A stretch of DNA of 64,000 nt. Source: Myxococcales bacterium. GTDB lineage: Bacteria > Myxococcota_A > UBA9160 > SMWR01. The stretch is taken from contig JADFQO010000006.1 in the NCBI GenBank assembly GCA_022561775.1, positions 1 to 64,000 on the forward strand. The letters run 5' to 3'. This document shows positions 1 to 64,000 of this stretch, in pieces. Position 1 is the stretch's first letter, and each line of letters starts with the position of its first letter. Position numbers and translations under genes: made by a program. The notes beneath the pieces were generated by a model, which had not been told where the DNA came from, ran no database searches, and saw nothing but the letters and a program-made list of their open reading frames with translations.

Positions 1-486
1 CCGCAAGCGCTCTTCGTCGTGACTGTCGATTGCAGCTGGGCAGATGTTGAAATCGCCGCACAGAATGATCGGTTGCTCGCGATCCGCGACCTGCTCGAAG
101 TGACGCGCCAGATCGTCGAACCAGGCGAGTTTCTTCGGAAAGTCCGGGTGGTCGATACTCTTGCCGTTGGGGCAGTAGACCGTCGTGAAAGCCAGGTCAC
201 CAATTTCGACACTGAGCAGCCGTGCGCCAGATTCGCTCTGGCCCGGCAACCCCCGTTGGGTCACGCGGGCCGGTTCTCGGCTCAGGATCGCGACACCATT
301 CCAGGCTTTCTGGCCGTGACTCACGACGTGGTATCCGAGTGCTTCGAACGACTCACGCGGAAACTGCTCGTCGGTGAGTTTGAGTTCCTGTAAGCCGACG
401 ACATCGGGTTGGCGCTCCCTCAGCCAGTGCATCGCGAACTCGAGCCGGGCGCGAAGCCCGTTGATGTTCCAAGTCGCAACCCGCAT
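1..486 (-). CDS. xthA: Exodeoxyribonuclease III, N-terminal part (3' end beyond window)
   Basis: Base-excision-repair AP endonuclease and 3'-5' exonuclease of the EEP (exonuclease-endonuclease-phosphatase) fold. Read on the minus strand from ATG at 486, the 162 visible residues begin MRVATWNINGLRAR, with the family's metal and substrate residues Asn7 and Glu34 (GLQELKL). They reach the GDFN motif at residues 144-147, followed by NICPAAIDSHDEER. The family is normally about 255-270 residues, so roughly the last 100 residues lie outside the window. It is divergently oriented from the serine acetyltransferase gene, with about 120 bp between the starts. No frameshift is seen in the visible part. 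Confidence 0.95.
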   Translation of the reverse strand, partial: MRVATWNINGLRARLEFAMHWLRERQPDVVGLQELKLTDEQFPRESFEALGYHVVSHGQKAWNGVAILSREPARVTQRGLPGQSESGARLLSVEIGDLAFTTVYCPNGKSIDHPDFPKKLAWFDDLARHFEQVADREQPIILCGDFNICPAAIDSHDEERLR

Positions 487-503
487 CGACTCCCCTGCCG
501 CCG

Positions 504-531
504 TGGCACCCGTTCGCCATGGCACCCGTTC
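504..531. repeat. 12-bp direct repeat in the xthA/cysE divergent region
   Basis: TGGCACCCGTTC occurs at 504-515 and again at 520-531, a 16-bp period. It lies 18-45 bp upstream of the xthA start codon. It could be an operator or leader element for xthA, or a chance duplication. No matching factor can be named. Confidence 0.4.
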
Positions 532-609
532 TAGCATAGGCCTCGAGGCGGATGCGCTCGGGCCCATTCTCAACAAGAAATACAGATAGGTTCTACAGCT
601 AGTTGCGCA

Positions 610-1530
610 ATGGTTTCGAGAAATTGCACGAAGAATGGCGCCGGTGGGGGCGCGCTGCGTGACGCCGTTCTAGACTATCTGGTTGGAAGCTCACTGGAGG
701 CTCCCCCAATGATCGACGAAATTCGGCTCGTCGCGGACGAGTTGATGGCACAGCGAGAAAAACGCGACCCCCTTACGGAGGCCAGAAAAGAAATCCTTCC
801 CTACCAGCGACGCGTCGCTGACGCGCTGGGGGCGTTGCGGGCGATCATCACGGATGATACGCCCTCCGGCCAGCTCACCAGCGACCTGCGCGTGATCCAC
901 GGCCTCGTCGCCGCGCTGATTGCGAGCGAGCGCGCCACCCGGTTGGTCCAGAAACTCCCGTCCATCCGCCACCTGGTGGCCACGGATCTCGAAGCCGCCT
1001 ATCACGGAGACCCGTCCGCATCGAGCTACGGAGAGATCATCGCCGCCTACCCGAGCATCGTCGCGGTTTCGGCTTATCGGGTGGCCCATTGCTTCCACGA
1101 GGTTGGCGAGAAGGTCGTCGCGCGCATCATGTCGCGGGACGCCCACAGCCAGACGGGTATCGACATCCACCCGGGCGCCAAGATTGGCGATCACTTCTTC
1201 ATCGATCACGGTACCGGTGTAGTGATCGGGGAGACTTGCAACCTCGGCAACCGGGTCAAGCTCTACCACGGCGTGACGCTGGGCGCGTTTTCGAACCGGG
1301 CGGGGCGCGGCGATGCCGGCAAGAAGCGCCATCCAACCCTCGAGAACGACGTCACCGTCTACCCGAACGCTTCCATCCTTGGTGGTGATACGGTGATCGG
1401 CGAAAGGTCAGTGATCGGCGGCAACGTCTGGCTGACGCATTCGGTTCCGCCCTACACGCGCGTTGCAATTGACGCCCCGAGCCTGCAGCTCCATCAAAAG
1501 CCCCCGGCGCAGTTCGAAGACGGGATCTAA
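610..1530 (+). CDS. cysE: Serine O-acetyltransferase (EpsC/CysE type)
   Basis: Transfers an acetyl group from acetyl-CoA to L-serine, giving O-acetylserine, the first step of cysteine synthesis in the cytoplasm. The 306-residue protein has a long helical N-terminal part (about 35-170) and a left-handed beta-helix made of hexapeptide repeats (about 178-290). The signature DIHPGAKIG (catalytic His187) is followed by FIDHGTGVVIGET and a KKRHPTLENDV loop, as in CysE and EpsC. The long N-terminus fits the EpsC group. An internal Met at 709 (MIDEIRL) is a possible alternative start and would drop a poorly conserved 33-residue leader. No cysK lies beside it. It converges with the dehydrogenase gene, with only 9 bp between the two stop codons. 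Confidence 0.92.
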   Translation: MVSRNCTKNGAGGGALRDAVLDYLVGSSLEAPPMIDEIRLVADELMAQREKRDPLTEARKEILPYQRRVADALGALRAIITDDTPSGQLTSDLRVIHGLVAALIASERATRLVQKLPSIRHLVATDLEAAYHGDPSASSYGEIIAAYPSIVAVSAYRVAHCFHEVGEKVVARIMSRDAHSQTGIDIHPGAKIGDHFFIDHGTGVVIGETCNLGNRVKLYHGVTLGAFSNRAGRGDAGKKRHPTLENDVTVYPNASILGGDTVIGERSVIGGNVWLTHSVPPYTRVAIDAPSLQLHQKPPAQFEDGI

Positions 1531-1539
1531 ACCGCGCTC

Positions 1540-2361
1540 TCAGCCCGAACGCCGCCCCCTGAAGCCATCCATGCTTCGGGTCACGCCGAGTGCGCGCGCG
1601 ATCCAATCGAAGACCGGCGCCGGAAGGAGGCGCGCGAGAAACACCACGCCGATCGCTCGTGGCAGGAGAAGGCGGCGTCGACCGCGTCGGATTGCCCGGA
1701 CGATTTGTCGGGTGGCGTAGTCGGGCGTGAGGACCGGAAACAGCGGCGTTGCCGCCGTTGCACCTTCGAACATGCCGGTCGAGATGAAGTAGGGGCAGAC
1801 GACGGTCGTTCGGATCCCCCGGTGACCCAAGTGGCGCAGCTCCGAGCGCAGCGCGTCATTGAATCCGACAGCTGCGTGTTTGCTGGCCGCGTAATCGGTC
1901 AGTCTCGGTGCGCCAATGAGTCCCGCTGCCGAGGCGATCGTGACGATGTGACCACGGCCGCGCTCGATCATGGTCGGCAGGAACGCGCGGGTCGTCCAGA
2001 TGGGCGCGAGCGCGTTGACGTCAAAAGTCTGCTCGATCTCTGCGTCCGAAATCTCGAGCAACGGTCGCCCCGAGACCACACCGGCGTTGTTGATCAGGAT
2101 GTCGATCGGGCCGTGCTCGCGGATCACGCGCTCCGCGGTGTCGTAAATCGAATCTCGGCGGGAGACGTCACAGAGGTAGCTCGCGCAGCGCATACCTCTT
2201 TCGGTCAGTTCTTTGCCAACGGCCTCCAGCGCGGCCTGTTCGCGGCCCCACAGGATCACCCGGGCACCCTCGGCGGCGAACGCCTCCGCCATCAACTTGC
2301 CGATGCCGCTCGAAGCGCCCGTAATCAAGATTTTTTGGTCGAGAAAGCACTTCACGCGCAA
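1540..2361 (-). CDS. Short-chain dehydrogenase/reductase (SDR family)
   Basis: NAD(P)-dependent oxidoreductase with a classical SDR Rossmann fold. Visible are the cofactor motif TGASSGIG (14-21), the NNAG motif (91-94) and the catalytic Ser144, Tyr157 (YAASK) and Lys161. At 273 residues it is typical in length. The substrate is unknown. The C-terminal extension with hydrophobic stretches (LLLPRAIGVVFLARLLPAPVFDWIA) resembles membrane-associated SDRs such as the retinol or sterol dehydrogenase-like group, which is only a weak hint. The first codon is TTG at 2361. GTG at 2355, two codons later and 7 nt after a TAGGG, is equally plausible. It is divergent from the CoA-transferase gene. Confidence 0.88.
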   Translation of the reverse strand: MRVKCFLDQKILITGASSGIGKLMAEAFAAEGARVILWGREQAALEAVGKELTERGMRCASYLCDVSRRDSIYDTAERVIREHGPIDILINNAGVVSGRPLLEISDAEIEQTFDVNALAPIWTTRAFLPTMIERGRGHIVTIASAAGLIGAPRLTDYAASKHAAVGFNDALRSELRHLGHRGIRTTVVCPYFISTGMFEGATAATPLFPVLTPDYATRQIVRAIRRGRRRLLLPRAIGVVFLARLLPAPVFDWIARALGVTRSMDGFRGRRSG

Positions 2362-2634
2362 ACCCTATCACGGAAGCGAGCGTCGCGCGGGGTTGACGAG
2401 CGTCGTCAGGGAGAGGTCGATCCAAGAAGAGCAGATCGTTGGCGGTCACGAGCAGGGTGCCAGCACGAGGAGCAACGATCCGGGCGGCCCGAGCGGCGAC
2501 GGCTTGGGGAATGTCATGGTTGGCGAGGCTTCTGGATGCTCGATCGGGTGGCTGGGATGGTGACGTGTGCGCGTTCACCGTCCATTTCACCTGGGCGGAT
2601 CGCTCGCGCCCGCTGGGAGTGATAGGGTCACGCT

Positions 2635-3828
2635 ATGGACGGGCCTCTCGAGGGAACTCGGATCGTCGACCTGACCGCGCTGGTTTCCGGGCCGATTGCG
2701 ACCATGATGCTCGCCGAGCAGGGCGCCGACGTCATCAAGGTCGAACCGCCCGGGCAAGGCGACCTCGTGCGCGCCATCGGAAACGCGCGATCCGGCATCA
2801 GCCCGCTGTTTGCAACGAGCAACCGCAGCAAGCGCTCGATCGTAATCGATCTCAAGCAAGCGGCCGGTGTCGAACTATTGAAACGGCTGGTGTCGACAGC
2901 GGATGTCTTCGTGCAGAACTTCCGCCCGGGCACCGCCGATCGCATGGGGTTCGGCGAGTCCGTCTTGCGCGCAATGGTCTCCGATTTAATCTACGTCTCG
3001 ATCAGCGGTTTCGGCGAAACGGGCCCATGTGCGCAACAACGGGTCTACGATCCGATCATCCAGGCGAGATCGGGGTTCGCTGCCATACAGCGAGATCGCG
3101 AAACGGGTCGCCCGCGCATGGTGCGCACCATCATGGCGGATAAATTGACCGCGCTCACGGCCGCGCAGGCGATGACGGCGGCGTTGTTGGCTCGCGAGCG
3201 AACCGGAGAGGGCCAGCACGTCCGGATCGCCATGCTCGATGCGATGGTTTCATTTCTCTGGCCCGAAGGGATGATGGATTACACGTTTGTGCGTGATGGA
3301 GACGAGCTGGGCCGGCAATCTCGCGAGCCGCAGCTCCGAGATCTGGTATTCGAGACGTCCGATGGTTTCATCACGGCGGCAACCGTTTCTGACCGCGAGT
3401 GGGAGGGGTTCGCACGCGCCGTGCAGCGCCCCGAACTCGTCGATGACCCTCGCTTTGTAGCCGGTACCGTGAGAATCGAAAATTGGGATGAACGCCTCGA
3501 TTTGATGGAAGAGGTGTTTCGCACCGACACGACCGCGCACTGGCTCGATCGACTTAGTGCGGAACAGGTTCCCTGCGCGCCGATCCTTGAACGCCACGAG
3601 CTGCTCACCGATGCCCAGATCGCCGCCAACGAACTGATCGAAGAGGTCGACCACCCGCAGGTCGGGCGGATCCGCCACATTCGCCCTGCCGCGCGCTTCG
3701 ATCGCACCGCTGCCAGGGTTCGCGGATTTGCGCCGACGTTGGGCCAGCACACGGACGAAGTGCTTGCGGAAATCGGACTGGAAGAGCCCGAGCTCGCTGC
3801 GCTTCGCGCGACGGGAACGATCGCCTAG
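2635..3828 (+). CDS. CaiB/BaiF family (class III) CoA-transferase
   Basis: Moves CoA between carboxylic acids or acyl-CoA thioesters. Family features are the N-terminal GTRIVDLTALVSGP..MMLAEQGADVIKVEPP segment, the NRSKRSIVIDLK segment, VQNFRPG, and the catalytic aspartate Asp139 in VYDPIIQA (equivalent to Asp169 of formyl-CoA transferase). Its 397 residues match the family. Start ATG 2635. Neighbours do not reveal the acyl substrate: it stands alone between a divergent SDR gene and the convergent ilvBN operon. In this family, roles in fatty or aromatic acid and carnitine-like degradation are common, but none can be assigned here. Confidence 0.9.
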   Translation: MDGPLEGTRIVDLTALVSGPIATMMLAEQGADVIKVEPPGQGDLVRAIGNARSGISPLFATSNRSKRSIVIDLKQAAGVELLKRLVSTADVFVQNFRPGTADRMGFGESVLRAMVSDLIYVSISGFGETGPCAQQRVYDPIIQARSGFAAIQRDRETGRPRMVRTIMADKLTALTAAQAMTAALLARERTGEGQHVRIAMLDAMVSFLWPEGMMDYTFVRDGDELGRQSREPQLRDLVFETSDGFITAATVSDREWEGFARAVQRPELVDDPRFVAGTVRIENWDERLDLMEEVFRTDTTAHWLDRLSAEQVPCAPILERHELLTDAQIAANELIEEVDHPQVGRIRHIRPAARFDRTAARVRGFAPTLGQHTDEVLAEIGLEEPELAALRATGTIA

Positions 3829-3945
3829 CCGGCGAACGCTTCGGATTTTCTTGTGGCATCGCACGACCCCATGCTGGCGTCATGCCCCTGGTCAAACCCC
3901 TCTGCGGGCGCTGGTTCTCTTTCATGCGCTAGCAGCGAATCCGTT

Positions 3946-4068
3946 GGGGAGCCGGGGGGAAGGGTTGCGAGCCCGGACAGACCATGGCTGATTTGACTTG
4001 AGCTTCACGAGCCGGGGCCCAGTTGGCCGGATCGAGTTCTGAGCGAGTGGCCCTTCTCCCGGCTCCCC
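3946..4068. repeat. Long imperfect inverted repeat between convergent genes
   Basis: The arm at 3946-3964 (GGGGAGCCGGGGGGAAGGG) is nearly the reverse complement of the arm at 4051-4068 (CCCTTCTCCCGGCTCCCC); 17 bases pair, with one small internal mismatch or bulge. The arms enclose about 86 bp without coding content. Either strand of RNA could fold into a long hairpin, suiting a bidirectional transcription end or a relic of a small mobile element. Confidence 0.6.
4009..4036 (+). repeat. Dispersed 28-bp motif, copy 1
   Basis: This 28-bp stretch matches 59808-59835 at 25 of 28 positions, including an identical 17-base core GGGGCCCAGTTGGCCGG. Both copies are intergenic and lie downstream of a plus-strand gene, and in both the motif is followed shortly by GAGTGGC. 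It may be a remnant of a larger dispersed element. Confidence 0.5.
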
Positions 4069-4176
4069 AGAGCAGACTCCACGTGCTGAATCGTGTGCTT
4101 AACACCGCCCCCAATTAATGAGGTTGGAGTGAGCGGATCTTGCGTCCCGATCCCTCGGGAATGAGGGGTCGCGCGC

Positions 4177-4698
4177 TTATGTGGTGCTCTTGCCTCGTGC
4201 CATTAGGAGTTTTCCGGAGCGCACGAGTTCTGCGATCGAGAAGGGGTGAAGCAGGCTGATCAGGGCGTCGAGTTTTTCGCTCGAACCGAACGCCTGCAGA
4301 ATCATCGAGTCGGCTCCGTAATCGACAACCCTCGCTTTGAAGTGTTCGGTGATTTGAAGGATCGCGGTGCGCTCCTCGAGCGGACATTCGATCTTGATCA
4401 GTGCGATCTCCGTCTCGTAGGCGAGATCTCCGGTGTGGTCGATTGCGTGGACGACGTCCACGAGCTTGGCGAGCTTTTTGATGATCTGCTCCAGCACTTC
4501 GGACTCGCCCGAGCAGGTGATCGTCATTCGCGCGAACCGACCCTCGGCGCCGGGGCTCACCACGAGGCTTTCGATGTTGAATCCGCGTTGCGAAAAGACG
4601 AGTGCGACCCGCACCAACACACCGGGCGCGTTGTTGACGAACAGCGAGATCGTGTGGATCTGCGGGGAGAGCTGGGCCAGCTGGGTTGCTGCGCTCAT
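4177..4698 (-). CDS. ilvN: Acetolactate synthase small (regulatory) subunit
   Basis: Regulatory subunit of acetohydroxyacid synthase, which confers feedback control by branched-chain amino acids on IlvB. The 173-residue protein starts with an ACT domain (HTISLFVNNAPGVLVRVALVFSQRGFNIESL, about 14-45, containing the valine-binding-type N..GVL segment). A second ACT-like domain follows in the C-terminal half (EIALIKIECP onward). The length is typical of the 160-175-residue IlvH/IlvN class. It lies immediately downstream of ilvB, with 1 bp between the ilvB stop codon and the ilvN start, so the two are almost certainly co-transcribed and translationally coupled. Confidence 0.96.
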   Translation of the reverse strand: MSAATQLAQLSPQIHTISLFVNNAPGVLVRVALVFSQRGFNIESLVVSPGAEGRFARMTITCSGESEVLEQIIKKLAKLVDVVHAIDHTGDLAYETEIALIKIECPLEERTAILQITEHFKARVVDYGADSMILQAFGSSEKLDALISLLHPFSIAELVRSGKLLMARGKSTT

Positions 4699-4699
4699 C

Positions 4700-6451
4700 T
4701 CAGGTGCTCCCGCTGGGTTTTGGGAGGGTGTGTTTGGGCTTCTCGATCAGCATTTCGCTCACGGAGGCGCCCGCCGGAATCATCGGGAAGACATTGTCTT
4801 CCTTGACGACTTCGGCCACCACCACGCAGGGTCCGTCGTATTCGTGTGCCTCGCGCAGGATCCGATCCGCGTCTGCGGGGCGGCGGATCCGGAACGCCTT
4901 GATGCCGTAGGCCTGGGTGAGCTTCACGAAATCCGGGTTCCCCTCGAGGTCGGCACCGGAGAGCCGATTTTCGTAGAACATCTCCTGCCACTGCCGAATC
5001 ATGCCCAGGAAGTTGTTGTTGATGATCAGGCATTTCACGGGCAGATTGTGGATGGATGCCGTCGCGAGTTCCGCGAACGTCATCTGGAAGCCACCATCTC
5101 CCACGACCGCCCAGACCTTCTTGTCGGGGTTTGCGAACTGCGCGCCGATCGCGGCCGGAAAGCCGAACCCCATCGTGCCCGCGCCGCCGCTGCTGATCCA
5201 ATGTCGATTGGACCGGGACCGACAGAACTGCGCGGCCCACATCTGGTGTTGACCCACGTCCGTCGTGATGATCGCCTCGCCTTGGGTGAGCGCGTCGAGC
5301 CGGTCGAGCACATGCTGAGCCCGCAGCCCTCCCTGCTTCGGGTATTTGAGGGGGTAGAGACGGCGCCACTTTTCGCACTGCTTCAACCAATCGGCGGTAT
5401 CCGCCATCTCGATCTGGGGAATCAGATCCTCGACCACGAGCCTCGCGTCGCCGAGGATCGACACATCCGGCCTGATGATCTTGTTGAACTCGGCGGGGTC
5501 GATGTCGATGTGGATCTTCACTGCGTCGGTACAGAAATCCGAAAGCCGCCCCGTGATGCGGTCGTCCCAGCGCCCACCGATCGACATGATCAGATCACAA
5601 CCCGCCACCGCTTTGTTCGCGTAGGCGGTGCCGTGCATTCCCATCATGCCGAGGTGAAGCGGGTGGGTTTCATCCACTGCACCCTTGCCGAGCAGGGTGG
5701 TGACGACAGGTGCGCGCAGTTTTTCGGCGAGGGTGGTGATCGCCTTGCCGGCTCCTGAGATGACGGCCCCGTGACCGACGTAGAGCACCGGACGCTTCGC
5801 GGCGCGCAGCAGTCTCGCCGCTTCGGCGATGGCTTCGGGTGCCCCGCGAGTCGTGACCTGGTATCCCGGCAGATCGATTTCATCGCAGAAGGGCGCGTCA
5901 CACGGCCCCTGACCGATGTCCTTGGGGATGTCGACGAGGACCGGCCCCGGCCGCCCGCTGGTTGCGATGTGGAAGGCCTCGCGGATGATGCGCGGGATGT
6001 CCGCTGCGTTCTTGATCAGGTAGGAGTGCTTGACGACCGGGTAGGTGATGCCCGTAACGTCCGCTTCCTGGAACGCGTCCTTGCCGAGCATGGGTGTGAT
6101 GGTCTGGCCCGTCAGCACGATGATCGGCGCTGAGTCCATCAACGCCGTGAGCAATCCGGTCACGGTATTGGTGGCGCCGGGGCCCGAGGTGACGAGTACG
6201 ACTCCCGGGCGCCCCGAAGAGCGCGCGTAGCCATCCGCCATGTGGGTAGCGCCCTGCTCGTGGCGGGTGAGGACCAATTGGATTTTGGAGTCCACCAACG
6301 CGTCGAACAGGGGCATGGCGGCCCCGCCCGAGAGCCCAAAGATGTATTCTACGCCCTCGCGCTCCAGACATTGGATGATCTTCTCGCCGCCGGTCGGAAG
6401 TTTTCGACCCACGTCTTCTTGAATGTCCAAAATCCGGCTCCTTGAGTCCAA
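4700..6451 (-). CDS. ilvB: Acetolactate synthase large (catalytic) subunit
   Basis: Thiamine-diphosphate enzyme that condenses two pyruvates to acetolactate, or pyruvate with 2-ketobutyrate, in branched-chain amino acid synthesis. The 583-residue protein has the N-terminal pyrimidine-binding domain with catalytic Glu65 in RHEQGATHMADGYAR, a central domain, and the C-terminal diphosphate domain with the GDGGFQMT..NNNFLGMIRQWQ metal-binding motif. First gene of an ilvBN operon on the minus strand. The coding sequence is preceded by an AT-rich tract that must hold its promoter. No ilvC or leuA follows; the operon ends at the intergenic region beyond ilvN. Confidence 0.96.
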   Translation of the reverse strand: MDSRSRILDIQEDVGRKLPTGGEKIIQCLEREGVEYIFGLSGGAAMPLFDALVDSKIQLVLTRHEQGATHMADGYARSSGRPGVVLVTSGPGATNTVTGLLTALMDSAPIIVLTGQTITPMLGKDAFQEADVTGITYPVVKHSYLIKNAADIPRIIREAFHIATSGRPGPVLVDIPKDIGQGPCDAPFCDEIDLPGYQVTTRGAPEAIAEAARLLRAAKRPVLYVGHGAVISGAGKAITTLAEKLRAPVVTTLLGKGAVDETHPLHLGMMGMHGTAYANKAVAGCDLIMSIGGRWDDRITGRLSDFCTDAVKIHIDIDPAEFNKIIRPDVSILGDARLVVEDLIPQIEMADTADWLKQCEKWRRLYPLKYPKQGGLRAQHVLDRLDALTQGEAIITTDVGQHQMWAAQFCRSRSNRHWISSGGAGTMGFGFPAAIGAQFANPDKKVWAVVGDGGFQMTFAELATASIHNLPVKCLIINNNFLGMIRQWQEMFYENRLSGADLEGNPDFVKLTQAYGIKAFRIRRPADADRILREAHEYDGPCVVVAEVVKEDNVFPMIPAGASVSEMLIEKPKHTLPKPSGST

Positions 6452-6644
6452 TTTCGGTTCTTACTCTAGCTTAACTGAGAGTAGAATCTATAGAAACATC
6501 GTTTTAATACAAAACTTCTGTATCCCCGTGGGGATATATCAAAAGTATCGGTATAATCCGTTAAAACCTAGACATCTAGAAGAAAATGAAGTCAAAAGAT
6601 GATTGGAAATTAGAAACATTTCAATTTATGAGAGATCTAAATCT
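6452..6644 (-). promoter_or_regulatory. AT-rich ilvB upstream region with two palindromes
   Basis: About 190 bp of conspicuously AT-rich DNA inside otherwise GC-rich sequence, between the end of the glycosyltransferase gene and the ilvB start. It contains a perfect 16-bp palindrome TATCCCCGTGGGGATA (6521-6536) and a perfect 12-bp palindrome CTAGACATCTAG (6568-6579), both with 2-bp centres. Several TATA-like hexamers occur on the minus strand, but no pair with good -35/-10 spacing stands out. The location and symmetry fit a promoter with operators for a dimeric regulator of branched-chain amino acid synthesis. The regulator is unknown. Confidence 0.55.
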
Positions 6645-7979
6645 TCAAGATCGAAGTTTTTGACCGAACGTTGCCGATCGCGCTTCTCCTCGCTCCGCGG
6701 CGGCCAGCTGCTCCCGAACTTCCGCCAGGGGCGTGTCGTCCCGCGCCGCGACGAAGGACGCCATGGGCAGCGCCTCGCGGAGCGGAATCGAGGGGAGCCC
6801 GCCCGCTCGGAGGGCGTGGATCAGTTTCAGGGTCCGGAAGGCGTCGAAGCCGCTGTGGAGGTGTTTCGCGCGGGTCACCGGGTTCCGGCAGCGCTTTACG
6901 CCGATTCGAGCCGCCGCCCACGCGCCGGTCTCATCGAGGTGTGCCCGAAGTCGCTCCGCGTCTGCGCAGGGCCAGCCCCCGATCTGCTTCGCGAGCAGGT
7001 CGGCGGAGTCCGCCGCATCCCCGGCCTCCGCGAGTGCGCGGAGGGTTTGCAGCCAGGCGCCCAGGTAGGAGAAGACGTCTGGGTGATAGACGCGGAGCGC
7101 TGCGGGATTGCGCTCACGCCCCCGCGCGCGCTCGAGCGCTCGCCCCGTTCCGAACGGCGTGCGGTTCGAGGTGCGAGCGGAGAGGTGAATCGGTTCACCG
7201 TCGAGCGAGCGAATCGTCCCGACCTTCGCGAGTTTGTTGAGCAGGTAGAAATCCTCAGCGGCCAGGCGCTTCGGAAACCCGCGCACCCGAGCGTACGCGG
7301 TGGCGTGTACGGCGAGGGCGCTGCCGATGGTGTGAAACGCATAGGGTGAACCTGCGAATCGAAGCCCCGCCACGTAGTAGCGGAGTGAGACTTCGTATTC
7401 GAGCGCTTCCTGCGTAGCGTCGGCGTGTCGGAAAGGATAGACGAGGGCTGCGTCCGAAGCGTTCGAAGCGGCCGCTTCGAAGTAATCAGTCGGTAGCGCG
7501 ACATCCGCGTCGGTGCAGTGAATCCACGGAGACGCCAGGCGCCCCTCGGACCAGAGTGCGAGCGCGATATCCGCCGCGATCTTTCGCGCCAACCCAACGC
7601 CGTGTCGCATCGGAAGCTCGCGACCCGGCGTCGCGCGGTCGACGAGCAGGAGTGCGCCTCGCGGGTGCTCGTGGACGACCGCGTTTTGCGCGATCGGGAC
7701 GCCACGGCCGCCAGCTGCGCGGAGATCTTCGAGCATCGCGAGATTTGCGTCTCTCATCGATTGCGGAGAATCGACGCGGCCGTTGACGACGAGCACGGTC
7801 AGCACGTCGCCGAGCGGACCCGCCGGAATCGAGGCCAGCGCCGTGCGCAGTTCTCTCCCTTCGCCGTAGGCGGGAACCGTCAGGACGTGGCCGAATCGCC
7901 GCCGGAGCGCGCCGAGATCGCGAGCTTCGGGTTCCGCGTAGCGATCGAGATACTGCTTCTGGGCGCGCGACACGGTCAC
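6645..7979 (-). CDS. Putative family 2-like glycosyltransferase
   Basis: A 444-residue protein with a GT-A-like N-terminal half. It opens FGHVLTVPAYGEGRELRTALASI, a strand and acceptor-side pattern seen in family 2 glycosyltransferases. It then has IHCTDADVALPTDYFEAA (about 150-170), a DxD-type metal/nucleotide-sugar site, and later GFPKRLAAEDFYLLNKLA, which looks like the ED motif of the catalytic region. The C-terminal 180 residues are helical and not recognised. No membrane segment is seen, so a cytoplasmic or peripheral enzyme is likely. Start is GTG 7979, 8 bp after the stop of the MiaE-like gene, implying one transcript. Acceptor and sugar are unknown. Confidence 0.65.
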   Translation of the reverse strand: MTVSRAQKQYLDRYAEPEARDLGALRRRFGHVLTVPAYGEGRELRTALASIPAGPLGDVLTVLVVNGRVDSPQSMRDANLAMLEDLRAAGGRGVPIAQNAVVHEHPRGALLLVDRATPGRELPMRHGVGLARKIAADIALALWSEGRLASPWIHCTDADVALPTDYFEAAASNASDAALVYPFRHADATQEALEYEVSLRYYVAGLRFAGSPYAFHTIGSALAVHATAYARVRGFPKRLAAEDFYLLNKLAKVGTIRSLDGEPIHLSARTSNRTPFGTGRALERARGRERNPAALRVYHPDVFSYLGAWLQTLRALAEAGDAADSADLLAKQIGGWPCADAERLRAHLDETGAWAAARIGVKRCRNPVTRAKHLHSGFDAFRTLKLIHALRAGGLPSIPLREALPMASFVAARDDTPLAEVREQLAAAERGEARSATFGQKLRS

Positions 7980-7987
7980 ATGCGGTG

Positions 7988-8572
7988 TCAGTGCAGAGCC
8001 GCGTCGATCGGAAGCTCAGACACGATGCGCGCCTCGTCGTCGAGCATTTCAGACAGTCGGCTGCCGACGGTGCTCTTGTCGAAATACAGTTCGGCGAGAT
8101 CGATGAAGAGGTCACGGTGCCGCGCTTCGGATTCGCTCAGGTTCGCGTAGAAGGCAGCGAGCTCCGAATCAGCGGTGGGTTTCTCGAGGGCGGTCGCGAT
8201 CAGCCCGAAGCGCTCGCAGCCGCGGGCCTCTGCGATGCCCGCAATCAGCAACCGATCGAGAAAGTAGTCTTCGCGCCCCGTGCGGATCCGCTTCAGCAGC
8301 GCGTTCAGGTAGGGATCCTTGCGGTCGCGCGTCAGCACCAGGCCTCGATCCTCGACGAGCCGATGGACCTGCTGAAAGTGGTGGAGCTCTTCGCGAGCGA
8401 GTTCGATCATCAGACGCACGAGCTCTCGGCGATCGGGATAGTGGGTGACCAGCGAGAGCGCATTCGCGGAGGCCTTGCGCTCGCAGGCCGCGTGGTCGAG
8501 CAGAAAGTCGTCGAAGCTGTCGAGGACGACTTTCAGCCATTGATCCGCAGTTGCAACGCGCAGCTCGAGCAT
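7988..8572 (-). CDS. miaE: tRNA-(ms2io6A)-hydroxylase, MiaE family
   Basis: Di-iron oxygenase that hydroxylates the isopentenyl group of ms2i6A37 in tRNAs. The 194-residue protein has the ferritin-like four-helix arrangement with iron-ligand motifs in order: ACERK (about 29-33), REELHHF (about 60-66), EARGCERF (about 113-120) and SEARHRDLF (about 146-154). The length matches the family. Upstream miaA and miaB are not in this window. The downstream glycosyltransferase gene follows after 8 bp. The start ATG 8572 is 48 bp from the divergent esterase start. Confidence 0.9.
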   Translation of the reverse strand: MLELRVATADQWLKVVLDSFDDFLLDHAACERKASANALSLVTHYPDRRELVRLMIELAREELHHFQQVHRLVEDRGLVLTRDRKDPYLNALLKRIRTGREDYFLDRLLIAGIAEARGCERFGLIATALEKPTADSELAAFYANLSESEARHRDLFIDLAELYFDKSTVGSRLSEMLDDEARIVSELPIDAALH

Positions 8573-8620
8573 CTCGATCGAGGTTTAGCAGCTGGGCGAA
8601 CCAGCCGGTATGATTCGCGC

Positions 8621-9661
8621 GTGCTCGAGTTCCGAACCCCGCTGCGCGGCCGGCTGGAGCAATTCAAGCTCGATTCGACGGTGCTGCGGGGCAACGCACT
8701 CGGAGACCCCCACAGTCGCGCCGTCACCGTCTACCTCCCGCCGGAATACGATCGCGTGCCCCACCGGCGTTTCCCGGTTTTCGTCGATCTCGCCGGGTTC
8801 ATGGGCTCGGGGCCCGCCCATGTGGGCTGGAAGGCCTTCGAGGAGAGCGTCCCCGAACGCTTGGAGCGCCTGGTTCGGCGCAAAGCCATGGGTCCGGTGA
8901 TCGCGGTATTTCCCGATTGCTGGACGCGGCTCGGCGGCAACCAGTACATCAACTCCTCGGCGGTCGGGAATTACGCCGACCATCTCGTCCAAGAAGTCGT
9001 CCCGCAGGTCGACGACCGCTATCGCACGTTCGCGAGCCCGAGGAAGCGCGCCGTGTTCGGGAAATCCTCGGGCGGGTACGGTGCGATGATCCAGGGCATG
9101 AAATACGCCCGCCATTGGGCGGCGATCGCCTGCCACTCCGGAGACCTGTATTTCGATTTCTGTTATCGAAGCGAGATTCCGCGGGTTTCGATGGCGTTGG
9201 CGGAATTCGGGGGTGATCGGAAGAAATTCCTGAAGGCATTCTACGCTCGGCGCAAGCCGGACGGCGATACCCACACCCTGATGTTTCTCGCGATGGCGGC
9301 CTTCTACGATCCCGACCCGAAGGCTCCGCTCGGCTTTCAGCTGCCGATGGATCTGCAGACCGGCGAGATCGATGAGAAGCGCTGGGCGCGCTGGCTGCGA
9401 CACGATCCCATCGAGCTTGCGAAGAAGGTCGGCGTGCAGAAACAGCTGCGATCGCTGCGCGGAATCTACTTCGATTGCGGCACGCGCGATCAATACCATC
9501 TGCACTACGGGGCGCGCATCCTGCACAAACGCCTGCGCGAGGCGCGGATCTCACATCACTACGAGGAATTCGACGACGACCACACAGCGCTCGACTACCG
9601 CCTCGACGTGAGCCTTCCGTGGCTCTATGAGAAGATCATGCCGCGTCGAAAGGCGAGGTGA
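8621..9661 (+). CDS. Putative serine esterase (esterase D / antigen 85-like alpha/beta hydrolase)
   Basis: A 346-residue alpha/beta hydrolase. HSRAVTVYLPPEYDRVPHRRFPVFVDLAGF is the typical entry of the esterase family that includes enterochelin esterase and S-formylglutathione hydrolase. The nucleophile elbow GKSSGGYGA follows in mid-protein, and DDDHTALDYR near the C-terminus offers the catalytic His. GTG 8621 is chosen because homologous sequence begins just after it. The reading frame stays open further upstream, but there it only runs opposite miaE. No signal peptide, so probably cytoplasmic. Substrate unknown. Confidence 0.8.
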   Translation: MLEFRTPLRGRLEQFKLDSTVLRGNALGDPHSRAVTVYLPPEYDRVPHRRFPVFVDLAGFMGSGPAHVGWKAFEESVPERLERLVRRKAMGPVIAVFPDCWTRLGGNQYINSSAVGNYADHLVQEVVPQVDDRYRTFASPRKRAVFGKSSGGYGAMIQGMKYARHWAAIACHSGDLYFDFCYRSEIPRVSMALAEFGGDRKKFLKAFYARRKPDGDTHTLMFLAMAAFYDPDPKAPLGFQLPMDLQTGEIDEKRWARWLRHDPIELAKKVGVQKQLRSLRGIYFDCGTRDQYHLHYGARILHKRLREARISHHYEEFDDDHTALDYRLDVSLPWLYEKIMPRRKAR

Positions 9662-9702
9662 AACGTCGAACTCAAGCCCGATCTCCTACGTTCCCTCATC
9701 AC

Positions 9703-9785
9703 CCCTCCGTGTAGGAGGGCAGCCCCACGACCCCCGCAGGGACGCCATCGGCCGGGTCGGCCAGCCGCTGGAGCAAAACCCTCTG
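9703..9785 (+). other. REP-like structured leader upstream of the GGDEF-EAL gene
   Basis: A hairpin CCCTCC (9703-9708) / GGAGGG (9714-9719) encloses the 5-nt loop GTGTA. The same GGAGGG can pair instead with CCCTCT at 9779-9784, closing a larger domain that contains GGCC-GGGTC-GGCC (9750-9762) and CCAG/CTGG stems. The TGTAGGAG at 9710-9717 resembles the head of REP elements. The mutually exclusive pairings resemble a switch, but alignment to known cyclic-di-nucleotide riboswitches is poor, so only structure is claimed. Confidence 0.4.
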
Positions 9786-9839
9786 TCACAAAGTAATTTC
9801 CGCTGTAGTGGCAGCGGCGCTGCTCCGATCAGACGGAGC

Positions 9840-11633
9840 GTGGCAACCCAACCTGAAAGCGCTGCACCGGACAGATTGCTGATCTGGAGCCCCCGCACCG
9901 AGATGGTCCGGGGACTCGAGAGCGCCCTTCGGGGTAAGGGCTTTCGAGTCATCCGCGCTGGCCCGTCGATCGAGGCTGCTCTGGCGGAAGCGCGCCCGCA
10001 CGCCGTGGTCGTAGACGCAGCGGTGTCGCTAGACGATTCGCTCGAAGTATGTGCCCTCACAGCACAGGCGCAGCCCGACACGCCCATTCTGATCGTCGCC
10101 GCTCAGGGCGATTTCGCCACGGTCGAAATGGCAATTGGCATCGGCATCACGGACTTCGTCAACGAGCCCATTGAATGGGAACTCCTCGCGCTTCGTGTGA
10201 GTACGATGATTCGAGTGACGCGCGAGCGCGCATCTCAACAGGACGAAGACGTGCGCGCCCGACGAAAGGCCGAATGTGACGCCCTCACGGGTCTCGCGAG
10301 CCGTGACGTGTTCATGCAGGGCGTGAGCCAAGTGCTCAAGCGCGCCGAGCACGAAGGCTATCCGGCTGCGCTCCTCTACATTGGCCTCGACCACTTCAAG
10401 CGAATCAACGACACGCTCGGGCATGTCGTCGGGGATGAACTGCTTCGACACGTAGCGGGTCTCCTCAAGCAGCAAGTCCGGCCTACGGATTTCGTGGCAT
10501 TCGCTGGTGGTCCGGGTGTCGCCGACGTCTCGCGATTGGGCGGTGACGAGTTCTTGGCTTTCCTCTCGAAGATTCAGAGGCCTGAAGACGCGGGGGTGAT
10601 AGCGCGTCGCATCCTCGATGCACTGACGACACCCTTGACGTTGGCTCTCCGAGAGGTGGGGCAGGACACGATCCGTAACCGTGAAATCTCAACAACGGCG
10701 AGCATCGGAATCTCCATTTTTCCGGAGGATGGAAAGAACGCCCAGGCACTTCTGAATCGAGCCGACATGGCCATGCGCGGGGCAAAAGTCAGTCGGCGGG
10801 GCGGCTATACGTTCTATCAGAAGTCGATCGGAGAGGCATCGGTTCGGCGGCTCGACATCGAGAAGTGGCTGCGGCTGGCCATTGAACGCGATGAACTGGA
10901 GCTTCACTACCAGCCGCGGGCGGATGTCCGTGACGAGACGATTACAAGTGCCGAGGCCCTTCTTCGGTGGAAGTCGCGCGAGCTGGGGCCAGTCCAGCCC
11001 AAGGAGTTCATTCCGATCGCGGAGGAAACCGGGCTCATCGTTCCCATTGGCAAATGGGTTCTTGAGACCGCGTGTGCCCAGTTGGCGCGGTGGCGACGCC
11101 ATGAGGATCTGGACCTTCGGCTCTCCGTCAACGTCTCTCCCAAGCAGTTTGCTCTGAGCGACGTTACAAAGACCGTGACCGACGCGCTCACCGAAAGTGG
11201 CTTGACTCCACACGCGCTCGAGCTTGAGATTACCGAAAGTCTCGTGCTCGGAGAAGACGACCGGACCGCCTGCGCGTTGCGAGATCTCAGGTCGTTCGGG
11301 TTGACCCTGGCACTTGACGACTTCGGCACCGGGTACTCATCGCTGAACTTCGTAACGCGCTTCCCCGTGGACGTGCTGAAGATCGACCGCTCGATCGCGT
11401 CGGGGGTTGAGGACGATCCGGCAGCTGCAGCCGTCGTGTCAGCGGTCGTTGCAATCGCCAATGACCTCGCAATGCAAGTGGTAGCCGAGGGCGTCGATAG
11501 CATCGGGCAGGTGGGCCGGCTGCGGGAGCTGGGTTGTGATGAGATTCAGGGCTTTGTCGTGAGCGAGGCTCTTGCCGCGAAAGACTTCATTACGTTCTGT
11601 CGCCAATGGCGTGGCTTCCAGGTGAGTGGTTAA
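9840..11633 (+). CDS. Receiver-like/GGDEF/EAL cyclic-di-GMP signalling protein
   Basis: Domains in order, counted from GTG 9840 (597 residues): a response-regulator-like domain (about 11-125), a GGDEF domain (about 145-320) and an EAL domain (about 335-590). The receiver-like domain has VVVDAA at the phospho-acceptor strand but a changed acidic pocket. The cyclase motif GGDEF is intact at 234-238 and EAL is intact at 372-374, with DDFGTGYSSLNF and ESLVLG also present, so both cyclase and phosphodiesterase activity are possible. RPTD (214-217) lies where an inhibitory RxxD site is expected, but about 11 extra residues separate it from GGDEF. No membrane segments. The start is uncertain: an ATG at 9627 inside the esterase gene is in frame, but the intervening sequence has no domain. 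Confidence 0.85.
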   Translation: MATQPESAAPDRLLIWSPRTEMVRGLESALRGKGFRVIRAGPSIEAALAEARPHAVVVDAAVSLDDSLEVCALTAQAQPDTPILIVAAQGDFATVEMAIGIGITDFVNEPIEWELLALRVSTMIRVTRERASQQDEDVRARRKAECDALTGLASRDVFMQGVSQVLKRAEHEGYPAALLYIGLDHFKRINDTLGHVVGDELLRHVAGLLKQQVRPTDFVAFAGGPGVADVSRLGGDEFLAFLSKIQRPEDAGVIARRILDALTTPLTLALREVGQDTIRNREISTTASIGISIFPEDGKNAQALLNRADMAMRGAKVSRRGGYTFYQKSIGEASVRRLDIEKWLRLAIERDELELHYQPRADVRDETITSAEALLRWKSRELGPVQPKEFIPIAEETGLIVPIGKWVLETACAQLARWRRHEDLDLRLSVNVSPKQFALSDVTKTVTDALTESGLTPHALELEITESLVLGEDDRTACALRDLRSFGLTLALDDFGTGYSSLNFVTRFPVDVLKIDRSIASGVEDDPAAAAVVSAVVAIANDLAMQVVAEGVDSIGQVGRLRELGCDEIQGFVVSEALAAKDFITFCRQWRGFQVSG

Positions 11634-11660
11634 CGGCGAGGGGCGATCTTCAAGGTTCCT

Positions 11661-11684
11661 TGACGAGCGCGATCTCGCTCGTCA
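11661..11684. terminator. Stem-loop between convergent genes
   Basis: Perfect 9-bp arms TGACGAGCG (11661-11669) and CGCTCGTCA (11676-11684) enclose a 6-nt loop. The stem is 28 bp past the GGDEF-EAL stop and on the 3' side of the oppositely oriented arsC gene, so it could end both transcripts. There is no T-run, so intrinsic termination is not certain. Confidence 0.5.
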
Positions 11685-11824
11685 CTCCGTCACCATCGGT
11701 CCTGAGAAGGGGGCTAATCGCGCGACTCCCATAACCGGATCGCTCCCTTTGGGAAATCGTGGCTCCAGATGTTGATCCGCCCGACGCTTGCGATCGAACG
11801 CGGTCTGCTGCATCTCATCCGAGG

Positions 11825-12175
11825 CTACAGGAGTTCGAGTACTTTTTCGGATGGGCGGCAGATCAGCGTGCGATCGCCCGCGACCAGGATGGGTCGCTGC
11901 ATCAATTCGGGGTGCTCGAGAAGTAGTTCGATTACCGCTTCGACCGTCTTGTACCGGTTCGGATCGAGGTCGAGCCGTTCGAAATTGCGGTCCTTGCGGA
12001 CCAGCTCTTCGGGCGGGTCCGGCAGCAACTCTGCGATCTGCGCGAGCGTCTCGCGATCGAGAGGCTCCTTGAGGTATTCGACGACATCGAACTCCGTGCC
12101 GTGTTTGCGCAATATTTCCAGCGCTCCGCGCGATTTGCTGCAGTCTGGGTTGTGGTATAGCCGCAAACGCGCCAT
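11825..12175 (-). CDS. arsC: Arsenate reductase (glutaredoxin-type), ArsC family
   Basis: A 116-residue thioredoxin-fold protein of the ArsC/Spx/YffB superfamily. It begins LRLYHNPDCSKSRGALEIL, with the catalytic cysteine Cys12 in CSKSRG, and has the conserved RPILVAGDRTLICRP segment carrying the cis-Pro and Arg residues of glutathione/glutaredoxin-dependent arsenate reductases. It is last in the lipA-to-arsC run, 30 bp after the phosphatase gene. No arsenite efflux pump or ArsR is nearby, so a YffB-like housekeeping redox role is possible. Annotation as arsenate reductase rests on sequence family only. Confidence 0.82.
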   Translation of the reverse strand: MARLRLYHNPDCSKSRGALEILRKHGTEFDVVEYLKEPLDRETLAQIAELLPDPPEELVRKDRNFERLDLDPNRYKTVEAVIELLLEHPELMQRPILVAGDRTLICRPSEKVLELL

Positions 12176-12205
12176 GGCGACCTCCAGCGCGCAGCATAGC
12201 CCGAG

Positions 12206-12997
12206 TCAGCGCAATCCGGCTTGAACGAGGTGGTCTTCGCGGTCGAACTGAAGCAGCGACCAGACGTATCCCTGCGGTCCGATCGGCCGCGCCTGGAGGA
12301 CCGAGTACGCGGCGAGCCCGGTTTCGAAGCGGAGCCACTCCCACGGAACCGGTCGAATGTCGAGCAGGTGCGTGAGGATGACCGCATTGGTTCCCATGTG
12401 GGCGACGATCGCGATCGACGGTTTCTTCTCGGGGAGGTTCCAGGCCGTGAAGTCGTGTTCGCGATACGGGCGGCACGAGTGCCGTTCGAGAATGTCGGTG
12501 ACGCCCGATGTGACGCGTGCGTGGAAATCGCGGAAGCTCTCAGCGCCCGGCCAGCCATCCCAATGCTCCTGGAGTGGACGCCGGGAGCCGTCGACGAAGT
12601 AGCGATCGGCTTCTTCCGCGCTGAACCCCTCGACCGCGACACCGACCTCCGCGAGTCGATCGACCGTCACCGGTTCGAGTCCGGTCGCTTTAGCGAGCGG
12701 AGTGGCGGTCTCGCGAGCGCGTCGGTGCGGGCTGACATAAAGCGCGTCGAACTGGTGTTCCGCGGCGAGCGCCCGAGCGCTCGCCTCCGCCTGCCAGATA
12801 CCGAAGGGTGTGAGCGCGGGGTCGCTCACCGAGGGTCCGTTGTCCAGCGACCACTGGGGTTCTCCATGGCGCAACAGAACGATCTTTGCGTGGGGTCGGG
12901 CGCGGTCGTTCGCTTCGCGTTCTGCGGTGGCGCCGCGCGGAGGCGGATTTCCAGTGTCTTCCGGGCTCATTTGCGTCGCTCGTGTCGGTGGAGTCAC
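12206..12997 (-). CDS. Histidine phosphatase family protein
   Basis: Phosphoglycerate-mutase-like phosphatase of 263 residues. The catalytic RHGE lies at 43-46 (nucleophile His44 in IVLLRHGEPQWS). YVSPHRRARETA supplies the second phosphate-binding Arg, and IAIVAHMGTNAVIL supplies the second catalytic His. About 35 non-conserved N-terminal residues precede the domain, and Met10 (MSPEDTG) is an alternative start. The chosen GTG 12997 overlaps the lpd stop codon (GTGA), suggesting translational coupling with the pyruvate dehydrogenase genes. Substrate unknown; why it is coupled to the dehydrogenase complex is not clear. Confidence 0.85.
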   Translation of the reverse strand: MTPPTRATQMSPEDTGNPPPRGATAEREANDRARPHAKIVLLRHGEPQWSLDNGPSVSDPALTPFGIWQAEASARALAAEHQFDALYVSPHRRARETATPLAKATGLEPVTVDRLAEVGVAVEGFSAEEADRYFVDGSRRPLQEHWDGWPGAESFRDFHARVTSGVTDILERHSCRPYREHDFTAWNLPEKKPSIAIVAHMGTNAVILTHLLDIRPVPWEWLRFETGLAAYSVLQARPIGPQGYVWSLLQFDREDHLVQAGLR

Positions 12998-14787
12998 TTT
13001 TTACCGGTTCGGATCTTGCGGCGCGGGACATACAGGTCCGTGATCGTCCCTTGGAACATTTCAGAGCTGAAATTCAAGGTCTCCGCGAGTGTCGGGTGGG
13101 CGTGGACGGTGAGCGCGAGGTCCTCTGCATCGGCTCCCATTTCCAGCGCGAGCACGGCCTCGGCAATCAATTCGCCCGCGTTGCGACCGACGATTCCCGC
13201 GCCCAGCAGGCGGCGATCTTCTGCGTCGAAGATCAGCTTGGTGACTCCCTCGCTGCGACCGATTCCCTGGGCGCGGCCACTGGCCGCCCAGGGGAACGAC
13301 ACCTTCTCGAACGCGATGCCCTCGGCTCGAGCTTCCGCCTCGGAGAGGCCCATCCACGCGACTTCGGGATCCGTGTAGGCAACCGAAGGGATCGCCTTCG
13401 GGTCGAAGGCCGAGGGAAGTCCGGAGATGACTTCAGCCGCGGTCTTGCCCTCGTGGGTCGCCTTGTGGGCGAGCATGGGCTCGCCGACGATATCGCCGAT
13501 CGCGTAGATGTGCGGAGCGTTGGTCCGCATCTGGCTGTCGACAGCGATGAATCCGCGATCGTCGACGCTGACGCCGGCCTTGCCGGCGTCGATCGCGTGA
13601 CCGTTCGGGTGTCGGCCCACCGCCACCAGCACGCGGTCGAATCGATCGGATTCGGGGGCATCGCCGCCTTCGAAATAGACCTCCAACCCGTCCGGCCGCG
13701 GTTCGATACGCGTGACTTTCGCACCGAGGAGGATGCGCTCGTAGCGCCTCGCGATGCGCGCCTGCAGCGGCTTCACGAGATCGCGATCACAGCCCGGGAT
13801 CAGCTCATCGGTCAATTCGACGACCGTGATCTTCGACCCCAACGCGTCGTAGACCGCGGCCATTTCAAGGCCGATGATGCCGCCTCCGATCACGAGCAGG
13901 CGCTCGGGGATCTCTTCGAGCAGCAAGGCGTCCGTCGAGTCCATCACGCGCGGGTCGCCGTGGGGTATTTCGGGAAGTTCGATCGACTGGGAGCCGGCGG
14001 CGATGATGCAGTCGTCAAACGAAACGGTCGTCGCTTCTTCGCCGCTCTCGACCGAAACCTGATCGGCCGCGCTGAATCGAGCGTGGCCGTGGAGGACGCT
14101 GATTTTGCGTCGATTCGCGAGCCCATCCAGGCCCTGGGTGAGGTTGTCGACGACGCGATCCTTGAAAGCGCGCATCCGATCGAGGTCGAAGCGCGGTTCG
14201 CCGAAATCGACGCCGCGTTCGTGCAGTTCGCGGACTTCGCTCACGACTTCTGCGATATGCAGCAACGCCTTCGACGGTATGCAACCGACGTTGAGGCAGA
14301 CGCCGCCAAGCCGCTGATAGCGCTCGATCAAGACGACCTGCTTGCCGAGATCCGCGGCCCGGAAGGCCGCCGTGTAGCCGCCGGGGCCGCCGCCGATGAC
14401 CACGACCTCGGCGTGTCGATCCGACGGCGTGAAGCTCCTGGGTGTCTCGGCAGACGGCGCCTGTTGGAGGGGCTCGCTATCGGCCGATTCGACCGGGGAG
14501 GTGTCGGTTGCGGAGATCGGCTCGGCGGGGGCGGGCTGCGGTGAATCCTGCACCTCGAGCCGGGCGATCAGTGACCCCTCGGAGACGCGGCTGCCCAGTT
14601 CGACACAGAGCTCCCGAATCACCCCGGCCTGCGGAGAGGGGATCTCAATCGAAGCCTTGTCGCTCTCGAGGGTAATCAGCGAATCCTCCCGATCGACTCG
14701 ATCTCCGGCGGATACCAGGACTTCGATCACCTCGACGTCCTCGAAGTCGCCAATGCCGGGAAGCTTGATTTCGATGATCGGAGACAT
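12994..14787 (-). CDS. lpd: Dihydrolipoyl dehydrogenase with N-terminal lipoyl domain (E3)
   Basis: FAD disulfide oxidoreductase that re-oxidises dihydrolipoamide in the pyruvate dehydrogenase complex. At 597 residues it is longer than simple E3 (about 470) because it starts with a lipoyl domain (1-78, lipoyl Lys44 in ESDKASIEIPSP) and a Pro/Ala/Ser-rich linker to about 125. Then come the FAD motif GGGPGG (132-137), the redox pair Cys164/Cys169 in GGVCLNVGCIPSKAL, the NAD-binding domain (LLVIGGGIIGLEMAAV), and the C-terminal dimerisation domain with HAHPTLAE carrying the catalytic His. It follows aceF by 7 bp. Confidence 0.95.
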   Translation of the reverse strand: MSPIIEIKLPGIGDFEDVEVIEVLVSAGDRVDREDSLITLESDKASIEIPSPQAGVIRELCVELGSRVSEGSLIARLEVQDSPQPAPAEPISATDTSPVESADSEPLQQAPSAETPRSFTPSDRHAEVVVIGGGPGGYTAAFRAADLGKQVVLIERYQRLGGVCLNVGCIPSKALLHIAEVVSEVRELHERGVDFGEPRFDLDRMRAFKDRVVDNLTQGLDGLANRRKISVLHGHARFSAADQVSVESGEEATTVSFDDCIIAAGSQSIELPEIPHGDPRVMDSTDALLLEEIPERLLVIGGGIIGLEMAAVYDALGSKITVVELTDELIPGCDRDLVKPLQARIARRYERILLGAKVTRIEPRPDGLEVYFEGGDAPESDRFDRVLVAVGRHPNGHAIDAGKAGVSVDDRGFIAVDSQMRTNAPHIYAIGDIVGEPMLAHKATHEGKTAAEVISGLPSAFDPKAIPSVAYTDPEVAWMGLSEAEARAEGIAFEKVSFPWAASGRAQGIGRSEGVTKLIFDAEDRRLLGAGIVGRNAGELIAEAVLALEMGADAEDLALTVHAHPTLAETLNFSSEMFQGTITDLYVPRRKIRTGKK

Positions 14788-14794
14788 CCCGCGC

Positions 14795-16126
14795 CTAGAG
14801 GACCAGATTGCGGACGTCGGAGAGGACGTCGCTGAGTTTGGTGGTAAAACGAGCCGCAGTGGCCCCGTCGATCACCCGATGATCGTAGGAAAGGGAAAGG
14901 GGCAGCATCAGCCTCGGGACGAATCGATCGTCGAGATAGATGGGTTTCAGAACGTGTCGCGAGACACCGAGAATCGCGACCTCGGGCCCGTTCACGATCG
15001 GCGTGAATGCGGTCCCACCAATGCCCCCGAGGCTCGAGATGCTGAAGCAACCCCCTGAGAGGTCTGCCTGGGTGAGTTTCCGGTTGCGGGCACGCTCGCT
15101 GACTTCGGCGAGTTCAGCGGCCAGGTCGAAGAGTCCCTTCCGGTCCACCTCGCGTACGACGGGCACCACCAATCCGTTGGGGGTGTCGACCGCGATGCCA
15201 ATGTGGAAGTAGCGCTTGAGGATCAGGTTCTCGCCGGTCTCGTCGAGAGAGGCGCAAAACTGCGGGAACTCCTTCAGGGTGCTCACGACCGCCTTCATCA
15301 CGAACGTGAGCGTCGTGAGCTTGACACTCCGCTTCTCGCCCTCAGCCTGCTGGGAGTTTCGATAGGCCTCGAGTTCCGTGATGTCCGCCTCGTCGAACTG
15401 AGTGACGTGGGGAATCGTGACCCACGAGCGGTGCAGGGATTTTGCGGCGATCCTGCGGATGTTGTTCAGCGGTGCGATTTCGATCTCGCCAAACTCCGAA
15501 AAATCGATCGAGCGCGCGGGTTCGACCTGCAGGAGGTTTTCGAGATGCGGTGCCGTGTCGACTTGCCCGAGCGCGCGCTTGACGAAGTCCTGGACGTCGT
15601 CTTTGACGATCCGCCCCTTGCGGCCTGATCCCCGGATGAGGTCGAGGTTCGCGCCGAGCTCGCGCGCAAACCTGCGCACGGAGGGGCTCGCGTGAGCGGT
15701 CGGCGCCGCGGGTGCGGGGTGCGGCGGAGGGGAGGGTAGCGCGGCGGTATTTCGCGCGGGCTGCTCGGCGCTCGCGGGCGGTCGGTCGTTTGTCGCGGGT
15801 CTGTCGTTTGCCTCGGGTCTGTCGTTTGCTTCGGGTTTGACGGCATTGCGCGAAGCGGCGATCGGTACCGCGTCTGGTTCGGCGTCCGAGGTGGTGATGC
15901 GGGCGAGCAACGCCCCCTCGCGGACGCGATCCCCCACCGAGACGGCGACTTCTCCAATCACGCCGCTGAACGGGCTCGGGATCTCCATCGAGGCCTTGTC
16001 GCTCTCGATCGTCACGAGAGAGTCTTCGCGCTGGACCGAGTCGCCCGCGGCAACCAGAACCTCGATGACTTCGACATCTTCGAAATCGCCGATCTCCGGA
16101 ACCCGGATTTCTCTTTCGACGGCCAC
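14795..16126 (-). CDS. aceF: Dihydrolipoyllysine acetyltransferase (E2 of pyruvate dehydrogenase)
   Basis: Core enzyme of the pyruvate dehydrogenase complex, passing acetyl groups from lipoyl to CoA. The 443 residues comprise one lipoyl domain (1-78, Lys44 in ESDKASMEIPSP) and a flexible linker with three near-identical six-residue repeats (NDRPEA-like, around 97-115). Next are a peripheral-subunit-binding domain (about 140-178, SPSVRRFARELG..GRKGRIVKDDV) and the catalytic domain ending with HRVIDG, which carries the active-site His416 and Asp420. E2 proteins of gamma- and betaproteobacteria often have two or three lipoyl domains; this one has a single copy. Its lipoyl domain is strikingly like that of the neighbouring lpd product. 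Confidence 0.95.
   Translation of the reverse strand: MAVEREIRVPEIGDFEDVEVIEVLVAAGDSVQREDSLVTIESDKASMEIPSPFSGVIGEVAVSVGDRVREGALLARITTSDAEPDAVPIAASRNAVKPEANDRPEANDRPATNDRPPASAEQPARNTAALPSPPPHPAPAAPTAHASPSVRRFARELGANLDLIRGSGRKGRIVKDDVQDFVKRALGQVDTAPHLENLLQVEPARSIDFSEFGEIEIAPLNNIRRIAAKSLHRSWVTIPHVTQFDEADITELEAYRNSQQAEGEKRSVKLTTLTFVMKAVVSTLKEFPQFCASLDETGENLILKRYFHIGIAVDTPNGLVVPVVREVDRKGLFDLAAELAEVSERARNRKLTQADLSGGCFSISSLGGIGGTAFTPIVNGPEVAILGVSRHVLKPIYLDDRFVPRLMLPLSLSYDHRVIDGATAARFTTKLSDVLSDVRNLVL
15785..15838. repeat. Three 18-bp tandem repeats in the aceF linker
   Basis: Units at 15785-15802, 15803-15820 and 15821-15838 differ at only a few positions. On the minus strand they encode the repeated N-D-R-P-containing hexapeptides of the inter-domain linker. 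They are in-frame slippage-type repeats, expected to vary between strains. Confidence 0.75.
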
Positions 16127-16177
16127 CCATCATCTCCAACGGCGTGCGCTCTCGGCGAGCGGACTCCGTGTCACCCG

Positions 16178-18856
16178 CTAAACGGTCACCGGGTTGGGCT
16201 TCTCCGGATCGATACCGTATTTCTTCATCGCATCGGTCACCCACGAGCGGGGAATCTCGTCGCGATCTGCCAGAGCGCTCAAGGCGGCGATGACCACGAA
16301 GTATTGGCTGACTTCGAAGAAATAACGCAGGCGACTTCGGGAATCGCTGCGCCCGAACCCGTCGGTTCCGAGCACGTGGTAGTCAGTCGGTACGTAGGCG
16401 CGGATTTGCGCTGCGTGGATCTTCATATAATCCGTCGCCGCGATGACGGGGCCCCGGTCTTTATCCAAGCACTCCGCGACGTAGTTCGAGCGGGGCTCGT
16501 CCTCCGGGTGGAGGCGGTTCCAGCGCTCGGCGTCGAGGCCCTCGCGTCGCAGTTCACTGAAACTCGTCACGCTCCAGACATCAGAGGAGATACCAAAGTC
16601 GCTCTGTAGCAGGTCCGCTGCCCCGAGCGCTTCGCGCAGGATCGCGCCGCTGCCGAGCAACTGAACCGAGAATCTCGCGTCTGGCTCGGCGGTTTGAACG
16701 CGATGCATACCGCGAAGGATGCCCTCTCGGACGCCTTCGCGATCGGGCATCGGCGGCTGGACGTAGTTTTCGTTCATGACGGTCACGTAGTAGAAGATGT
16801 TCTCCTGCTCGACCTGCATTCGCCGCAGGCCATCGTGAATGATCACCGCGAGTTCGTACGCATACGCGGGGTCGTAGGCGACGCAATTCGGGATCGTCGA
16901 CGCGGCCAGGTGGCTGTGGCCGTCCTGATGTTGGAGCCCCTCGCCGGCCAGCGTGGTCCGGCCGGCGGTGCCGCCGAGCAGAAAACCGCGCGCCTGCATG
17001 TCGGCGGCCGCCCACGCGAGATCTCCGATGCGCTGAAAACCGAACATCGAGTAGTAGATGTAGAAGGGAATCATCTGGATGCCGTTGCTGCTGTAGGACG
17101 TCGCCGCTGCGGTCCAGGACGCGAAGGCCCCAGCCTCGCTGATGCCCTCTTGCAGAATCTGGCCCTTCTTGTCTTCGCGGTAGAACATCACCTGATCGGC
17201 GTCGACTGGATCGTAGAGCTGTCCGAGTGAAGAGTAGATCCCGATGGTTCGGAACAGTCCCTCCATCCCGAAGGTGCGGGCTTCATCGGGGACGATCGGC
17301 ACGATGTGTTTTGCGATCTTCTTGTCCCGCAGGAGCAGCGTGAGAATCCGCACGAACGCCATGGTGGTGGAGATCTCCCTGTCGCCGGATCCCGCGAGCA
17401 GTGGCTCGAAGATCTCGAGATCCGGTATCGGAAGAGCCGGGGCGATCTCACGTCGGGTTGGCAGATAGCCGCCGAGTGCCGAGCGCCGCTCACGGAGGTA
17501 TTTGATTTCTGCGCTGTCTTCCGGGGGGCGGTAGAACGGCGCCGATTCGACCTCATCATCGGGGATCGGGATTCGGTACCGGTCGCGGAACTTCCGAATC
17601 GATTTCCCCTGCATCTTTTTCGCGGAGTGAGTCGCCATCGCACCTTCCCCGATCTCGCCGAGTCCATAACCCTTGACGGTCTTGGCGAGCACGACGGAAG
17701 GCTGATCGACCGTGTTGGCGGCGCGGTCGTAGGCCGCGTAGACCTTGCGGGGATCGTGCCCTCCGCGGTTGAGCAACCAGATCTCGTCATCGGTCAGATG
17801 CTCGACCATCCGGCGCAGTTTCGGATCCTTGCCGAAGAAGTTCTCGCGCGTATAGGCACCACCCTTGCTCTTGTAGTTCTGGTAGTCGCCGTCGAGCGCT
17901 TCTTCCATCCTGCGCAGGAGTCGGCCGTCTTTGTCCTTCGCGAGCAGCGGATCCCAGCGCTCGCCCCAGATGACCTTGATGACGTTCCAGCCGGCGCCGC
18001 GGAAAACGCCCTCGAGCTCCTGGATGATCTTTCCATTGCCGCGCACGGGTCCATCGAGGCGCTGGAGGTTGCAGTTGACGACGAAGATGAGGTTGTCGAG
18101 TTGCTCGCGAGCCGCGAGCGAAATCGCGCCGAGCGACTCCGGCTCGTCCATTTCGCCATCGCCCATGAAGGCCCAGACCTTGCGCCCCGTGGCTTCGAGG
18201 ATTCCGCGGTTCTCGAGGTATTTGAGAAAGCGCGCCTGATAGATGGCGAGCAACGGGGTCAGTCCCATCGACACGGTCGGGAATTGCCAGAAGCTCGACA
18301 TCAACCACGGGTGGGGGTAGGAGGAGAGGCCGTCGATTTCGATCTCGCGACGGAAGTTGCGCAGCTGCTCCTCGCTCAATCGCCCTTCCAAGAAGGCGCG
18401 GGCGTAGATGCCGGGTGATGAATGTCCCTGGAGGTAGATGAGATCGCCGCCGCACTCGTGCCCCGGCGCGCGCCAGAAGTGATTGAAACCGACATCATAT
18501 AGCGTCGCCGCCGAGGCGAAACTCGCGATGTGGCCGCCGTATTCGGTGCTGAGTTTATTGGCCTGGATGACGATCGCCATCGCGTTCCAGCGAATGAACG
18601 AACGAATCCGGTACTCCAACCCCGGTTCGCCCGGCATCTCCGGCTCTTCGTCCTTGTGGATCGTGTTGACGTAGGCGGTGGTCGCCTTGTAGGGCAGGTG
18701 GGCGCCGGAACGCCGCATCTGATCGATAAGCCGTTCGATCAGGTATTGGGCTCGCGCAGTCCCTTCCTTCTCGTGGACCGATTCGAGCGCCTCCAGCCAC
18801 TCTTCGGTCTCCTCGGGATCGATGTCGGAGTCGGTGATGATGGATTTAATCGCCAT
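16178..18856 (-). CDS. aceE: Pyruvate dehydrogenase E1 component (homodimeric type)
   Basis: Thiamine-diphosphate enzyme that decarboxylates pyruvate and reductively acetylates lipoyl-E2, feeding acetyl-CoA to the TCA cycle. The 892 residues match the single-chain AceE class (E. coli 887). The diphosphate/metal motif is visible as GDGEMDEPES through NCNLQRLDGPVRGN, along with the HSSPGIYARAFLEGRL and SSYPHPWLMSSFWQFPTVSMGL segments. The C-terminal transketolase-like domain (GFGRSDSR near 850) is complete. Start ATG 18856; lipA lies 27 bp upstream and aceF 51 bp downstream, consistent with one operon. No pdhR-type regulator is present in this stretch. Confidence 0.97.
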   Translation of the reverse strand: MAIKSIITDSDIDPEETEEWLEALESVHEKEGTARAQYLIERLIDQMRRSGAHLPYKATTAYVNTIHKDEEPEMPGEPGLEYRIRSFIRWNAMAIVIQANKLSTEYGGHIASFASAATLYDVGFNHFWRAPGHECGGDLIYLQGHSSPGIYARAFLEGRLSEEQLRNFRREIEIDGLSSYPHPWLMSSFWQFPTVSMGLTPLLAIYQARFLKYLENRGILEATGRKVWAFMGDGEMDEPESLGAISLAAREQLDNLIFVVNCNLQRLDGPVRGNGKIIQELEGVFRGAGWNVIKVIWGERWDPLLAKDKDGRLLRRMEEALDGDYQNYKSKGGAYTRENFFGKDPKLRRMVEHLTDDEIWLLNRGGHDPRKVYAAYDRAANTVDQPSVVLAKTVKGYGLGEIGEGAMATHSAKKMQGKSIRKFRDRYRIPIPDDEVESAPFYRPPEDSAEIKYLRERRSALGGYLPTRREIAPALPIPDLEIFEPLLAGSGDREISTTMAFVRILTLLLRDKKIAKHIVPIVPDEARTFGMEGLFRTIGIYSSLGQLYDPVDADQVMFYREDKKGQILQEGISEAGAFASWTAAATSYSSNGIQMIPFYIYYSMFGFQRIGDLAWAAADMQARGFLLGGTAGRTTLAGEGLQHQDGHSHLAASTIPNCVAYDPAYAYELAVIIHDGLRRMQVEQENIFYYVTVMNENYVQPPMPDREGVREGILRGMHRVQTAEPDARFSVQLLGSGAILREALGAADLLQSDFGISSDVWSVTSFSELRREGLDAERWNRLHPEDEPRSNYVAECLDKDRGPVIAATDYMKIHAAQIRAYVPTDYHVLGTDGFGRSDSRSRLRYFFEVSQYFVVIAALSALADRDEIPRSWVTDAMKKYGIDPEKPNPVTV

Positions 18857-18883
18857 TCCGATTGCTCTGTGAGGCTCCTGGCC

Positions 18884-19825
18884 TCAAGCCGAAGCGCCGA
18901 GCGCGCTCTCGCGCGCTGCGACGAGTCGCTGGAAGTCTTCGTCGGCGTGGTAAGAGGAACGCGTCAGCGGAGACGAGGAGACCATCAAGAAGCCCTTCGC
19001 TCGCGCAGCGCGCGCGTAGTCGTCAAACTCTTCGGGCGTGACGTAGCGCTCCATCGGAAGGTGCTTCTGTGTGGGGCGCAGGTACTGACCGATCGTGATG
19101 AAGTCGACATTCGCTTCGCGCAGATCGTCCATTATGGAGAAGACTTCGTCGGGTGTTTCGCCGAGTCCGACCATGATCCCGGATTTGGTAAAGATCGCGG
19201 GCACCATCTCCTTGACCCGTCGCAGTAGATCCAGCGAGTGGCAGTAATCGGCGCCCAGGCGGGCGACCCGGTACAGCCGCGGCGCAGTTTCCAGGTTGTG
19301 ATTGTAGACGTCCGGGCGGGCCGCGGCGACCCGCTCGATCGCTCCAACCTTGCGGAGAAAATCAGGCGTGAGGACCTCGACGGTCGTGGTCGGCGATGCT
19401 GCCCGGATTTCCTGGATGCACCGCTCGAACTGTTCGGCACCGCCATCGGAAAGGTCGTCGCGGTCGACCGACGTGATCACGACGTGGCGAAGGCCCAGCG
19501 CCGTGACCGCGCGCGCGAGGCGCGCCGGCTCCTCCCGATCGAGAGGGTCGGGTCGGCCCGTCTTGACATTGCAGAATCCGCATTTCCGGGTGCAGACGCT
19601 GCCGAGTATCATGACCGTCGCGTGCTTCGCCGACCAGCACTCGCCGATATTCGGGCATGCAGCTTCTTCGCAAACGGTGTTGAGCCGCAGGGACCGCATC
19701 AGTTCGCGGGTTTCGCGATAGCCGGACGAACTCGAAGCCGCTCGGACCCGGATCCACGGTGGGCGTCGCTGGGCGCGCCGACTGGCATCGGTTCCCAGCT
19801 GGATCTGAACCAAATCTAGAGCCAT
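18884..19825 (-). CDS. lipA: Lipoyl synthase
   Basis: Radical-SAM enzyme that inserts two sulfurs into octanoyl chains on lipoyl domains, here presumably those of the adjacent E2 and E3. The 313-residue protein carries both required clusters. The auxiliary-cluster cysteines are Cys52, Cys57 and Cys63 in [12 protein letters not shown], and the SAM-cluster motif CTRKCGFC gives Cys78, Cys82 and Cys85. The C-terminal RSSYHADE segment with the auxiliary-cluster serine is also present. It is the first gene of a lipA-aceE-aceF-lpd run, which places cofactor maker and user together. No lipB is seen nearby. Confidence 0.97.
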
Positions 19826-20129
19826 CGCCAGTCGATCCCCTCCGCGCGATACGCGGCCGCATTAGAGTATTCCAAAGCCATCGGAATCCCCAGCTTTCGG
19901 CCGGAAACCCATCTTTGGCCCCGGCCCCAGCCACACAGCGGCTCGGCTCCGCCGACACGCTGTTGTTATGCTCTGAGGCTCCCCCCTGGCCGCGCCGATC
20001 TGCGGCGCCACCTGCGTATCGGCGTGCAGCCGGAAATCAGGAGGTATGGGTGACGCCCACAATGCGCGCTGGGAGGGAGGAGCAGCTTGTGGCGGTCCTG
20101 CCGATTGAAGGCTGGGCGTCGTTGGGTCG
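19826..20129. other. 304-bp intergenic region upstream of lipA
   Basis: No gene is supported on either strand. It should contain the promoter of the minus-strand lipA operon and the end of the parE-parC transcript. A minus-strand AATACTCTAAT tract at about 19865-19876 is the most promoter-like patch, without a convincing -35 partner. No riboswitch-like or terminator-like structure was recognised. Confidence 0.5.
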
Positions 20130-22109
20130 CTAGAACAGTGACGATTGGCGCGCGGTTTTGATTCGCTTGCGCCCGCGGGCTGTCGGCTTTGGTTTGGCGG
20201 CCGAGCGCCGCTCGTATTTGACGCTCTTGACCGGTTTTCGAGCCAGCCGAGCGCCGCGCGCGGTCGTTCCGGTCCGTTCGAGCTTCGCGAGATCGAACCG
20301 GCCGGTCTTGACGCGCTGACGCGGTGCCGGCGCGAATTCGCAGATGACCACGCCGGTCTCAGCGGACGCCAGCAGCAGGTCGATCTTGCCCGCCTTGTCC
20401 TTGATGAGCTGGTACTCGCGGTTGCGAATGAACTTTTCGATCCGGATCCGCTTGCCGTAGACAATCTTCGCGCGGTCGCGGTAGACCACGGTGAACTCCG
20501 CGCCCCGATCGGGATCGAAAATCTCGCAGTAGATCAGTCGACCGGTAAGGAGGATCTTGTCGGCTGGTGTCATGATCCGGTAGCTGCCGTCGTTCGAGAT
20601 CCCGAGGATCAGATCGTATTCGCCAACCGTAAGGATGGGCTTGGCGGTCTTCACGGCCGAACCGAAAAATCCCGTCTTGCGGTCGTAGCCGAGCTTGATC
20701 GCCTGCTCGGAGACCGCCTTCTTGTCGATCGCGTCGAAGCGCGACGTCGTGGTTCGGCGTGGAAAATCCTTCCCATAGCGTTCGATGAAGCCCTCGATGG
20801 TCTCGATCACCGTACGCGTCAGGTGTTCGAGCTTTGCGGCGACCGCGGTGAGCTTCGCGTCGATCCCCTCGATCTCGCCGCGATTTTTCGCCTTGTCGTA
20901 GGCGGAAATGCGCCGAATCCTCAGAGCCAGCAGGTTGGTGATGTCGTCGTCGACGAGCGGGCACACGAGCTGGTCCGCGTGCTCCTGCATTCCGCTCTCA
21001 ACTTCATCGCGGACGGCGCGATCGGTTTTGGCGGTTTCGATCCGACGGTAGATCTTGTGCTCGACGAAGAGGGCCTCGAGGGTCAGCCAGTGCTTGCGAT
21101 CGAGTCGCTGCTTCCGCTCCCACTCGAGCTCTGCGCGAATCTGCTCTCGCAGGTTCTCGGTGAGCTCGTGAAGCACCTCTGTCGCCGACAGCTGGACGGG
21201 GCGCCGATCTCGGATCAAGACGATGTTCGAAGTCACCGAAACGCTACAATCCGTGTAGGCGTAGAGTTGGGGGATGACTTCGTCGGCGGCCGCCCCGCGC
21301 GAGAGCACGAGTTCGATCTCCGCCTTCTCCGTGGTGTAATCGTGGATCGTCGCAACCTTGACGCGGCCCTTTTGCACCGCGGCCTCGATCGATGCGATCA
21401 GGCTTTCCGTGGTCGTCGAGTAGGCGAGTTCGCTGATGACGATGCGCTTGGGATCTGGCGATCGGAGTCGGGCCCGAATCTCCACCCTGCCGCGGCCATC
21501 GTCGTACCCCGAAACATCCGCAATGCCGCCCTGGGGAAAATCGGGCTCGAGTTCGATCTTCTCGCCGTGGAGAATGTCGATTTGCGCCTCCCAGAGTTCC
21601 ACCAGATTGTGGGGCAGAATCCGCGTCGCCATCCCGACCGCGATGCCTTCGGGCCCGAGCATCAACGCGGTCGGAAGTTTGGCAGGCAGGAAGACGGGTT
21701 CCCGGCTGCGGCCGTCGTAGCTGGGTCGAAATTCGGTGAGGCTTTCGTTGAAGATTGTCTCCAAAGCGAGCGGTGTCAAACGGCATTCGATGTAGCGCGC
21801 TGCAGCAGCGGGGTGGCCGGTCAGGATGCTTCCGAAATTCCCCTGCTTATCGATGAAGTAGTCCTTGTTGGCCAACACGATCAGCGCATCTCCGATTGCC
21901 GCATCGCCATGGGGGTGCAGCTTCATCGTCTCTCCCACCACATTGGCGACCTTGTGGTAGCGGCCGTCGTGCATTTCGAAGAGGGTGTGGAGAATCCGGC
22001 GCTGGACGGGCTTCAGGCCGTCTCGGAGATCGGGGATGGCTCGATCCAAAATCGAGTAACTCGCGTAGTCGACGAAGTTACGCCTCATCAAGTCTTGAAG
22101 CTGAGGCAT
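20130..22109 (-). CDS. parC: DNA topoisomerase IV subunit A
   Basis: Type IIA topoisomerase DNA-cleaving subunit, used for decatenation and relaxation with ParE. The 659-residue protein starts directly at the winged-helix region (FVDYASYSILDRAIPDLRDGLKPVQRRIL) and has the nucleophilic Tyr106 in AAARYIE. The HPHGD motif and the quinolone-pocket region precede it. It is shorter than E. coli ParC (752) because the C-terminal beta-pinwheel part is reduced (about 490-640) and ends in a Lys/Arg-rich tail. It lies 9 bp downstream of parE, same strand. The protein could be called GyrA-like, but the short C-terminus and the partner support topoisomerase IV. Confidence 0.9.
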   Translation of the reverse strand: MPQLQDLMRRNFVDYASYSILDRAIPDLRDGLKPVQRRILHTLFEMHDGRYHKVANVVGETMKLHPHGDAAIGDALIVLANKDYFIDKQGNFGSILTGHPAAAARYIECRLTPLALETIFNESLTEFRPSYDGRSREPVFLPAKLPTALMLGPEGIAVGMATRILPHNLVELWEAQIDILHGEKIELEPDFPQGGIADVSGYDDGRGRVEIRARLRSPDPKRIVISELAYSTTTESLIASIEAAVQKGRVKVATIHDYTTEKAEIELVLSRGAAADEVIPQLYAYTDCSVSVTSNIVLIRDRRPVQLSATEVLHELTENLREQIRAELEWERKQRLDRKHWLTLEALFVEHKIYRRIETAKTDRAVRDEVESGMQEHADQLVCPLVDDDITNLLALRIRRISAYDKAKNRGEIEGIDAKLTAVAAKLEHLTRTVIETIEGFIERYGKDFPRRTTTSRFDAIDKKAVSEQAIKLGYDRKTGFFGSAVKTAKPILTVGEYDLILGISNDGSYRIMTPADKILLTGRLIYCEIFDPDRGAEFTVVYRDRAKIVYGKRIRIEKFIRNREYQLIKDKAGKIDLLLASAETGVVICEFAPAPRQRVKTGRFDLAKLERTGTTARGARLARKPVKSVKYERRSAAKPKPTARGRKRIKTARQSSLF

Positions 22110-22118
22110 CCCGATTTC

Positions 22119-23936
22119 CTAGATCACTTCGGTCGCGAGGTTGTCGATGATGAACTGCCTGCGGTCTGGCGTGTTGCGCCCCATGAAGAAGTCGAGGCAC
22201 TGGTTGACTTCTCCGAGGTTGTGAATCATCACGGATGAAATCTGCATGTCGCTGGAAATGAAGGGCGCGAACTCGTGGGGGCTGATCTCCCCCAATCCCT
22301 TGAAGCGAGTCGTCTCCGCTCCGCGCAAGGTCTCGAGGGCTTCGTCTCGCTCGGCCTCGGTGTAGCAGTAGCGGGTCTCCTTCTTGTTCCGCACCCGATA
22401 GAGCGGCGTCTCGAGGAAGTAGAGGTGGCCCTTGACGACCAGTTCCTCGAAGTAGCGCAGGAAGTACGTGAGCAGCAGATTGCGGATGTGCATGCCATCG
22501 ATATCCGCGTCGGTCGCGATCACGACCCGGTTGTAGCGCAGTCCTTCGGGACCATCCTCGATCCCGAGCGCTTTCATCAGGTTGTAGAGTTCTTCGTTCT
22601 TGTAGATGGCGTCGCGCTTGAGGCCGTGGCAGTTCAGCGGCTTGCCGCGCAGTGCGAAGATGGCCTGGGTGTAGACGTCCCGGCTCTGCACCATGACACC
22701 CGCCGCCGAATTTCCTTCGGTGATGAAGAGCGTCGTCTCTTCGCGCCGCTTGGCTCGGGGTTGGTCGTAGTGAAACTTGCAGTCCGTGAGCTTTGGAATC
22801 CGAATCGCAATCTTCTTGGCGCGTTCGCGGGCGTCCTTCTTGATGACTGCGAGTTCTTTGCGAATTCTTTCATTGGCCTTGATCTTCTCGAGCAGCCGCA
22901 CGGCGGCCTTGGGGTTCTGGTGGAGCCAGAGAACCAGCTGCTCTTTGATGGCGGGCACGATCCATCGGCGCACTTCGGTGGTTCCCAGTTTGTTCTTGGT
23001 CTGGCTGTCGAACACGGGATCCTGGAGGCGAACGCTGACAGCGCCCACGATTCCATCCCGCACGTCATCTCCGGAAAAACTCTGGTTGGCGAACTCGTTG
23101 ACGCCCTTCAGGATCCCCTCGCGAAACGCCGCCTGGTGGGTGCCACCATCATTGGTGTACTGGCCGTTCACGAAGCTGAAATAGGTCTCGCCGTAGTTGT
23201 GGGTGTGGGTGAACGCGAATTCGAGTCGTTCCTGGCGGTTGTGGATGACGTCGTAGAGGGGCGGTTCGTCGCCGATCTCGTGTTCGAGCAGGTCCGCGAG
23301 CCCGCCGGCGCTCTGAAAGCGCCGGCCGTTATAGACGATGCTCAGGCCCGCATTCAGATAGGCGTAGTAGCGGATGCGGTTTTCGATGAACTCTTCGTTC
23401 CACGCGAAGACGTTGAAGATTTCGCGGTCTGGCGTGAAGCGGATCAGGGTGCCCGCCGGGGTTTCGAGGTCGCGGCCCTTCTTGTCCTCTTGGAGCACGC
23501 CGCGCTCGAATCGGGCGGTGCGATAGCGACCCTCGCGCCAGCTGCTGGCCTCGAAGTTGACCGAAAGCGCGTTGACGGCCTTGGTGCCGATGCCGTTCAA
23601 TCCAACGGAGAACTGAAAGACGTCGTCGTTGTACTTCCCACCGGTGTTGATCCGGCTGACGCAGTCGACCAGTTTGCCCAGGGGAATCCCGCGGCCGAAA
23701 TCGCGTACATTGATTTCGTCGCCATCGCGATCGATTTCAATCGCCTCGCCTTCACCCATGATGAATTCGTCGATTGCGTTGTCGAGCACCTCTTTGAGCA
23801 TGACGTAGATGCCGTCGAGGGGATGGCTGCCATCTCCGAGGCGGCCGATGTACATCCCGCTGCGCAGGCGGATGTGCTCGAGTGCGTCGAGCGTCTGGAT
23901 GGCACTCTCATCGTAGGCGATTCGCCGGGAAGCCAT
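22119..23936 (-). CDS. parE: DNA topoisomerase IV subunit B
   Basis: ATPase subunit partnered with ParC. The 605-residue protein has the GHKL ATPase motifs (EVLDNAIDEF 49-58, DFGRGIP 79-85, VGLNGIGTKAVNAL 111-124), a transducer segment with QTKNKLGT (312-319), and a TOPRIM domain with DADIDG and the plate region ending KGLGEI..FMGRNTPDRRQFI. The TOPRIM acidic motif reads EGNSAAG (407-413), where EGDSAGG or EGDSAAG is usual: the catalytic Glu is kept but Asp is Asn. VQSRDVYTQAIFALRGKPLN follows, as in the short ParE subfamily of Chlamydiae and Bacteroidetes. Confidence 0.92.
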   Translation of the reverse strand: MASRRIAYDESAIQTLDALEHIRLRSGMYIGRLGDGSHPLDGIYVMLKEVLDNAIDEFIMGEGEAIEIDRDGDEINVRDFGRGIPLGKLVDCVSRINTGGKYNDDVFQFSVGLNGIGTKAVNALSVNFEASSWREGRYRTARFERGVLQEDKKGRDLETPAGTLIRFTPDREIFNVFAWNEEFIENRIRYYAYLNAGLSIVYNGRRFQSAGGLADLLEHEIGDEPPLYDVIHNRQERLEFAFTHTHNYGETYFSFVNGQYTNDGGTHQAAFREGILKGVNEFANQSFSGDDVRDGIVGAVSVRLQDPVFDSQTKNKLGTTEVRRWIVPAIKEQLVLWLHQNPKAAVRLLEKIKANERIRKELAVIKKDARERAKKIAIRIPKLTDCKFHYDQPRAKRREETTLFITEGNSAAGVMVQSRDVYTQAIFALRGKPLNCHGLKRDAIYKNEELYNLMKALGIEDGPEGLRYNRVVIATDADIDGMHIRNLLLTYFLRYFEELVVKGHLYFLETPLYRVRNKKETRYCYTEAERDEALETLRGAETTRFKGLGEISPHEFAPFISSDMQISSVMIHNLGEVNQCLDFFMGRNTPDRRQFIIDNLATEVI

Positions 23937-24308
23937 GGTCTCTAAATTTTCCAGGGGGGGGCGCGCGGAAGGGTGGGGGATCTGTCGAAATCGTCAAGAG
24001 CGCGGCTGTGGGTGTGTCGAGGAGCGGCGGACTGTACTTTGCCGTGGAGCGGCGGAATGCACGGGTGGAATCCAGCGCGAAGGCGCGGGGCAGGCTCGTT
24101 CGGCTTCCAACTCCCCGCCAGGCCCGTGCGGGCCACGGTGACGAGAACTCCGCCACGCCGCGCTGGCTCGTGGGTCGATCGGGGTTTCGAGCGGCATCCA
24201 TCCGCTGCATCGGGATCGACGGGTGCTGATGGCTCGCTCCATTGCGTCCGACGCGCGAGTTTATCACTCTTCGGCGTGGCACCGATTGCAGAGGTGGAGG
24301 GAACTCGG
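23937..24308. other. 372-bp divergent intergenic region (parE / zapG-like)
   Basis: No convincing coding sequence; minus-strand frames here are arginine/serine/proline-rich and lack a ribosome binding site. It must hold promoters for parE (-) and the YhcB-like gene (+). A run of eight G just upstream of parE (about 23951-23958) and two copies of a GAGCGGCGGA word (near 24018 and 24048) were noticed. Nothing recognisable as an operator or RNA was found. Confidence 0.5.
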
Positions 24309-24797
24309 ATGGGCCCGGATCTGGTTGGGTACGTCGTAGCCGCGGGGGTCGCGGTGGCCATCGCAGTCTTCTTCGTCGGGCGTGTGACCGGCGGGGGTGC
24401 GATCCGTCGACGCGAGTTGGAAGAGCAACTGGCGAATGCGCACGAAGAACTCTCCCGCGTCGCGGCGGAAGTGGAGGATCTTTTCGAGCAGCTTCGGGCG
24501 GCTCGGGAAGAGCACGAGGCCTATCGACTGAGTGTGGTGGAGCACTTCTCGGGGACTTCGGATCTTCTGCACGATCTGACCGTCCAGTATCGATCCGTAT
24601 ACGAACATCTCACGAAGGGTGCGAGCATGTTGTGTCCCGAGGGATTCGTGGGGCTCACGGAGGGACTCCCGGTCCCTGAGATTGAGGAGCCATCGGCGGA
24701 ATCGGAGCGCGAGCAAGAAGCCGGGTCCTTCGAGCCAACGGAGCCCGGCGTTGTGAACAGCGCCTCCGACAGGAAGGCGCCGCCGCCTTCCACCTGA
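24309..24797 (+). CDS. YhcB/ZapG-like inner-membrane protein (DUF1043)
   Basis: Small membrane protein linked in Enterobacteria to envelope growth and cell division. From ATG 24309 (ribosome binding site GGAGGGA 6 nt upstream) the 162 residues show one N-terminal transmembrane helix (about 6-25). A charged coiled coil follows (RRRELEEQLANAHEELSRVAAEVEDLFEQL, about 33-62). The family signature comes next: VVEHFSGTSDLLHDLTVQYRSVYEHLTKGASMLC (about 77-110). The C-terminal 45 residues are Glu/Pro/Ser-rich and unconserved. The frame is open further upstream, but that part has no conserved sequence or ribosome binding site. It converges with the PilZ protein gene. Confidence 0.8.
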   Translation: MGPDLVGYVVAAGVAVAIAVFFVGRVTGGGAIRRRELEEQLANAHEELSRVAAEVEDLFEQLRAAREEHEAYRLSVVEHFSGTSDLLHDLTVQYRSVYEHLTKGASMLCPEGFVGLTEGLPVPEIEEPSAESEREQEAGSFEPTEPGVVNSASDRKAPPPST

Positions 24798-24812
24798 CGC
24801 GCCGTTCGCCGC

Positions 24813-25982
24813 TCAGCTCGCGCGCCGTCCGACGACTCTAGAGACCACCACAGCCGCCCCCTCTTTCGAGCTGTTCTGCTCGACGATCGTCGGGAGCGCG
24901 ACGACCATGTCCTCCAGGTAGACGCGGGCCGCTGGACTCGGGTCGACGAAACGCAGCGCCATCCCCTCCGGGCCGTCATCGCGTGTGATCTCAGCCACCA
25001 CCACTAGGGGTTGACCGTCGGGTCGAATGTGGACGGCGATGTCTAGTTGGTCCCCCACGGAGAGCCCGGGAGTCGGGTCGATCCGCATTCCGCCGACCGA
25101 GAGATCCCGGCCGATGAGAACCCGGGCGGCTTCGTCGCCCAGAGCGACGATGCGACGCGATAGCGTGTGCCGTTGATGGATGCGCCGTTCGCTTGACGTG
25201 TCGTCGGCGGGCTCGTCAAGGTCCGGGGGTTGCGGCTCGTCGTCCTCGGGAATGTTTGCCACGGAGTGGTGCGCGAGCGCAACGGCGTGATCGAGTACGG
25301 CGGGGCCGTGGCTGTGAGTCAACACGATCGACTCGAGCCGTTTACGCGCTGTTTCTCGGAGCAGTTCGAAGAGTACAGCGATTACGTCGGTGCCCGCATC
25401 GGCGCTCGAGACGCGCATGACCTGCCCACGCAGCGAGAGGGAACACCCGTCGTTGGTGACCTCGGGCGGCAGGACGACCGCCACCGATCGATCGGGGCCC
25501 GCGCGATGGCGGCCCTGTTCCGTCATCAGTCGGCAGCCCCGGGTCGATAGTTCCGCGAGAATTGCTGTTCGGCGGCGCAGCCCGATGCGAAAGCAGACCG
25601 TGGCTCCCATGCTGACACGGGTGGTGCGGCGCCTTTCGGGGCCGCGGTAGAGGGCGTGGAGGATCAAGAGCCTCAATGCAGCGTGATCCACGGGCTGGCG
25701 AACCAAGAGATCCGTATCGATCCGGTAGAGCATCTTGCGAAGCGTTTTCGAATCCCCGTCCAGGACCGCGATTCGAACCGCCGAGGTTTCGGGCAGATGC
25801 TCGTGAAGTTCGAGCATGCGATCCACGCTCGCAATGACGACATCCCAGGCCCTGGTGCGATCCGACTCCGTCGGATTTCCCCGTCGATCGATCCCGCCAA
25901 GCGGTTCGATGACCGCGGCCAGATCGGCCAGCTCGCCGTCGTGAAGCAGCAGTACTGAAGGCGTCGGTTTCTGGTATTCCAT
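24813..25982 (-). CDS. Double PilZ-domain protein with pseudo-receiver N-terminus
   Basis: A 389-residue cytoplasmic protein. Residues 1-110 resemble a response-regulator fold (SVLLLHDGE..AWDVVIASVD) without a clear phospho-acceptor. Then come two PilZ-type domains. The first (about 115-215: RGPERRRTTRVS.. ELSTRGCRLM) has a degenerate cyclic-di-GMP site. The second (about 265-375: SSERRIHQRHTLSRRI.. GRDLSVGGMRIDP) keeps the RxxxR and D/NxSxxG elements needed to bind cyclic-di-GMP. A likely effector of that messenger, possibly made by enzymes such as the GGDEF-EAL protein encoded at about 10-11.6 kb. It stands alone as a unit on the minus strand; the output is unknown. Confidence 0.78.
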   Translation of the reverse strand: MEYQKPTPSVLLLHDGELADLAAVIEPLGGIDRRGNPTESDRTRAWDVVIASVDRMLELHEHLPETSAVRIAVLDGDSKTLRKMLYRIDTDLLVRQPVDHAALRLLILHALYRGPERRRTTRVSMGATVCFRIGLRRRTAILAELSTRGCRLMTEQGRHRAGPDRSVAVVLPPEVTNDGCSLSLRGQVMRVSSADAGTDVIAVLFELLRETARKRLESIVLTHSHGPAVLDHAVALAHHSVANIPEDDEPQPPDLDEPADDTSSERRIHQRHTLSRRIVALGDEAARVLIGRDLSVGGMRIDPTPGLSVGDQLDIAVHIRPDGQPLVVVAEITRDDGPEGMALRFVDPSPAARVYLEDMVVALPTIVEQNSSKEGAAVVVSRVVGRRAS

Positions 25983-26146
25983 TGGGATCCGTGAAGCTTT
26001 GAGCGGGCTGCGCCAACGTTGAATCGGTGTGCTCGTTACGCGACTTGAAGCGCTTCTCCAGTGCGCAACTGAGCCCGGTAGCCCGTTGCGAAGGGGGGGC
26101 CTTTATGGGCCGGGTAGGGTGCGCGGTCGGAGCCGGCGGAAGCGCT

Positions 26147-27364
26147 TCAATTTGCCAGGAATGCGGCGGTCGGATCCGCTCCGATGCTTTCGCGCAAGCG
26201 CGTACCCAGCAGCCGGGCGCGCTCGGCGACGAGTTCGTTCTCGAGTGTCGCGGTGATCGTGTCGGCCAAAAGGTCTACCGTGAGCCTGGACCGTCGAACG
26301 GGTGGGGCTCCGATCCCGAGGATCTGCACGCGCTGGGCCCAGTAATGCTGGTCGAGCAGATGTGGAACGAGAATCTGCGGAACGCCGGCGCGCGCGGCGG
26401 TTGTCGTTGTGCCGGCGCCTCCATGATGAACGACCGCCGCGACCCGCTGAAACAACGTGGGATGAGAAACCGTTCCCACCTGCATGACGCCTTCGGGAAG
26501 TGCTCCTCCTCCCAACTCCGCCCAGCCCTCGGAGATCAGCGCGCGACATCCGGCCTTCGAAACCGCGTCGAGCAGGACGCGCGTCGTTGCGGCGGGATCC
26601 GGGTCCGTCATGCTGCCGAAGCCGATATAGACCGGCGGCGATCCCGAATCGAGAAACGCCGCCACTTTGGCCGGTAGGGGATCGATGGTGAAGGGGTGGA
26701 GGCATGGGATGTGATCGAAGGGCAGGGGGCAGCGCGATGGAGGCGCGCTCAGCAGCGCATCCGCGGCGACGACCGGACGCGTCGACAGCAGGTGATCCAG
26801 CAGATCGGAGACCGGCGCCAATCCCATCGCGCTCCGGTGTCGGTTGAGGGCTGGCAGCATTCCGCGGTTGAACGCGATGCGGGCCAGGCCCCAGAGTCTC
26901 CGATTGAACCAGGGTGTGGATCGCGGAAGCGGAAAGAATACCGGCGGATGCTCGGGAGAGGGGAGCACGGTCGGGCAGTAGACGACGTAGCGGTAGGGAA
27001 GGCCGTAGATCTCGGCCGTCGAAGCTGCGGCGGCCTGTACGCCAGCGCCGATGATCAGATCCGCACCCCGAACCGCTTCGGGCAGCTGCTCGAACTGGTC
27101 GGCGAGCATGATCGCGAGGTATTTCCGAATCGAGCGCAGCAGCGCAACGCCACCCCGCGCCACCGCTTCGGCTTGCTCGCCCATGATTTCTCGGACGCTG
27201 CGCCCGATGGCGTGAAATTCCACCTGCCTTGCCGCCGCGTCCGTTTCAAAGTCTGGAGAAGCGCAGAGAAAGGCCTCGTGTCCGCGCTCTCGGAATCGCA
27301 CCGCGAGTGAGAGCAGCGGATCGATATCGCCGCGAGTTCCTTCTGACGTCAACGCAATTCGCAA
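26147..27364 (-). CDS. Glycosyltransferase, family 1-like (UDP-glycosyltransferase/MGT type)
   Basis: A 405-residue GT-B fold enzyme. It starts MRIALTSEGTRGDIDPLLSLAVRFRERGHEAFLCASPDF, the acceptor-domain opening typical of macrolide, sterol and polyketide glucosyltransferases. In the C-terminal domain are VYIGFGSM and VVHHGGAGTTTTAARAGVPQILVPHLLDQHYWAQRV, the nucleotide-sugar-binding signature of this group. No membrane segment. Such enzymes glycosylate lipids, sterols, hopanoids or natural products; the acceptor is not known here. It is divergent from the nucleotide-translocase-like gene, with a 135-bp spacer. Confidence 0.85.
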   Translation of the reverse strand: MRIALTSEGTRGDIDPLLSLAVRFRERGHEAFLCASPDFETDAAARQVEFHAIGRSVREIMGEQAEAVARGGVALLRSIRKYLAIMLADQFEQLPEAVRGADLIIGAGVQAAAASTAEIYGLPYRYVVYCPTVLPSPEHPPVFFPLPRSTPWFNRRLWGLARIAFNRGMLPALNRHRSAMGLAPVSDLLDHLLSTRPVVAADALLSAPPSRCPLPFDHIPCLHPFTIDPLPAKVAAFLDSGSPPVYIGFGSMTDPDPAATTRVLLDAVSKAGCRALISEGWAELGGGALPEGVMQVGTVSHPTLFQRVAAVVHHGGAGTTTTAARAGVPQILVPHLLDQHYWAQRVQILGIGAPPVRRSRLTVDLLADTITATLENELVAERARLLGTRLRESIGADPTAAFLAN

Positions 27365-27499
27365 GCGGCCCCTCCACGCCGATCTGGATTCCCGATCTCT
27401 CGTATCGATGGGCGCAGCCGAGCGCTTGAGGCCCCACTCCGCGAATCGCGGCGCTCTGCTCGATTCCTTCCGAGCGCGATACTACAGTTGGGAGCATTC

Positions 27500-28882
27500 A
27501 TGCGGCTTTCGCGACTCGAGCGATTCCTGTGTCTTTTTACCGAAGTCCGCCCCGGCGAGGGCGTCAACGCGGTGCTCATGTTCGCCAACGTATTCCTGTT
27601 GCTCTGCGCCTATTACTTCGTCAAGCCCCTTCGGGAGGCCTGGCTATCCGTCACGGACGTGATGGGATTCTCGCCGAAAGAACTCAAGGCGTACTCGGCG
27701 TTGATTCAGGGTCTCCTGTTGCTTCCGGTTGTCGCGTGGTACGGGCGACTCTCGGACCGCATGCATCGCAGCACGCTGATTACCCGGGCCACCCTGTTCT
27801 GCATGTCCAATCTGGTGCTCTTCTTCCTTTGGCGTCCGGGTGGTCCGTTCGTCGCCATCCCGGGAATCGAGCTCGCGTTCTACGTCTGGGTGTCGATGTT
27901 CGGATTGTTCGTCGTCGCGCAATTCTGGACCTTCGCAGCGGATGTCTACACCGACGAGCGGGGTCGGCGCCTGATGCCGATGATCGCGATCGGGGCGACT
28001 GGCGGTGCCGCGTTTGGCTCTTCGGTCGTGACGCCGATGGTCAAGGGGGCGGAGTTCGGCGCTGACGTGCTCCTTCTCGCAGCCCTGGCGCCGCTGGCGG
28101 CTTCGATCGTGTTGACCCGCATGGTGGATTCCAGCGAACAGGGGCAGTCGAAAAAGGAGCCCTCCGGTGAGGGCGTGACTCCGCCCGCCGCAAGACCGCG
28201 GGGCGGGCTCGCGATGATCGCGACCAGCCGATTCCTGATCGCCGCCGCGGCGATCACGCTGCTGCTGAACTGGGTCAACACCAATGGAGAAAACCTCCTC
28301 TACAGCATCATCGTGGACTTCCTGCAATCGGAGGTGGCTGCAAACGGCCTCAGCGATCCAGAGGCGATCAAAGCCTTTACGAAGGATGGCGTAGCGGCCT
28401 TTTACGGCAATTTCTTCACCTGGGTGAACGCGGTCGCGCTCGTCCTGCAAGCGCTCGTCGCCTCCCGGCTGCTCAAATACGGCGGATTCAGGGTGATCTT
28501 GCTGATGCTGCCGGTCATTTCCCTGATGTCCTATGCGGTAATGGCGCTCGTGCCCGTTCTCATCGTGATCAAAATGATGAAGATCGCCGAGAATTCGACC
28601 GATTATTCGATCAACAACACGGCGCGAAACGTACTGTGGCTCCCCACCACGAAAGAGATGAAGTTCAAATGCAAGCCGGCGATCGACACCATCTTCGTAC
28701 GCCTGGGCGACGGCCTTGCCGCGGCGACCGTCTGGTTTGGCTCGAACGTCATCATCTTCTCCAACCAGGATTACTTCAGGTTCAACGTGGTGTTGGTACT
28801 GATCTGGCTGAGCGCCGCGATCGTCCTCGTTCGGGAACACCGAAAGGTGACGGAAGCGAATGCCGCAGCAGGGGGCGGTTAG
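27500..28882 (+). CDS. Nucleotide-translocase-like membrane protein (NTT/TLC superfamily)
   Basis: A 460-residue polytopic membrane protein with about 12 predicted helices. It shows the NTT/TLC-type opening RPGEGVNAVLMFANVFLLLCAYYFVKPLREAWL (about 17-50), the GRLSDR loop near 80, and ENSTDYSINNTARNVLWLP..KFKCKPAIDTIFVRLGD (about 350-390). These resemble distant ATP/ADP or NTP/NDP exchangers of obligate intracellular bacteria and their free-living relatives. ATG 27500 is chosen for the GGAG box 5 nt upstream. The next gene starts 2 bp after its stop, so transport and an exported hydrolase are co-expressed. Substrate not demonstrated; nucleotides are inferred from the family. Confidence 0.75.
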   Translation: MRLSRLERFLCLFTEVRPGEGVNAVLMFANVFLLLCAYYFVKPLREAWLSVTDVMGFSPKELKAYSALIQGLLLLPVVAWYGRLSDRMHRSTLITRATLFCMSNLVLFFLWRPGGPFVAIPGIELAFYVWVSMFGLFVVAQFWTFAADVYTDERGRRLMPMIAIGATGGAAFGSSVVTPMVKGAEFGADVLLLAALAPLAASIVLTRMVDSSEQGQSKKEPSGEGVTPPAARPRGGLAMIATSRFLIAAAAITLLLNWVNTNGENLLYSIIVDFLQSEVAANGLSDPEAIKAFTKDGVAAFYGNFFTWVNAVALVLQALVASRLLKYGGFRVILLMLPVISLMSYAVMALVPVLIVIKMMKIAENSTDYSINNTARNVLWLPTTKEMKFKCKPAIDTIFVRLGDGLAAATVWFGSNVIIFSNQDYFRFNVVLVLIWLSAAIVLVREHRKVTEANAAAGGG

Positions 28883-28884
28883 CG

Positions 28885-29886
28885 ATGGCGTCATGGTGGC
28901 TGATCGGGGCTCTTGTCTTCGTCTTCCCGTCTACTGCGGGCGCCGATGACCTGGGAGACGCCGGAGACGAGTATTGGGATGTGATCGAGACGACGAGCAT
29001 CAAGGAGTTGATGGAGCTCGATGGCATTGCCCGCTTCGAGGACAACGCGCCGCTTTGGGACTATCACGACGATGCACTGCAGAAAAGCGTCGATCGGGTA
29101 TTGGTCGATCTGGGGCTAGACGACGAAGCGAGCAAACAGCAGCTCAGTGTGGCGCTGATCGATCTGTCGCATCCGGGCCTGCCCCGGGTGGCTTCGGTCA
29201 ATGGCGACGTGATGATGTACGCCGCCAGCCTTCCGAAGATCGCAGTCCTGTTGGCGGCCTTCGAGAAGATCGCCCAAGGGAAGATGACCCTCGACGAGGC
29301 CACCGAGTACCGCCTGAGTCGGATGATCAAGGCGTCATCCAATCGCGACGCGACGGAAATGATGCACGAGGTCGGCAAGGAGTACATCGCCCGGGTGCTG
29401 CTCTCGCCGCGCTATCGCCTCTACGATCCGGAACACAACGGCGGACTTTGGGTCGGGAAGGATTACGCGAAGGCCGGCTTGTGGCGCCGAGATCCGCTTC
29501 ACAACCTCTCGCACGGCGCGACCGCCATGCAGGTGGCCCGCTTCTACTACCTGCTGGTGACCGACAATCTCGTGACGCCCGAGCACAGCCGGAAGATGCG
29601 AGAGATCCTCGCGGACAGCGAGCTGAACCACAAGTTCGTACGAGCGCTTCGGCAGATCGATCCCGACGCCGCCGTTTCGCGAAAGTCGGGTTCCTGGTCC
29701 ACCTATCACTCGGACAGCGTTCTCGTGGAGCGGGAGGGGCATCACTACATCGCCGTCGCGCTGAGCCACAACGCGAAGGGATCGCAATGGCTCGAACGCA
29801 TCATCCCCAAGCTCGACGCTCTGCTCGTTCGCGAAGGATCGGTGGCGGACCATCGGCCGGTCGGCACGAACCAGGCCGTTCGCTGA
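28885..29886 (+). CDS. Exported serine hydrolase, class A beta-lactamase fold (A)
   Basis: A 333-residue protein with an N-terminal signal peptide (MASWWLIGALVFVFPSTAGA, cleavage near 20). It has the three penicilloyl-serine-transferase motifs in order: SLPK (Ser115-Lys118), SSN (151-153) and KSG (267-269). The spacing fits class A beta-lactamase-like hydrolases, but no E-x-x-L-N general-base loop of true beta-lactamases was recognised, so a peptidoglycan or ester hydrolase is as likely as antibiotic resistance. ATG 28885 follows the translocase stop by 2 bp. Its 3' end nearly abuts that of serine hydrolase B in convergent orientation (3 bp between stops). Confidence 0.78.
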   Translation: MASWWLIGALVFVFPSTAGADDLGDAGDEYWDVIETTSIKELMELDGIARFEDNAPLWDYHDDALQKSVDRVLVDLGLDDEASKQQLSVALIDLSHPGLPRVASVNGDVMMYAASLPKIAVLLAAFEKIAQGKMTLDEATEYRLSRMIKASSNRDATEMMHEVGKEYIARVLLSPRYRLYDPEHNGGLWVGKDYAKAGLWRRDPLHNLSHGATAMQVARFYYLLVTDNLVTPEHSRKMREILADSELNHKFVRALRQIDPDAAVSRKSGSWSTYHSDSVLVEREGHHYIAVALSHNAKGSQWLERIIPKLDALLVREGSVADHRPVGTNQAVR

Positions 29887-29889
29887 TGG

Positions 29890-31245
29890 TTACTCGTCGG
29901 AATCGATCTCATCGATGACGCGCTGGATTGCGACTTCCTCAGACCCGTCACTCAACGTCGGCTCGCGGTCGGCCGAATCTTCGCGCGGCGGGTGGTCGCG
30001 CTCCATGATCTGGTGAATCTCGGTCGCGAGCCGCTTGTGGACCTGGGCTGAGTCCTTGCGCAGGACGTTCGACAGCAGCACGACGATGTACTGCAGCTGG
30101 CGCCCGGATTCGTCGGTTTCGACCATCGTGACGGAGTTCAAGTAGTTCCTCACATTTCCCTTGTACTTGCCGCAGGTGAAACCAGCTTCTTCCTTGCAGC
30201 TGTACAGTGATCCGGATTTGAAGTAGAGCGCCGCTCGGCGCAGGGCGGGTGATGCCGCGTAGCGGATACGGCCTTCCGAGAGGTAGATCAAGCGCTTGAT
30301 GGCGAGGCTCGAGTAGCGGTCGATCAGCGTTCCCTGCTCCATTTTGACGATGTAGCGCAGCAGTTCGAGCGGCGTCGCCACGCTGTTGGTGCCCGGAATG
30401 CGCGCCTTTCCCTCCCTCGTAAAGAAGCTCCCCTGGCGGAGCTTGCTGACGTCGAGGCCGTTGCGGGTGAGCGGGCTCTGGATCGCCTTGGTGTAGATGC
30501 TCGAAAGCTTCGATTTCGGGGTGTCCGCAAAGAACTTTTCGGTGGCTTCCCGAGAGACGGGATACTCGGCGCCGAAGTGCGAGAGCAGCACGAGTTGGGA
30601 CATCAGCGTACTGGCCGCGGCGTTGGAACTGCTCGACATCATCCAATCGAGCCAGGTCCAGAGATTTCCATCGTCGCCCTCGCGAATCGGGCGGTACTCG
30701 ACCTCGCTATCCCCCGGTTTCCAGAACGGAACCTTGTGGCTGTCCGAGCGGATGAACGCGTCCGCGACGTGGTGCGTGTTCTTCAACAGTGCATCGCGCG
30801 CCTCGGTGTCATCGGGGTAGGCGTCGGCAAGGGCCTGAAACCAGGCGAGTCCCACCATCATCTTGCCGACGCTGCCGGGGTTCTGGTTCTGCTCGGCGTT
30901 GTGCGCCGCGTAGCGCGGGTTCGCAGGGTCCGTGAGGTCCAGCACGGCGATCGCGTAGCCATCGGCATCTTCGCCGAGAAGCGCCCGGATCGAGGCGCTG
31001 AGTGCGGCGTCCGGAGCGGGGATCTCGAAATCCGGCTGGTCGATCAAGCGCAGCTGAATGTCGTCGCTCTCGAGCCGCGCTCCGGGTGGGAGCAGTCGCC
31101 CGCGGACCTGCCCGGTCTGGGCGAGCCGATAGGCTTCCAAGCGGAGGATCCCCGTCTGCTCGTAGGCGTCGAGGGGATAGCCGAGCGCGAGCTGCGGGAA
31201 TGTGAAGAGCGCGAATGCGCACGCGGTGAGGGTCGAGATCTTCAC
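29890..31245 (-). CDS. Exported serine hydrolase, class A beta-lactamase fold (B)
   Basis: A 451-residue protein from GTG 31245, which overlaps the stop of the dikinase-like gene (GTGA), implying coupled translation. A signal peptide ends near residue 22 (FALFTFPQLALG). The catalytic motifs are SVGK (Ser125-Lys128), SSN (206-208) and KSG (343-345). It is longer than protein A, with an 80-residue N-terminal extension and a Lys/Cys-containing insert after KSG (KEEAGFTCGKYKGNVRNYLN). An acidic C-terminal tail (about 425-451) is unusual. The frame is open upstream of the GTG, but there it lies inside the dikinase-like gene. Function unknown beyond the fold; it may act on cell-wall or envelope esters. 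Confidence 0.75.
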   Translation of the reverse strand: MKISTLTACAFALFTFPQLALGYPLDAYEQTGILRLEAYRLAQTGQVRGRLLPPGARLESDDIQLRLIDQPDFEIPAPDAALSASIRALLGEDADGYAIAVLDLTDPANPRYAAHNAEQNQNPGSVGKMMVGLAWFQALADAYPDDTEARDALLKNTHHVADAFIRSDSHKVPFWKPGDSEVEYRPIREGDDGNLWTWLDWMMSSSSNAAASTLMSQLVLLSHFGAEYPVSREATEKFFADTPKSKLSSIYTKAIQSPLTRNGLDVSKLRQGSFFTREGKARIPGTNSVATPLELLRYIVKMEQGTLIDRYSSLAIKRLIYLSEGRIRYAASPALRRAALYFKSGSLYSCKEEAGFTCGKYKGNVRNYLNSVTMVETDESGRQLQYIVVLLSNVLRKDSAQVHKRLATEIHQIMERDHPPREDSADREPTLSDGSEEVAIQRVIDEIDSDE

Positions 31246-34184
31246 GGCTCGGACTGCTTCGGAATCCCGAAGAGATCGACGCGCGCGGAACTGCGCTGCT
31301 GGAGTCCCGCATCGAGCCCGCTCAGGTATTGGTTGCGCTGGGCGTTCTTGTTTTCGACGAAGGGTCGAATCTGGAGCAGGGCGAGCTTGCCGTCCTTGAA
31401 CGCGAACTCGATGTCGGCGGGCAGCAGATGGCCCTTGTCGTCCCGCAAGGTCGGGAAACGCGTGACGTCCTGGGACATTGCAATCAACTGCTCGATCTCG
31501 CCGGGTTTGAGCACCTCGGTCGTTCCGCTCGAGGGAGCCTTTGCAACCCCGCCGCTGAGCGGGACCTGCGTGCGAAGCGGCGCGGTCGCTTGGGCGAGGA
31601 ATCGTACCTCGCCCGTGCGCGTGTCGATCTTCAGCGACTCGGCAGCCTGGCCCTCGACGGCACCGCCGGCCCCTTCGTTGACCGCCACGGTCAGAATGTT
31701 TGGATCTCCGGTTTCGAGATCGGCGGTGACCAGCACGCCCGATTTTTCGGCCTGGAAGCTGTACTGCACGACGACTGCGGGAAAGACGTACTCCGGATCC
31801 GTCATGTTGCCCTGTCGCCAACCATACGAGCGATTCTCGAAGGGTGAGGCCCAAACTTCCCGGATTGCATCAAGAATGTTCTCGTAACCGACAATGTTGG
31901 GCAATGTCAGATTGAGCCCTGCACCCGTGAAGCCGGGCAGGTCCTCGACATTGGTGTCGCTGCGGATGAATACGCCGTAGCTGCCATCGGCGCCGAAGTT
32001 CTCCTCGAGGGCCTCGCGCAATTGAGATCGGAACTCCGCCCCGGGGTCGCAGGTCTCGATCCAGTGGCGCAGCTTGGCGAGAAACGCGTGGACCGCCTCT
32101 TGCTGGAGCGCGGGATCGCTGTCCAGTTTGGCGATCACGTCGTAGCGCCCCTTCATCCACTCGAAGACCGAAGGGCCGCCGGATTCGATCGGTTGGTCGA
32201 GCACCTTCTTGAACGACGCGAAGGGGATGACGAATCCCGGCGGTACGGCGTCGCCGAAATAATGCTTGAGTTCTCCGAGATTGGCGCCCTTGGGGCCCGA
32301 GGATCGGCCCGAATCGGTTGCGCGCAACCGGCTGAGCGAGATCATCTCGGTGCGCTCGAGATCGAGCTTCTCGAGGTCGGGCCGAATCACCAATGCACCG
32401 CCCATCGCCGCGTTCGCACCGAATACCGCGTCCCAGCGCGGGCCGTCCTCGCTGAGTTGCACGACGCCGTGGGGACTGACCGCGAGGACCGATCGCGCGC
32501 CGACGTGCTTGCGAACGATGGGTAGGATTTCCTCCCCCACCACGACGTTGGGTACGCCGAGGTTTCGCGCGAGCAGCTGGACGTGGGATAGCGAGCTGCC
32601 TTCGCCGAGTGTGAGGATCCCCGATACCGGCGGCAGGTCGGAGAGCGTTTCAGGCAAGAGGTAGATGCCATCTCGCTCGTAATCGTCACCGGTCGCCTCG
32701 CGAAGCACGCCGCGAGACAGGCCCGGATTGAGTGCGCGCAGGCCCGCACCGATCTTCTTGCCGAAGAGTTCGTGTTCGATTCCCGCGAGTCGGTTGGCGT
32801 CGAGAACCATGCTGTCGATCACGGCGCCGTAGAAGAGCAGGGGGCTACCGCGCATCCGATCCTGGACGAAGAGGTGTGCGAGTGGCTCGATCTCCGAGAG
32901 CTTTGCGACGGGGATCGAAAAATCGAATGCGAGCCATCGCGCCGCCCACTCCGGCGCCCGCGCGAGGTAGCGCAGCTCTTCCCGGTAGTCGCCGACGCTG
33001 AGTGAAGCGCTCGATCGGGTGCGCTCGACGCTCGAACGCAGCTCGTGCAGGTGGCGGTCGCTGATGAAGCCGGCCCCGTAGAGCGCGGAGCCCGCCTGCT
33101 CGAGCCAACGCAGTCGCTGGATGCGCGTGCTGGAATCCAACTCCGTCAGGATCGCGCTACCCGCCACGAAGGCGTCCCCCTCGATGACGATGCTGCCGCG
33201 AAGCAATGCGATCACGCCTGCTGCGCTCGCGGAGTTCGGGATGCGATCGCGCAACTCGCGCAGCAGGCGCGCGGCGGTCTCGAAGCGCACGGCGGGGTTC
33301 GCGGCGTCGCCGAGCTCTGCCGCGGCGGTGCGGAGCTTGCGGTTTGCGTCCGGATCTTTCGTCTCGTCTGCGATCGCCAACAGCGCATCGGCGGCGGCGC
33401 GCGCGGCGTACAACTCGTCGATTGCCGCGGCGATCTTCGCGTACTCGGCGGCCAGCTCCGCCTTGCCGCCGGCCTTCTGGTATTCGCGGACGCGCTTCGC
33501 GTCAGCGGCGTCCGGCGCGTTGTGGATCTTGGCGCGCAGCTTGGCGAACGACGCGTCTTTGTCGGCGATCACGACCGCGAGTTGTCGGACCTCCGTCGCG
33601 GTTGTCGATTGGGACTCGCGTGGAAACCACCGGACCACCTGTCTCATCAACGCATAACGGGCGGGGCTGCGCCAGAGCGGGTCCGCGGCGATCGCGAGCA
33701 GGCTCGCGGTCGCGGCGGCCTCTTCGTCCTCGGCCTGGAATGCGCCTCGGTAGGAGCGCGCTCCGCGGAAGATCCAACCGTCGTCCGCTTGAATCAGGAA
33801 CTTCTCGATCAAGATTTGCTTCAGGGCATCGAGGTTCGCGTCCTCTCCGGTGAATTCGTCGGCTTCAATGGGCGCGAGCAGGTTGGCAATCGTGTAGCCG
33901 TCGGCGCGCATGCGCTGCACGCGCTCGGTCCAGAGGCCGTGCTGGATGCCGCCGCCGCGCCCCGAGCACGCATAGGCCTTCGGGGGTTGAACGGATCCAT
34001 CTGCGCAAAACCAACGGATCCCCTGGAAGGGGCCCTTGGGAGAGTCCTTCATCTCCCGAACCCAGTGCTGGAGTTCGCTCGGTTCCGGCGTCTGTGACGC
34101 AGCGGCGGGGGAGAGTGAAAGGCTCAGCGCAAGCGGCGCAAGCCACAGGGGGAGCCAACAGGGGGGTCGGATTTGCTCAGGCAT
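31242..34184 (-). CDS. Exported PEP-synthase/glucan-dikinase-like protein
   Basis: A 980-residue protein whose C-terminal half resembles dikinases such as PEP synthase, PPDK and plant glucan water dikinase. A swivel-type phosphohistidine domain (about 500-575) has His534 in GEGSSLSHVQLLARNLGVPNVVVG. An ATP-grasp domain follows (about 625-945), with SGPKGANLGELK, FIRSDTNVEDLPGFTGAG, AVVVQYSFQAEKSGVLVTAD and a final FAFKDGKLALLQIRPF. This order (His domain before ATP domain) is that of glucan dikinases. The N-terminal 450 residues are helical and unrecognised. ATG 34184 begins a signal peptide (LWLAPLALSLSLSPAAAS), placing a normally cytosolic ATP-using fold in the envelope. No acceptor is known. 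Confidence 0.75.
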   Translation of the reverse strand: MPEQIRPPCWLPLWLAPLALSLSLSPAAASQTPEPSELQHWVREMKDSPKGPFQGIRWFCADGSVQPPKAYACSGRGGGIQHGLWTERVQRMRADGYTIANLLAPIEADEFTGEDANLDALKQILIEKFLIQADDGWIFRGARSYRGAFQAEDEEAAATASLLAIAADPLWRSPARYALMRQVVRWFPRESQSTTATEVRQLAVVIADKDASFAKLRAKIHNAPDAADAKRVREYQKAGGKAELAAEYAKIAAAIDELYAARAAADALLAIADETKDPDANRKLRTAAAELGDAANPAVRFETAARLLRELRDRIPNSASAAGVIALLRGSIVIEGDAFVAGSAILTELDSSTRIQRLRWLEQAGSALYGAGFISDRHLHELRSSVERTRSSASLSVGDYREELRYLARAPEWAARWLAFDFSIPVAKLSEIEPLAHLFVQDRMRGSPLLFYGAVIDSMVLDANRLAGIEHELFGKKIGAGLRALNPGLSRGVLREATGDDYERDGIYLLPETLSDLPPVSGILTLGEGSSLSHVQLLARNLGVPNVVVGEEILPIVRKHVGARSVLAVSPHGVVQLSEDGPRWDAVFGANAAMGGALVIRPDLEKLDLERTEMISLSRLRATDSGRSSGPKGANLGELKHYFGDAVPPGFVIPFASFKKVLDQPIESGGPSVFEWMKGRYDVIAKLDSDPALQQEAVHAFLAKLRHWIETCDPGAEFRSQLREALEENFGADGSYGVFIRSDTNVEDLPGFTGAGLNLTLPNIVGYENILDAIREVWASPFENRSYGWRQGNMTDPEYVFPAVVVQYSFQAEKSGVLVTADLETGDPNILTVAVNEGAGGAVEGQAAESLKIDTRTGEVRFLAQATAPLRTQVPLSGGVAKAPSSGTTEVLKPGEIEQLIAMSQDVTRFPTLRDDKGHLLPADIEFAFKDGKLALLQIRPFVENKNAQRNQYLSGLDAGLQQRSSARVDLFGIPKQSEP

Positions 34185-34287
34185 GCGCGGCAGGATACGG
34201 CAAGTCGGTTCGAAAGGCGTCAAATTTAACCATTCGGCGCGGCCGCTCTGGCTCTCGTGATATCGTGCACTCGGCCGGAGGGGCGCG

Positions 34288-37200
34288 GTGGTGCGAAAGC
34301 TCGGCATCGAGCCCGGTGAGGGGCGCTTGTTCTTCTGGGGAGCCGCGGCACTCGCTCTTGCCGGCTGGGCGGACGTGTCCGTCAAGAACGTGTCGGAGAC
34401 GTTGTTCCTCAAGCGCGTCGGCGTCGAGTACCTTCCGCTCGCCTACCTGTTCAACTCCATTTTGCTGGTCGGAACGACCTACGTCATGGGGCGCCTGGTG
34501 GCCCGTTCGAACCGGCCCCGTCTGTTGCCGTGGATCTTCTTCGGCCTGTCGGTGCTTCTCCTACCCCTCTGGTACCTCGTCAGGGCTGATGCCATCAGCG
34601 CGTTCGTTCTCCTGGTTCTCGCCTCGAAGCAGTTCCAGTCGATTGCCCTGCTCGCCTACTGGCTCGCGATGGGCGATCTGCTGGACGGCCGCCAGGCGAA
34701 GCGGCTGTTTGCGCCGATGATGGCTGGCTACACACTGGGCAGCATCGGCGGGAGCTTCGCCTCCGATCCGATCGGCCGCGCGATTGGAATCGACGCCTTG
34801 CTCCCGGTCGCCGCAGCTGCGTTCGCGCTGAGCGGGCTGCTCACTCTTCCGTTGGAGCGGATCCTGCCGAAGGGTCTCGGCCGGGGTTCGTCGAGTGGCT
34901 CCAAGCGGAATCCGAGCGCTTCTCGCGGCATCGTGACCGAGGTGTCCTTTCGCGCGCTGTGGTCGGAGAGTCCGTTGTTTCAATTGCTCTTCGTCGGTGC
35001 GGCAGCCAGCGGTCTACTCGGTCCGATGTTGTACTTCCAGTTTCAATACGTGGCCGATCAGGCGGCGACCGGCGAGGAGGGCTTGCTCGCGCTGTTCGCC
35101 CAGTTCCGGGGCTGGATCAACGTCGGTGTGCTCGCGACCCAGATCCTGGTCACGGGGAATCTCTTCAAACGAATCGGAATTCCCCTGTCGATTGCGCTTT
35201 CGCCGGTCGTCTATCTGATCGGTTTTTGCGGCATGAGCATCCGACTCAGCCTGGTGGTGGGTGTCGGTGCTTTCGCGGGGACGAAGCTGCAGGACAGCGC
35301 CGTTTACGACCCGGCGATGCGAATTCTCTTCAATCTCTTTCCCGAGCGAGAGCGGTCGCGGGCCACGGGATTGCTCGAGGGTCCGGTCAAGCGGGCCGGT
35401 GGTGCAGTCGGGAACATCCTCAGTCTCGCAGCGGTTACCTTCGCGAGTGCGATCGCCGTGGGCTACGTCGCAATTCCGATTGCGCTGGCGTGGCTCGCGA
35501 CTTCGATCTCCCTCTGGCGCCGCTACCCCGCGCTGCTCCTGCGCGCCGCGGCCCGGCGTGCCCGTTACGGAGAAGACCTGGACATCTCGGAGATGATCGA
35601 TCCGAATACGGTGCGGGTTCTGTCGACGCACCTCGTGAGCAAGGATCCACGGCCCGCGATCGAACTGGTTTTGGAAGCGCGGCCCGCGGACGCCGCGAGC
35701 GCCCTCGCTGAAGCTGCAAGGGCTGCACCGGAGTCGACGCGGTCGTTGCTCATCGGCGCCCTCGACCGCGTACTCGTGCGCACGGTGACCGAACCGATGT
35801 CGAGTCGCCAGGCCTCCGAGGATCTCGAGCACCTGCTCGCGGAATCCGCCGGGCTGAGCGACCGGGATCGAGCGGATGTCGTGCACGCCTATGGCCGGCT
35901 GACTCCGGGCGACGAGGCGCTCCCAGTTCTCGAGAACGCGCTCGCGGATGCGTCAGCGGGGGTGCGCCTCGCGGCCGCCGCGGCTCTCGATCGACGCGGC
36001 CACCCGGTCGATGCGATCGGAGATCTCTCCGAGGCTCTCGAGCGGGCAATCGGGAGTGAGGATCCCGTCGAGCGGCGAATCGCGCTCGAGGAACTCCGGG
36101 CCCGTCTGCTCTGCTCGGAACCCGGGCCGAAGTGGGAGCGCAATCTCGAGCGGCTCTCCCGACTTCTCGACCTCGAAAGCGTTCGCACGCGCGCCGCTGA
36201 GGCGATCGCCGAAATTGCGCGTCGACATGGCGCGGCGACCGCGCTCGCGCGCGAGAGTACGCTCAAGTACCGAGAGGCTGCGGATCCGCGCTTGCGTGCC
36301 GCGCTGTTGTGTTTCTACGGATACGCGGGGTTCGTCGATCAGGCTCCCTGGATGGTCGAGCAGATCGCCGTCGACGGTGGGCCGCGTCTCCGTGCGGTTC
36401 GGGATGCGGCGCGAGAGGGCCTGATCGCATTGGGTTCGGAAGTGGCCGACGTACTGCTCGTCGAGCTCTCGTTTGGCAAACGCCGCACGCGCGATGCGAT
36501 CCTCCCGATCCTGCGTCAGCTTCACGTGGAGCGCGCGACGCTCCGCAATCTCTACGAGCGCGAACTCGAATCGGTCCGGCGAAAATTGATCCACCGACAC
36601 GCGCTCAGCCAGGAACTCGCCGCGGCGATCGTTCTCCAGCGTCTGCGCGAGCGCACCGATGAGGCATTGCACACCGCGCTGCTGCTCCTCGCTGCGATCT
36701 ACGACGAGGATCGCATCGCGGAGTTGGGAGAGAGGATCAAGCGCGGCGGTGGTGCGGGAATCAACGCGATGCTGATCGAAGCGTTGGATGCGTTGCTCGG
36801 GCCTCATGAGAAGGCCGAGTTGATGCCATTGATGGGTGATCGACCGCTGGCATTGCGCGCGCGCTCCGCAGCGGCCTCGCTCGGAGTCCTGGTGCCGAAC
36901 GTACGGCAGGCGACCCTCGCGTTGCTCGAGGAGTCCGATGAACTCACCCGCATGCTGGTGGCCGAAACGCTGTTGGAATCGATCGAAGCCGAGGATCGTC
37001 TGGCCAGCTCGGAGGATCTAGAGGATCATCGGAAGGTGCTGAACCCGGTTGAAATTGCGCTTCACCTGAAGAGCCTGCCGCTGTTCGAGGGGTTGACGAC
37101 CCGCCAGCTGATGGATCTCGCGAATGAGATTCGCGAAGAGCAGCACGACGCGGAGAGGGTTATCTTTCGGGAGGGCGATCCCGGAGATTGCCTCTATTTG

Positions 37201-37461
37201 ATCGTGGAAGGGCAGGTCCGGGTCACGCGCGGGGAAACGCTGCTGCGTGAACAGGGACCCAAGAGTTTCTTCGGAGAAATTGCCGTCCTGGAGGGCGCAA
37301 ACCGAACCGCCACGATCACGACCACGACCCCGGTGCGGTTTCTCCGCCTGGACCGCGACAACCTGCTGCGTCTGATGGAGGAGTTGCCGGCGATCGCGAT
37401 CGGAATCTGCCAAACGCTCTCGCGGCGAGTCAGTGAACTCACGGGGCGCGTGCGCGCGTAA
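34288..37461 (+). CDS. NTT/MFS-like transporter fused to HEAT-like repeats and a cyclic-nucleotide-binding domain
   Basis: A 1057-residue fusion. Residues 1-420 form a membrane domain of about 12 helices related to the NTT/TLC superfamily (EPGEGRLFFWGAAALALAGWADVSVKNVSETLFLKRVG; NLFPERERSRATGLLEGPVKRAGGAVGN). Residues about 430-900 are charged helical pairs like HEAT/ARM repeats, with many LEAL/AA-rich helices. Residues about 925-1050 form a CAP-type effector domain with EGDPGDCLYLIVEGQVRV and the phosphate-binding cassette FFGEIAVLEGANRTATI. Start GTG 34288 with GGAGGGG upstream; 103 bp divergent from the dikinase-like gene. A transporter regulated by cyclic nucleotide or another ligand is a reasonable inference, not proven. 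Confidence 0.78.
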   Translation: MVRKLGIEPGEGRLFFWGAAALALAGWADVSVKNVSETLFLKRVGVEYLPLAYLFNSILLVGTTYVMGRLVARSNRPRLLPWIFFGLSVLLLPLWYLVRADAISAFVLLVLASKQFQSIALLAYWLAMGDLLDGRQAKRLFAPMMAGYTLGSIGGSFASDPIGRAIGIDALLPVAAAAFALSGLLTLPLERILPKGLGRGSSSGSKRNPSASRGIVTEVSFRALWSESPLFQLLFVGAAASGLLGPMLYFQFQYVADQAATGEEGLLALFAQFRGWINVGVLATQILVTGNLFKRIGIPLSIALSPVVYLIGFCGMSIRLSLVVGVGAFAGTKLQDSAVYDPAMRILFNLFPERERSRATGLLEGPVKRAGGAVGNILSLAAVTFASAIAVGYVAIPIALAWLATSISLWRRYPALLLRAAARRARYGEDLDISEMIDPNTVRVLSTHLVSKDPRPAIELVLEARPADAASALAEAARAAPESTRSLLIGALDRVLVRTVTEPMSSRQASEDLEHLLAESAGLSDRDRADVVHAYGRLTPGDEALPVLENALADASAGVRLAAAAALDRRGHPVDAIGDLSEALERAIGSEDPVERRIALEELRARLLCSEPGPKWERNLERLSRLLDLESVRTRAAEAIAEIARRHGAATALARESTLKYREAADPRLRAALLCFYGYAGFVDQAPWMVEQIAVDGGPRLRAVRDAAREGLIALGSEVADVLLVELSFGKRRTRDAILPILRQLHVERATLRNLYERELESVRRKLIHRHALSQELAAAIVLQRLRERTDEALHTALLLLAAIYDEDRIAELGERIKRGGGAGINAMLIEALDALLGPHEKAELMPLMGDRPLALRARSAAASLGVLVPNVRQATLALLEESDELTRMLVAETLLESIEAEDRLASSEDLEDHRKVLNPVEIALHLKSLPLFEGLTTRQLMDLANEIREEQHDAERVIFREGDPGDCLYLIVEGQVRVTRGETLLREQGPKSFFGEIAVLEGANRTATITTTTPVRFLRLDRDNLLRLMEELPAIAIGICQTLSRRVSELTGRVRA

Positions 37462-37588
37462 CGAGGCCGGCTGCACCGCGACGTCCGGGCGCGGCCACGC
37501 TGCGCCCGGGCGGCGCGGTCGAACCGAGCTTGATCTCGGCGGCCGAACGACCGACAATAGGGGGACCGAATTGGATTGGAGGGACGAG

Positions 37589-37870
37589 ATGGAGTCGACC
37601 ACTGGGCACCGGTCTGGAGAGAGCCGTCGCAGATCGCGTCGCAGCGGCAAGGCGCGGTTGCTCGCTGCAGTGGTGGCGCTCGCAATGTTGACCGTCGCTT
37701 CGCCTGCCGCGGCCGAGGAATACGACGAAACCTATACCGGCCATCCCCTCCGCGTCATCGCCTACGTCCTTCATCCGGTCGGCGTGATTCTCGACACCCT
37801 GATCTTCCGCCCGTTCCACTGGATCGGCAGCCACGAGCCGTTCAAGACGCTGGTGGGTCAACGAGACTGA
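37589..37870 (+). CDS. Small exported or membrane-anchored protein of unknown function
   Basis: A 93-residue protein from ATG 37589 (ribosome binding site GGAGGGA 5 nt upstream). It has an Arg-rich N-terminus, a hydrophobic stretch ARLLAAVVALAMLTVASPAAA that reads as a signal peptide, and a mature part YTGHPLRVIAYVLHPVGVILDTLIFRPFHWIGSHEPFKTLVG. The HPLR..HPVG..RPFHW pattern recalls short uncharacterised proteins of deltaproteobacteria, an impression not checked by search. An amphipathic membrane association is plausible. It sits between the transporter fusion (127 bp) and the lpt operon. Confidence 0.65.
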   Translation: MESTTGHRSGESRRRSRRSGKARLLAAVVALAMLTVASPAAAEEYDETYTGHPLRVIAYVLHPVGVILDTLIFRPFHWIGSHEPFKTLVGQRD

Positions 37871-37934
37871 CCCGCGCGGCGCGCCCGCCGCCCCGCTATC
37901 GAGACAAAAATTTGCTTGTACCCGCAACTCGCCG

Positions 37935-37951
37935 TTGGTATGGTTGTTGCA
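37935..37951 (+). promoter_or_regulatory. Candidate sigma-54 promoter of the lpt-rpoN operon
   Basis: TTGGTATGGTTGTTGCA contains the -24 GG (37937-37938) and -12 GC (37949-37950) separated by exactly 10 bp, with the degenerate consensus TGGYRYR-N4-TTGCW satisfied. A sigma-70-like pair TTGTAC (37916-37921) and TATGGT (37939-37944), 17 bp apart, overlaps it. Either would start transcripts near 37955-37962, just before lptC. Confidence 0.4.
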
Positions 37952-37982
37952 TGATCTCACGCGCCAACTCTGCTCCTGATGG

Positions 37983-38534
37983 ATGGCTCCCGCCGCGGCC
38001 CCCGAAACGCGCGGGGTGGAACCACTCCTGATGCACGGCTTCAGCTTCGCTCGAGCGCTCGCGGTGAGTGGCATCCTGGTAGCCGGGTTTTCCAGCGCCG
38101 GGGAGTCGCCCGTCCTTCGGGTCTCCGGCATGACCTTCGTTGGGAGTCGAGGAGACCAGTCCGAACTGGTGGTGCATGCCGACACCGCATTCTTTCATCC
38201 GGACTCGGATCTGGCAGATCTGGAAGTCGTGCGGGCGCGGGTTTTGGACGCCGAGAAGGGCGAGAGCTTCCGGATGCAATGCGATCGAGCCGAGCTCGAC
38301 GTCGAGACGAACGATTTTACCGCGACCGGGAACGTGAAGGGTATCACCGGGGAGGGGCAGCGCTACAGCGCACCCTGGGTCCGCTACGAACACGCGTCTT
38401 CGATGCTTCGGACGGACGCACCGGTCACCGTGGTCGACGGCGGCATCACGTTTCGCGGAGATGGTTTTCGCTACCACATCGAAGAGCGCCGTTTCGAGTT
38501 GCTCGGAAACGTCGTGATGGAGCAGGCCAATTGA
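37983..38534 (+). CDS. lptC: LPS export periplasmic protein LptC
   Basis: Inner-membrane-anchored bridge component that passes lipopolysaccharide from LptBFG to LptA. The 183-residue protein has a hydrophobic N-terminal segment (FARALAVSGILVAGFSSAG) and an OstA/LptC-type beta-jellyroll made of repeated strands (LRVSGMTFVG, ELDVETNDFTATGNVKGI, TDAPVTVVDGGITFRGDGFRYHIEERRFELLGNVVM). The length is similar to E. coli LptC (191). ATG 37983 or ATG 38031 (MHGFSF) could be the start; the later one leaves a tidier membrane anchor. The gene overlaps lptA by 4 bp. Confidence 0.82.
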   Translation: MAPAAAPETRGVEPLLMHGFSFARALAVSGILVAGFSSAGESPVLRVSGMTFVGSRGDQSELVVHADTAFFHPDSDLADLEVVRARVLDAEKGESFRMQCDRAELDVETNDFTATGNVKGITGEGQRYSAPWVRYEHASSMLRTDAPVTVVDGGITFRGDGFRYHIEERRFELLGNVVMEQAN

Positions 38535-39502
38535 AAAGCTGGATTTCCACCCTCGGCGTGACGCTCTCGCTTTCGCTGCCCGCTCTCGACGCAGCCATCG
38601 CGGACGACCTGTCCCGAGTCGGAGACGAAATCGCTGCCGAAGCTGCCCGCGTGCGAGTTGGCGTGGCTCCGTTCGAAGCGGCGGGCCCGTCAGGCGTCGC
38701 GGTGCCCGACTTTGCGACGCTCCTCGCCGATCTGCTCGGGACCCGCGGAGTCAGGCGCATCGTCGGCCCCGAGCAGCTCGGGGTGCCCGCGACCGCGCAG
38801 ATCGAAGCGAGCGCCATCCGGGCGTGGGCTGCAGCGGCCGCGGTGGACGGCGTCGTGGTCGGTAGGACCACTCGGCTCGGAAGTCGCTTCAGCATCGACG
38901 TGCAGCTGCTCTCGGCGACGTCGGGAGCCGTGGTCGACAGCTACATCGCCGAAATCGCGCGCAGCGATCAGGTGACGTCGGCGATCGCGAAGCTGGCCGA
39001 TCAGGTGATCGAGGGCGTCCTCGGCCTCGTGGATCGCGCAGCGCCGTCCGCAGCGGTTTTGAACCCCAGCCTGGGTGTCTTCGACAGCTCCACGCGGATC
39101 TCGATCAAATCGGCGACCCTCGAGGCCACGGAGGTCAACGGGAACCGGAGACTCGTGTTCAGCGGTGATGTGCATGTCGTTCAAGGCGACATCACGATGA
39201 CCTCCAACCGACTGACGGCCGACTACCCCAAGGGAACGAGCGAGCCCAGCCGATTGGTCGCCCAAGGCTCGGTCCGCGTCGTTCAGGGCAACCAGGAAGC
39301 GCGCTGCGACAGCGGAACCTTTCAGCGGGCCGAGAAGTTGCTGGTCTGTTGCGGTCACGCAGAACTCCGGGACGGCGCGAGTCGGGTGCGGGGCAAGTGC
39401 ATCGAGTTCGATCTGGGTAACCAAACGGTTCGCGTCGAGGACGCCACCGTGAACCTCATCCCCGAGCCGAGCGACGACGGCTCGGGAAAGTCCGGGGGGT
39501 AG
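38531..39502 (+). CDS. lptA: LptA-like LPS transport protein with an extra N-terminal FlgO/TolB-N-like domain
   Basis: A 323-residue exported protein. A signal-peptide-like start (about 1-25) is followed by residues 40-165 resembling the TolB N-terminal, FlgO or CsgG-like fold (VRVGVAPFEA..TRGVRRIVGPEQLG..DGVVVGRTTRLGSRFSIDVQLLSATSGAVV). Residues about 187-310 are the OstA-type LptA beta-jellyroll (ISIKSATLEATEVNGNRRLVFSGDVHVVQGDITMTSNRLTADYP, then RLVAQGSVRVVQGNQEARCDSG). Normal LptA is about 180 residues, so the first domain is an addition. The start is TTG 38531, overlapping the lptC stop as TTGA; no ATG or GTG nearby fits. It bridges LPS from LptC to the outer-membrane LptD. Confidence 0.8.
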   Translation: MKSWISTLGVTLSLSLPALDAAIADDLSRVGDEIAAEAARVRVGVAPFEAAGPSGVAVPDFATLLADLLGTRGVRRIVGPEQLGVPATAQIEASAIRAWAAAAAVDGVVVGRTTRLGSRFSIDVQLLSATSGAVVDSYIAEIARSDQVTSAIAKLADQVIEGVLGLVDRAAPSAAVLNPSLGVFDSSTRISIKSATLEATEVNGNRRLVFSGDVHVVQGDITMTSNRLTADYPKGTSEPSRLVAQGSVRVVQGNQEARCDSGTFQRAEKLLVCCGHAELRDGASRVRGKCIEFDLGNQTVRVEDATVNLIPEPSDDGSGKSGG

Positions 39503-40230
39503 TGGCGGTGAGCTCGCTGAGCGGAATGGCACTGACCAAACGCTACGGGCAGCGAGACGTGGTTCGATCGGTCGATCTGAAGGTGAAGCCCGCCGAGGTC
39601 GTGGGGCTCTTGGGGCCGAACGGCGCCGGCAAGACCACCACCTTCAACATGATGGCGGGCGGCGTGAAGCCCTCTTCGGGCGAAGTCTTTCTCGGAGAGA
39701 CGAAGATTACGGGCTTGCCGATGTACCGCCGGGCGCGCCTCGGGATTACGTATCTCCCGCAGGAACCATCGATTTTCAGGAAGCTTTCCGTCGCCGACAA
39801 CGTCAACGCCATTCTCGAAACCGTGGAACTCGACCGAACGGTTCGGCGAGAAAGGCTGAGAGAGCTTTTGGCAGAGCTCGGTCTGACCGAAAAGGCGGAT
39901 TTAAGGGCGGACACGCTTTCCGGTGGAGAAAGACGCCGTGTGGAGATTACGCGCGCCTTGGTGCTCGATCCGAAATTCATGCTGCTCGATGAACCGTTTG
40001 CGGGAATCGACCCGATCGCGGTCAACGACATCCAGAAGATCATCGAGCAACTCAAGGGCAAGGGGATCGGGGTCATCATCACGGACCACAACGTCCGGGA
40101 GACGCTGTCGATCTGCGATCACGCCTACATCATCAAGGATGGAGAAATCATCCGGAGAGGGTCGCCCGAGGAGATCGCGTCTGATGAACAGGTCCGGCGG
40201 ATCTATCTCGGGGAAAACTTCCAACTTTGA
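39502..40230 (+). CDS. lptB: LPS export ABC transporter ATP-binding protein LptB
   Basis: Cytoplasmic ATPase of the LptB2FG extractor. The 242-residue protein has Walker A GPNGAGKT (about 37-44), the Q-loop in LPQEPSIFRKLSV, the signature LSGGERRR, Walker B FMLLDEPFAGIDP and the His switch TDHNV. This is almost the textbook LptB sequence pattern. It starts at GTG 39502 in a TAGTG overlap with the lptA stop; a second in-frame GTG lies at 39508. The partners LptF and LptG are not in the window. Confidence 0.96.
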   Translation: MAVSSLSGMALTKRYGQRDVVRSVDLKVKPAEVVGLLGPNGAGKTTTFNMMAGGVKPSSGEVFLGETKITGLPMYRRARLGITYLPQEPSIFRKLSVADNVNAILETVELDRTVRRERLRELLAELGLTEKADLRADTLSGGERRRVEITRALVLDPKFMLLDEPFAGIDPIAVNDIQKIIEQLKGKGIGVIITDHNVRETLSICDHAYIIKDGEIIRRGSPEEIASDEQVRRIYLGENFQL

Positions 40231-40265
40231 GGGCTTCCAGCGCTGACAGGGAGCGTGGAAAGCCC
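40231..40265 (+). other. Intercistronic hairpin between lptB and rpoN
   Basis: The stop of lptB is followed at once by GGGCTTCCAGCGCT (40231-40244), a 7-nt loop, and AGCGTGGAAAGCCC (40252-40265). These pair over about 13 positions with one bulge on each arm. No T-run follows, so it looks less like an intrinsic terminator than like an attenuator, RNA-stability or processing site within the operon, and could let rpoN expression differ from lpt expression. Confidence 0.6.
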
Positions 40266-40279
40266 AGTGGAATGAGCCA

Positions 40280-41764
40280 ATGGCCATCGAGCTGAAACAG
40301 CAATTACGCCTGACCCAGCAGCTGGTGATGACACCGCAGCTGCAGCAGGCCATCAAGCTGCTTCAGCTGAATCGGCTCGAACTCGTGGGCCTCGTCCAGC
40401 AGGAGCTTCAGGAGAACCCGGTTCTCGAAGAGGTTGCCGAGGCCGACGAAGAAGCCGAGGTTCCGGGCGGGGAATACGAGGCTGCAGCGGAGTCGCAGCC
40501 GGCTGCGAGCGAAGAGCGCTCCGGCGACGAAGCGGCCGCAGCGGATGCGCAGAATTCGAGTGAAGAACTCACGGACGCTGAGAAAATTGCGGACCTGGAG
40601 TGGCTCGATTACCTCAACTCGAACCCGCAGACGTCACACGTCTCCGGCGGCGACGAGGATCGGCCTTCGATCGATGCCACGCTCACCCGTCGCGATACAC
40701 TGGCCGAGCACCTCGTGTGGCAGTTGCAGCTCATGGAGTTTCCGATCGAGGAAGAGGTCGCGGCCCGATTCATCATCGGCAATATCGACGAGCGCGGTTA
40801 CCTGCAGGCCACGATCAGCGAACTCGCCCGGCAATCCGGCATGTCGGAAGCCACCGTCGAATCCGCGCTGGCTCGGGTTCAGGAGTTGGATCCCGTCGGC
40901 GTGGCCGCGCGGGACCTGAGGGAGTGCCTGCTCCTCCAGGTCCGAACACTCGAGATCGACGATCCATTGGTGCTGCGCATTCTCGAGGAGTGTCTCGATA
41001 CGCTCATCAAGCGCGACTTCCGAGGAGTTGCTCGATTACTCGACGTCAGCGTGTCCGAGGTCGTCGTAGCTGCCGACGTCATCGGTCAGCTCGAGCCGCG
41101 CCCGGGCCGCGCGTTCGGGAGCGACGAGCCCGTGTACATCGTCCCCGACATCTACATCCACAAGGTCAAGGATGAATTTCACATTGTCTTGAACGATGAC
41201 GGGATGCCCCGGCTCCGGATCAACGGTCTCTACCGCGACGTTCTCTCGCGCGGAAACGGTGCCTCGAAGGACACCAAGGAATACGTACGGGAAAAGGTTC
41301 GATCCGCGCTCTGGCTCATCAAGTCCATCCATCAGCGTCAGCGCACCATCTACCGGGTGATGGAGAGCATCATCAAATACCAGCGAGAATTTTTCGAACG
41401 GGGAATCAACCACCTCAAGCCCCTCAACCTACGCGATGTCGCAGATGACATTGAAATGCACGAGTCGACCGTCAGCCGGGTCACGACCGCGAAATACGTC
41501 AATACACCCCAGGGAATCTTCGAGTTGAAGTTCTTCTTCAACTCCAGCATCAACCGGTTCGTGGGAGACGCCGTGGCGAGCGAGAGCGTCAAGGAGCGGA
41601 TCCGCAAGCTGATCACCGCGGAGGATCCGCGCCGCCCGCTTTCCGACCAGCGGATCGCCGAGATGCTCCGGGTCGCCAATATCGACATCGCCCGCCGCAC
41701 GGTCACGAAATACCGCGAATCGCTGAATATTCTCTCGTCGACGAAACGGCGCGAAGTCGGCTAG
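40280..41764 (+). CDS. rpoN: RNA polymerase sigma-54 factor
   Basis: Alternative sigma factor that recognises -24/-12 promoters and needs an AAA+ activator. The 494-residue protein has the Gln/Leu-rich region I (LRLTQQLVMTPQLQQAIKLLQLNRLEL, about 10-36) and an acidic region II (about 50-110). The core-binding domain follows, then the helix-turn-helix and the C-terminal RpoN box ARRTVTKYRE (about 471-480). It is followed after 29 bp by ptsN, the usual proteobacterial arrangement, but no hpf gene separates them. At least one very good sigma-54-type promoter is visible elsewhere in this window (59.3 kb). Confidence 0.97.
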   Translation: MAIELKQQLRLTQQLVMTPQLQQAIKLLQLNRLELVGLVQQELQENPVLEEVAEADEEAEVPGGEYEAAAESQPAASEERSGDEAAAADAQNSSEELTDAEKIADLEWLDYLNSNPQTSHVSGGDEDRPSIDATLTRRDTLAEHLVWQLQLMEFPIEEEVAARFIIGNIDERGYLQATISELARQSGMSEATVESALARVQELDPVGVAARDLRECLLLQVRTLEIDDPLVLRILEECLDTLIKRDFRGVARLLDVSVSEVVVAADVIGQLEPRPGRAFGSDEPVYIVPDIYIHKVKDEFHIVLNDDGMPRLRINGLYRDVLSRGNGASKDTKEYVREKVRSALWLIKSIHQRQRTIYRVMESIIKYQREFFERGINHLKPLNLRDVADDIEMHESTVSRVTTAKYVNTPQGIFELKFFFNSSINRFVGDAVASESVKERIRKLITAEDPRRPLSDQRIAEMLRVANIDIARRTVTKYRESLNILSSTKRREVG

Positions 41765-41793
41765 CCTCCTGCCCGCGAATTGAGGGACTTCCG

Positions 41794-42255
41794 ATGAAGA
41801 TCATGGATATCCTCGTGAACGATGCCGTGATCCTGAATCTGGGAGTCGGCAGCAAGCGCGAGGTGCTCGCAGAAATGGCTGGCGCGCTGGCCAAGGTGGA
41901 ACCCCAGATCGAGGCCGATCGCCTCTTGGAGGTGCTCCAGGAGCGCGAGGCGCTCCAGAGCACTGGAATCGGGGACGGCGTCGCAATCCCGCACGGGAAG
42001 ATGGCCGGCCTCGACCGCCTGGTCGCCTCCTTCGCTCGGAGCCCGGAAGGGGTCGATTTCGAATCGATCGACCGCCAGGCGACCCATCACTTCTTTTTGC
42101 TCGTCGTGCCCGAGCACTCCGGTGGCCAGTACCTGAAAGCCCTGGCGCGTATCTCGCGTTTCTTCCGAGACGCGGCCTTCCGCCAGCAGCTCACCAATGC
42201 CGAGACGCAGGGCGACATCATCCGGGCCATTGCCGAAGAGGACACCAGGCTCTAG
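41794..42255 (+). CDS. ptsN: Nitrogen-related PTS EIIA protein
   Basis: Regulatory EIIA-Ntr, phosphorylated on a histidine through a PTS-type relay and acting on targets such as K+ transport and sigma-54-linked functions. The 153-residue protein starts MKIMDILVNDAVILNLGVGSKREVLAEMA and has the active-site motif GDGVAIPHGK with the phospho-accepting His. The length is typical. ATG 41794 has GAGGGA about 6 nt upstream. Its stop codon TAG is the first three bases of a 66-bp repeat element that continues into the gap before hprK. Confidence 0.94.
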   Translation: MKIMDILVNDAVILNLGVGSKREVLAEMAGALAKVEPQIEADRLLEVLQEREALQSTGIGDGVAIPHGKMAGLDRLVASFARSPEGVDFESIDRQATHHFFLLVVPEHSGGQYLKALARISRFFRDAAFRQQLTNAETQGDIIRAIAEEDTRL

Positions 42256-42319
42256 GAGCCTCACACCAGAATGGGGTGAGGCGACGCCGCAAGCGAATCC
42301 GAGGGATTCGACCGCTAGC
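42253..42319 (+). repeat. 66-bp two-hairpin repeat, copy A (ptsN-hprK)
   Basis: Begins at the TAG stop of ptsN: TAGGAGCCTCAC then a hairpin (GCCTCAC / GTGAGGC around a CCAGAATGG core), a GCGACGCCGCAAGC connector, then a second hairpin GAATCC-GAG-GGATTC (42295-42309). Copies at 48912 and 50104 align along their whole length without gaps. The TAGGAGC head and double hairpin resemble REP elements, which are moved by RAYT transposases; none is encoded here. Confidence 0.8.
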
Positions 42320-42359
42320 CCTAGTCGCGTGACGCCCGTTCAGCGGATTCGGAGAGACC

Positions 42360-42884
42360 ATGACGGTTTCGGTCCATGGCGCGCTCCTCGAGGTCCACGG
42401 CGTTGGGACCGCGTTGCTTGGCCCGAGCGGAATCGGCAAGAGCGAGTGCGCGCTGGAGCTGCTGAGTCGCGGGCATCGACTCGTCGCAGACGACGTGATC
42501 GAACTGACGCCCGAATCGGACGACCGCGTCACGGGGCGCGCGCCCGAGAGGATTCGCCACTACATGGAAATCCGCGGAATCGGAATCTTCTTCGTTCCGG
42601 ATCTATACGGTGCGGATTCGGTCTGCGATGAAGTGGCTGTCGATCTGATCTGTCGACTCGAGCGTTGGCGGGAGGGCGTCGCCTACGAGCGCGTCGGGTT
42701 GGAGCGGCCGGAAGAGGAGTTTGGCGGTGTCCGGCTGCCGCGGCTGACGCTGCCTGCGCGGCCCGGTGGATCCATGGCGACGGTCGTGGAACTAGCGGCC
42801 CGCGAGCACCTGCAGCGCCGATCGGGCGTGAACGCAGCGCAGCGCCTCGATCAGCGCTTGCGGGACGAAATGGGGCGACGTTGA
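42360..42884 (+). CDS. hprK: HPr kinase/phosphorylase, short catalytic-domain form
   Basis: Phosphorylates and dephosphorylates the regulatory serine of HPr. Only the C-terminal P-loop kinase domain is present (174 residues; full-length HprK has about 310). It has Walker A GPSGIGKS (21-28), the ADDVIEL acidic motif, and the HprK signature around MEIRGIGIFFV. No N-terminal domain is seen, as in the short forms of alphaproteobacteria. ATG 42360 has GGAGAG just upstream. Its stop overlaps the rapZ TTG start. The HPr gene is three genes downstream, so kinase and target are co-expressed. Confidence 0.9.
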   Translation: MTVSVHGALLEVHGVGTALLGPSGIGKSECALELLSRGHRLVADDVIELTPESDDRVTGRAPERIRHYMEIRGIGIFFVPDLYGADSVCDEVAVDLICRLERWREGVAYERVGLERPEEEFGGVRLPRLTLPARPGGSMATVVELAAREHLQRRSGVNAAQRLDQRLRDEMGRR

Positions 42885-43747
42885 GATACTCGGGTGCGCG
42901 CATCGTTTTCGTGAGCGGACTCTCCGGCAGCGGCAAGAGCACAGCGATGGCGGCGCTCGAAGACTTGAGCTTCTACTGCGTTGACAACCTCCCGGTTCAG
43001 CTCATCGAGCAGTTTCTACACCTCTGCACCCAGGCCACTCCGCCGATCGAGAAGATCGGGTTGGCGGTCGACGCCCGCGAGGAGCCGTTTCTCCGCGAAT
43101 TGCCGGCTGCGATTGCAGAGCTGCGGCGTTCGGGCGCGCGGATCGAGGTCATCTTCCTTGACTGTTCGAATGACGTGTTGCTCAACCGGTATCGCGAGAC
43201 GCGTCGGGTCCACCCGCTCTCGCCCGCCGGAAGCGTTGAGGAGGGCATCGAAAAGGAGCGGCGCTTGCTGGTCGACGTTTCCTCACTCGCGGATCACCGG
43301 ATCGAGACGTCGGCGCTCAACGTCCATCAGCTCAAAGCCAACGTCGTCCAACACATTGCGGGTGAGATCCGCGCAACTGTCGTCAATCTGGTTTCCTTCG
43401 GCTTTCGCTACGGGACGCCGCCAGCTGTCGAACAACTCTTCGATGTGCGCTTTCTCCCCAATCCCTATTTCGAAGAGCATTTGCGCGAGCGATCCGGGTA
43501 CGAGGTAGAGGTGGCTGACTACGTGTTGAAAAATCCACTCGGGACTGCGTTGTTCGAGCGACTTTCCGATTTGTGCAACTTTCTGGTTCCCCTATATGAT
43601 CAGGAAGGCAAGGCGTACGTGACGATTGGCGTGGGGTGCACCGGTGGGAGACACCGATCCGTCGCGGTCGTCGAGGCGCTCGCTGAATCGATTCGAAGCA
43701 CGGGGCGCGAGGTAAACGTGGAGCATCGAGACGTGGAGCGAAGCTGA
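42881..43747 (+). CDS. rapZ: RNase adapter protein RapZ (P-loop NTPase)
   Basis: A YvcJ/RapZ family protein. In E. coli it targets the small RNA GlmZ to RNase E to control glucosamine-6-phosphate synthase, and in other bacteria it binds nucleotides. The 288 residues match the family. Walker A GLSGSGKS is at 13-20, followed by CVDNLPVQLIEQF, a YRETRRVHPLSP segment, FGFRYGTPP and the C-terminal GVGCTGGRHRSVAVVEAL motif. TTG 42881 is used as start because it opens the conserved sequence and overlaps the hprK stop (TTGA); the frame runs further upstream only inside hprK. Confidence 0.93.
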   Translation: MRYSGARIVFVSGLSGSGKSTAMAALEDLSFYCVDNLPVQLIEQFLHLCTQATPPIEKIGLAVDAREEPFLRELPAAIAELRRSGARIEVIFLDCSNDVLLNRYRETRRVHPLSPAGSVEEGIEKERRLLVDVSSLADHRIETSALNVHQLKANVVQHIAGEIRATVVNLVSFGFRYGTPPAVEQLFDVRFLPNPYFEEHLRERSGYEVEVADYVLKNPLGTALFERLSDLCNFLVPLYDQEGKAYVTIGVGCTGGRHRSVAVVEALAESIRSTGREVNVEHRDVERS

Positions 43748-44157
43748 TGAAGATTGGTGTGGTCATCGTGACCCACTACCAGATTGGCGAAGAGTTTCTC
43801 CACGCGCTTCGCTTGATCGTTCCGAACGCGCCGGACTTCCACTCGGTGTCGATCGATCCGAAGCAGAGCGTCGACGAAATGCGACAGCTGATCGAGCAGG
43901 CGCTGAAGCGCGCGGATCTCGGAGCTGGGGTACTCGTGCTCACCGACATGTTCGGTGGGACGCCGTCCAACATGAGCCTGTCGTTTGTAGAAGAGACGGG
44001 AGTCGAGGTCGTGACCGGTCTGAATCTCCCGATGCTCATCAAACTCGCGACGCTTTCAGAAGACACGACCCTCGAGGAACTCGCGAAGTTCATCAAGAGC
44101 TACGGGCAGCGCAATATCTCCGTCGCGAGCGAGATCCTCCCGGAAAGGGATCCGTGA
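43747..44157 (+). CDS. PTS mannose-family EIIA protein
   Basis: A single-domain EIIA-Man of 136 residues with the phosphorylatable His10 in VTHYQIGEEF and the MFGGTPSNMSL loop typical of the fold. It is not fused to an EIIB domain and no EIIB, EIIC or EIID gene is present here, so it probably regulates rather than transports sugar. Its ATG overlaps the rapZ stop (TGATG), and its stop overlaps the HPr start (GTGA). Confidence 0.92.
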   Translation: MKIGVVIVTHYQIGEEFLHALRLIVPNAPDFHSVSIDPKQSVDEMRQLIEQALKRADLGAGVLVLTDMFGGTPSNMSLSFVEETGVEVVTGLNLPMLIKLATLSEDTTLEELAKFIKSYGQRNISVASEILPERDP

Positions 44158-44447
44158 ACGAAACCGTGGAGCGCGAATTCACGATCCGAAGCGAGCTGGG
44201 TCTGCACGCGAGGCCAGCGGGTGAGTTCGCAGTCATGGCGGGTCGCTTCGAATCCGAAATTTCGGTGGGCAACGGCCGCGAGTGGGTGGACGGGCGAAGC
44301 GTGCTCTCCCTGCTCTCGCTCGCAGCGGGCCGCGGTGTCGAGCTGCGGATTCGCGCGACCGGTGCAGACGCCGACGAAGCCGTCGCAGTGCTCGGTGCGC
44401 TGCTCGAGCGCTCTCACGCCGAGATCGAGAGATCCACGGCCGGCTGA
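44154..44447 (+). CDS. ptsH: Phosphocarrier protein HPr
   Basis: Small PTS phosphotransfer protein of 97 residues. The phosphohistidine is His18 in the signature SELGLHARPAGEF. Ser49 in DGRSVLSLLSLAA lies at the position phosphorylated by HPr kinase, matching the hprK gene in the same run. GTG 44154 overlaps the preceding stop. Enzyme I (ptsI), which usually follows HPr, is not in this window. Confidence 0.93.
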   Translation: MNETVEREFTIRSELGLHARPAGEFAVMAGRFESEISVGNGREWVDGRSVLSLLSLAAGRGVELRIRATGADADEAVAVLGALLERSHAEIERSTAG

Positions 44448-44609
44448 GCGATCAGTCGCGTGGGCCGATGTCGTCGGTCCGGCCACACCGACTGAAGTCC
44501 CGCTCGGTCGACGCTGCGGGGGCGACCGCAGCGCGCCGCTCGAATTGAATCCGAAACGGCCCTCGTCTAGAGTGCAGGATCGCGTTTCCGCCCGAAGGAG
44601 TCACGGATC

Positions 44610-45773
44610 ATGGCAAGAGGCGCTCTTTTTACTTCTGAGTCGGTCTCGATGGGCCACCCCGACAAAATGTGCGATCAGATCTCGGACGCCGTTCTCGATG
44701 CGCTGCTCGCCCAGGACCCGACGTCGCGCGTCGCCTGTGAGACGCTCGCCACGACCGGCCTCGTACTATTGGCCGGTGAGGTCACCACCAACGCGAAGGT
44801 CGACCTAGTACCTCTGGTTCGCCAGGTCATTTCCGATATCGGCTACACGAGTTCCGACATGGGCTTCGACGCCGCGACGTGCGCGGTGACGATTGCCCTC
44901 GGCCGACAATCGGCGGACATTTCCCAGGGGGTTTCCGAAGGCGAGGGGCTCCACAAAGAGCAGGGGGCCGGCGACCAGGGGATGATGTTTGGTTTCGCGT
45001 GCGACGAGACGCCCGAACTCATGCCCGCGCCGATTCGATTTGCTCACCGCTTGATGGAGGCCCACCGCGCCCACATCGAATCCGGCGAAATCGCCTATCT
45101 GCGACCGGATGCGAAGTCGCAGGTCACGATCGAGTACGATGGCGATCGACCCGTGCGAATTGCCGCGGTGGTTTTCTCCACCCAGCACTCTCCCGACGTT
45201 TCCTGGGACCAGCTCCGCAAGGACGTCATCGCGAAGATCATCAAGCCGGCGGTTCCCGCCGAACTCCTCGACGACGACACCGTGTACCACGTGAATCCCA
45301 CCGGGCGGTTCGTGGTGGGTGGGCCGATGGGGGACGTTGGGCTCACGGGCCGGAAGATCATCGTCGATACCTACGGCGGCATGGGCCGCCACGGCGGCGG
45401 CGCGTTCTCGGGCAAGGACCCCTCCAAGGTCGACCGCAGTGCCGCCTACGCGGCGCGCTGGGTGGCGAAGAACCTCGTGGCCGCCAAGCTGGCCCGGCGC
45501 TGCGAGGTGCAGCTCGCCTACGCGATCGGCGTCGCAGAACCGATCTCGATTCGCGTCGAGACTTTTGGCACCGGCGAGTCGGACCACACGAAGTTGCAAA
45601 AGCTGGTTCGCAAGCACTTCGATCTCACGCCAAAGGGCATCAGCGAAGCGCTTGATCTGCGTCGGCCGATCTACCGTGCGACCTCCTACCACGGTCACTT
45701 CGGTCGGGAGGAAGAGGGGTTTCCCTGGGAGAACACCGACCGCGCGCAGGCCATCGAGCGCGACGCGCGCTGA
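44610..45773 (+). CDS. metK: S-adenosylmethionine synthetase
   Basis: Makes S-adenosylmethionine from methionine and ATP. The 387-residue protein has the N-terminal [27 protein letters not shown] metal/ATP motif, the [18 protein letters not shown] loop, the signature [31 protein letters not shown] and the complete C-terminus. AAGGAG lies 10 nt before ATG 44610. A 160-bp gap separates it from the PTS genes and shows no recognisable SAM or SAH riboswitch, so it is probably transcribed from its own promoter. Confidence 0.97.
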
Positions 45774-45832
45774 ACCGGGCCGTCACCGTCTCAGCAGGTG
45801 TGCGCGGATCCGGGGCGCTACATCCACGCCCG

Positions 45833-46996
45833 ATGGAGATGGAGGGTGTGAGGCGAACTCTCGCGCAGCGAAGGCCCACCTGCCAAAAGGCTCGTCGCCG
45901 CAGCGCTTCGTGCGCGGCGCTCTGCTGGATGCTGGCGATCGGTGGATCCGGGGTGGCGCGAGCCGATGACGTCGCGCCCACGTCAAAACCCGTCGTCATT
46001 CGCGTGCTCCTGATGGAGGCCGACGGGCGCGTGCGGGCGCGGGATTTGCGCGCGGGCGGCGGCGGGACGGTCGTGGAACCCGGACCGAACGGCCTTCTCG
46101 CGGACCGTCGACCGGTGGGCGACGTATGGCGGCTCGGGGGCAGCGGGAGCGTGGCCGTCAACCGGATGCGACTCCGAGGTGAACTTGAATTCCGGCGTAT
46201 TTCCAACGGAATGCAGGTCATCAATGAAGTAGAACTCGAGGATTATGTGGCGGGGATTCTGGGCCGGGAGATCTACCCGGACTGGCACCCAGAGACGCTG
46301 AAGGCCCAGGCGGTGGTCGCGCGCAGTTATGCGCTCCACCAGCGCGCCGAGAGCGGCGGCAAGCCCTTTCACCTGGAGGCCGGAACGGCTAGCCAGGTCT
46401 ACGGCGGGGTGGCCGCCGAGACTCCTGCGATTCGCGCAGCGGTTTCGGCGACCCGCGGCGAAATTCTCGCCTACGCGCGAAAGCCGATCCTGGCCGTCTA
46501 CCACTCGGCGTCCGGCGGGCGCACGGCCAGCGCCGAGGAGGTCTGGGGGCACGCGCTGCCGTATCTGGTGAGCCTCGAAGTGGATGACGAGCAGGATTCC
46601 CCGGATACTTACTGGCGGGCGACGATCTCAAAGACCAAACTGGGGCGCGCTCTCGACTCGCTCGGGATTCGGATCGGCTCACCCCGGGAGTTGCAGGTCG
46701 TGGACCGCTCTCGGAGTGGGCGGGCGCTGCGGGTGCGGATCCGTGGCGACAAGGGAAACCACATACTGGAGGCGCGCGCTCTGCGCGTGGTGCTCGGAGA
46801 ATCGGTGATTCGCAGCACGCTATTTGAAATTCGCCCGGCGCAAGACGCCTTCGTGTTCGTCGGCTCGGGGCACGGACACGGAGTCGGGATGAGCCAGTGG
46901 GGTGCGCAAGCCATGGCGCAGCGTGGTTCAACATACCGTGAGATCCTTCAAACCTTTTATCCGGGAACTTCGTTGCTGGGAGGAGCGCCGCGATGA
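45833..46996 (+). CDS. SpoIID/LytB domain protein (probable exported amidase/transglycosylase-type)
   Basis: A SpoIID-like peptidoglycan-active protein. The core reads NEVELEDYVAGILGREIYPDWHPETLKAQAVVARSYALH (catalytic-region glutamate in GREIYP), followed by YHSASGGRTASAEEVWG and the C-terminal GSGHGHGVGMSQWGAQAMAQRGSTYREILQTFYPG. SpoIID cleaves denuded glycan strands in sporulation; homologues occur in many non-sporulating Gram-negatives. A hydrophobic segment (SCAALCWMLAIGGSGVARA, about 26-44) looks like a signal peptide with a long basic leader. The start is uncertain among ATG 45833, ATG 45839 and an upstream GTG. It overlaps yajC by 4 bp. Confidence 0.82.
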   Translation: MEMEGVRRTLAQRRPTCQKARRRSASCAALCWMLAIGGSGVARADDVAPTSKPVVIRVLLMEADGRVRARDLRAGGGGTVVEPGPNGLLADRRPVGDVWRLGGSGSVAVNRMRLRGELEFRRISNGMQVINEVELEDYVAGILGREIYPDWHPETLKAQAVVARSYALHQRAESGGKPFHLEAGTASQVYGGVAAETPAIRAAVSATRGEILAYARKPILAVYHSASGGRTASAEEVWGHALPYLVSLEVDDEQDSPDTYWRATISKTKLGRALDSLGIRIGSPRELQVVDRSRSGRALRVRIRGDKGNHILEARALRVVLGESVIRSTLFEIRPAQDAFVFVGSGHGHGVGMSQWGAQAMAQRGSTYREILQTFYPGTSLLGGAPR

Positions 46997-47331
46997 ACTT
47001 TCAATTGGGTCTCGTGCCCCTCCAGGCTCAACCCGAAGGATCGCCGTTTAGCGCGTTCGTACCGATCATCCTGATCACCATGATCTTCTACTTCCTGCTG
47101 ATCCGGCCGCAGAAGAAGAAGCAGAAGCAGCTGGAAGCGATGATCAAGGCCATCGACAAGGGCGACAACGTGGTCACGAGTGGTGGGTTGCACGGAAAGG
47201 TCGTCGGCGTCACCGACGACGTGCTGACCCTCGACATCGGTGGCGTGAAGGGCGAACGCATCAAGGTCAAGGTTGTGCGCGCGCGGATCGAGCACGTGGA
47301 CCCGGCGAGCAAGAAGGGCGACGAATCATGA
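46993..47331 (+). CDS. yajC: Preprotein translocase subunit YajC
   Basis: Small inner-membrane accessory protein of SecDF. The 112 residues have one transmembrane helix (FVPIILITMIFYFLLIRPQKKKQK, about 19-36) and a cytosolic domain beginning ALIKAIDKGDNVVTSGGLHGKVVGV-like sequence. ATG 46993 overlaps the stop of the SpoIID-like gene, and its own stop overlaps the secD start, so three genes are translationally chained. Confidence 0.95.
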   Translation: MNFQLGLVPLQAQPEGSPFSAFVPIILITMIFYFLLIRPQKKKQKQLEAMIKAIDKGDNVVTSGGLHGKVVGVTDDVLTLDIGGVKGERIKVKVVRARIEHVDPASKKGDES

Positions 47332-48914
47332 GCTTGCGCTGGCGCGCAATCTGGGTCATCGCGACGGTTGTGCTCTTTGGTTATTACGCGGTCGCGAATA
47401 TCGCCTCTGAAGAGACCCGACTCGAGAGCCCGCTGATCCCCGACAACGCGCTGCGCCTCGGATTGGACCTGCGCGGTGGCATCCATTGGGTGATCGGGGT
47501 CAAGCTCGGCGCGACCGAAGATCACGAACTCAGCTTTCTGATCGGCCTGCTGGAAGATGACCTCGAGCGCGACAAAGTCGTGGTCGGAAAGATCGAGGTC
47601 GTCGATCACCAGCTTCGAATCGAAACATTCACCGACCTCGCGCGCGATGCCGTCCGCGAGTGGATCGGTGATACGGAACAGTTGGTCGAAGTGGGGGATG
47701 ACCCGGAACTGCTGACGTTCGAGCTTTCAGAACTGCGGCGGCAGCAGGTTCGCGAGCAGGGCATGTCGCAGGTCCTCGAGGTGCTACGCCGTCGCATCGC
47801 CGATCCGATGAAGGGCATTCCGGACTCGGTGGTGACCCGGCAGGGTGACGATCGCGTGCTCGTGCAGATCCCGGGTGGCTCGCTCGATCGAGCCCGCGCT
47901 CGCGAGATGTTGCGGGTGACGGGTTTCCTCGAGTTCAAGATCGTGATGGATGTCGCGCAGACCGAGGAATTGTTGCGCGCCAAATACCCGGACGGGGTGT
48001 TGCCCGAGAACACGACCGTTGCGTTCGAGCGCGACAAGGAGACCGATCGGGTCCTGAGCGCCTATCTGGTCGGTGTGGAGGCCGACCTCACCGGCGATTA
48101 CCTCACGGATGCGCGGCCTGGCTTCGACAATCAGCAGCGTCCCCAGGTCGACTTCACATTCAATCCAGCCGGGGGCGAACTCTTCCAGTCGCTCACCGAG
48201 GCGAACATCGGAGAGCAACTCGCCATCATCCTCGACGATCGGGTCTACAGCGCGCCGACGATTCAGAGTCGGATCGCGACCCGCGGGACGATCAGCGGGC
48301 GATTCACGGTGGATGAGGCGTCGGACCTGTCGGTGATCCTGCGCGCGGGCTCGCTCTCCGTGCCCGTGGTGATCGAAGAGGAGCGAACGGTCGGCCCGGC
48401 GCTCGGAGCGGATTCGATCCGACGGGGCCTGCGGGCCATGATCGTGGGCTTGGCGGTAATCCTATCATTTACGACGTTCTACTACCGCCTGTCGGGCTTC
48501 TACGCGAGTGCGGCTCTCGCCGCGAATCTGCTGATTTTGATCGGCGTGATGTCGATGTTCGAGGCGACGCTGACGCTGCCGGGGCTCGCGGGAATCGTGC
48601 TCACCGTGGGTATGGCGGTCGATGCGAACGTGATCATCTTCGAGCGCATTCGCGAGGAGCTGCGCGCGCACAAGACCCCGCGCGCGGCGATTTCGACGGG
48701 TTTCAGCAAGGCGTTCTGGACCATCATGGACGCCAACATCACGACGTTGGGTACGGCCATCGTGCTCTACAACTACGGAACGGGGCCCATCAAGGGCTTC
48801 GCGGTAACGCTTTCGATCGGCGTCGTGACCAGTGTGTTCGCGGCGTTGGTCATCACGCGGCTGATGTTCGCGGTCTATCCCGGCGATCGTCACGTCGAGA
48901 GTCTGTCCATCTAG
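47328..48914 (+). CDS. secD: Protein translocase subunit SecD
   Basis: Proton-motive-force-driven partner of SecYEG that pulls exported proteins through late in translocation. The 528-residue protein has an N-terminal transmembrane helix, LGLDLRGGIHWVIGV (about 45-60), a large periplasmic P1 region, and the C-terminal five-helix RND-like domain with GMAVDANVIIFERIREEL. The length is within the family range. Its stop TAG (48912-48914) is the start of a 66-bp repeat that separates it from secF. Confidence 0.96.
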   Translation: MSLRWRAIWVIATVVLFGYYAVANIASEETRLESPLIPDNALRLGLDLRGGIHWVIGVKLGATEDHELSFLIGLLEDDLERDKVVVGKIEVVDHQLRIETFTDLARDAVREWIGDTEQLVEVGDDPELLTFELSELRRQQVREQGMSQVLEVLRRRIADPMKGIPDSVVTRQGDDRVLVQIPGGSLDRARAREMLRVTGFLEFKIVMDVAQTEELLRAKYPDGVLPENTTVAFERDKETDRVLSAYLVGVEADLTGDYLTDARPGFDNQQRPQVDFTFNPAGGELFQSLTEANIGEQLAIILDDRVYSAPTIQSRIATRGTISGRFTVDEASDLSVILRAGSLSVPVVIEEERTVGPALGADSIRRGLRAMIVGLAVILSFTTFYYRLSGFYASAALAANLLILIGVMSMFEATLTLPGLAGIVLTVGMAVDANVIIFERIREELRAHKTPRAAISTGFSKAFWTIMDANITTLGTAIVLYNYGTGPIKGFAVTLSIGVVTSVFAALVITRLMFAVYPGDRHVESLSI

Positions 48915-48978
48915 GAGCGCGACCCCAGAAGGGGGTTGCGCGACGACGTGAAGCGAATCCGTAGGATTCGCCAACTAG
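48912..48978 (+). repeat. 66-bp two-hairpin repeat, copy B (secD-secF)
   Basis: Begins at the TAG stop of secD. First hairpin: GCGACCCC / GGGGTTGC around AGAAG, with a G-T pair. Second hairpin: GAATCC-GTA-GGATTC (48955-48969). It aligns gaplessly with copies A and C; differences within stems are largely compensated or become G-U pairs, which argues for conservation of RNA structure. It ends just before the secF ribosome binding site (GGAG 48978-48981). Confidence 0.82.
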
Positions 48979-48990
48979 GAGTTCAACTTC

Positions 48991-50106
48991 GTGCCGTTCG
49001 AGCTCGTGCCTCCGGGCACCCACATCGATTTCATCGGCAAGCGCCGCGTTGCGGCGACGATTTCGATCGCCCTGCTGCTGGCAGGCGCCATCGCGGTTTT
49101 CGTCAACGGTGTGAAGTTGGGTATCGATTTTCAGGGCGGCACCGAAATGCAGGTGCTCTTCGAAGACCAGGTGGACGTCGATGAGGGAGCGATCCGAAGC
49201 GCGGTCAGCGCCTGCGGGATCGAGGATTCGAGCGTGATCCGCTACGGCGAAGCCGCAGGCCGGGAATTTTTGATCCGATTCCAGGCGGGTGAAGTCGCCA
49301 CCGCCGGGGGAGACGGGTGCCCGCTCACCCCGGAGCAGAAGGAGGCGCTCGAGCGAGCCAAGCTCTCCGGTGGCGGAGGGGGCGACGAGGGGGAAAAGGG
49401 CGAGACGATCGACAAACTGGCGTACGCGCTCGGAAACGCAATCGGACGGCTCGAAGTCCAGCGCGTCGAGTTCGTCGGCCCACGAGTCGGAAGCGAACTG
49501 CGTTCCAATGGTTTGAAGTCGCTCCTGGTGGCCTGCATCTTGATCCTGATGTACATCGCGTTTCGCTTCAGTGTCCGGTTTGCGCCAGGAGCGATCATCG
49601 CGCTGGTTCACGACATCGGGATCACGGCCGGCATCTTTGTGATCCTGGGACTTGAGTTCGACCTTCGCGTGCTGGCGGCCCTGCTGGCGATCCTGGGTTA
49701 CAGCCTGAACGACACGATCATCATCTACGATCGGATCCGTGAAAACATGGAGCTGCGGACGAAGTTCGATCTGGTCGACGTTCTCAACCAAAGCGTCAAT
49801 CAGACGCTGGCGCGCACCGTGCTCACCTCGGGCACCACGATGGCGGCGGTGCTCTCACTTTGGATCCTCGGTGGCGAAGTCATCCGGCCGTTTGCGATCG
49901 CGATGGCGATCGGGATCGTGGTCGGTACCTACTCATCGGTGTTCATCGCATCGCCCACGCTGCTGTTTCTGGAGCGGCGTTTCGGAGGCACGTCGGCAGC
50001 CGTTGGGCCAGCGTCGGAAGTGGCTGCCTCGGTCCGACGCGAAGCGCCGCCGCGGAGGTACGCCGGCTCGAGCAAGGCCAAGCGAAGAAAGAAAAAACGC
50101 CGCTAG
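48991..50106 (+). CDS. secF: Protein translocase subunit SecF
   Basis: Partner of SecD. The 371-residue protein has the N-terminal helix, the family motif GVKLGIDFQGGTEMQVLF (about 35-52), an acidic/Gly-rich periplasmic insert (GGGGGDEGEKGE, near 130-141) and the C-terminal five-helix domain (GYSLNDTIIIYDRIREN, then TTMAAVLSLWILGG). The C-terminus ends in a very basic KAKRRKKKRR tail. Start GTG 48991, 9 nt after GGAG. Its stop TAG again begins a copy of the 66-bp repeat. Confidence 0.95.
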   Translation: MPFELVPPGTHIDFIGKRRVAATISIALLLAGAIAVFVNGVKLGIDFQGGTEMQVLFEDQVDVDEGAIRSAVSACGIEDSSVIRYGEAAGREFLIRFQAGEVATAGGDGCPLTPEQKEALERAKLSGGGGGDEGEKGETIDKLAYALGNAIGRLEVQRVEFVGPRVGSELRSNGLKSLLVACILILMYIAFRFSVRFAPGAIIALVHDIGITAGIFVILGLEFDLRVLAALLAILGYSLNDTIIIYDRIRENMELRTKFDLVDVLNQSVNQTLARTVLTSGTTMAAVLSLWILGGEVIRPFAIAMAIGIVVGTYSSVFIASPTLLFLERRFGGTSAAVGPASEVAASVRREAPPRRYAGSSKAKRRKKKRR

Positions 50107-50166
50107 GAGCGTGGCCCCAGCATGGGGTTGCGCGCCGCCGCAAGCGAATCGGCAGGATTCGCCAGC
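50104..50166 (+). repeat. 66-bp two-hairpin repeat, copy C (after secF)
   Basis: Begins at the TAG stop of secF. First hairpin GCGTGGCCCC / GGGGTTGCGC pairs over ten positions if three G-U pairs are allowed; second hairpin GAATC-GGCAG-GATTC. Unlike copies A and B it lies at an apparent operon end, between convergent secF and the bactofilin gene. Confidence 0.78.
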
Positions 50167-50230
50167 CGGCGGCGGTGCTCTCGGCTGCGGCTCCGAATCG
50201 AGCCCTCGCTTGCGGAACGTAGCGGGTGGG

Positions 50231-50617
50231 TCAACCGGCCTTGCGGACTTCCGCAGTGGTCGGAACTCCGGGGGTCTCTGAACTCGCGGTTCCGGTGCGG
50301 TTTCCCTTCTGGGTCATCTGGATCGCGCCGTTGATCTGAGCGCCTTCCGCGACGACGAGCTTGGGCGCGGCGACATCGCCTTCGACCCGTCCGGTCGCCT
50401 GGATTTCGACGCGCTCGAGGCCGACCACGTTGCCGATCACGTGGCCGATGATCACGATGCCCTTCGCGTGGATTTCAGCCTTCACGTGGCCGTCTGCGCC
50501 AATCGTGAGTTGGCTGTTCGGGAGATCCACCTTTCCTTCGACATGGCCCTCAATCACCATGTCTTCGTTGCCCGTCAGGTCGCCCCGGATGGAGATCGAT
50601 TTACCGATGTTCGCCAC
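50231..50617 (-). CDS. Bactofilin (polymer-forming cytoskeletal protein)
   Basis: Bactofilins assemble into nucleotide-free filaments of right-handed beta-helices that place cell-wall, stalk or chromosome factors. From GTG 50617 the 128 residues begin ANIGKSISIRGDLTGNEDMVIEGHVEGKVDLPNSQLTIGADG and repeat the strand pattern up to VVAEGAQINGAIQM (about 1-110), then a short Thr/Ser/Pro tail. That GTG is preceded by GGAGGGA and matches the normal bactofilin N-terminus. An ATG at 50812 would add 65 low-complexity residues. It neighbours the TolC gene on the same strand; the upstream 200 bp hold its promoter. Confidence 0.88.
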   Translation of the reverse strand: MANIGKSISIRGDLTGNEDMVIEGHVEGKVDLPNSQLTIGADGHVKAEIHAKGIVIIGHVIGNVVGLERVEIQATGRVEGDVAAPKLVVAEGAQINGAIQMTQKGNRTGTASSETPGVPTTAEVRKAG

Positions 50618-50816
50618 GTTGCTTCCCTCCTCGTTGGGATGTTGGCGGCGAGCGCCGCTCGGATTCGGTGTCGGCGCGGGGGCCGATGAGCGCGCTGCGC
50701 TCTCGGTACCGGCGCGACCTTCTCGCTTCCCGTCAAATAGACTCAAGCTCTCCCCCTGTCTCCTGCCGAGCGTAGCAGGAGTTACGCCATTTCCCCGCGT
50801 CGACCCGCCCATCTTC

Positions 50817-52463
50817 CTACTGGACCGCGCTGACCTTGTCTATCGCGATATTGCGATTCGCCAGGATGCTTCCCTGCGCGCGGCTGAGGCCGGTGACCGA
50901 TGTGCGGTACAGCCGGATGGCGTTGATTTCCCGGCTCTCGGCCTCCACGAAGTCTTCCTCGCGCAGCAGTACGTCGAAGGGCGTGGACTCGCCGTACTCG
51001 AGGCGGATTCTCTCCGCGCGGAGCTGTTCGGCAGACGCTTCCGCAGCCCGCTGCGCGGCCTCGATCCCCTCCTGTGAGGACTGGAGGTCGCGCACCGCCT
51101 TTCGAATTTCGAGGATGATGTTCTGCTCGAGTCGCCGCTTGTCGGCGATGGCTCGGCGCAGAGCGAGCTCGCCTTGGGATACCTGCGAACGCGCCGCCGT
51201 GTTGGGAATCGGAATCGACAGCACCGCGCGGGCCGTGAATTGATCGGCTGCGTCGTCCGTTAGGAAGCCGTTGAGGGTGTCTCCGAAGCCGCCTTCTGAT
51301 ACGGAGCCAACCGAGAGATTCGGATTCTGGCGTCCCGCGAGCCCGCGATTGCCGTAATTGAATTGAAGATCCAACCTGGGCAGGCGCCCGTTCTTGGCGA
51401 ACTTCAGTTCGAGCTTCTGGCGCTCGATCGCGTCGTCTGCGATTTTGAGTTCGGGTCGCCGTTCGAAGGCTCGCCGCGTCGCCTGCTCGGTATCGATGTG
51501 GTAGGTCACGTAGTCTTTCGGGTGATCGGTGGGTTTGATGCGGAGCGTCGAGTCGGCGGTCAAGCCCGTACCCAGAACGAGATTGGTCAGTCCATCCTGT
51601 GCGGTGCGATAGCGATTATCGGCAGCGATGAGGTTGAAATCTCGCTCGGCGACGCCGGCTTCGGCTTCCACCACCTCGACCCTGGATACGACGCCCACCT
51701 CGTACTGGGTCTCGGTCTGGCCGAGCAGGGCTTGGGCGGTCTCGAGACTCTTCTGGGCGACGCGCTTCTGATCGCTGGTCGCGATCAGATTCCAGTAGGC
51801 GTCTTCCACCGCTTGCACCGTATCCATCACCTGGCGCCGAAAGTTCTCGAGCGATTCGTCGTAGCGCACGCGCGTCGTCTTGACCCGTGTCCAGGCCTCG
51901 TTCCAGATCAGACCCCGCAGCAGGGGCTGTGTAACGCTCAACGAAAATGAGGAACGATACTCGGGAGAAAAGCTCTGAACCGGTAGATTGGTCGTGCTGC
52001 GCTCCGCGTCGAATTGAAAATTGTATTCCGAGCCCAGGTAGGGAAGAAGCCCGCGGAAACCTCCGAAACCGTCATAGCTATCGCTGATGCTCACGCTATC
52101 CGTTCCCAAACCTTCGAGGATAAAGGAACTCGGATTCTCGATGTCCGAATAGCCGAACTCGGCGAAGAACTCCGGATCGTAGGCCCCCCAGGCCTGGGTT
52201 TCCTGCTCGCCCGCGATCAGCGGCGTGAAGCGCTGGACTTCGACGTCCAGATTGTTCTGGAGCGCGAGCTGGATCGACTCTTCGAGTGAAAGGTGCATCG
52301 TCAGCAAATCGTCGGTGTCCGGCGCGACCGGATCGGCTGCCGCGCTAGCAGTGGCGGAGTCCGTGGCGATCTCCGGCAACCCGGAGTCCAGATCGTCACC
52401 CGGCGCCGTGGCTGCAATCAACGAGACGAGCGACACAATGGGCCAGGAACTGCGGAAATTCAT
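50817..52463 (-). CDS. TolC-family outer-membrane efflux protein
   Basis: A trimeric outer-membrane channel subunit for efflux or type I secretion. From ATG 52463 (GGAGGAG upstream) the 548 residues show a signal peptide (WPIVSLVSLIAATAPG), a Ser/Ala/Asp linker, then two repeated outer-membrane-efflux units. Each unit has long heptad-rich helices (LSLEESIQLALQNNLDVEVQRFTPLIAGEQ and YEVGVVSRVEVVEAEAGVAERDFNLIAADNRYR; later QVSQGELALRRAIADKRRLEQNIILEIRKAVRDLQSSQ). No inner-membrane pump or adaptor gene is adjacent. The bactofilin gene lies 199 bp downstream of its 3' end. Confidence 0.88.
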   Translation of the reverse strand: MNFRSSWPIVSLVSLIAATAPGDDLDSGLPEIATDSATASAAADPVAPDTDDLLTMHLSLEESIQLALQNNLDVEVQRFTPLIAGEQETQAWGAYDPEFFAEFGYSDIENPSSFILEGLGTDSVSISDSYDGFGGFRGLLPYLGSEYNFQFDAERSTTNLPVQSFSPEYRSSFSLSVTQPLLRGLIWNEAWTRVKTTRVRYDESLENFRRQVMDTVQAVEDAYWNLIATSDQKRVAQKSLETAQALLGQTETQYEVGVVSRVEVVEAEAGVAERDFNLIAADNRYRTAQDGLTNLVLGTGLTADSTLRIKPTDHPKDYVTYHIDTEQATRRAFERRPELKIADDAIERQKLELKFAKNGRLPRLDLQFNYGNRGLAGRQNPNLSVGSVSEGGFGDTLNGFLTDDAADQFTARAVLSIPIPNTAARSQVSQGELALRRAIADKRRLEQNIILEIRKAVRDLQSSQEGIEAAQRAAEASAEQLRAERIRLEYGESTPFDVLLREEDFVEAESREINAIRLYRTSVTGLSRAQGSILANRNIAIDKVSAVQ

Positions 52464-52609
52464 AGCGGGTGCTCCTCCGGTCAGATGCTGTGCGCAACTG
52501 TAACAGCTGTCTGGAGCGTCCTGCAGCAGCCGCTCCGAGTGGACTCGTTGATCTGCGCTGGGATCGGATTGCCGGGCATCTGAGCGGCGCACTCGGCTAT
52601 CCTGACCCC

Positions 52610-53320
52610 ATGCGTGTTGCCGCCCTCGTGCTCGGCGCCGGACGAGGCGAGCGCCTCGGAGAGCCTGTTCCCAAGGCCTTCGTGCTGCTATGCGGAAAAC
52701 CGCTGCTGGTTCGCGCTCTGGTGGCGATGGCGGCGGCGCCCGAAATCGGCGTCGTGATGCCCGTCATCGGGCCTTCTGACCTTTCGCGACTGAAGGCACT
52801 CGAGTCCGAGCTGGCATCGATTCCCGGATTGCACCCGCCGGCGATCGGCGGCGCTGAGCGGCAGGATTCGATGACGGCAGGGCTCACCGCGCTTCCCCCG
52901 GATGTGAGTTTCGTCGCAGTGCACGACGCCGCGCGCCCACTGGTCGCCACCGAAGCGATCAGCCGCGTGGTGGTCGCCGCGTGCCACAGTGGTGCTGCGA
53001 TTCTCGCGATTCCGGTGCGCGACACCATCAAGCGGGTGCGCGAAGGACTGATCGTGGAGACTCCGAGTCGATCGGAGTGTTACGCGGCACAGACCCCGCA
53101 GGTATTTCGCGTCGAAGTGTTGCGCGAAGCGTTGGAGAAAGCGGCTGCCGAAGGGTTCATCGGCACGGACGAAGCGGAAATCGTCGAGCGGATCGGCGTC
53201 CCGGTCACGGTAGTGCCCGGTGACCCGAGCAATATCAAGATCACTGATCGAGCGGACCTCATCGCAGCGGAACGTTGGTTGCGCGATCAGCGTGAAGGCG
53301 AGACGGGAGGAGCGATATGA
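52610..53320 (+). CDS. ispD: 2-C-methyl-D-erythritol 4-phosphate cytidylyltransferase
   Basis: Third enzyme of the MEP isoprenoid pathway: couples MEP with CTP to give CDP-ME. The 236-residue protein has the nucleotide-binding loop LGAGRGERLGEPVPKAF (about 8-24), GGAERQDSMTAGL, VHDAARPLV and PSNIKITDRADL near the C-terminus. ATG 52610 is used; the frame is open upstream but non-conserved. It overlaps ispF by 4 bp, so the two non-consecutive pathway enzymes are coupled, as in many bacteria where they are fused or adjacent. Confidence 0.94.
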   Translation: MRVAALVLGAGRGERLGEPVPKAFVLLCGKPLLVRALVAMAAAPEIGVVMPVIGPSDLSRLKALESELASIPGLHPPAIGGAERQDSMTAGLTALPPDVSFVAVHDAARPLVATEAISRVVVAACHSGAAILAIPVRDTIKRVREGLIVETPSRSECYAAQTPQVFRVEVLREALEKAAAEGFIGTDEAEIVERIGVPVTVVPGDPSNIKITDRADLIAAERWLRDQREGETGGAI

Positions 53321-53796
53321 GAATTGGTCAGGGATTCGACGTGCATCAGCTCGTAACAGGTCGGCCGCTCGTGCTCGGCGGCGTCGAAATTCCCTTCGAG
53401 CGTGGCCTGGAGGGGCACTCGGATGGCGACGTGCTGCTACACGCGGTGGCGAGTGCGCTACTCGGCGCGCTCGGCGAGGGGGATCTGGGTCGGCATTTTC
53501 CATCATCGGATCCAGCGTTGGCCGGCATTGCGAGCACGGAGATCCTCGCGCGGGTTGCAGAGCGCGTGCGCGAGCGCGGCTATGGGTTGGCCAATCTCGA
53601 CGCCACGATCGTCGCACAGGCGCCTCGATTGGCCGAAACCCTCGACAAGATGCGCGGGGTTATCGCGGATGTGCTCGGTGTCGACGCTGACTGCGTCAAC
53701 GTCAAGGTGACGAGCACGGATCGCCTCGGCGCGATCGGAAGGGGCGAGGGCATCGCCGCACAGGCGGTTGCGCTTCTCGTCGAAGTGGGCGGTTAG
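53317..53796 (+). CDS. ispF: 2-C-methyl-D-erythritol 2,4-cyclodiphosphate synthase
   Basis: Fifth enzyme of the MEP pathway, releasing CMP to form the cyclic diphosphate. The 159-residue protein has the zinc-binding RIGQGFDVHQL start, the GHSDGDVLLHAVASALLGALGEGDLGRHFP active-site block, and the KVTSTDRLGAIGRGEGIAAQAVALL C-terminus. Fully typical. Twelve bases separate it from cysS. Confidence 0.96.
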   Translation: MRIGQGFDVHQLVTGRPLVLGGVEIPFERGLEGHSDGDVLLHAVASALLGALGEGDLGRHFPSSDPALAGIASTEILARVAERVRERGYGLANLDATIVAQAPRLAETLDKMRGVIADVLGVDADCVNVKVTSTDRLGAIGRGEGIAAQAVALLVEVGG

Positions 53797-53808
53797 GGGC
53801 GGGCCGAG

Positions 53809-55215
53809 GTGCAACCGCTCGTTCTCTACAACACGCGGACGCGCAGCAAAGAGATCTTCGAACCCATCGAGGAGAGACACGTGCGCGTCTACACCTGCGG
53901 TCCGACCGTCTACGCGCCCCAGCACATCGGCAATCTCCGCTCGCAGCTTTTCGCGGACCTGTTGAAGCGCGCTCTGCTCGCGCAGGGCTATCGCGTCACC
54001 CACGTCATCAACATCACGGACGTGGGTCATCTGACCGACGATGCGGACGCAGGCGAGGACAAGATGGAGCGCGCGGCCGCCGAGCGCGGCACGACCGCTC
54101 GTGAAATCGCCGAGCAGTACACCGACCAATGGCTGCGAGACCGCGAAAGGGTGGGCTGCCTGTCACCCGAAGTGCTTTGCAAGGCGACCGAACACATTGC
54201 CGAGCAGATCTCGTTGATCGAGGTGTTGGAACAGAAGGGTCTCAGTTACCGAATCGAAGACGGCATCTATTTCGACATCTCGAAATTTCCCCGCTACACG
54301 GAGTTTGCACGACTTGATCTCGAAGCCCAGGTCGGGGGAGGGCGCATCGGCGACGTTCCGGGCAAGCGCAATTCCGCCGACTTTGCGCTCTGGAAGTTTC
54401 CCGCATCCGGTACGCTGCGGCAGCAGGAGTGGGATTCGCCGTGGGGGCGCGGCTTTCCGGGATGGCACATCGAGTGCTCGGCGATGAGCCGAAAATATCT
54501 CGGAAACCAATTCGATATTCACAGCGGGGGCGTCGATCACATCGGGGTTCATCACACCAATGAGATCGCACAGAGCGAATCTGCGGACGACGTCCATCCG
54601 TGGGTGCGGTTCTGGCTCCACGGCGAGTTTCTCGATCTTCGCGGTAAGAAGATGTCGAAATCGATCGGGAATCTCTGCGTACTCGACGACCTGATCGATC
54701 GTGGAATCGCTCCGCTCGCATTTCGGTACTTCAGCCTGCAGGCCCACTACCGCCAGCAGCAGACCTTCACGGATGAAGCGATCGAATCCGCGGCCACCGG
54801 TTACGACCGGCTCGTCGCCCACGCCGCGGAGCTGCGCGCCGCACGGGGAGACTGTGAGGTGAGCAAGCTCGAACCCCTGCGGGAGCGATTCTGGGACGCG
54901 GTACGGGACGATCTCAATGCGCCGCGCGCGCTCGCGGTAACTTGGGAGGCCGTGCGAAGCGAGGGCCTGGGTGCGGCGGAGCGTTGGGCGCTGTTGCGTG
55001 AGTTTGATGTCTTTCTCGGGCTCGATCTGCAAGCCGCGATCCCGCGCTCGCAGATCGCCGAAAGCGACCCGCGCATTGATGCGCTGGTCGCTGAGCGCGA
55101 AGCCGCGCGCGCAAGGCGCGACTTCGCGGAGTCCGACCGCATTCGCGATGTGCTCGCGGCCGAGGGCATCGCGATTGACGACACCCCAGACGGACCGCGC
55201 TGGAGGCGTGGGTGA
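53809..55215 (+). CDS. cysS: Cysteinyl-tRNA synthetase
   Basis: Class I aminoacyl-tRNA synthetase charging tRNA-Cys. The 468-residue protein has the zinc/active-site Cys30 in YTCGPTVY, the HIGN motif (39-42), the [10 protein letters not shown] and [15 protein letters not shown] zinc segments, and the KMSKS loop (KKMSKSIGN). A helical anticodon-binding C-terminus is present. Start GTG 53809; uvrB overlaps its stop by 4 bp. The grouping ispD-ispF-cysS is common in bacteria. Confidence 0.96.
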
Positions 55216-57278
55216 GCGTCGAGTCCAGCCCGTCGCGAAGCGGTCGTGGGGCCGGCGGCGGCGTGAAGCTCTCGGCAGCGAGCGGCAATTCCTCCTCCAG
55301 TGGCTTCCGCCTGGTCACCGAGTTCACCCCAAAGGGCGACCAGCCCGAGGCAATTCGCGCGCTCGTGGAGGGGGTGTTGCGCGGCGACCCGCACCAGACC
55401 CTGCTCGGCGTTACCGGCAGCGGAAAGTCCTTCACGATCGCCTGCGTGGTGGAGCAGGTCAACCGCCCGACCCTCGTAATGGCGCCGAACAAGACACTTG
55501 CCGCGCAGCTCTACTCGGAGTTCAGCGATCTCTTCCCCGACAACGCGGTGGAGTACTTCGTTTCCTACTACGACTACTACCAGCCCGAGGCCTACATCGC
55601 GGCATCGGATACCTACATCGAGAAAGACTCATCGATCAACGACGAGATCGACAAGCTCCGTCACTCCGCCACTCACGCGCTGCTGACGCGACGTGACGTG
55701 CTGGTGGTGGCGAGCGTGTCCTGCATTTTCGGCCTCGGTGCGCCCGAGACCTACGGCGATATGCACGTCTACATCGAGAACGGGATGTCGCTGGTGCGCG
55801 ACGATCTGCTGCGCCGACTGGTGGAGATGCTCTACGAGCGCAACGACGTGGACTTTCACCGCGGTACGTTCCGGGTGCGCGGTGACGTCGTCGAGATCTT
55901 CCCGCAATACGAAGCGGACCGCGCGATCCGGGTCGAATTTTTCGGCGACGAGGTTGAGGCGCTGGCCGAGATCGACCCGCTGCGCGGCAAGGTTGTGTCG
56001 AGGCCAAGACGCGCGATGATCTATCCCGCGAGTCACTACGTGGCAACCCGAGACACCGTTCGGGTGGCCCTCGAGGGAATCCAGGGGGAGTTGCAGGAGC
56101 GAATTGCGCACTTCCGCGCGGCCAACAAACTGCTCGAGGCGCAGCGGATCGAACAGCGGACGATGTACGACATCGAGATGCTCAGCGAGATGGGATTCTG
56201 TCACGGTGTCGAGAACTACTCTCGCTGGCTCGACGGACGCGAGGCCGGTGAAACTCCCAGCACGCTCTTCGATTATTTTCCCGATGACCTCCTGGTCGTA
56301 CTCGACGAGAGTCACATCACCGTCCCGCAGATCGGCGGGATGTTTCGGGGAGATCGCTCGCGCAAGGAAACCCTCGTTGAATTCGGTTTTCGCCTGCCCT
56401 CCGCACTCGACAACCGTCCATTGCGGTTCGAGGAATGGGAGCTACGCGCCCCTCAGCGTATTTACGTGTCCGCTACGCCCGCCGACTTCGAGCTGGAGCG
56501 TTCGAAGGGTGTCGTGGTCGAGCAGATCATTCGCCCGACGGGCCTGACAGATCCACAGGTGGAGGTGCGACCGGCGACGGGTCAGGTCGACGATCTATTG
56601 GGTGAGATCCGCAGCTGCGTCGCAGCCGGTGGAAGGGTACTCGTGACCACTCTCACCAAGCGCATGGCGGAAGAACTGACCGAGTACTACGACGAACTCG
56701 GTTTGCGGGTTCGCTATCTGCACAGCGACATTCGCACGTTCGAGCGGATGGAGATCATCCGCGAATTGCGCGAGGGGGTGTTCGACGTGCTGATTGGCAT
56801 CAACCTGCTGCGCGAGGGGCTCGACATCCCGGAAGTATCGCTCGTGGGGATCCTCGACGCCGACAAGGAGGGTTTCCTGCGCTCGGCCCGCTCTCTGATT
56901 CAAACCATCGGCCGTGCCGCGCGCAACGTGAACGGCCGCGTCATCCTGTTTGCGGACAAAGAGACCGATTCGATCCGGAAGACACTGATGGAGACGAACC
57001 GCAGGCGGGAACATCAACGGCGCTACAACGCTGAAAATGGGATCACTCCGACAACGATCGTGAAGCGCATTGTGGACATGCGCGATTCCATCTGGACCCG
57101 GGATCACGTGACGGTTCCGGAGGCACAGCCGCGCATTCCGATCCACGAGATCCCCGAGCTCATCGAGGGCTTGAAACGCGAGATGCGCGAATCGGCGAAG
57201 GCGCTCGAATTCGAGCGCGCTGCCGAACTTCGCGATCAGATTGAGGAGCTCGAGTCAGAGCGCCTGCGTGTGGGTTGA
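55212..57278 (+). CDS. uvrB: UvrABC system protein B
   Basis: Central helicase-like component of nucleotide excision repair, loading onto DNA with UvrA and recruiting UvrC. The 688-residue protein has a short non-conserved N-terminus, Walker [15 protein letters not shown] (about 62-76), the beta-hairpin region [16 protein letters not shown]-type LDESH, helicase motifs V and VI ([26 protein letters not shown]), and the C-terminal UVR motif that contacts UvrC ([21 protein letters not shown]). Start GTG 55212 overlaps cysS. uvrC follows at once. Confidence 0.97.
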
Positions 57279-57280
57279 GG

Positions 57281-59203
57281 ATGGGGATCGGCGAGACCGC
57301 AGAATCACTACCGACCCAGCCGGGTGTCTATCTGTTCAAGGGAGAGAACGATCGCGTTCTCTACGTTGGCAAGGCCCAGAATCTGCGCGCGCGCGTGCGC
57401 AGCTACTTGAGCGGTGGCGACGGCCGCTACCAGATTCCACAGCTCGTGGAGCGGATCCGCAACGTAGATGTCGTGGTCACGCCGTCCGTGAAAGACGCGC
57501 TCCTGCTCGAAAATGAACTCATCAAGCGCCACAAACCGCCGTTCAACGTGCGCCTGCGGGATGATAAGCAATACCTAGCGCTGCGCCTGGATCCTGCAGA
57601 GCGCTGGCCGCGCGTCACCCAGGTGCGCCGGTTTCGTCGTGACGGCGCCCAGTATTTCGGACCCTTCACCTCCAGCCTCGCCGTGAAGTCCGCGGTATCT
57701 ACACTGCACAGGATCTTCCCACTGCGCTCGTGTAGCAATGCGGTCTTTCGAGATTACGCGAGGAGAGGGAGACCGTGCATCGAATTCGAGATGAAGCGCT
57801 GCCTCGGGCCCTGTTGTGATCTCGTCAACGAGACCGACTACGCGGAACTCGTCCGCGGTACGGCGCTGTTCTTGCGCGGTCGCTCCAATGAACTGGTCGC
57901 GCATCTGAGCGAGAAGATGCAGAAGGCGGGTGAGCAGGAGCGTTTCGAGGAGGCCGCGCGCCTGCGCGATCAGATTTCGAATGTCGAGAAGAGTGTCGAA
58001 CGCCAGCGCATCGTTTCTGAGAAACCCGTAGATCGGGACGTATTTGGGCTGGCGCGCAATGGCGGCGAAGTCGAGGTGCAGGTGCTCCACGTTCGCGAGG
58101 GCCGCGTGGTTGGCACACAGGGTTACAGTTTTTCGAACGTGCGAGTCGATGATGGCGAAGTGATCAGCTCGTTTCTCGGTCAGTTCTACGGCACCGAAAA
58201 AGGGCGTCAGATTCCCACCGAGGTGCTCGCCCCGACGGAAATTGTCGACGATGGTGGGCTGGAAGCGCTGCTCCGGGATCAATTCGGCAAGAAGGTGTCC
58301 TTCAGGGTTCCGCGTCGCGGTCCTTTGCGCGAGTTGCTGGCGTTTGCGGCTGCGAATGCTGAGGTGGGACTTTTGCGCCGACTCGAAGCCCGCGACAGCA
58401 TCGACGCAGTCCTCGATGAGCTTCGCGAACGACTGGCCTTGTCGGAGATTCCGAGGCGGATCGAGTGCTACGACGTTTCGACGTTTCGCGATTCCATTGC
58501 GGTGGCGAGTGGGGTGGTATTTCAGGACGGCGCGCCCTGCAAGGCGGACTACCGCCGCTATCGGATTCGCGAGGCCGCTCCCGACGACGATCTCGCCTGT
58601 CTACGCGAAGTCTTCCAGCGGCGTTTCGCGCGAGTCGATTCCCAGCCCTTGCCCGATCTGCTGATGGTCGATGGAGGGCGCGGTCAACTCGCGGTACTTC
58701 TGGCTGCGCTACACGACGCAGGCCTGCGTCGAGATGCAATTGCGCTTGCCAAAGAGCGCGATCTGGAGAGCGCATCCCCGCGTGTGCGCCGATCGGGTGG
58801 GCTCAAGTCGGAGCGCGTTTTCACACCCTCCCGCGTGGATCCCGTGATGCTGGCTCCGAGTTCGCGTAGCCTGCTCCTGCTCCAGCATGTGCGCGACGAA
58901 TCGCATCGTTTCGCGATCGAATTCCAACGCAAGCTCCGCGCCAAGGAGGGGATGACCTCGATTCTCGAAGAACTGCCCGGGATCGGGCCGGCGAAGCGCA
59001 GAGCGCTGCTTCGCCACCTCGGTTCGCTTCGCGCGGTGCGCGCTGCAAGTCAAGCCGAACTGTTGGAAGTACCCGGGATTTCGGCGCGCGACGCCGCGAC
59101 CGTCTTTCGCTTCTTCGACCGCGCCAACGAGTCAGGTGGAGCGGTCGCGGCGTCGCGCGGACGGAAACTGGCTGCCCAAAAGGAAACAGAGGACCCCATT
59201 TGA
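57281..59203 (+). CDS. uvrC: UvrABC system protein C
   Basis: Dual-incision nuclease of nucleotide excision repair. The 640-residue protein has the N-terminal GIY-YIG domain (PGVYLFKGENDRVLYVGKAQNLRARV, about 14-39), the Cys-rich segment, the UVR domain (QERFEEAARLRDQI), the RNase-H-like 5' nuclease with ECYDVSTFRD and LLMVDGGRGQL, and the C-terminal double helix-hairpin-helix (LEELPGIGPAKRRALL, LLEVPGISARDA). ATG 57281 is preferred; a TTG at 57275 overlaps the uvrB stop as TTGA and is also possible. Having uvrB and uvrC adjacent makes a local repair module; uvrA is not in the window. Confidence 0.96.
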   Translation: MGIGETAESLPTQPGVYLFKGENDRVLYVGKAQNLRARVRSYLSGGDGRYQIPQLVERIRNVDVVVTPSVKDALLLENELIKRHKPPFNVRLRDDKQYLALRLDPAERWPRVTQVRRFRRDGAQYFGPFTSSLAVKSAVSTLHRIFPLRSCSNAVFRDYARRGRPCIEFEMKRCLGPCCDLVNETDYAELVRGTALFLRGRSNELVAHLSEKMQKAGEQERFEEAARLRDQISNVEKSVERQRIVSEKPVDRDVFGLARNGGEVEVQVLHVREGRVVGTQGYSFSNVRVDDGEVISSFLGQFYGTEKGRQIPTEVLAPTEIVDDGGLEALLRDQFGKKVSFRVPRRGPLRELLAFAAANAEVGLLRRLEARDSIDAVLDELRERLALSEIPRRIECYDVSTFRDSIAVASGVVFQDGAPCKADYRRYRIREAAPDDDLACLREVFQRRFARVDSQPLPDLLMVDGGRGQLAVLLAALHDAGLRRDAIALAKERDLESASPRVRRSGGLKSERVFTPSRVDPVMLAPSSRSLLLLQHVRDESHRFAIEFQRKLRAKEGMTSILEELPGIGPAKRRALLRHLGSLRAVRAASQAELLEVPGISARDAATVFRFFDRANESGGAVAASRGRKLAAQKETEDPI

Positions 59204-59296
59204 ACGCCCCGCGGCTTGCGCCCAAAGGCTCTCGGGAACGACTCTTTGCGACGGGAATTCAGCGGACTTAGGGATCTCTTGCCACTTTTTCATGTG

Positions 59297-59312
59297 TGGC
59301 ATCGTTCTTGCT
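59297..59312 (+). promoter_or_regulatory. Near-consensus sigma-54 promoter
   Basis: TGGCATCGTTCTTGCT carries -24 GG (59298-59299) and -12 GC (59310-59311) with exactly 10 bp between them and matches TGGCAyr-N4-TTGCW almost fully. Expected start of transcription is about 59323, 22 nt before the ATG of the downstream small gene. A 6-bp hairpin CCCGCC-AGA-GGCGGG (59320-59334) overlaps that start and part of the ribosome binding site. Confidence 0.7.
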
Positions 59313-59344
59313 CAAAGAACCCGCCAGAGGCGGGAGTCGAGACG

Positions 59345-59728
59345 ATGCGAGAAAAATCTGGGTTTCAAGCGCGAGCGCACGGATCCCGCCAGGCGGACCC
59401 CGAGCAGGTTCGATCCGATCTCGATGATCGCGGCATCGATCCGGAGTTCTCGCGGGTGATCGCCCAACGACTGATTGCGATCGCCCCGGATCTTTCGGAG
59501 CCCGCATACGCTGCGATTCTCGATGGCGTGTTAGCCGCCTACCACGTGCATCGCGAAATCTCGGGATCGAACGACGCGCGCTTCCGACACGGGAACGAAC
59601 TTCGACGCGTGATGGAAGGGTTCACGGGTGAACTCCGCAAGCTCGATGAAGGCCTCCAGATGCTATCGGCCTACCTGGTCCGAATGCGCGCGCTGTTGTC
59701 CCGCGAGGGCTTTGGGAGCCTTCACTAA
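59345..59728 (+). CDS. Small hypothetical protein, probably sigma-54 controlled
   Basis: A 127-residue protein from ATG 59345, with GGGAG 8 nt upstream. No signal peptide or membrane helix. It looks all-helical: PEQVRSDLDDRGIDPEFSRVIAQRLIAIAPDLSEPAYAAILDGVLAAYHVH, then FRHGNELRRVMEGFTGELRKLDEGLQMLSAYLVRMRALLSREG. I do not recognise the family. Helical pairs with mixed charge could be a small adaptor or regulator. It lies 33 bp downstream of a near-consensus sigma-54 promoter, while rpoN lies 19 kb upstream, so expression under activator control is the best available clue. Confidence 0.7.
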   Translation: MREKSGFQARAHGSRQADPEQVRSDLDDRGIDPEFSRVIAQRLIAIAPDLSEPAYAAILDGVLAAYHVHREISGSNDARFRHGNELRRVMEGFTGELRKLDEGLQMLSAYLVRMRALLSREGFGSLH

Positions 59729-59807
59729 ACGCCCGAGCAGGGCCGCCCGGGAAAACTGGGCCCCCGCCAGCAGAGGCCCACTGATTCGATAAGGGTCCGG
59801 CGCGGGC

Positions 59808-59835
59808 GAGCTGGGGCCCAGTTGGCCGGGTCGAT
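59808..59835 (+). repeat. Dispersed 28-bp motif, copy 2
   Basis: Matches 4009-4036 at 25 of 28 positions with the identical core GGGGCCCAGTTGGCCGG, followed by GAGTGGC. It is in the 187-bp gap between the small sigma-54-linked gene and comEC. Around 59745-59761 there is also a short stem GCCCGG/CTGGGC with loop GAAAA that may end the upstream transcript. Confidence 0.5.
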
Positions 59836-59862
59836 TGAAGAGGAGTGGCTTGGCTGGTTTGT

Positions 59863-59894
59863 GGGGGGGGGTGTGGGGGCGCTAGGTTTGGGGG
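59863..59894 (+). other. G-quadruplex-prone tract in the comEC leader
   Basis: On the plus strand, a run of nine G (59863-59871), five G (59875-59879) and five G (59890-59894), with short spacers of 3 and 10 nt. Splitting the first run gives four tracts of at least four G. The tract ends 21 bp before the comEC start codon, so the leader RNA or the non-template DNA strand could fold into a G-quadruplex and affect expression. Confidence 0.5.
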
Positions 59895-59915
59895 CCCGGT
59901 CCTCGGGTTCTTCGG

Positions 59916-62303
59916 GTGCGGCTGCTTCCGATACTGGCGTTTGCGCAGGCTCTGGGAATCTGGGTTGCCGACCGCGGTTGGCTCGACCTGGAAGTCGCCG
60001 CGCTCTCAGGCGTTACGCTACTGGTTGCGGGGCTCGCGATCGGTCCCGGGCCGGCCGGGTTGCGTGCGCTGTCTGTGGCGCTGGCTTTCCTCGCGGGCGC
60101 CGTCTCACTCGCCGTGCAGTTGGGCGCCGCGGCGGCAGTGATCCAGCTGCCATCTGAATCGGTTGTCATCGAAGGGAAGTTGGTGGATACCGCGTCGGGG
60201 CCCGGTTGGTTGCGGGTGGACGTTGCCGATGTGCGGGCCGTCGATCCAAAAGCGCCGCGCCTTCCCACGCGCGTTCGGCTGATTGGCGGAGCGACTCCGG
60301 TCGGGTTTCGAGGCCTGGAGCACGCGAATCGCGGCGAGTGGATTCGCGCGATGATCGCGCTGCGCGCTCTCCACGAGCCGCGAAATCCCGGTTCTCCCAA
60401 CCGCCTGCGCCGCCTGGAGCGCCGCGGGATCGGAGCGCTCGGTCGATTGGTGCATCCGGCCCTCTACGTCACCCTGGCCGATCGCTCGACGGGGTCCCCG
60501 ATGGGCGCCATTCGCGACCTCCGTCGCGAGATTTCCGGCGAGCTCGCCGCCGCCGGTGCCGGTAGTAGTTTGGTGCGCGCGCTCGCGCTCGGCGATCGCG
60601 GCGGACTCTCGAACGAGGTGCGCGACGCCGCTCGGCGGCTTGGATTGTCGCACCTGCTCGCCGTATCGGGGCTGCATCTGGGGCTCGTCGCCTCGCTCGC
60701 GTTTGCGGTCGTGCGCGCCAGCGTGGGCAGGAGCGCGTGGCTCGCGGCACGGCGCGACACCCGACGCGTTGCCCTGTGCATCGGAGTCTTGACGGCGATC
60801 GTCTACGCGCTCTTTTCGGGTTGGGCGATTCCCGTGCGTCGCGCATTGGTGTTTCTTCTCGTGCTTGCGCTGACGGTCGCTCGGGGCCGCTCGAGCCGTC
60901 GCGCTGAACCACTTGCAGCGGCCGCGATCGTGGTCTTGGCCGTCGAACCGGGCGCGCTGTTCGAGCCCGGCGCGCAGCTTTCATTTGTGGCCACGGCAGC
61001 GCTGATGTTCGCGGCGCCGCGATCGGATCGCAGCGAGTCCGGCGTATTCGGGCCGCGCTCGCGGGTCGTCGAAGATGCGGCCCGCGCGTCTGCAAGCGCG
61101 GTTGCCGTAACGGCACCGATTGCGGCCTGGCAGCTCGGAAGCGCAGCCCCCTTCGCGTTGTTTGCAAACCTCGTCGCAATTCCGTGGACGGCGTTCGCGT
61201 TGCTTCCAACGTCGCTACTCGCCGCGCTCGCGCTGGGCTGTGGGCTCGAGCCGATCGGCTCTTGGCTGACTTCGATTGCGGTTGGGATCGCGAACTGGAC
61301 TCTCGAACTCGGGCTTTGGTTTTCGGATCGGCTGCCGGTATCGACTCCATCGACGCGGCCCTCCGGCGTCTATCTGCTGGCGATCGCGCTGGGTGTGGCG
61401 CTGACCTTGCGGGCGCGGCGAACGGCACTGCGGGTGCTGGGGTCGCTCTTCGTGAGTGCGCTGGTCGCCGTGGCGCCGCCGAGACCGGTCGCGCCGCCCA
61501 GGCCGCGTCTGATTGCGCTCGAGGTGGGACAAGGTGCTGCCAGTCTGGTCGAGGGTCACCGCGCGGCGGTCCTGGTCGACGCCGGGAGTTCCCTCGGAGG
61601 TCGCGACTGGGGCAAGCGCACAGTCGTGCCCGCGCTCGCAGCGCTCGGTGTCGAGCGGTTGGACGTTCTGATCGTCAGCCACGGCGATCTCGACCACTGG
61701 GGTGGCGTTCCATCCGTACTCGATGCGGTGTCGGTCGGCGAAATCTGGGTTCCTCATGGCGCCGCTGTCGATCCCGCCTTTACTCGGGTACGAGAGGCAG
61801 CGCGATCGAGACGGGTGCCGATCTTCGAGCGGGGTGCGGGATCCCCCGCGGTCGCGGTGGGCGATCTTCTGATCGAACCGCTGTGGCCGCCGCCGGCCGC
61901 GGAGCGCCGGTCGCGCAACGACCGATCGCTCGTGGTTCGGATCGAGGTGGCGGGCCACAGCGTCCTGCTGCCGGGGGATATCGAGGCGCGCGCCGAATCC
62001 GACCTCGTTTCGAGCGGCGCCGATCTCCGATCCGAGGTAATCGCCTTGCCCCATCACGGAAGCCGCACCTCTTCGAGCGACACTTTTCTCGAGGCGGTCG
62101 GCGCGACGGTTGCGATTGCGTCGGCGCCGTGCGGCGGCCGCTTCGGGATGCCTCACGCTGCGGTTCTCGCGCGCACCGGAGAGGCTGGACTCTCGGTCTG
62201 GTGGACGGGGCGCGATGGCGCGGTGATGGTCGGGCTCGGAAAGCGACTCACGGTCTGGGGCTACGGCGATCGCATGAATCCGGACTCTTGCCGCTCCCGC
62301 TGA
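59916..62303 (+). CDS. comEC: ComEC/Rec2-family DNA-uptake channel protein
   Basis: Inner-membrane channel that passes single-stranded DNA into the cytoplasm during natural transformation. The 795-residue protein has N-terminal transmembrane helices, an OB-like domain, the competence domain with [22 protein letters not shown] and further helices, and a C-terminal metallo-beta-lactamase-like domain (about 530-790). That domain has [21 protein letters not shown] and [16 protein letters not shown], the residues of a metal-dependent nuclease. Start GTG 59916. Domain order and length match ComEC. No other competence gene is seen here, so natural transformation is not established. Confidence 0.92.
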
Positions 62304-62405
62304 ACGGGCCGCGGAAACGCCCCCACAAGGCGTCGAGCCCGGTGTCACTTGGGAAATGTCCGCTTCTAGGCTCTACAGGGAAGAGTGGAGGAGCGAAAAA
62401 TGTCA

Positions 62406-62439
62406 TTGACATTGGAAGCGGCTTTGTGGTCTTTATTAT
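62406..62439 (+). promoter_or_regulatory. Possible promoter of the collagen-repeat gene
   Basis: A perfect -35-like TTGACA (62406-62411) is followed by an AT-rich TCTTTATTAT tract (62430-62439). An 18-bp spacer points to TCTTTA as -10, a weak hexamer; TATTAT is a better hexamer but 22 bp away. It lies about 80-110 bp before the ATG at 62516. Confidence 0.35.
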
Positions 62440-62496
62440 GTTCTTGAGAGAGGACTGGGTTTCCGCGTCAACAGGCGCCTTGTCGCAATGGAGTCA

Positions 62497-63961
<1,465 letters not shown>

Positions 63962-64000
63962 GCTGAGAGGAAGTCACGCACCCGGCAGCTTGGCCGTCCG

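Follow-up and report, generated by a model that had tools for sequence, protein, structure and literature searches.

The window analyzed here is a stretch of 64,000 nucleotides from an uncultured Myxococcales bacterium (contig JADFQO010000006.1), and close to its center lies a gene designated F0 (P0001), accompanied by the genes F1, F2, F3 and F4. F0 is transcribed leftwards (31242-34184, minus strand), from an ATG at 34184 to a TGA at 31242-31244, with a frame that is open throughout and encodes 980 amino acids. Its full-length homologs share 49-85% amino acid identity, and because relatives at this level are present in 26 of 61 related genomes, the observation lies far beyond chance.

The N-terminus of F0 contains a predicted signal peptide (residues 1-29; 34098-34184, minus strand), called from its composition and its conservation across relatives, with cleavage at about the junction of AAA and SQ; a hydrophobic core and an A-x-A motif are present in 26 of 26 aligned relatives. 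The hydrophobic stretch ends small-x-small and occupies the same position in all 26 of these F0-family sequences although the residues themselves vary, which is the pattern that a conserved signal for export should show and supports the ATG at 34184 as the start. Export signals are kept in the 18 orthologs and 7 paralogs of F0 in the alignment. A longer open reading frame from a TTG at 34412 was considered and rejected, since its extension runs into the divergent gene that starts at 34288, and the relatives do not conserve it. The start and signal peptide proposed in an earlier, sequence-only reading of this DNA are thus upheld, and F0 is predicted to be an exported protein. Between F0 and the divergently transcribed F4 is an intergenic region of 34185-34287, and no sigma-70-like site was found in the part of it that was scanned.

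Downstream of the signal peptide F0 is organized as an all-helical domain of about 440 residues, a swivelling phosphohistidine domain, and a PPDK_N ATP-grasp domain. The ATP-grasp domain (residues 630-952; 31329-32297, minus strand) matches Pfam PPDK_N with an E-value of 1.3e-29, and in an AlphaFold2 model of F0 built on an alignment of 26 relatives (pLDDT 85.5, pTM 0.81) Foldseek aligns it with the ATP-binding domain of the Listeria rifampin phosphotransferase (Rph, 5hv6) at a TM-score of 0.85 by target length; among the matches listed for this fold there are only PPDK-superfamily and remoter ATP-grasp proteins. The phosphohistidine domain precedes it (about residues 471-579; 32448-32774, minus strand), with a Pfam PEP-utilizers match at residues 510-552 (E 3.9e-4) whose 20.4 bits are slightly below the cut-off of 23.1. 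The swivel histidine, His534, is encoded at 32583-32585 within GEGSSLSHVQLLARNLGVPN, in the protein context LSHVQLLARNLGVPN, and is invariant in the F0 alignments. The ATP-site residues, located by alignment through PEP synthase and rifampin phosphotransferase, are present as K632, R741, E926, Q938 and R940, and their equivalents are kept in the 18 orthologs and 7 paralogs, save in contig-truncated MAG proteins. With the Lys, Arg, Glu, Gln, Arg and swivel His intact, F0 is placed by its sequence in the ATP-grasp/swivelling-His phosphotransferase superfamily. The sequence-only reading had recognized His534 and a PPDK/PEP-synthase-type ATP-binding domain in the C-terminal half, with the His domain before the ATP domain; all of these assignments are borne out, and the nucleotide-binding Lys, Arg and Glu are conserved wherever the proteins extend to them.

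The N-terminal domain (residues 33-467; 32784-34088, minus strand) is more unusual. Modelled alone by AlphaFold2 it is almost entirely helical (pLDDT 87.7, pTM 0.82), and neither a Pfam match nor a PDB fold match was obtained for it, the best hit in the PDB having an E-value of 0.53 and a TM-score of 0.15; these searches likewise returned no CBM45 or CBM20 starch-binding module, in agreement with the earlier description of this part as unlike known modules of that kind. It is nonetheless well conserved, with the motifs GPF..IRWFC.DG and GGG.QHG.W and invariant residues that include (in mature numbering) G19, P20, C28, G31, C41, N69, E95, G115, E120, H189, R377, E380 and W381. This domain is the obvious candidate for the part that would bind the phosphate acceptor.

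The genes around F0 fall into transporter-like and enzyme-like types. F2 (27488-28882, plus strand) encodes a membrane transporter resembling the NTT (ATP/ADP translocase) family, with a Pfam TLC match of 23.8 bits (cut-off 21). Its profile matches only solved NTT-family ADP,ATP carriers in the PDB (9j3j, E 5.8e-8, and 9j3n, E 2.6e-6), and it scores 24.5 bits with NCBIfam TIGR00769 against a cut-off of 387; profile homology thus suggests that F2 is a remote member of the NTT family. F4 (34288-37461, plus strand), divergent from F0, is a putative NTT-HEAT-cNBD fusion with a strong cNMP_binding match (E 5.9e-20) and weak HEAT_2 and MFS matches, that to HEAT_2 being 17.8 bits and below the cut-off. 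Its membrane part has neither a TLC match in Pfam nor a direct sequence match in the PDB, and aligns with F2 by hhalign (probability 98.2, E 2.8e-14). F1 (28885-29886, plus strand; Pfam E 3.7e-18) and F3 (29890-31245, minus strand; also by Pfam) encode two related exported SxxK enzymes of the Beta-lactamase2 family (E 1.2e-15 between them by hhalign), and the SxxK, SxN and K(S/T)G motifs of beta-lactamase/DD-peptidase-type enzymes are conserved in both families. The invariant residues are S108xxK111, S144xN146 and K260xG262 in F1, and S125xxK128, S206xN208 and K343SG in F3. The F1 gene begins 2 nt after the F2 stop, and the GTG start of F3 overlaps the F0 TGA by 4 nt (GTGA, 31242-31245), an overlap shared by most relatives. 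The F2-F1 and F0-F3 pairs are thus tightly coupled, and the cluster is predicted to be in part translationally coupled.

Elsewhere in the window, the segment downstream of F4 (37979-44157) looks like a cluster for LPS export and PTS regulation, in which an LptA/LptD_N-type protein is followed by genes resembling lptB, rpoN, PTS IIA, HPr kinase, rapZ and a mannose-type PTS IIA, all but LptD_N being recognized by eye. To the left of F2, at 24813-25982, is a gene for a protein with two PilZ stretches, a possible cyclic-di-GMP receptor.

The 26 genomes with F0 orthologs belong nearly all to the same order, and some of them contain in addition an F0 paralog of 30% identity. Across the phylum, in a draw of 284 genomes, full-length F0 relatives were confined to the class, and a single scan of genome contigs for relatives in other phyla yielded them only in records labelled Myxococcota, Deltaproteobacteria or Myxococcaceae, the matches elsewhere being ordinary PEP-synthase-like proteins; a search of plasmids returned PEP-synthase/Rph-type matches only. 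More distant relatives in the phylum keep the His-ATP order, and have a different and shorter N-terminal part. Nearly all of those inspected have an export signal, and many of these signals end in a lipobox-like cysteine; such exported, often lipoprotein-anchored proteins with shorter N-terminal parts are found phylum-wide (L090-L093 and L095-L104). A maximum-likelihood tree built on the ATP-grasp domain splits 24 exported proteins from six PEP-synthase-like proteins with support of 100/99; the tree is unrooted, samples few cytoplasmic enzymes, and includes three outgroup rows that are long or compositionally odd.

The neighborhood is conserved as well as the gene, with F1, F2, F3 and F4 recurring next to F0 in several of the order's families; it is this conserved arrangement of F0 with an NTT-like transporter, a putative NTT-HEAT-cNBD fusion and a pair of exported SxxK enzymes that is new here. 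Another family of the class has a variant cluster consisting of an NTT-HEAT protein, F1, and the accessory genes F8 and F6. Taking E<1e-200 as the threshold for a cluster-type NTT, 23 of the 61 genomes contain both F0 and this NTT, 3 contain F0 without it, none contains the NTT without F0, and 35 have neither (Fisher p 7e-14, by a test that ignores shared ancestry and linkage). Families f4 and f5 have one positive genome each, and in either case it contains both F0 and the cluster-type NTT. The strong-type NTT-HEAT-cNBD protein never occurs without F0 in the 61-genome set, and is missing beside F0 in family f7. Physical linkage and common descent account for part of the co-occurrence, and a single pathway cannot be proved from gene order alone.

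The wider phylum presents a looser association. In one genome of another class, the gene for a distant exported His-ATP protein (L092, 8548-10485) converges with an NTT-HEAT-cNBD gene at a distance of 260 bp, the two together spanning L092:8548-14239. NTT-like proteins are common without an F0-type enzyme, with a TLC match in 38 of 141 phylum genomes, and most distant lipoprotein-type relatives are in genomes with no detectable NTT of the cluster kind. Of the 15 genomes that encode distant exported His-ATP proteins, 5 gave an NTT-like match with each profile, so that exported dikinases do not appear to require an NTT in general. We also note that at L091:2306-3013 a stand-alone cyclic-nucleotide-binding protein adjoins an exported His-ATP lipoprotein.

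Several accessory exported proteins are found at related loci. F10 is encoded head to head with an F2-type NTT gene in four loci (L038:3444-4427, L039:273-1499, L040:7646-8743 and L064:4935-5918) and has a weak PI3/4-kinase match (E 2.5e-4), with its match to Fam20C at noise level only. The kinase-like residues K82, E101, D196, N201 and D217 are invariant in the four sequences, and F10 is a possible second periplasmic ATP-using enzyme. F8 is a lipoprotein akin to the periplasmic cysteine proteases of the LapG type (4fgo, E 1.3e-4), encoded at some loci (L036:3392-4090, L042, L044, L047 and L094) upstream of an F0-type dikinase or an NTT, and F6, also present at some loci, is a small exported protein. 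The 30%-identical paralog of F0 adjoins F1-type SxxK enzymes and also F5, which is exported and about 550 amino acids long (L054:5816-7453, L056, L057 and L058). F5 contains the motif SRGP(V/M)S(H/S)GCT, whose SHGC is reminiscent of L,D-transpeptidases; no Pfam or PDB profile match supported such an assignment.

What can be read directly from sequence is the domain make-up, the catalytic residues, the signals for export, the conserved cluster with its gene overlap, and the co-occurrence; from these we infer the dikinase chemistry of F0, an acceptor site in its N-terminal domain, and an envelope substrate. In glucan water dikinase (GWD), PEP synthase and rifampin phosphotransferase, ATP phosphorylates a histidine with the release of AMP and phosphate. 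By analogy, the ATP-grasp domain of F0 would bind ATP and transfer its beta-phosphate to His534, releasing AMP and phosphate, and the His domain would then swivel and deliver the phosphate to an acceptor bound in the helical N-terminal domain. The acceptor would most likely be an envelope component, either the cell wall or another periplasmic glycan. Because F0, F1, F3 and the accessory proteins all bear export signals we place this reaction outside the inner membrane, where F0 would act alongside the two SxxK acyl-enzymes, F1 and F3. A reaction in that location needs a source of ATP, and the NTT genes of the same cluster are natural candidates; the transporters would bring ATP to the periplasm and take back the spent nucleotide. 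This role in nucleotide supply is likely but unproven, and is the most inferential step of the main reading. Taken as a whole, the proposal that F0 is an envelope phosphotransferase using ATP outside the inner membrane, with the cluster NTTs supplying ATP and recovering spent nucleotide, has in our estimation about an even chance of being correct.

A serious rival to the nucleotide-supply step is that the NTTs import scavenged nucleotides and export no ATP, with F0 acting extracellularly on ATP from lysed prey or neighbors; many relatives in this phylum are predators, and we regard this explanation as unlikely but deserving of attention. Known bacterial and parasite NTTs do import nucleotides (PMC5381601), but the tight coupling of the cluster across families, including that of the F2-F1 pair, suggests a standing role, and there is no sign of secretion beyond the periplasm. 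The neighbors could alternatively be a co-inherited envelope island in which an exported and active F0 is found together with NTT and SxxK proteins that have unrelated jobs, as might be supposed from the absence of F4 beside F0 in family f7 and from the many NTT-like proteins in genomes without F0. However, F2 and F0 co-occur in separate families, and the F0-like/NTT-HEAT-cNBD neighborhood in another class is independent, and we think this explanation very improbable.

Other alternatives concern F0 itself. The most obvious is that it is a bacterial glucan dikinase proper, phosphorylating an exported or periplasmic alpha-glucan as GWD does starch. The His-before-ATP order is that of GWD and PWD, and the GWD phosphohistidine model PF22973 (GWD1_pHisD) matches distant exported relatives in 12 of 141 genomes at sub-threshold levels (E 1.5e-4 to 8e-3; 13.9-20.9 bits, under the cut-off of 27). 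F0, however, has no match to this model even at an E-value of 10 and lacks CBM20 and CBM45, and the recurrent neighbors are SxxK enzymes, with no glucan enzyme recognized among them; we consider this function quite unlikely. The glucan-dikinase likeness put forward in the sequence-only reading therefore holds as a matter of domain order and not as one of membership, and that interpretation is partly supported, with glucan dikinase not established as the function of F0. The neighborhood, which that reading did not use, gives the strongest clue, and it favors chemistry of the envelope over metabolism of storage glucans. Still less probable, and to our minds highly unlikely, is that the ATP-grasp/His part serves as a sensor or regulator that binds nucleotide and transfers no phosphate: F0 does lack a TIM barrel or known acceptor domain, but the catalytic residues, with the His among them, are all conserved in two paralogous groups and in the distant exported relatives. 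Finally, F0 could be an ordinary cytoplasmic PEP synthase/PPDK-like enzyme with a mis-called start, in line with Pfam and NCBIfam naming only PEP-synthase/PPDK/Rph-type families for it. This is already largely refuted and scarcely credible, given the export signal in all relatives, the clade apart from the sampled PEP-synthase-like proteins, and the features by which membership of the PEP synthase, PPDK and Rph families was rejected, namely a best NCBIfam score of 98.5 bits against cut-offs of 598-1700 bits, no PEP/pyruvate TIM barrel by Pfam, and an inverted rather than ATP-first order.

ATP-grasp/phosphohistidine dikinases are known from the cytoplasm or from organelles, and ATP is usually considered absent from the bacterial periplasm; the real interest of F0 is its export together with its conserved link to NTTs. 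This uncultured Myxococcota-type bacterium and its kin may, as judged from sequence, use ATP outside the inner membrane. We tentatively raise the broader possibility, which we regard as rather doubtful at present, that Myxococcota-type bacteria energise the periplasm with ATP, with inner-membrane NTT-type translocases exporting ATP and recovering spent nucleotide, and exported enzymes phosphorylating the envelope. The exported ATP-dependent set would then comprise the swivelling-His dikinase and, in some species, a PI3K/Fam20-like kinase, and the NTTs of these free-living bacteria would run in the opposite direction to those of intracellular parasites. A search of the literature on exported dikinases and on periplasmic ATP supply by NTTs, with most subscription journals outside its scope, found nothing relevant. 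A conserved exported family with an intact ATP site, genetically tied to ATP/ADP-translocase-like proteins, makes two questions testable: what role the NTT and NTT-HEAT-cNBD proteins play in free-living bacteria, and whether there are bacteria that carry out ATP-dependent reactions beyond the inner membrane.

Comparison with known systems places F0 among several without identity to any. With Rph (5hv1, 5hv6 and 5fbs) it shares the ATP-grasp fold and the Lys, Arg, Glu, Gln and Arg that bind ATP, but in Rph, a cytoplasmic enzyme, the ATP domain is first and the His domain last, and F0 lacks the rifampin-binding domain. PEP synthase and PPDK resemble it in their ATP-grasp and swivelling His domains and in residue conservation, and differ in having the opposite domain order and a TIM barrel, and in not being exported. 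GWD and PWD have C-terminal PPDK_N domains with the His domain before the ATP domain (PMC11986951, PMC6805951), and F0 is like them in this arrangement, in the conserved catalytic His and in its large N-terminal part; unlike them it is bacterial and predicted to be exported, with a helical N-terminal domain of no known fold in place of CBM45 or CBM20. As for the transporters, the NTT-HEAT-cNBD architecture is widespread in bacteria and has been called functionally uncharacterised (Major et al. 2017, PMC5381601); F4 probably has this described architecture and F2 matches solved NTTs at the profile level, but here, in bacteria with no known intracellular lifestyle in a host, both are linked to exported, putatively ATP-dependent enzymes.
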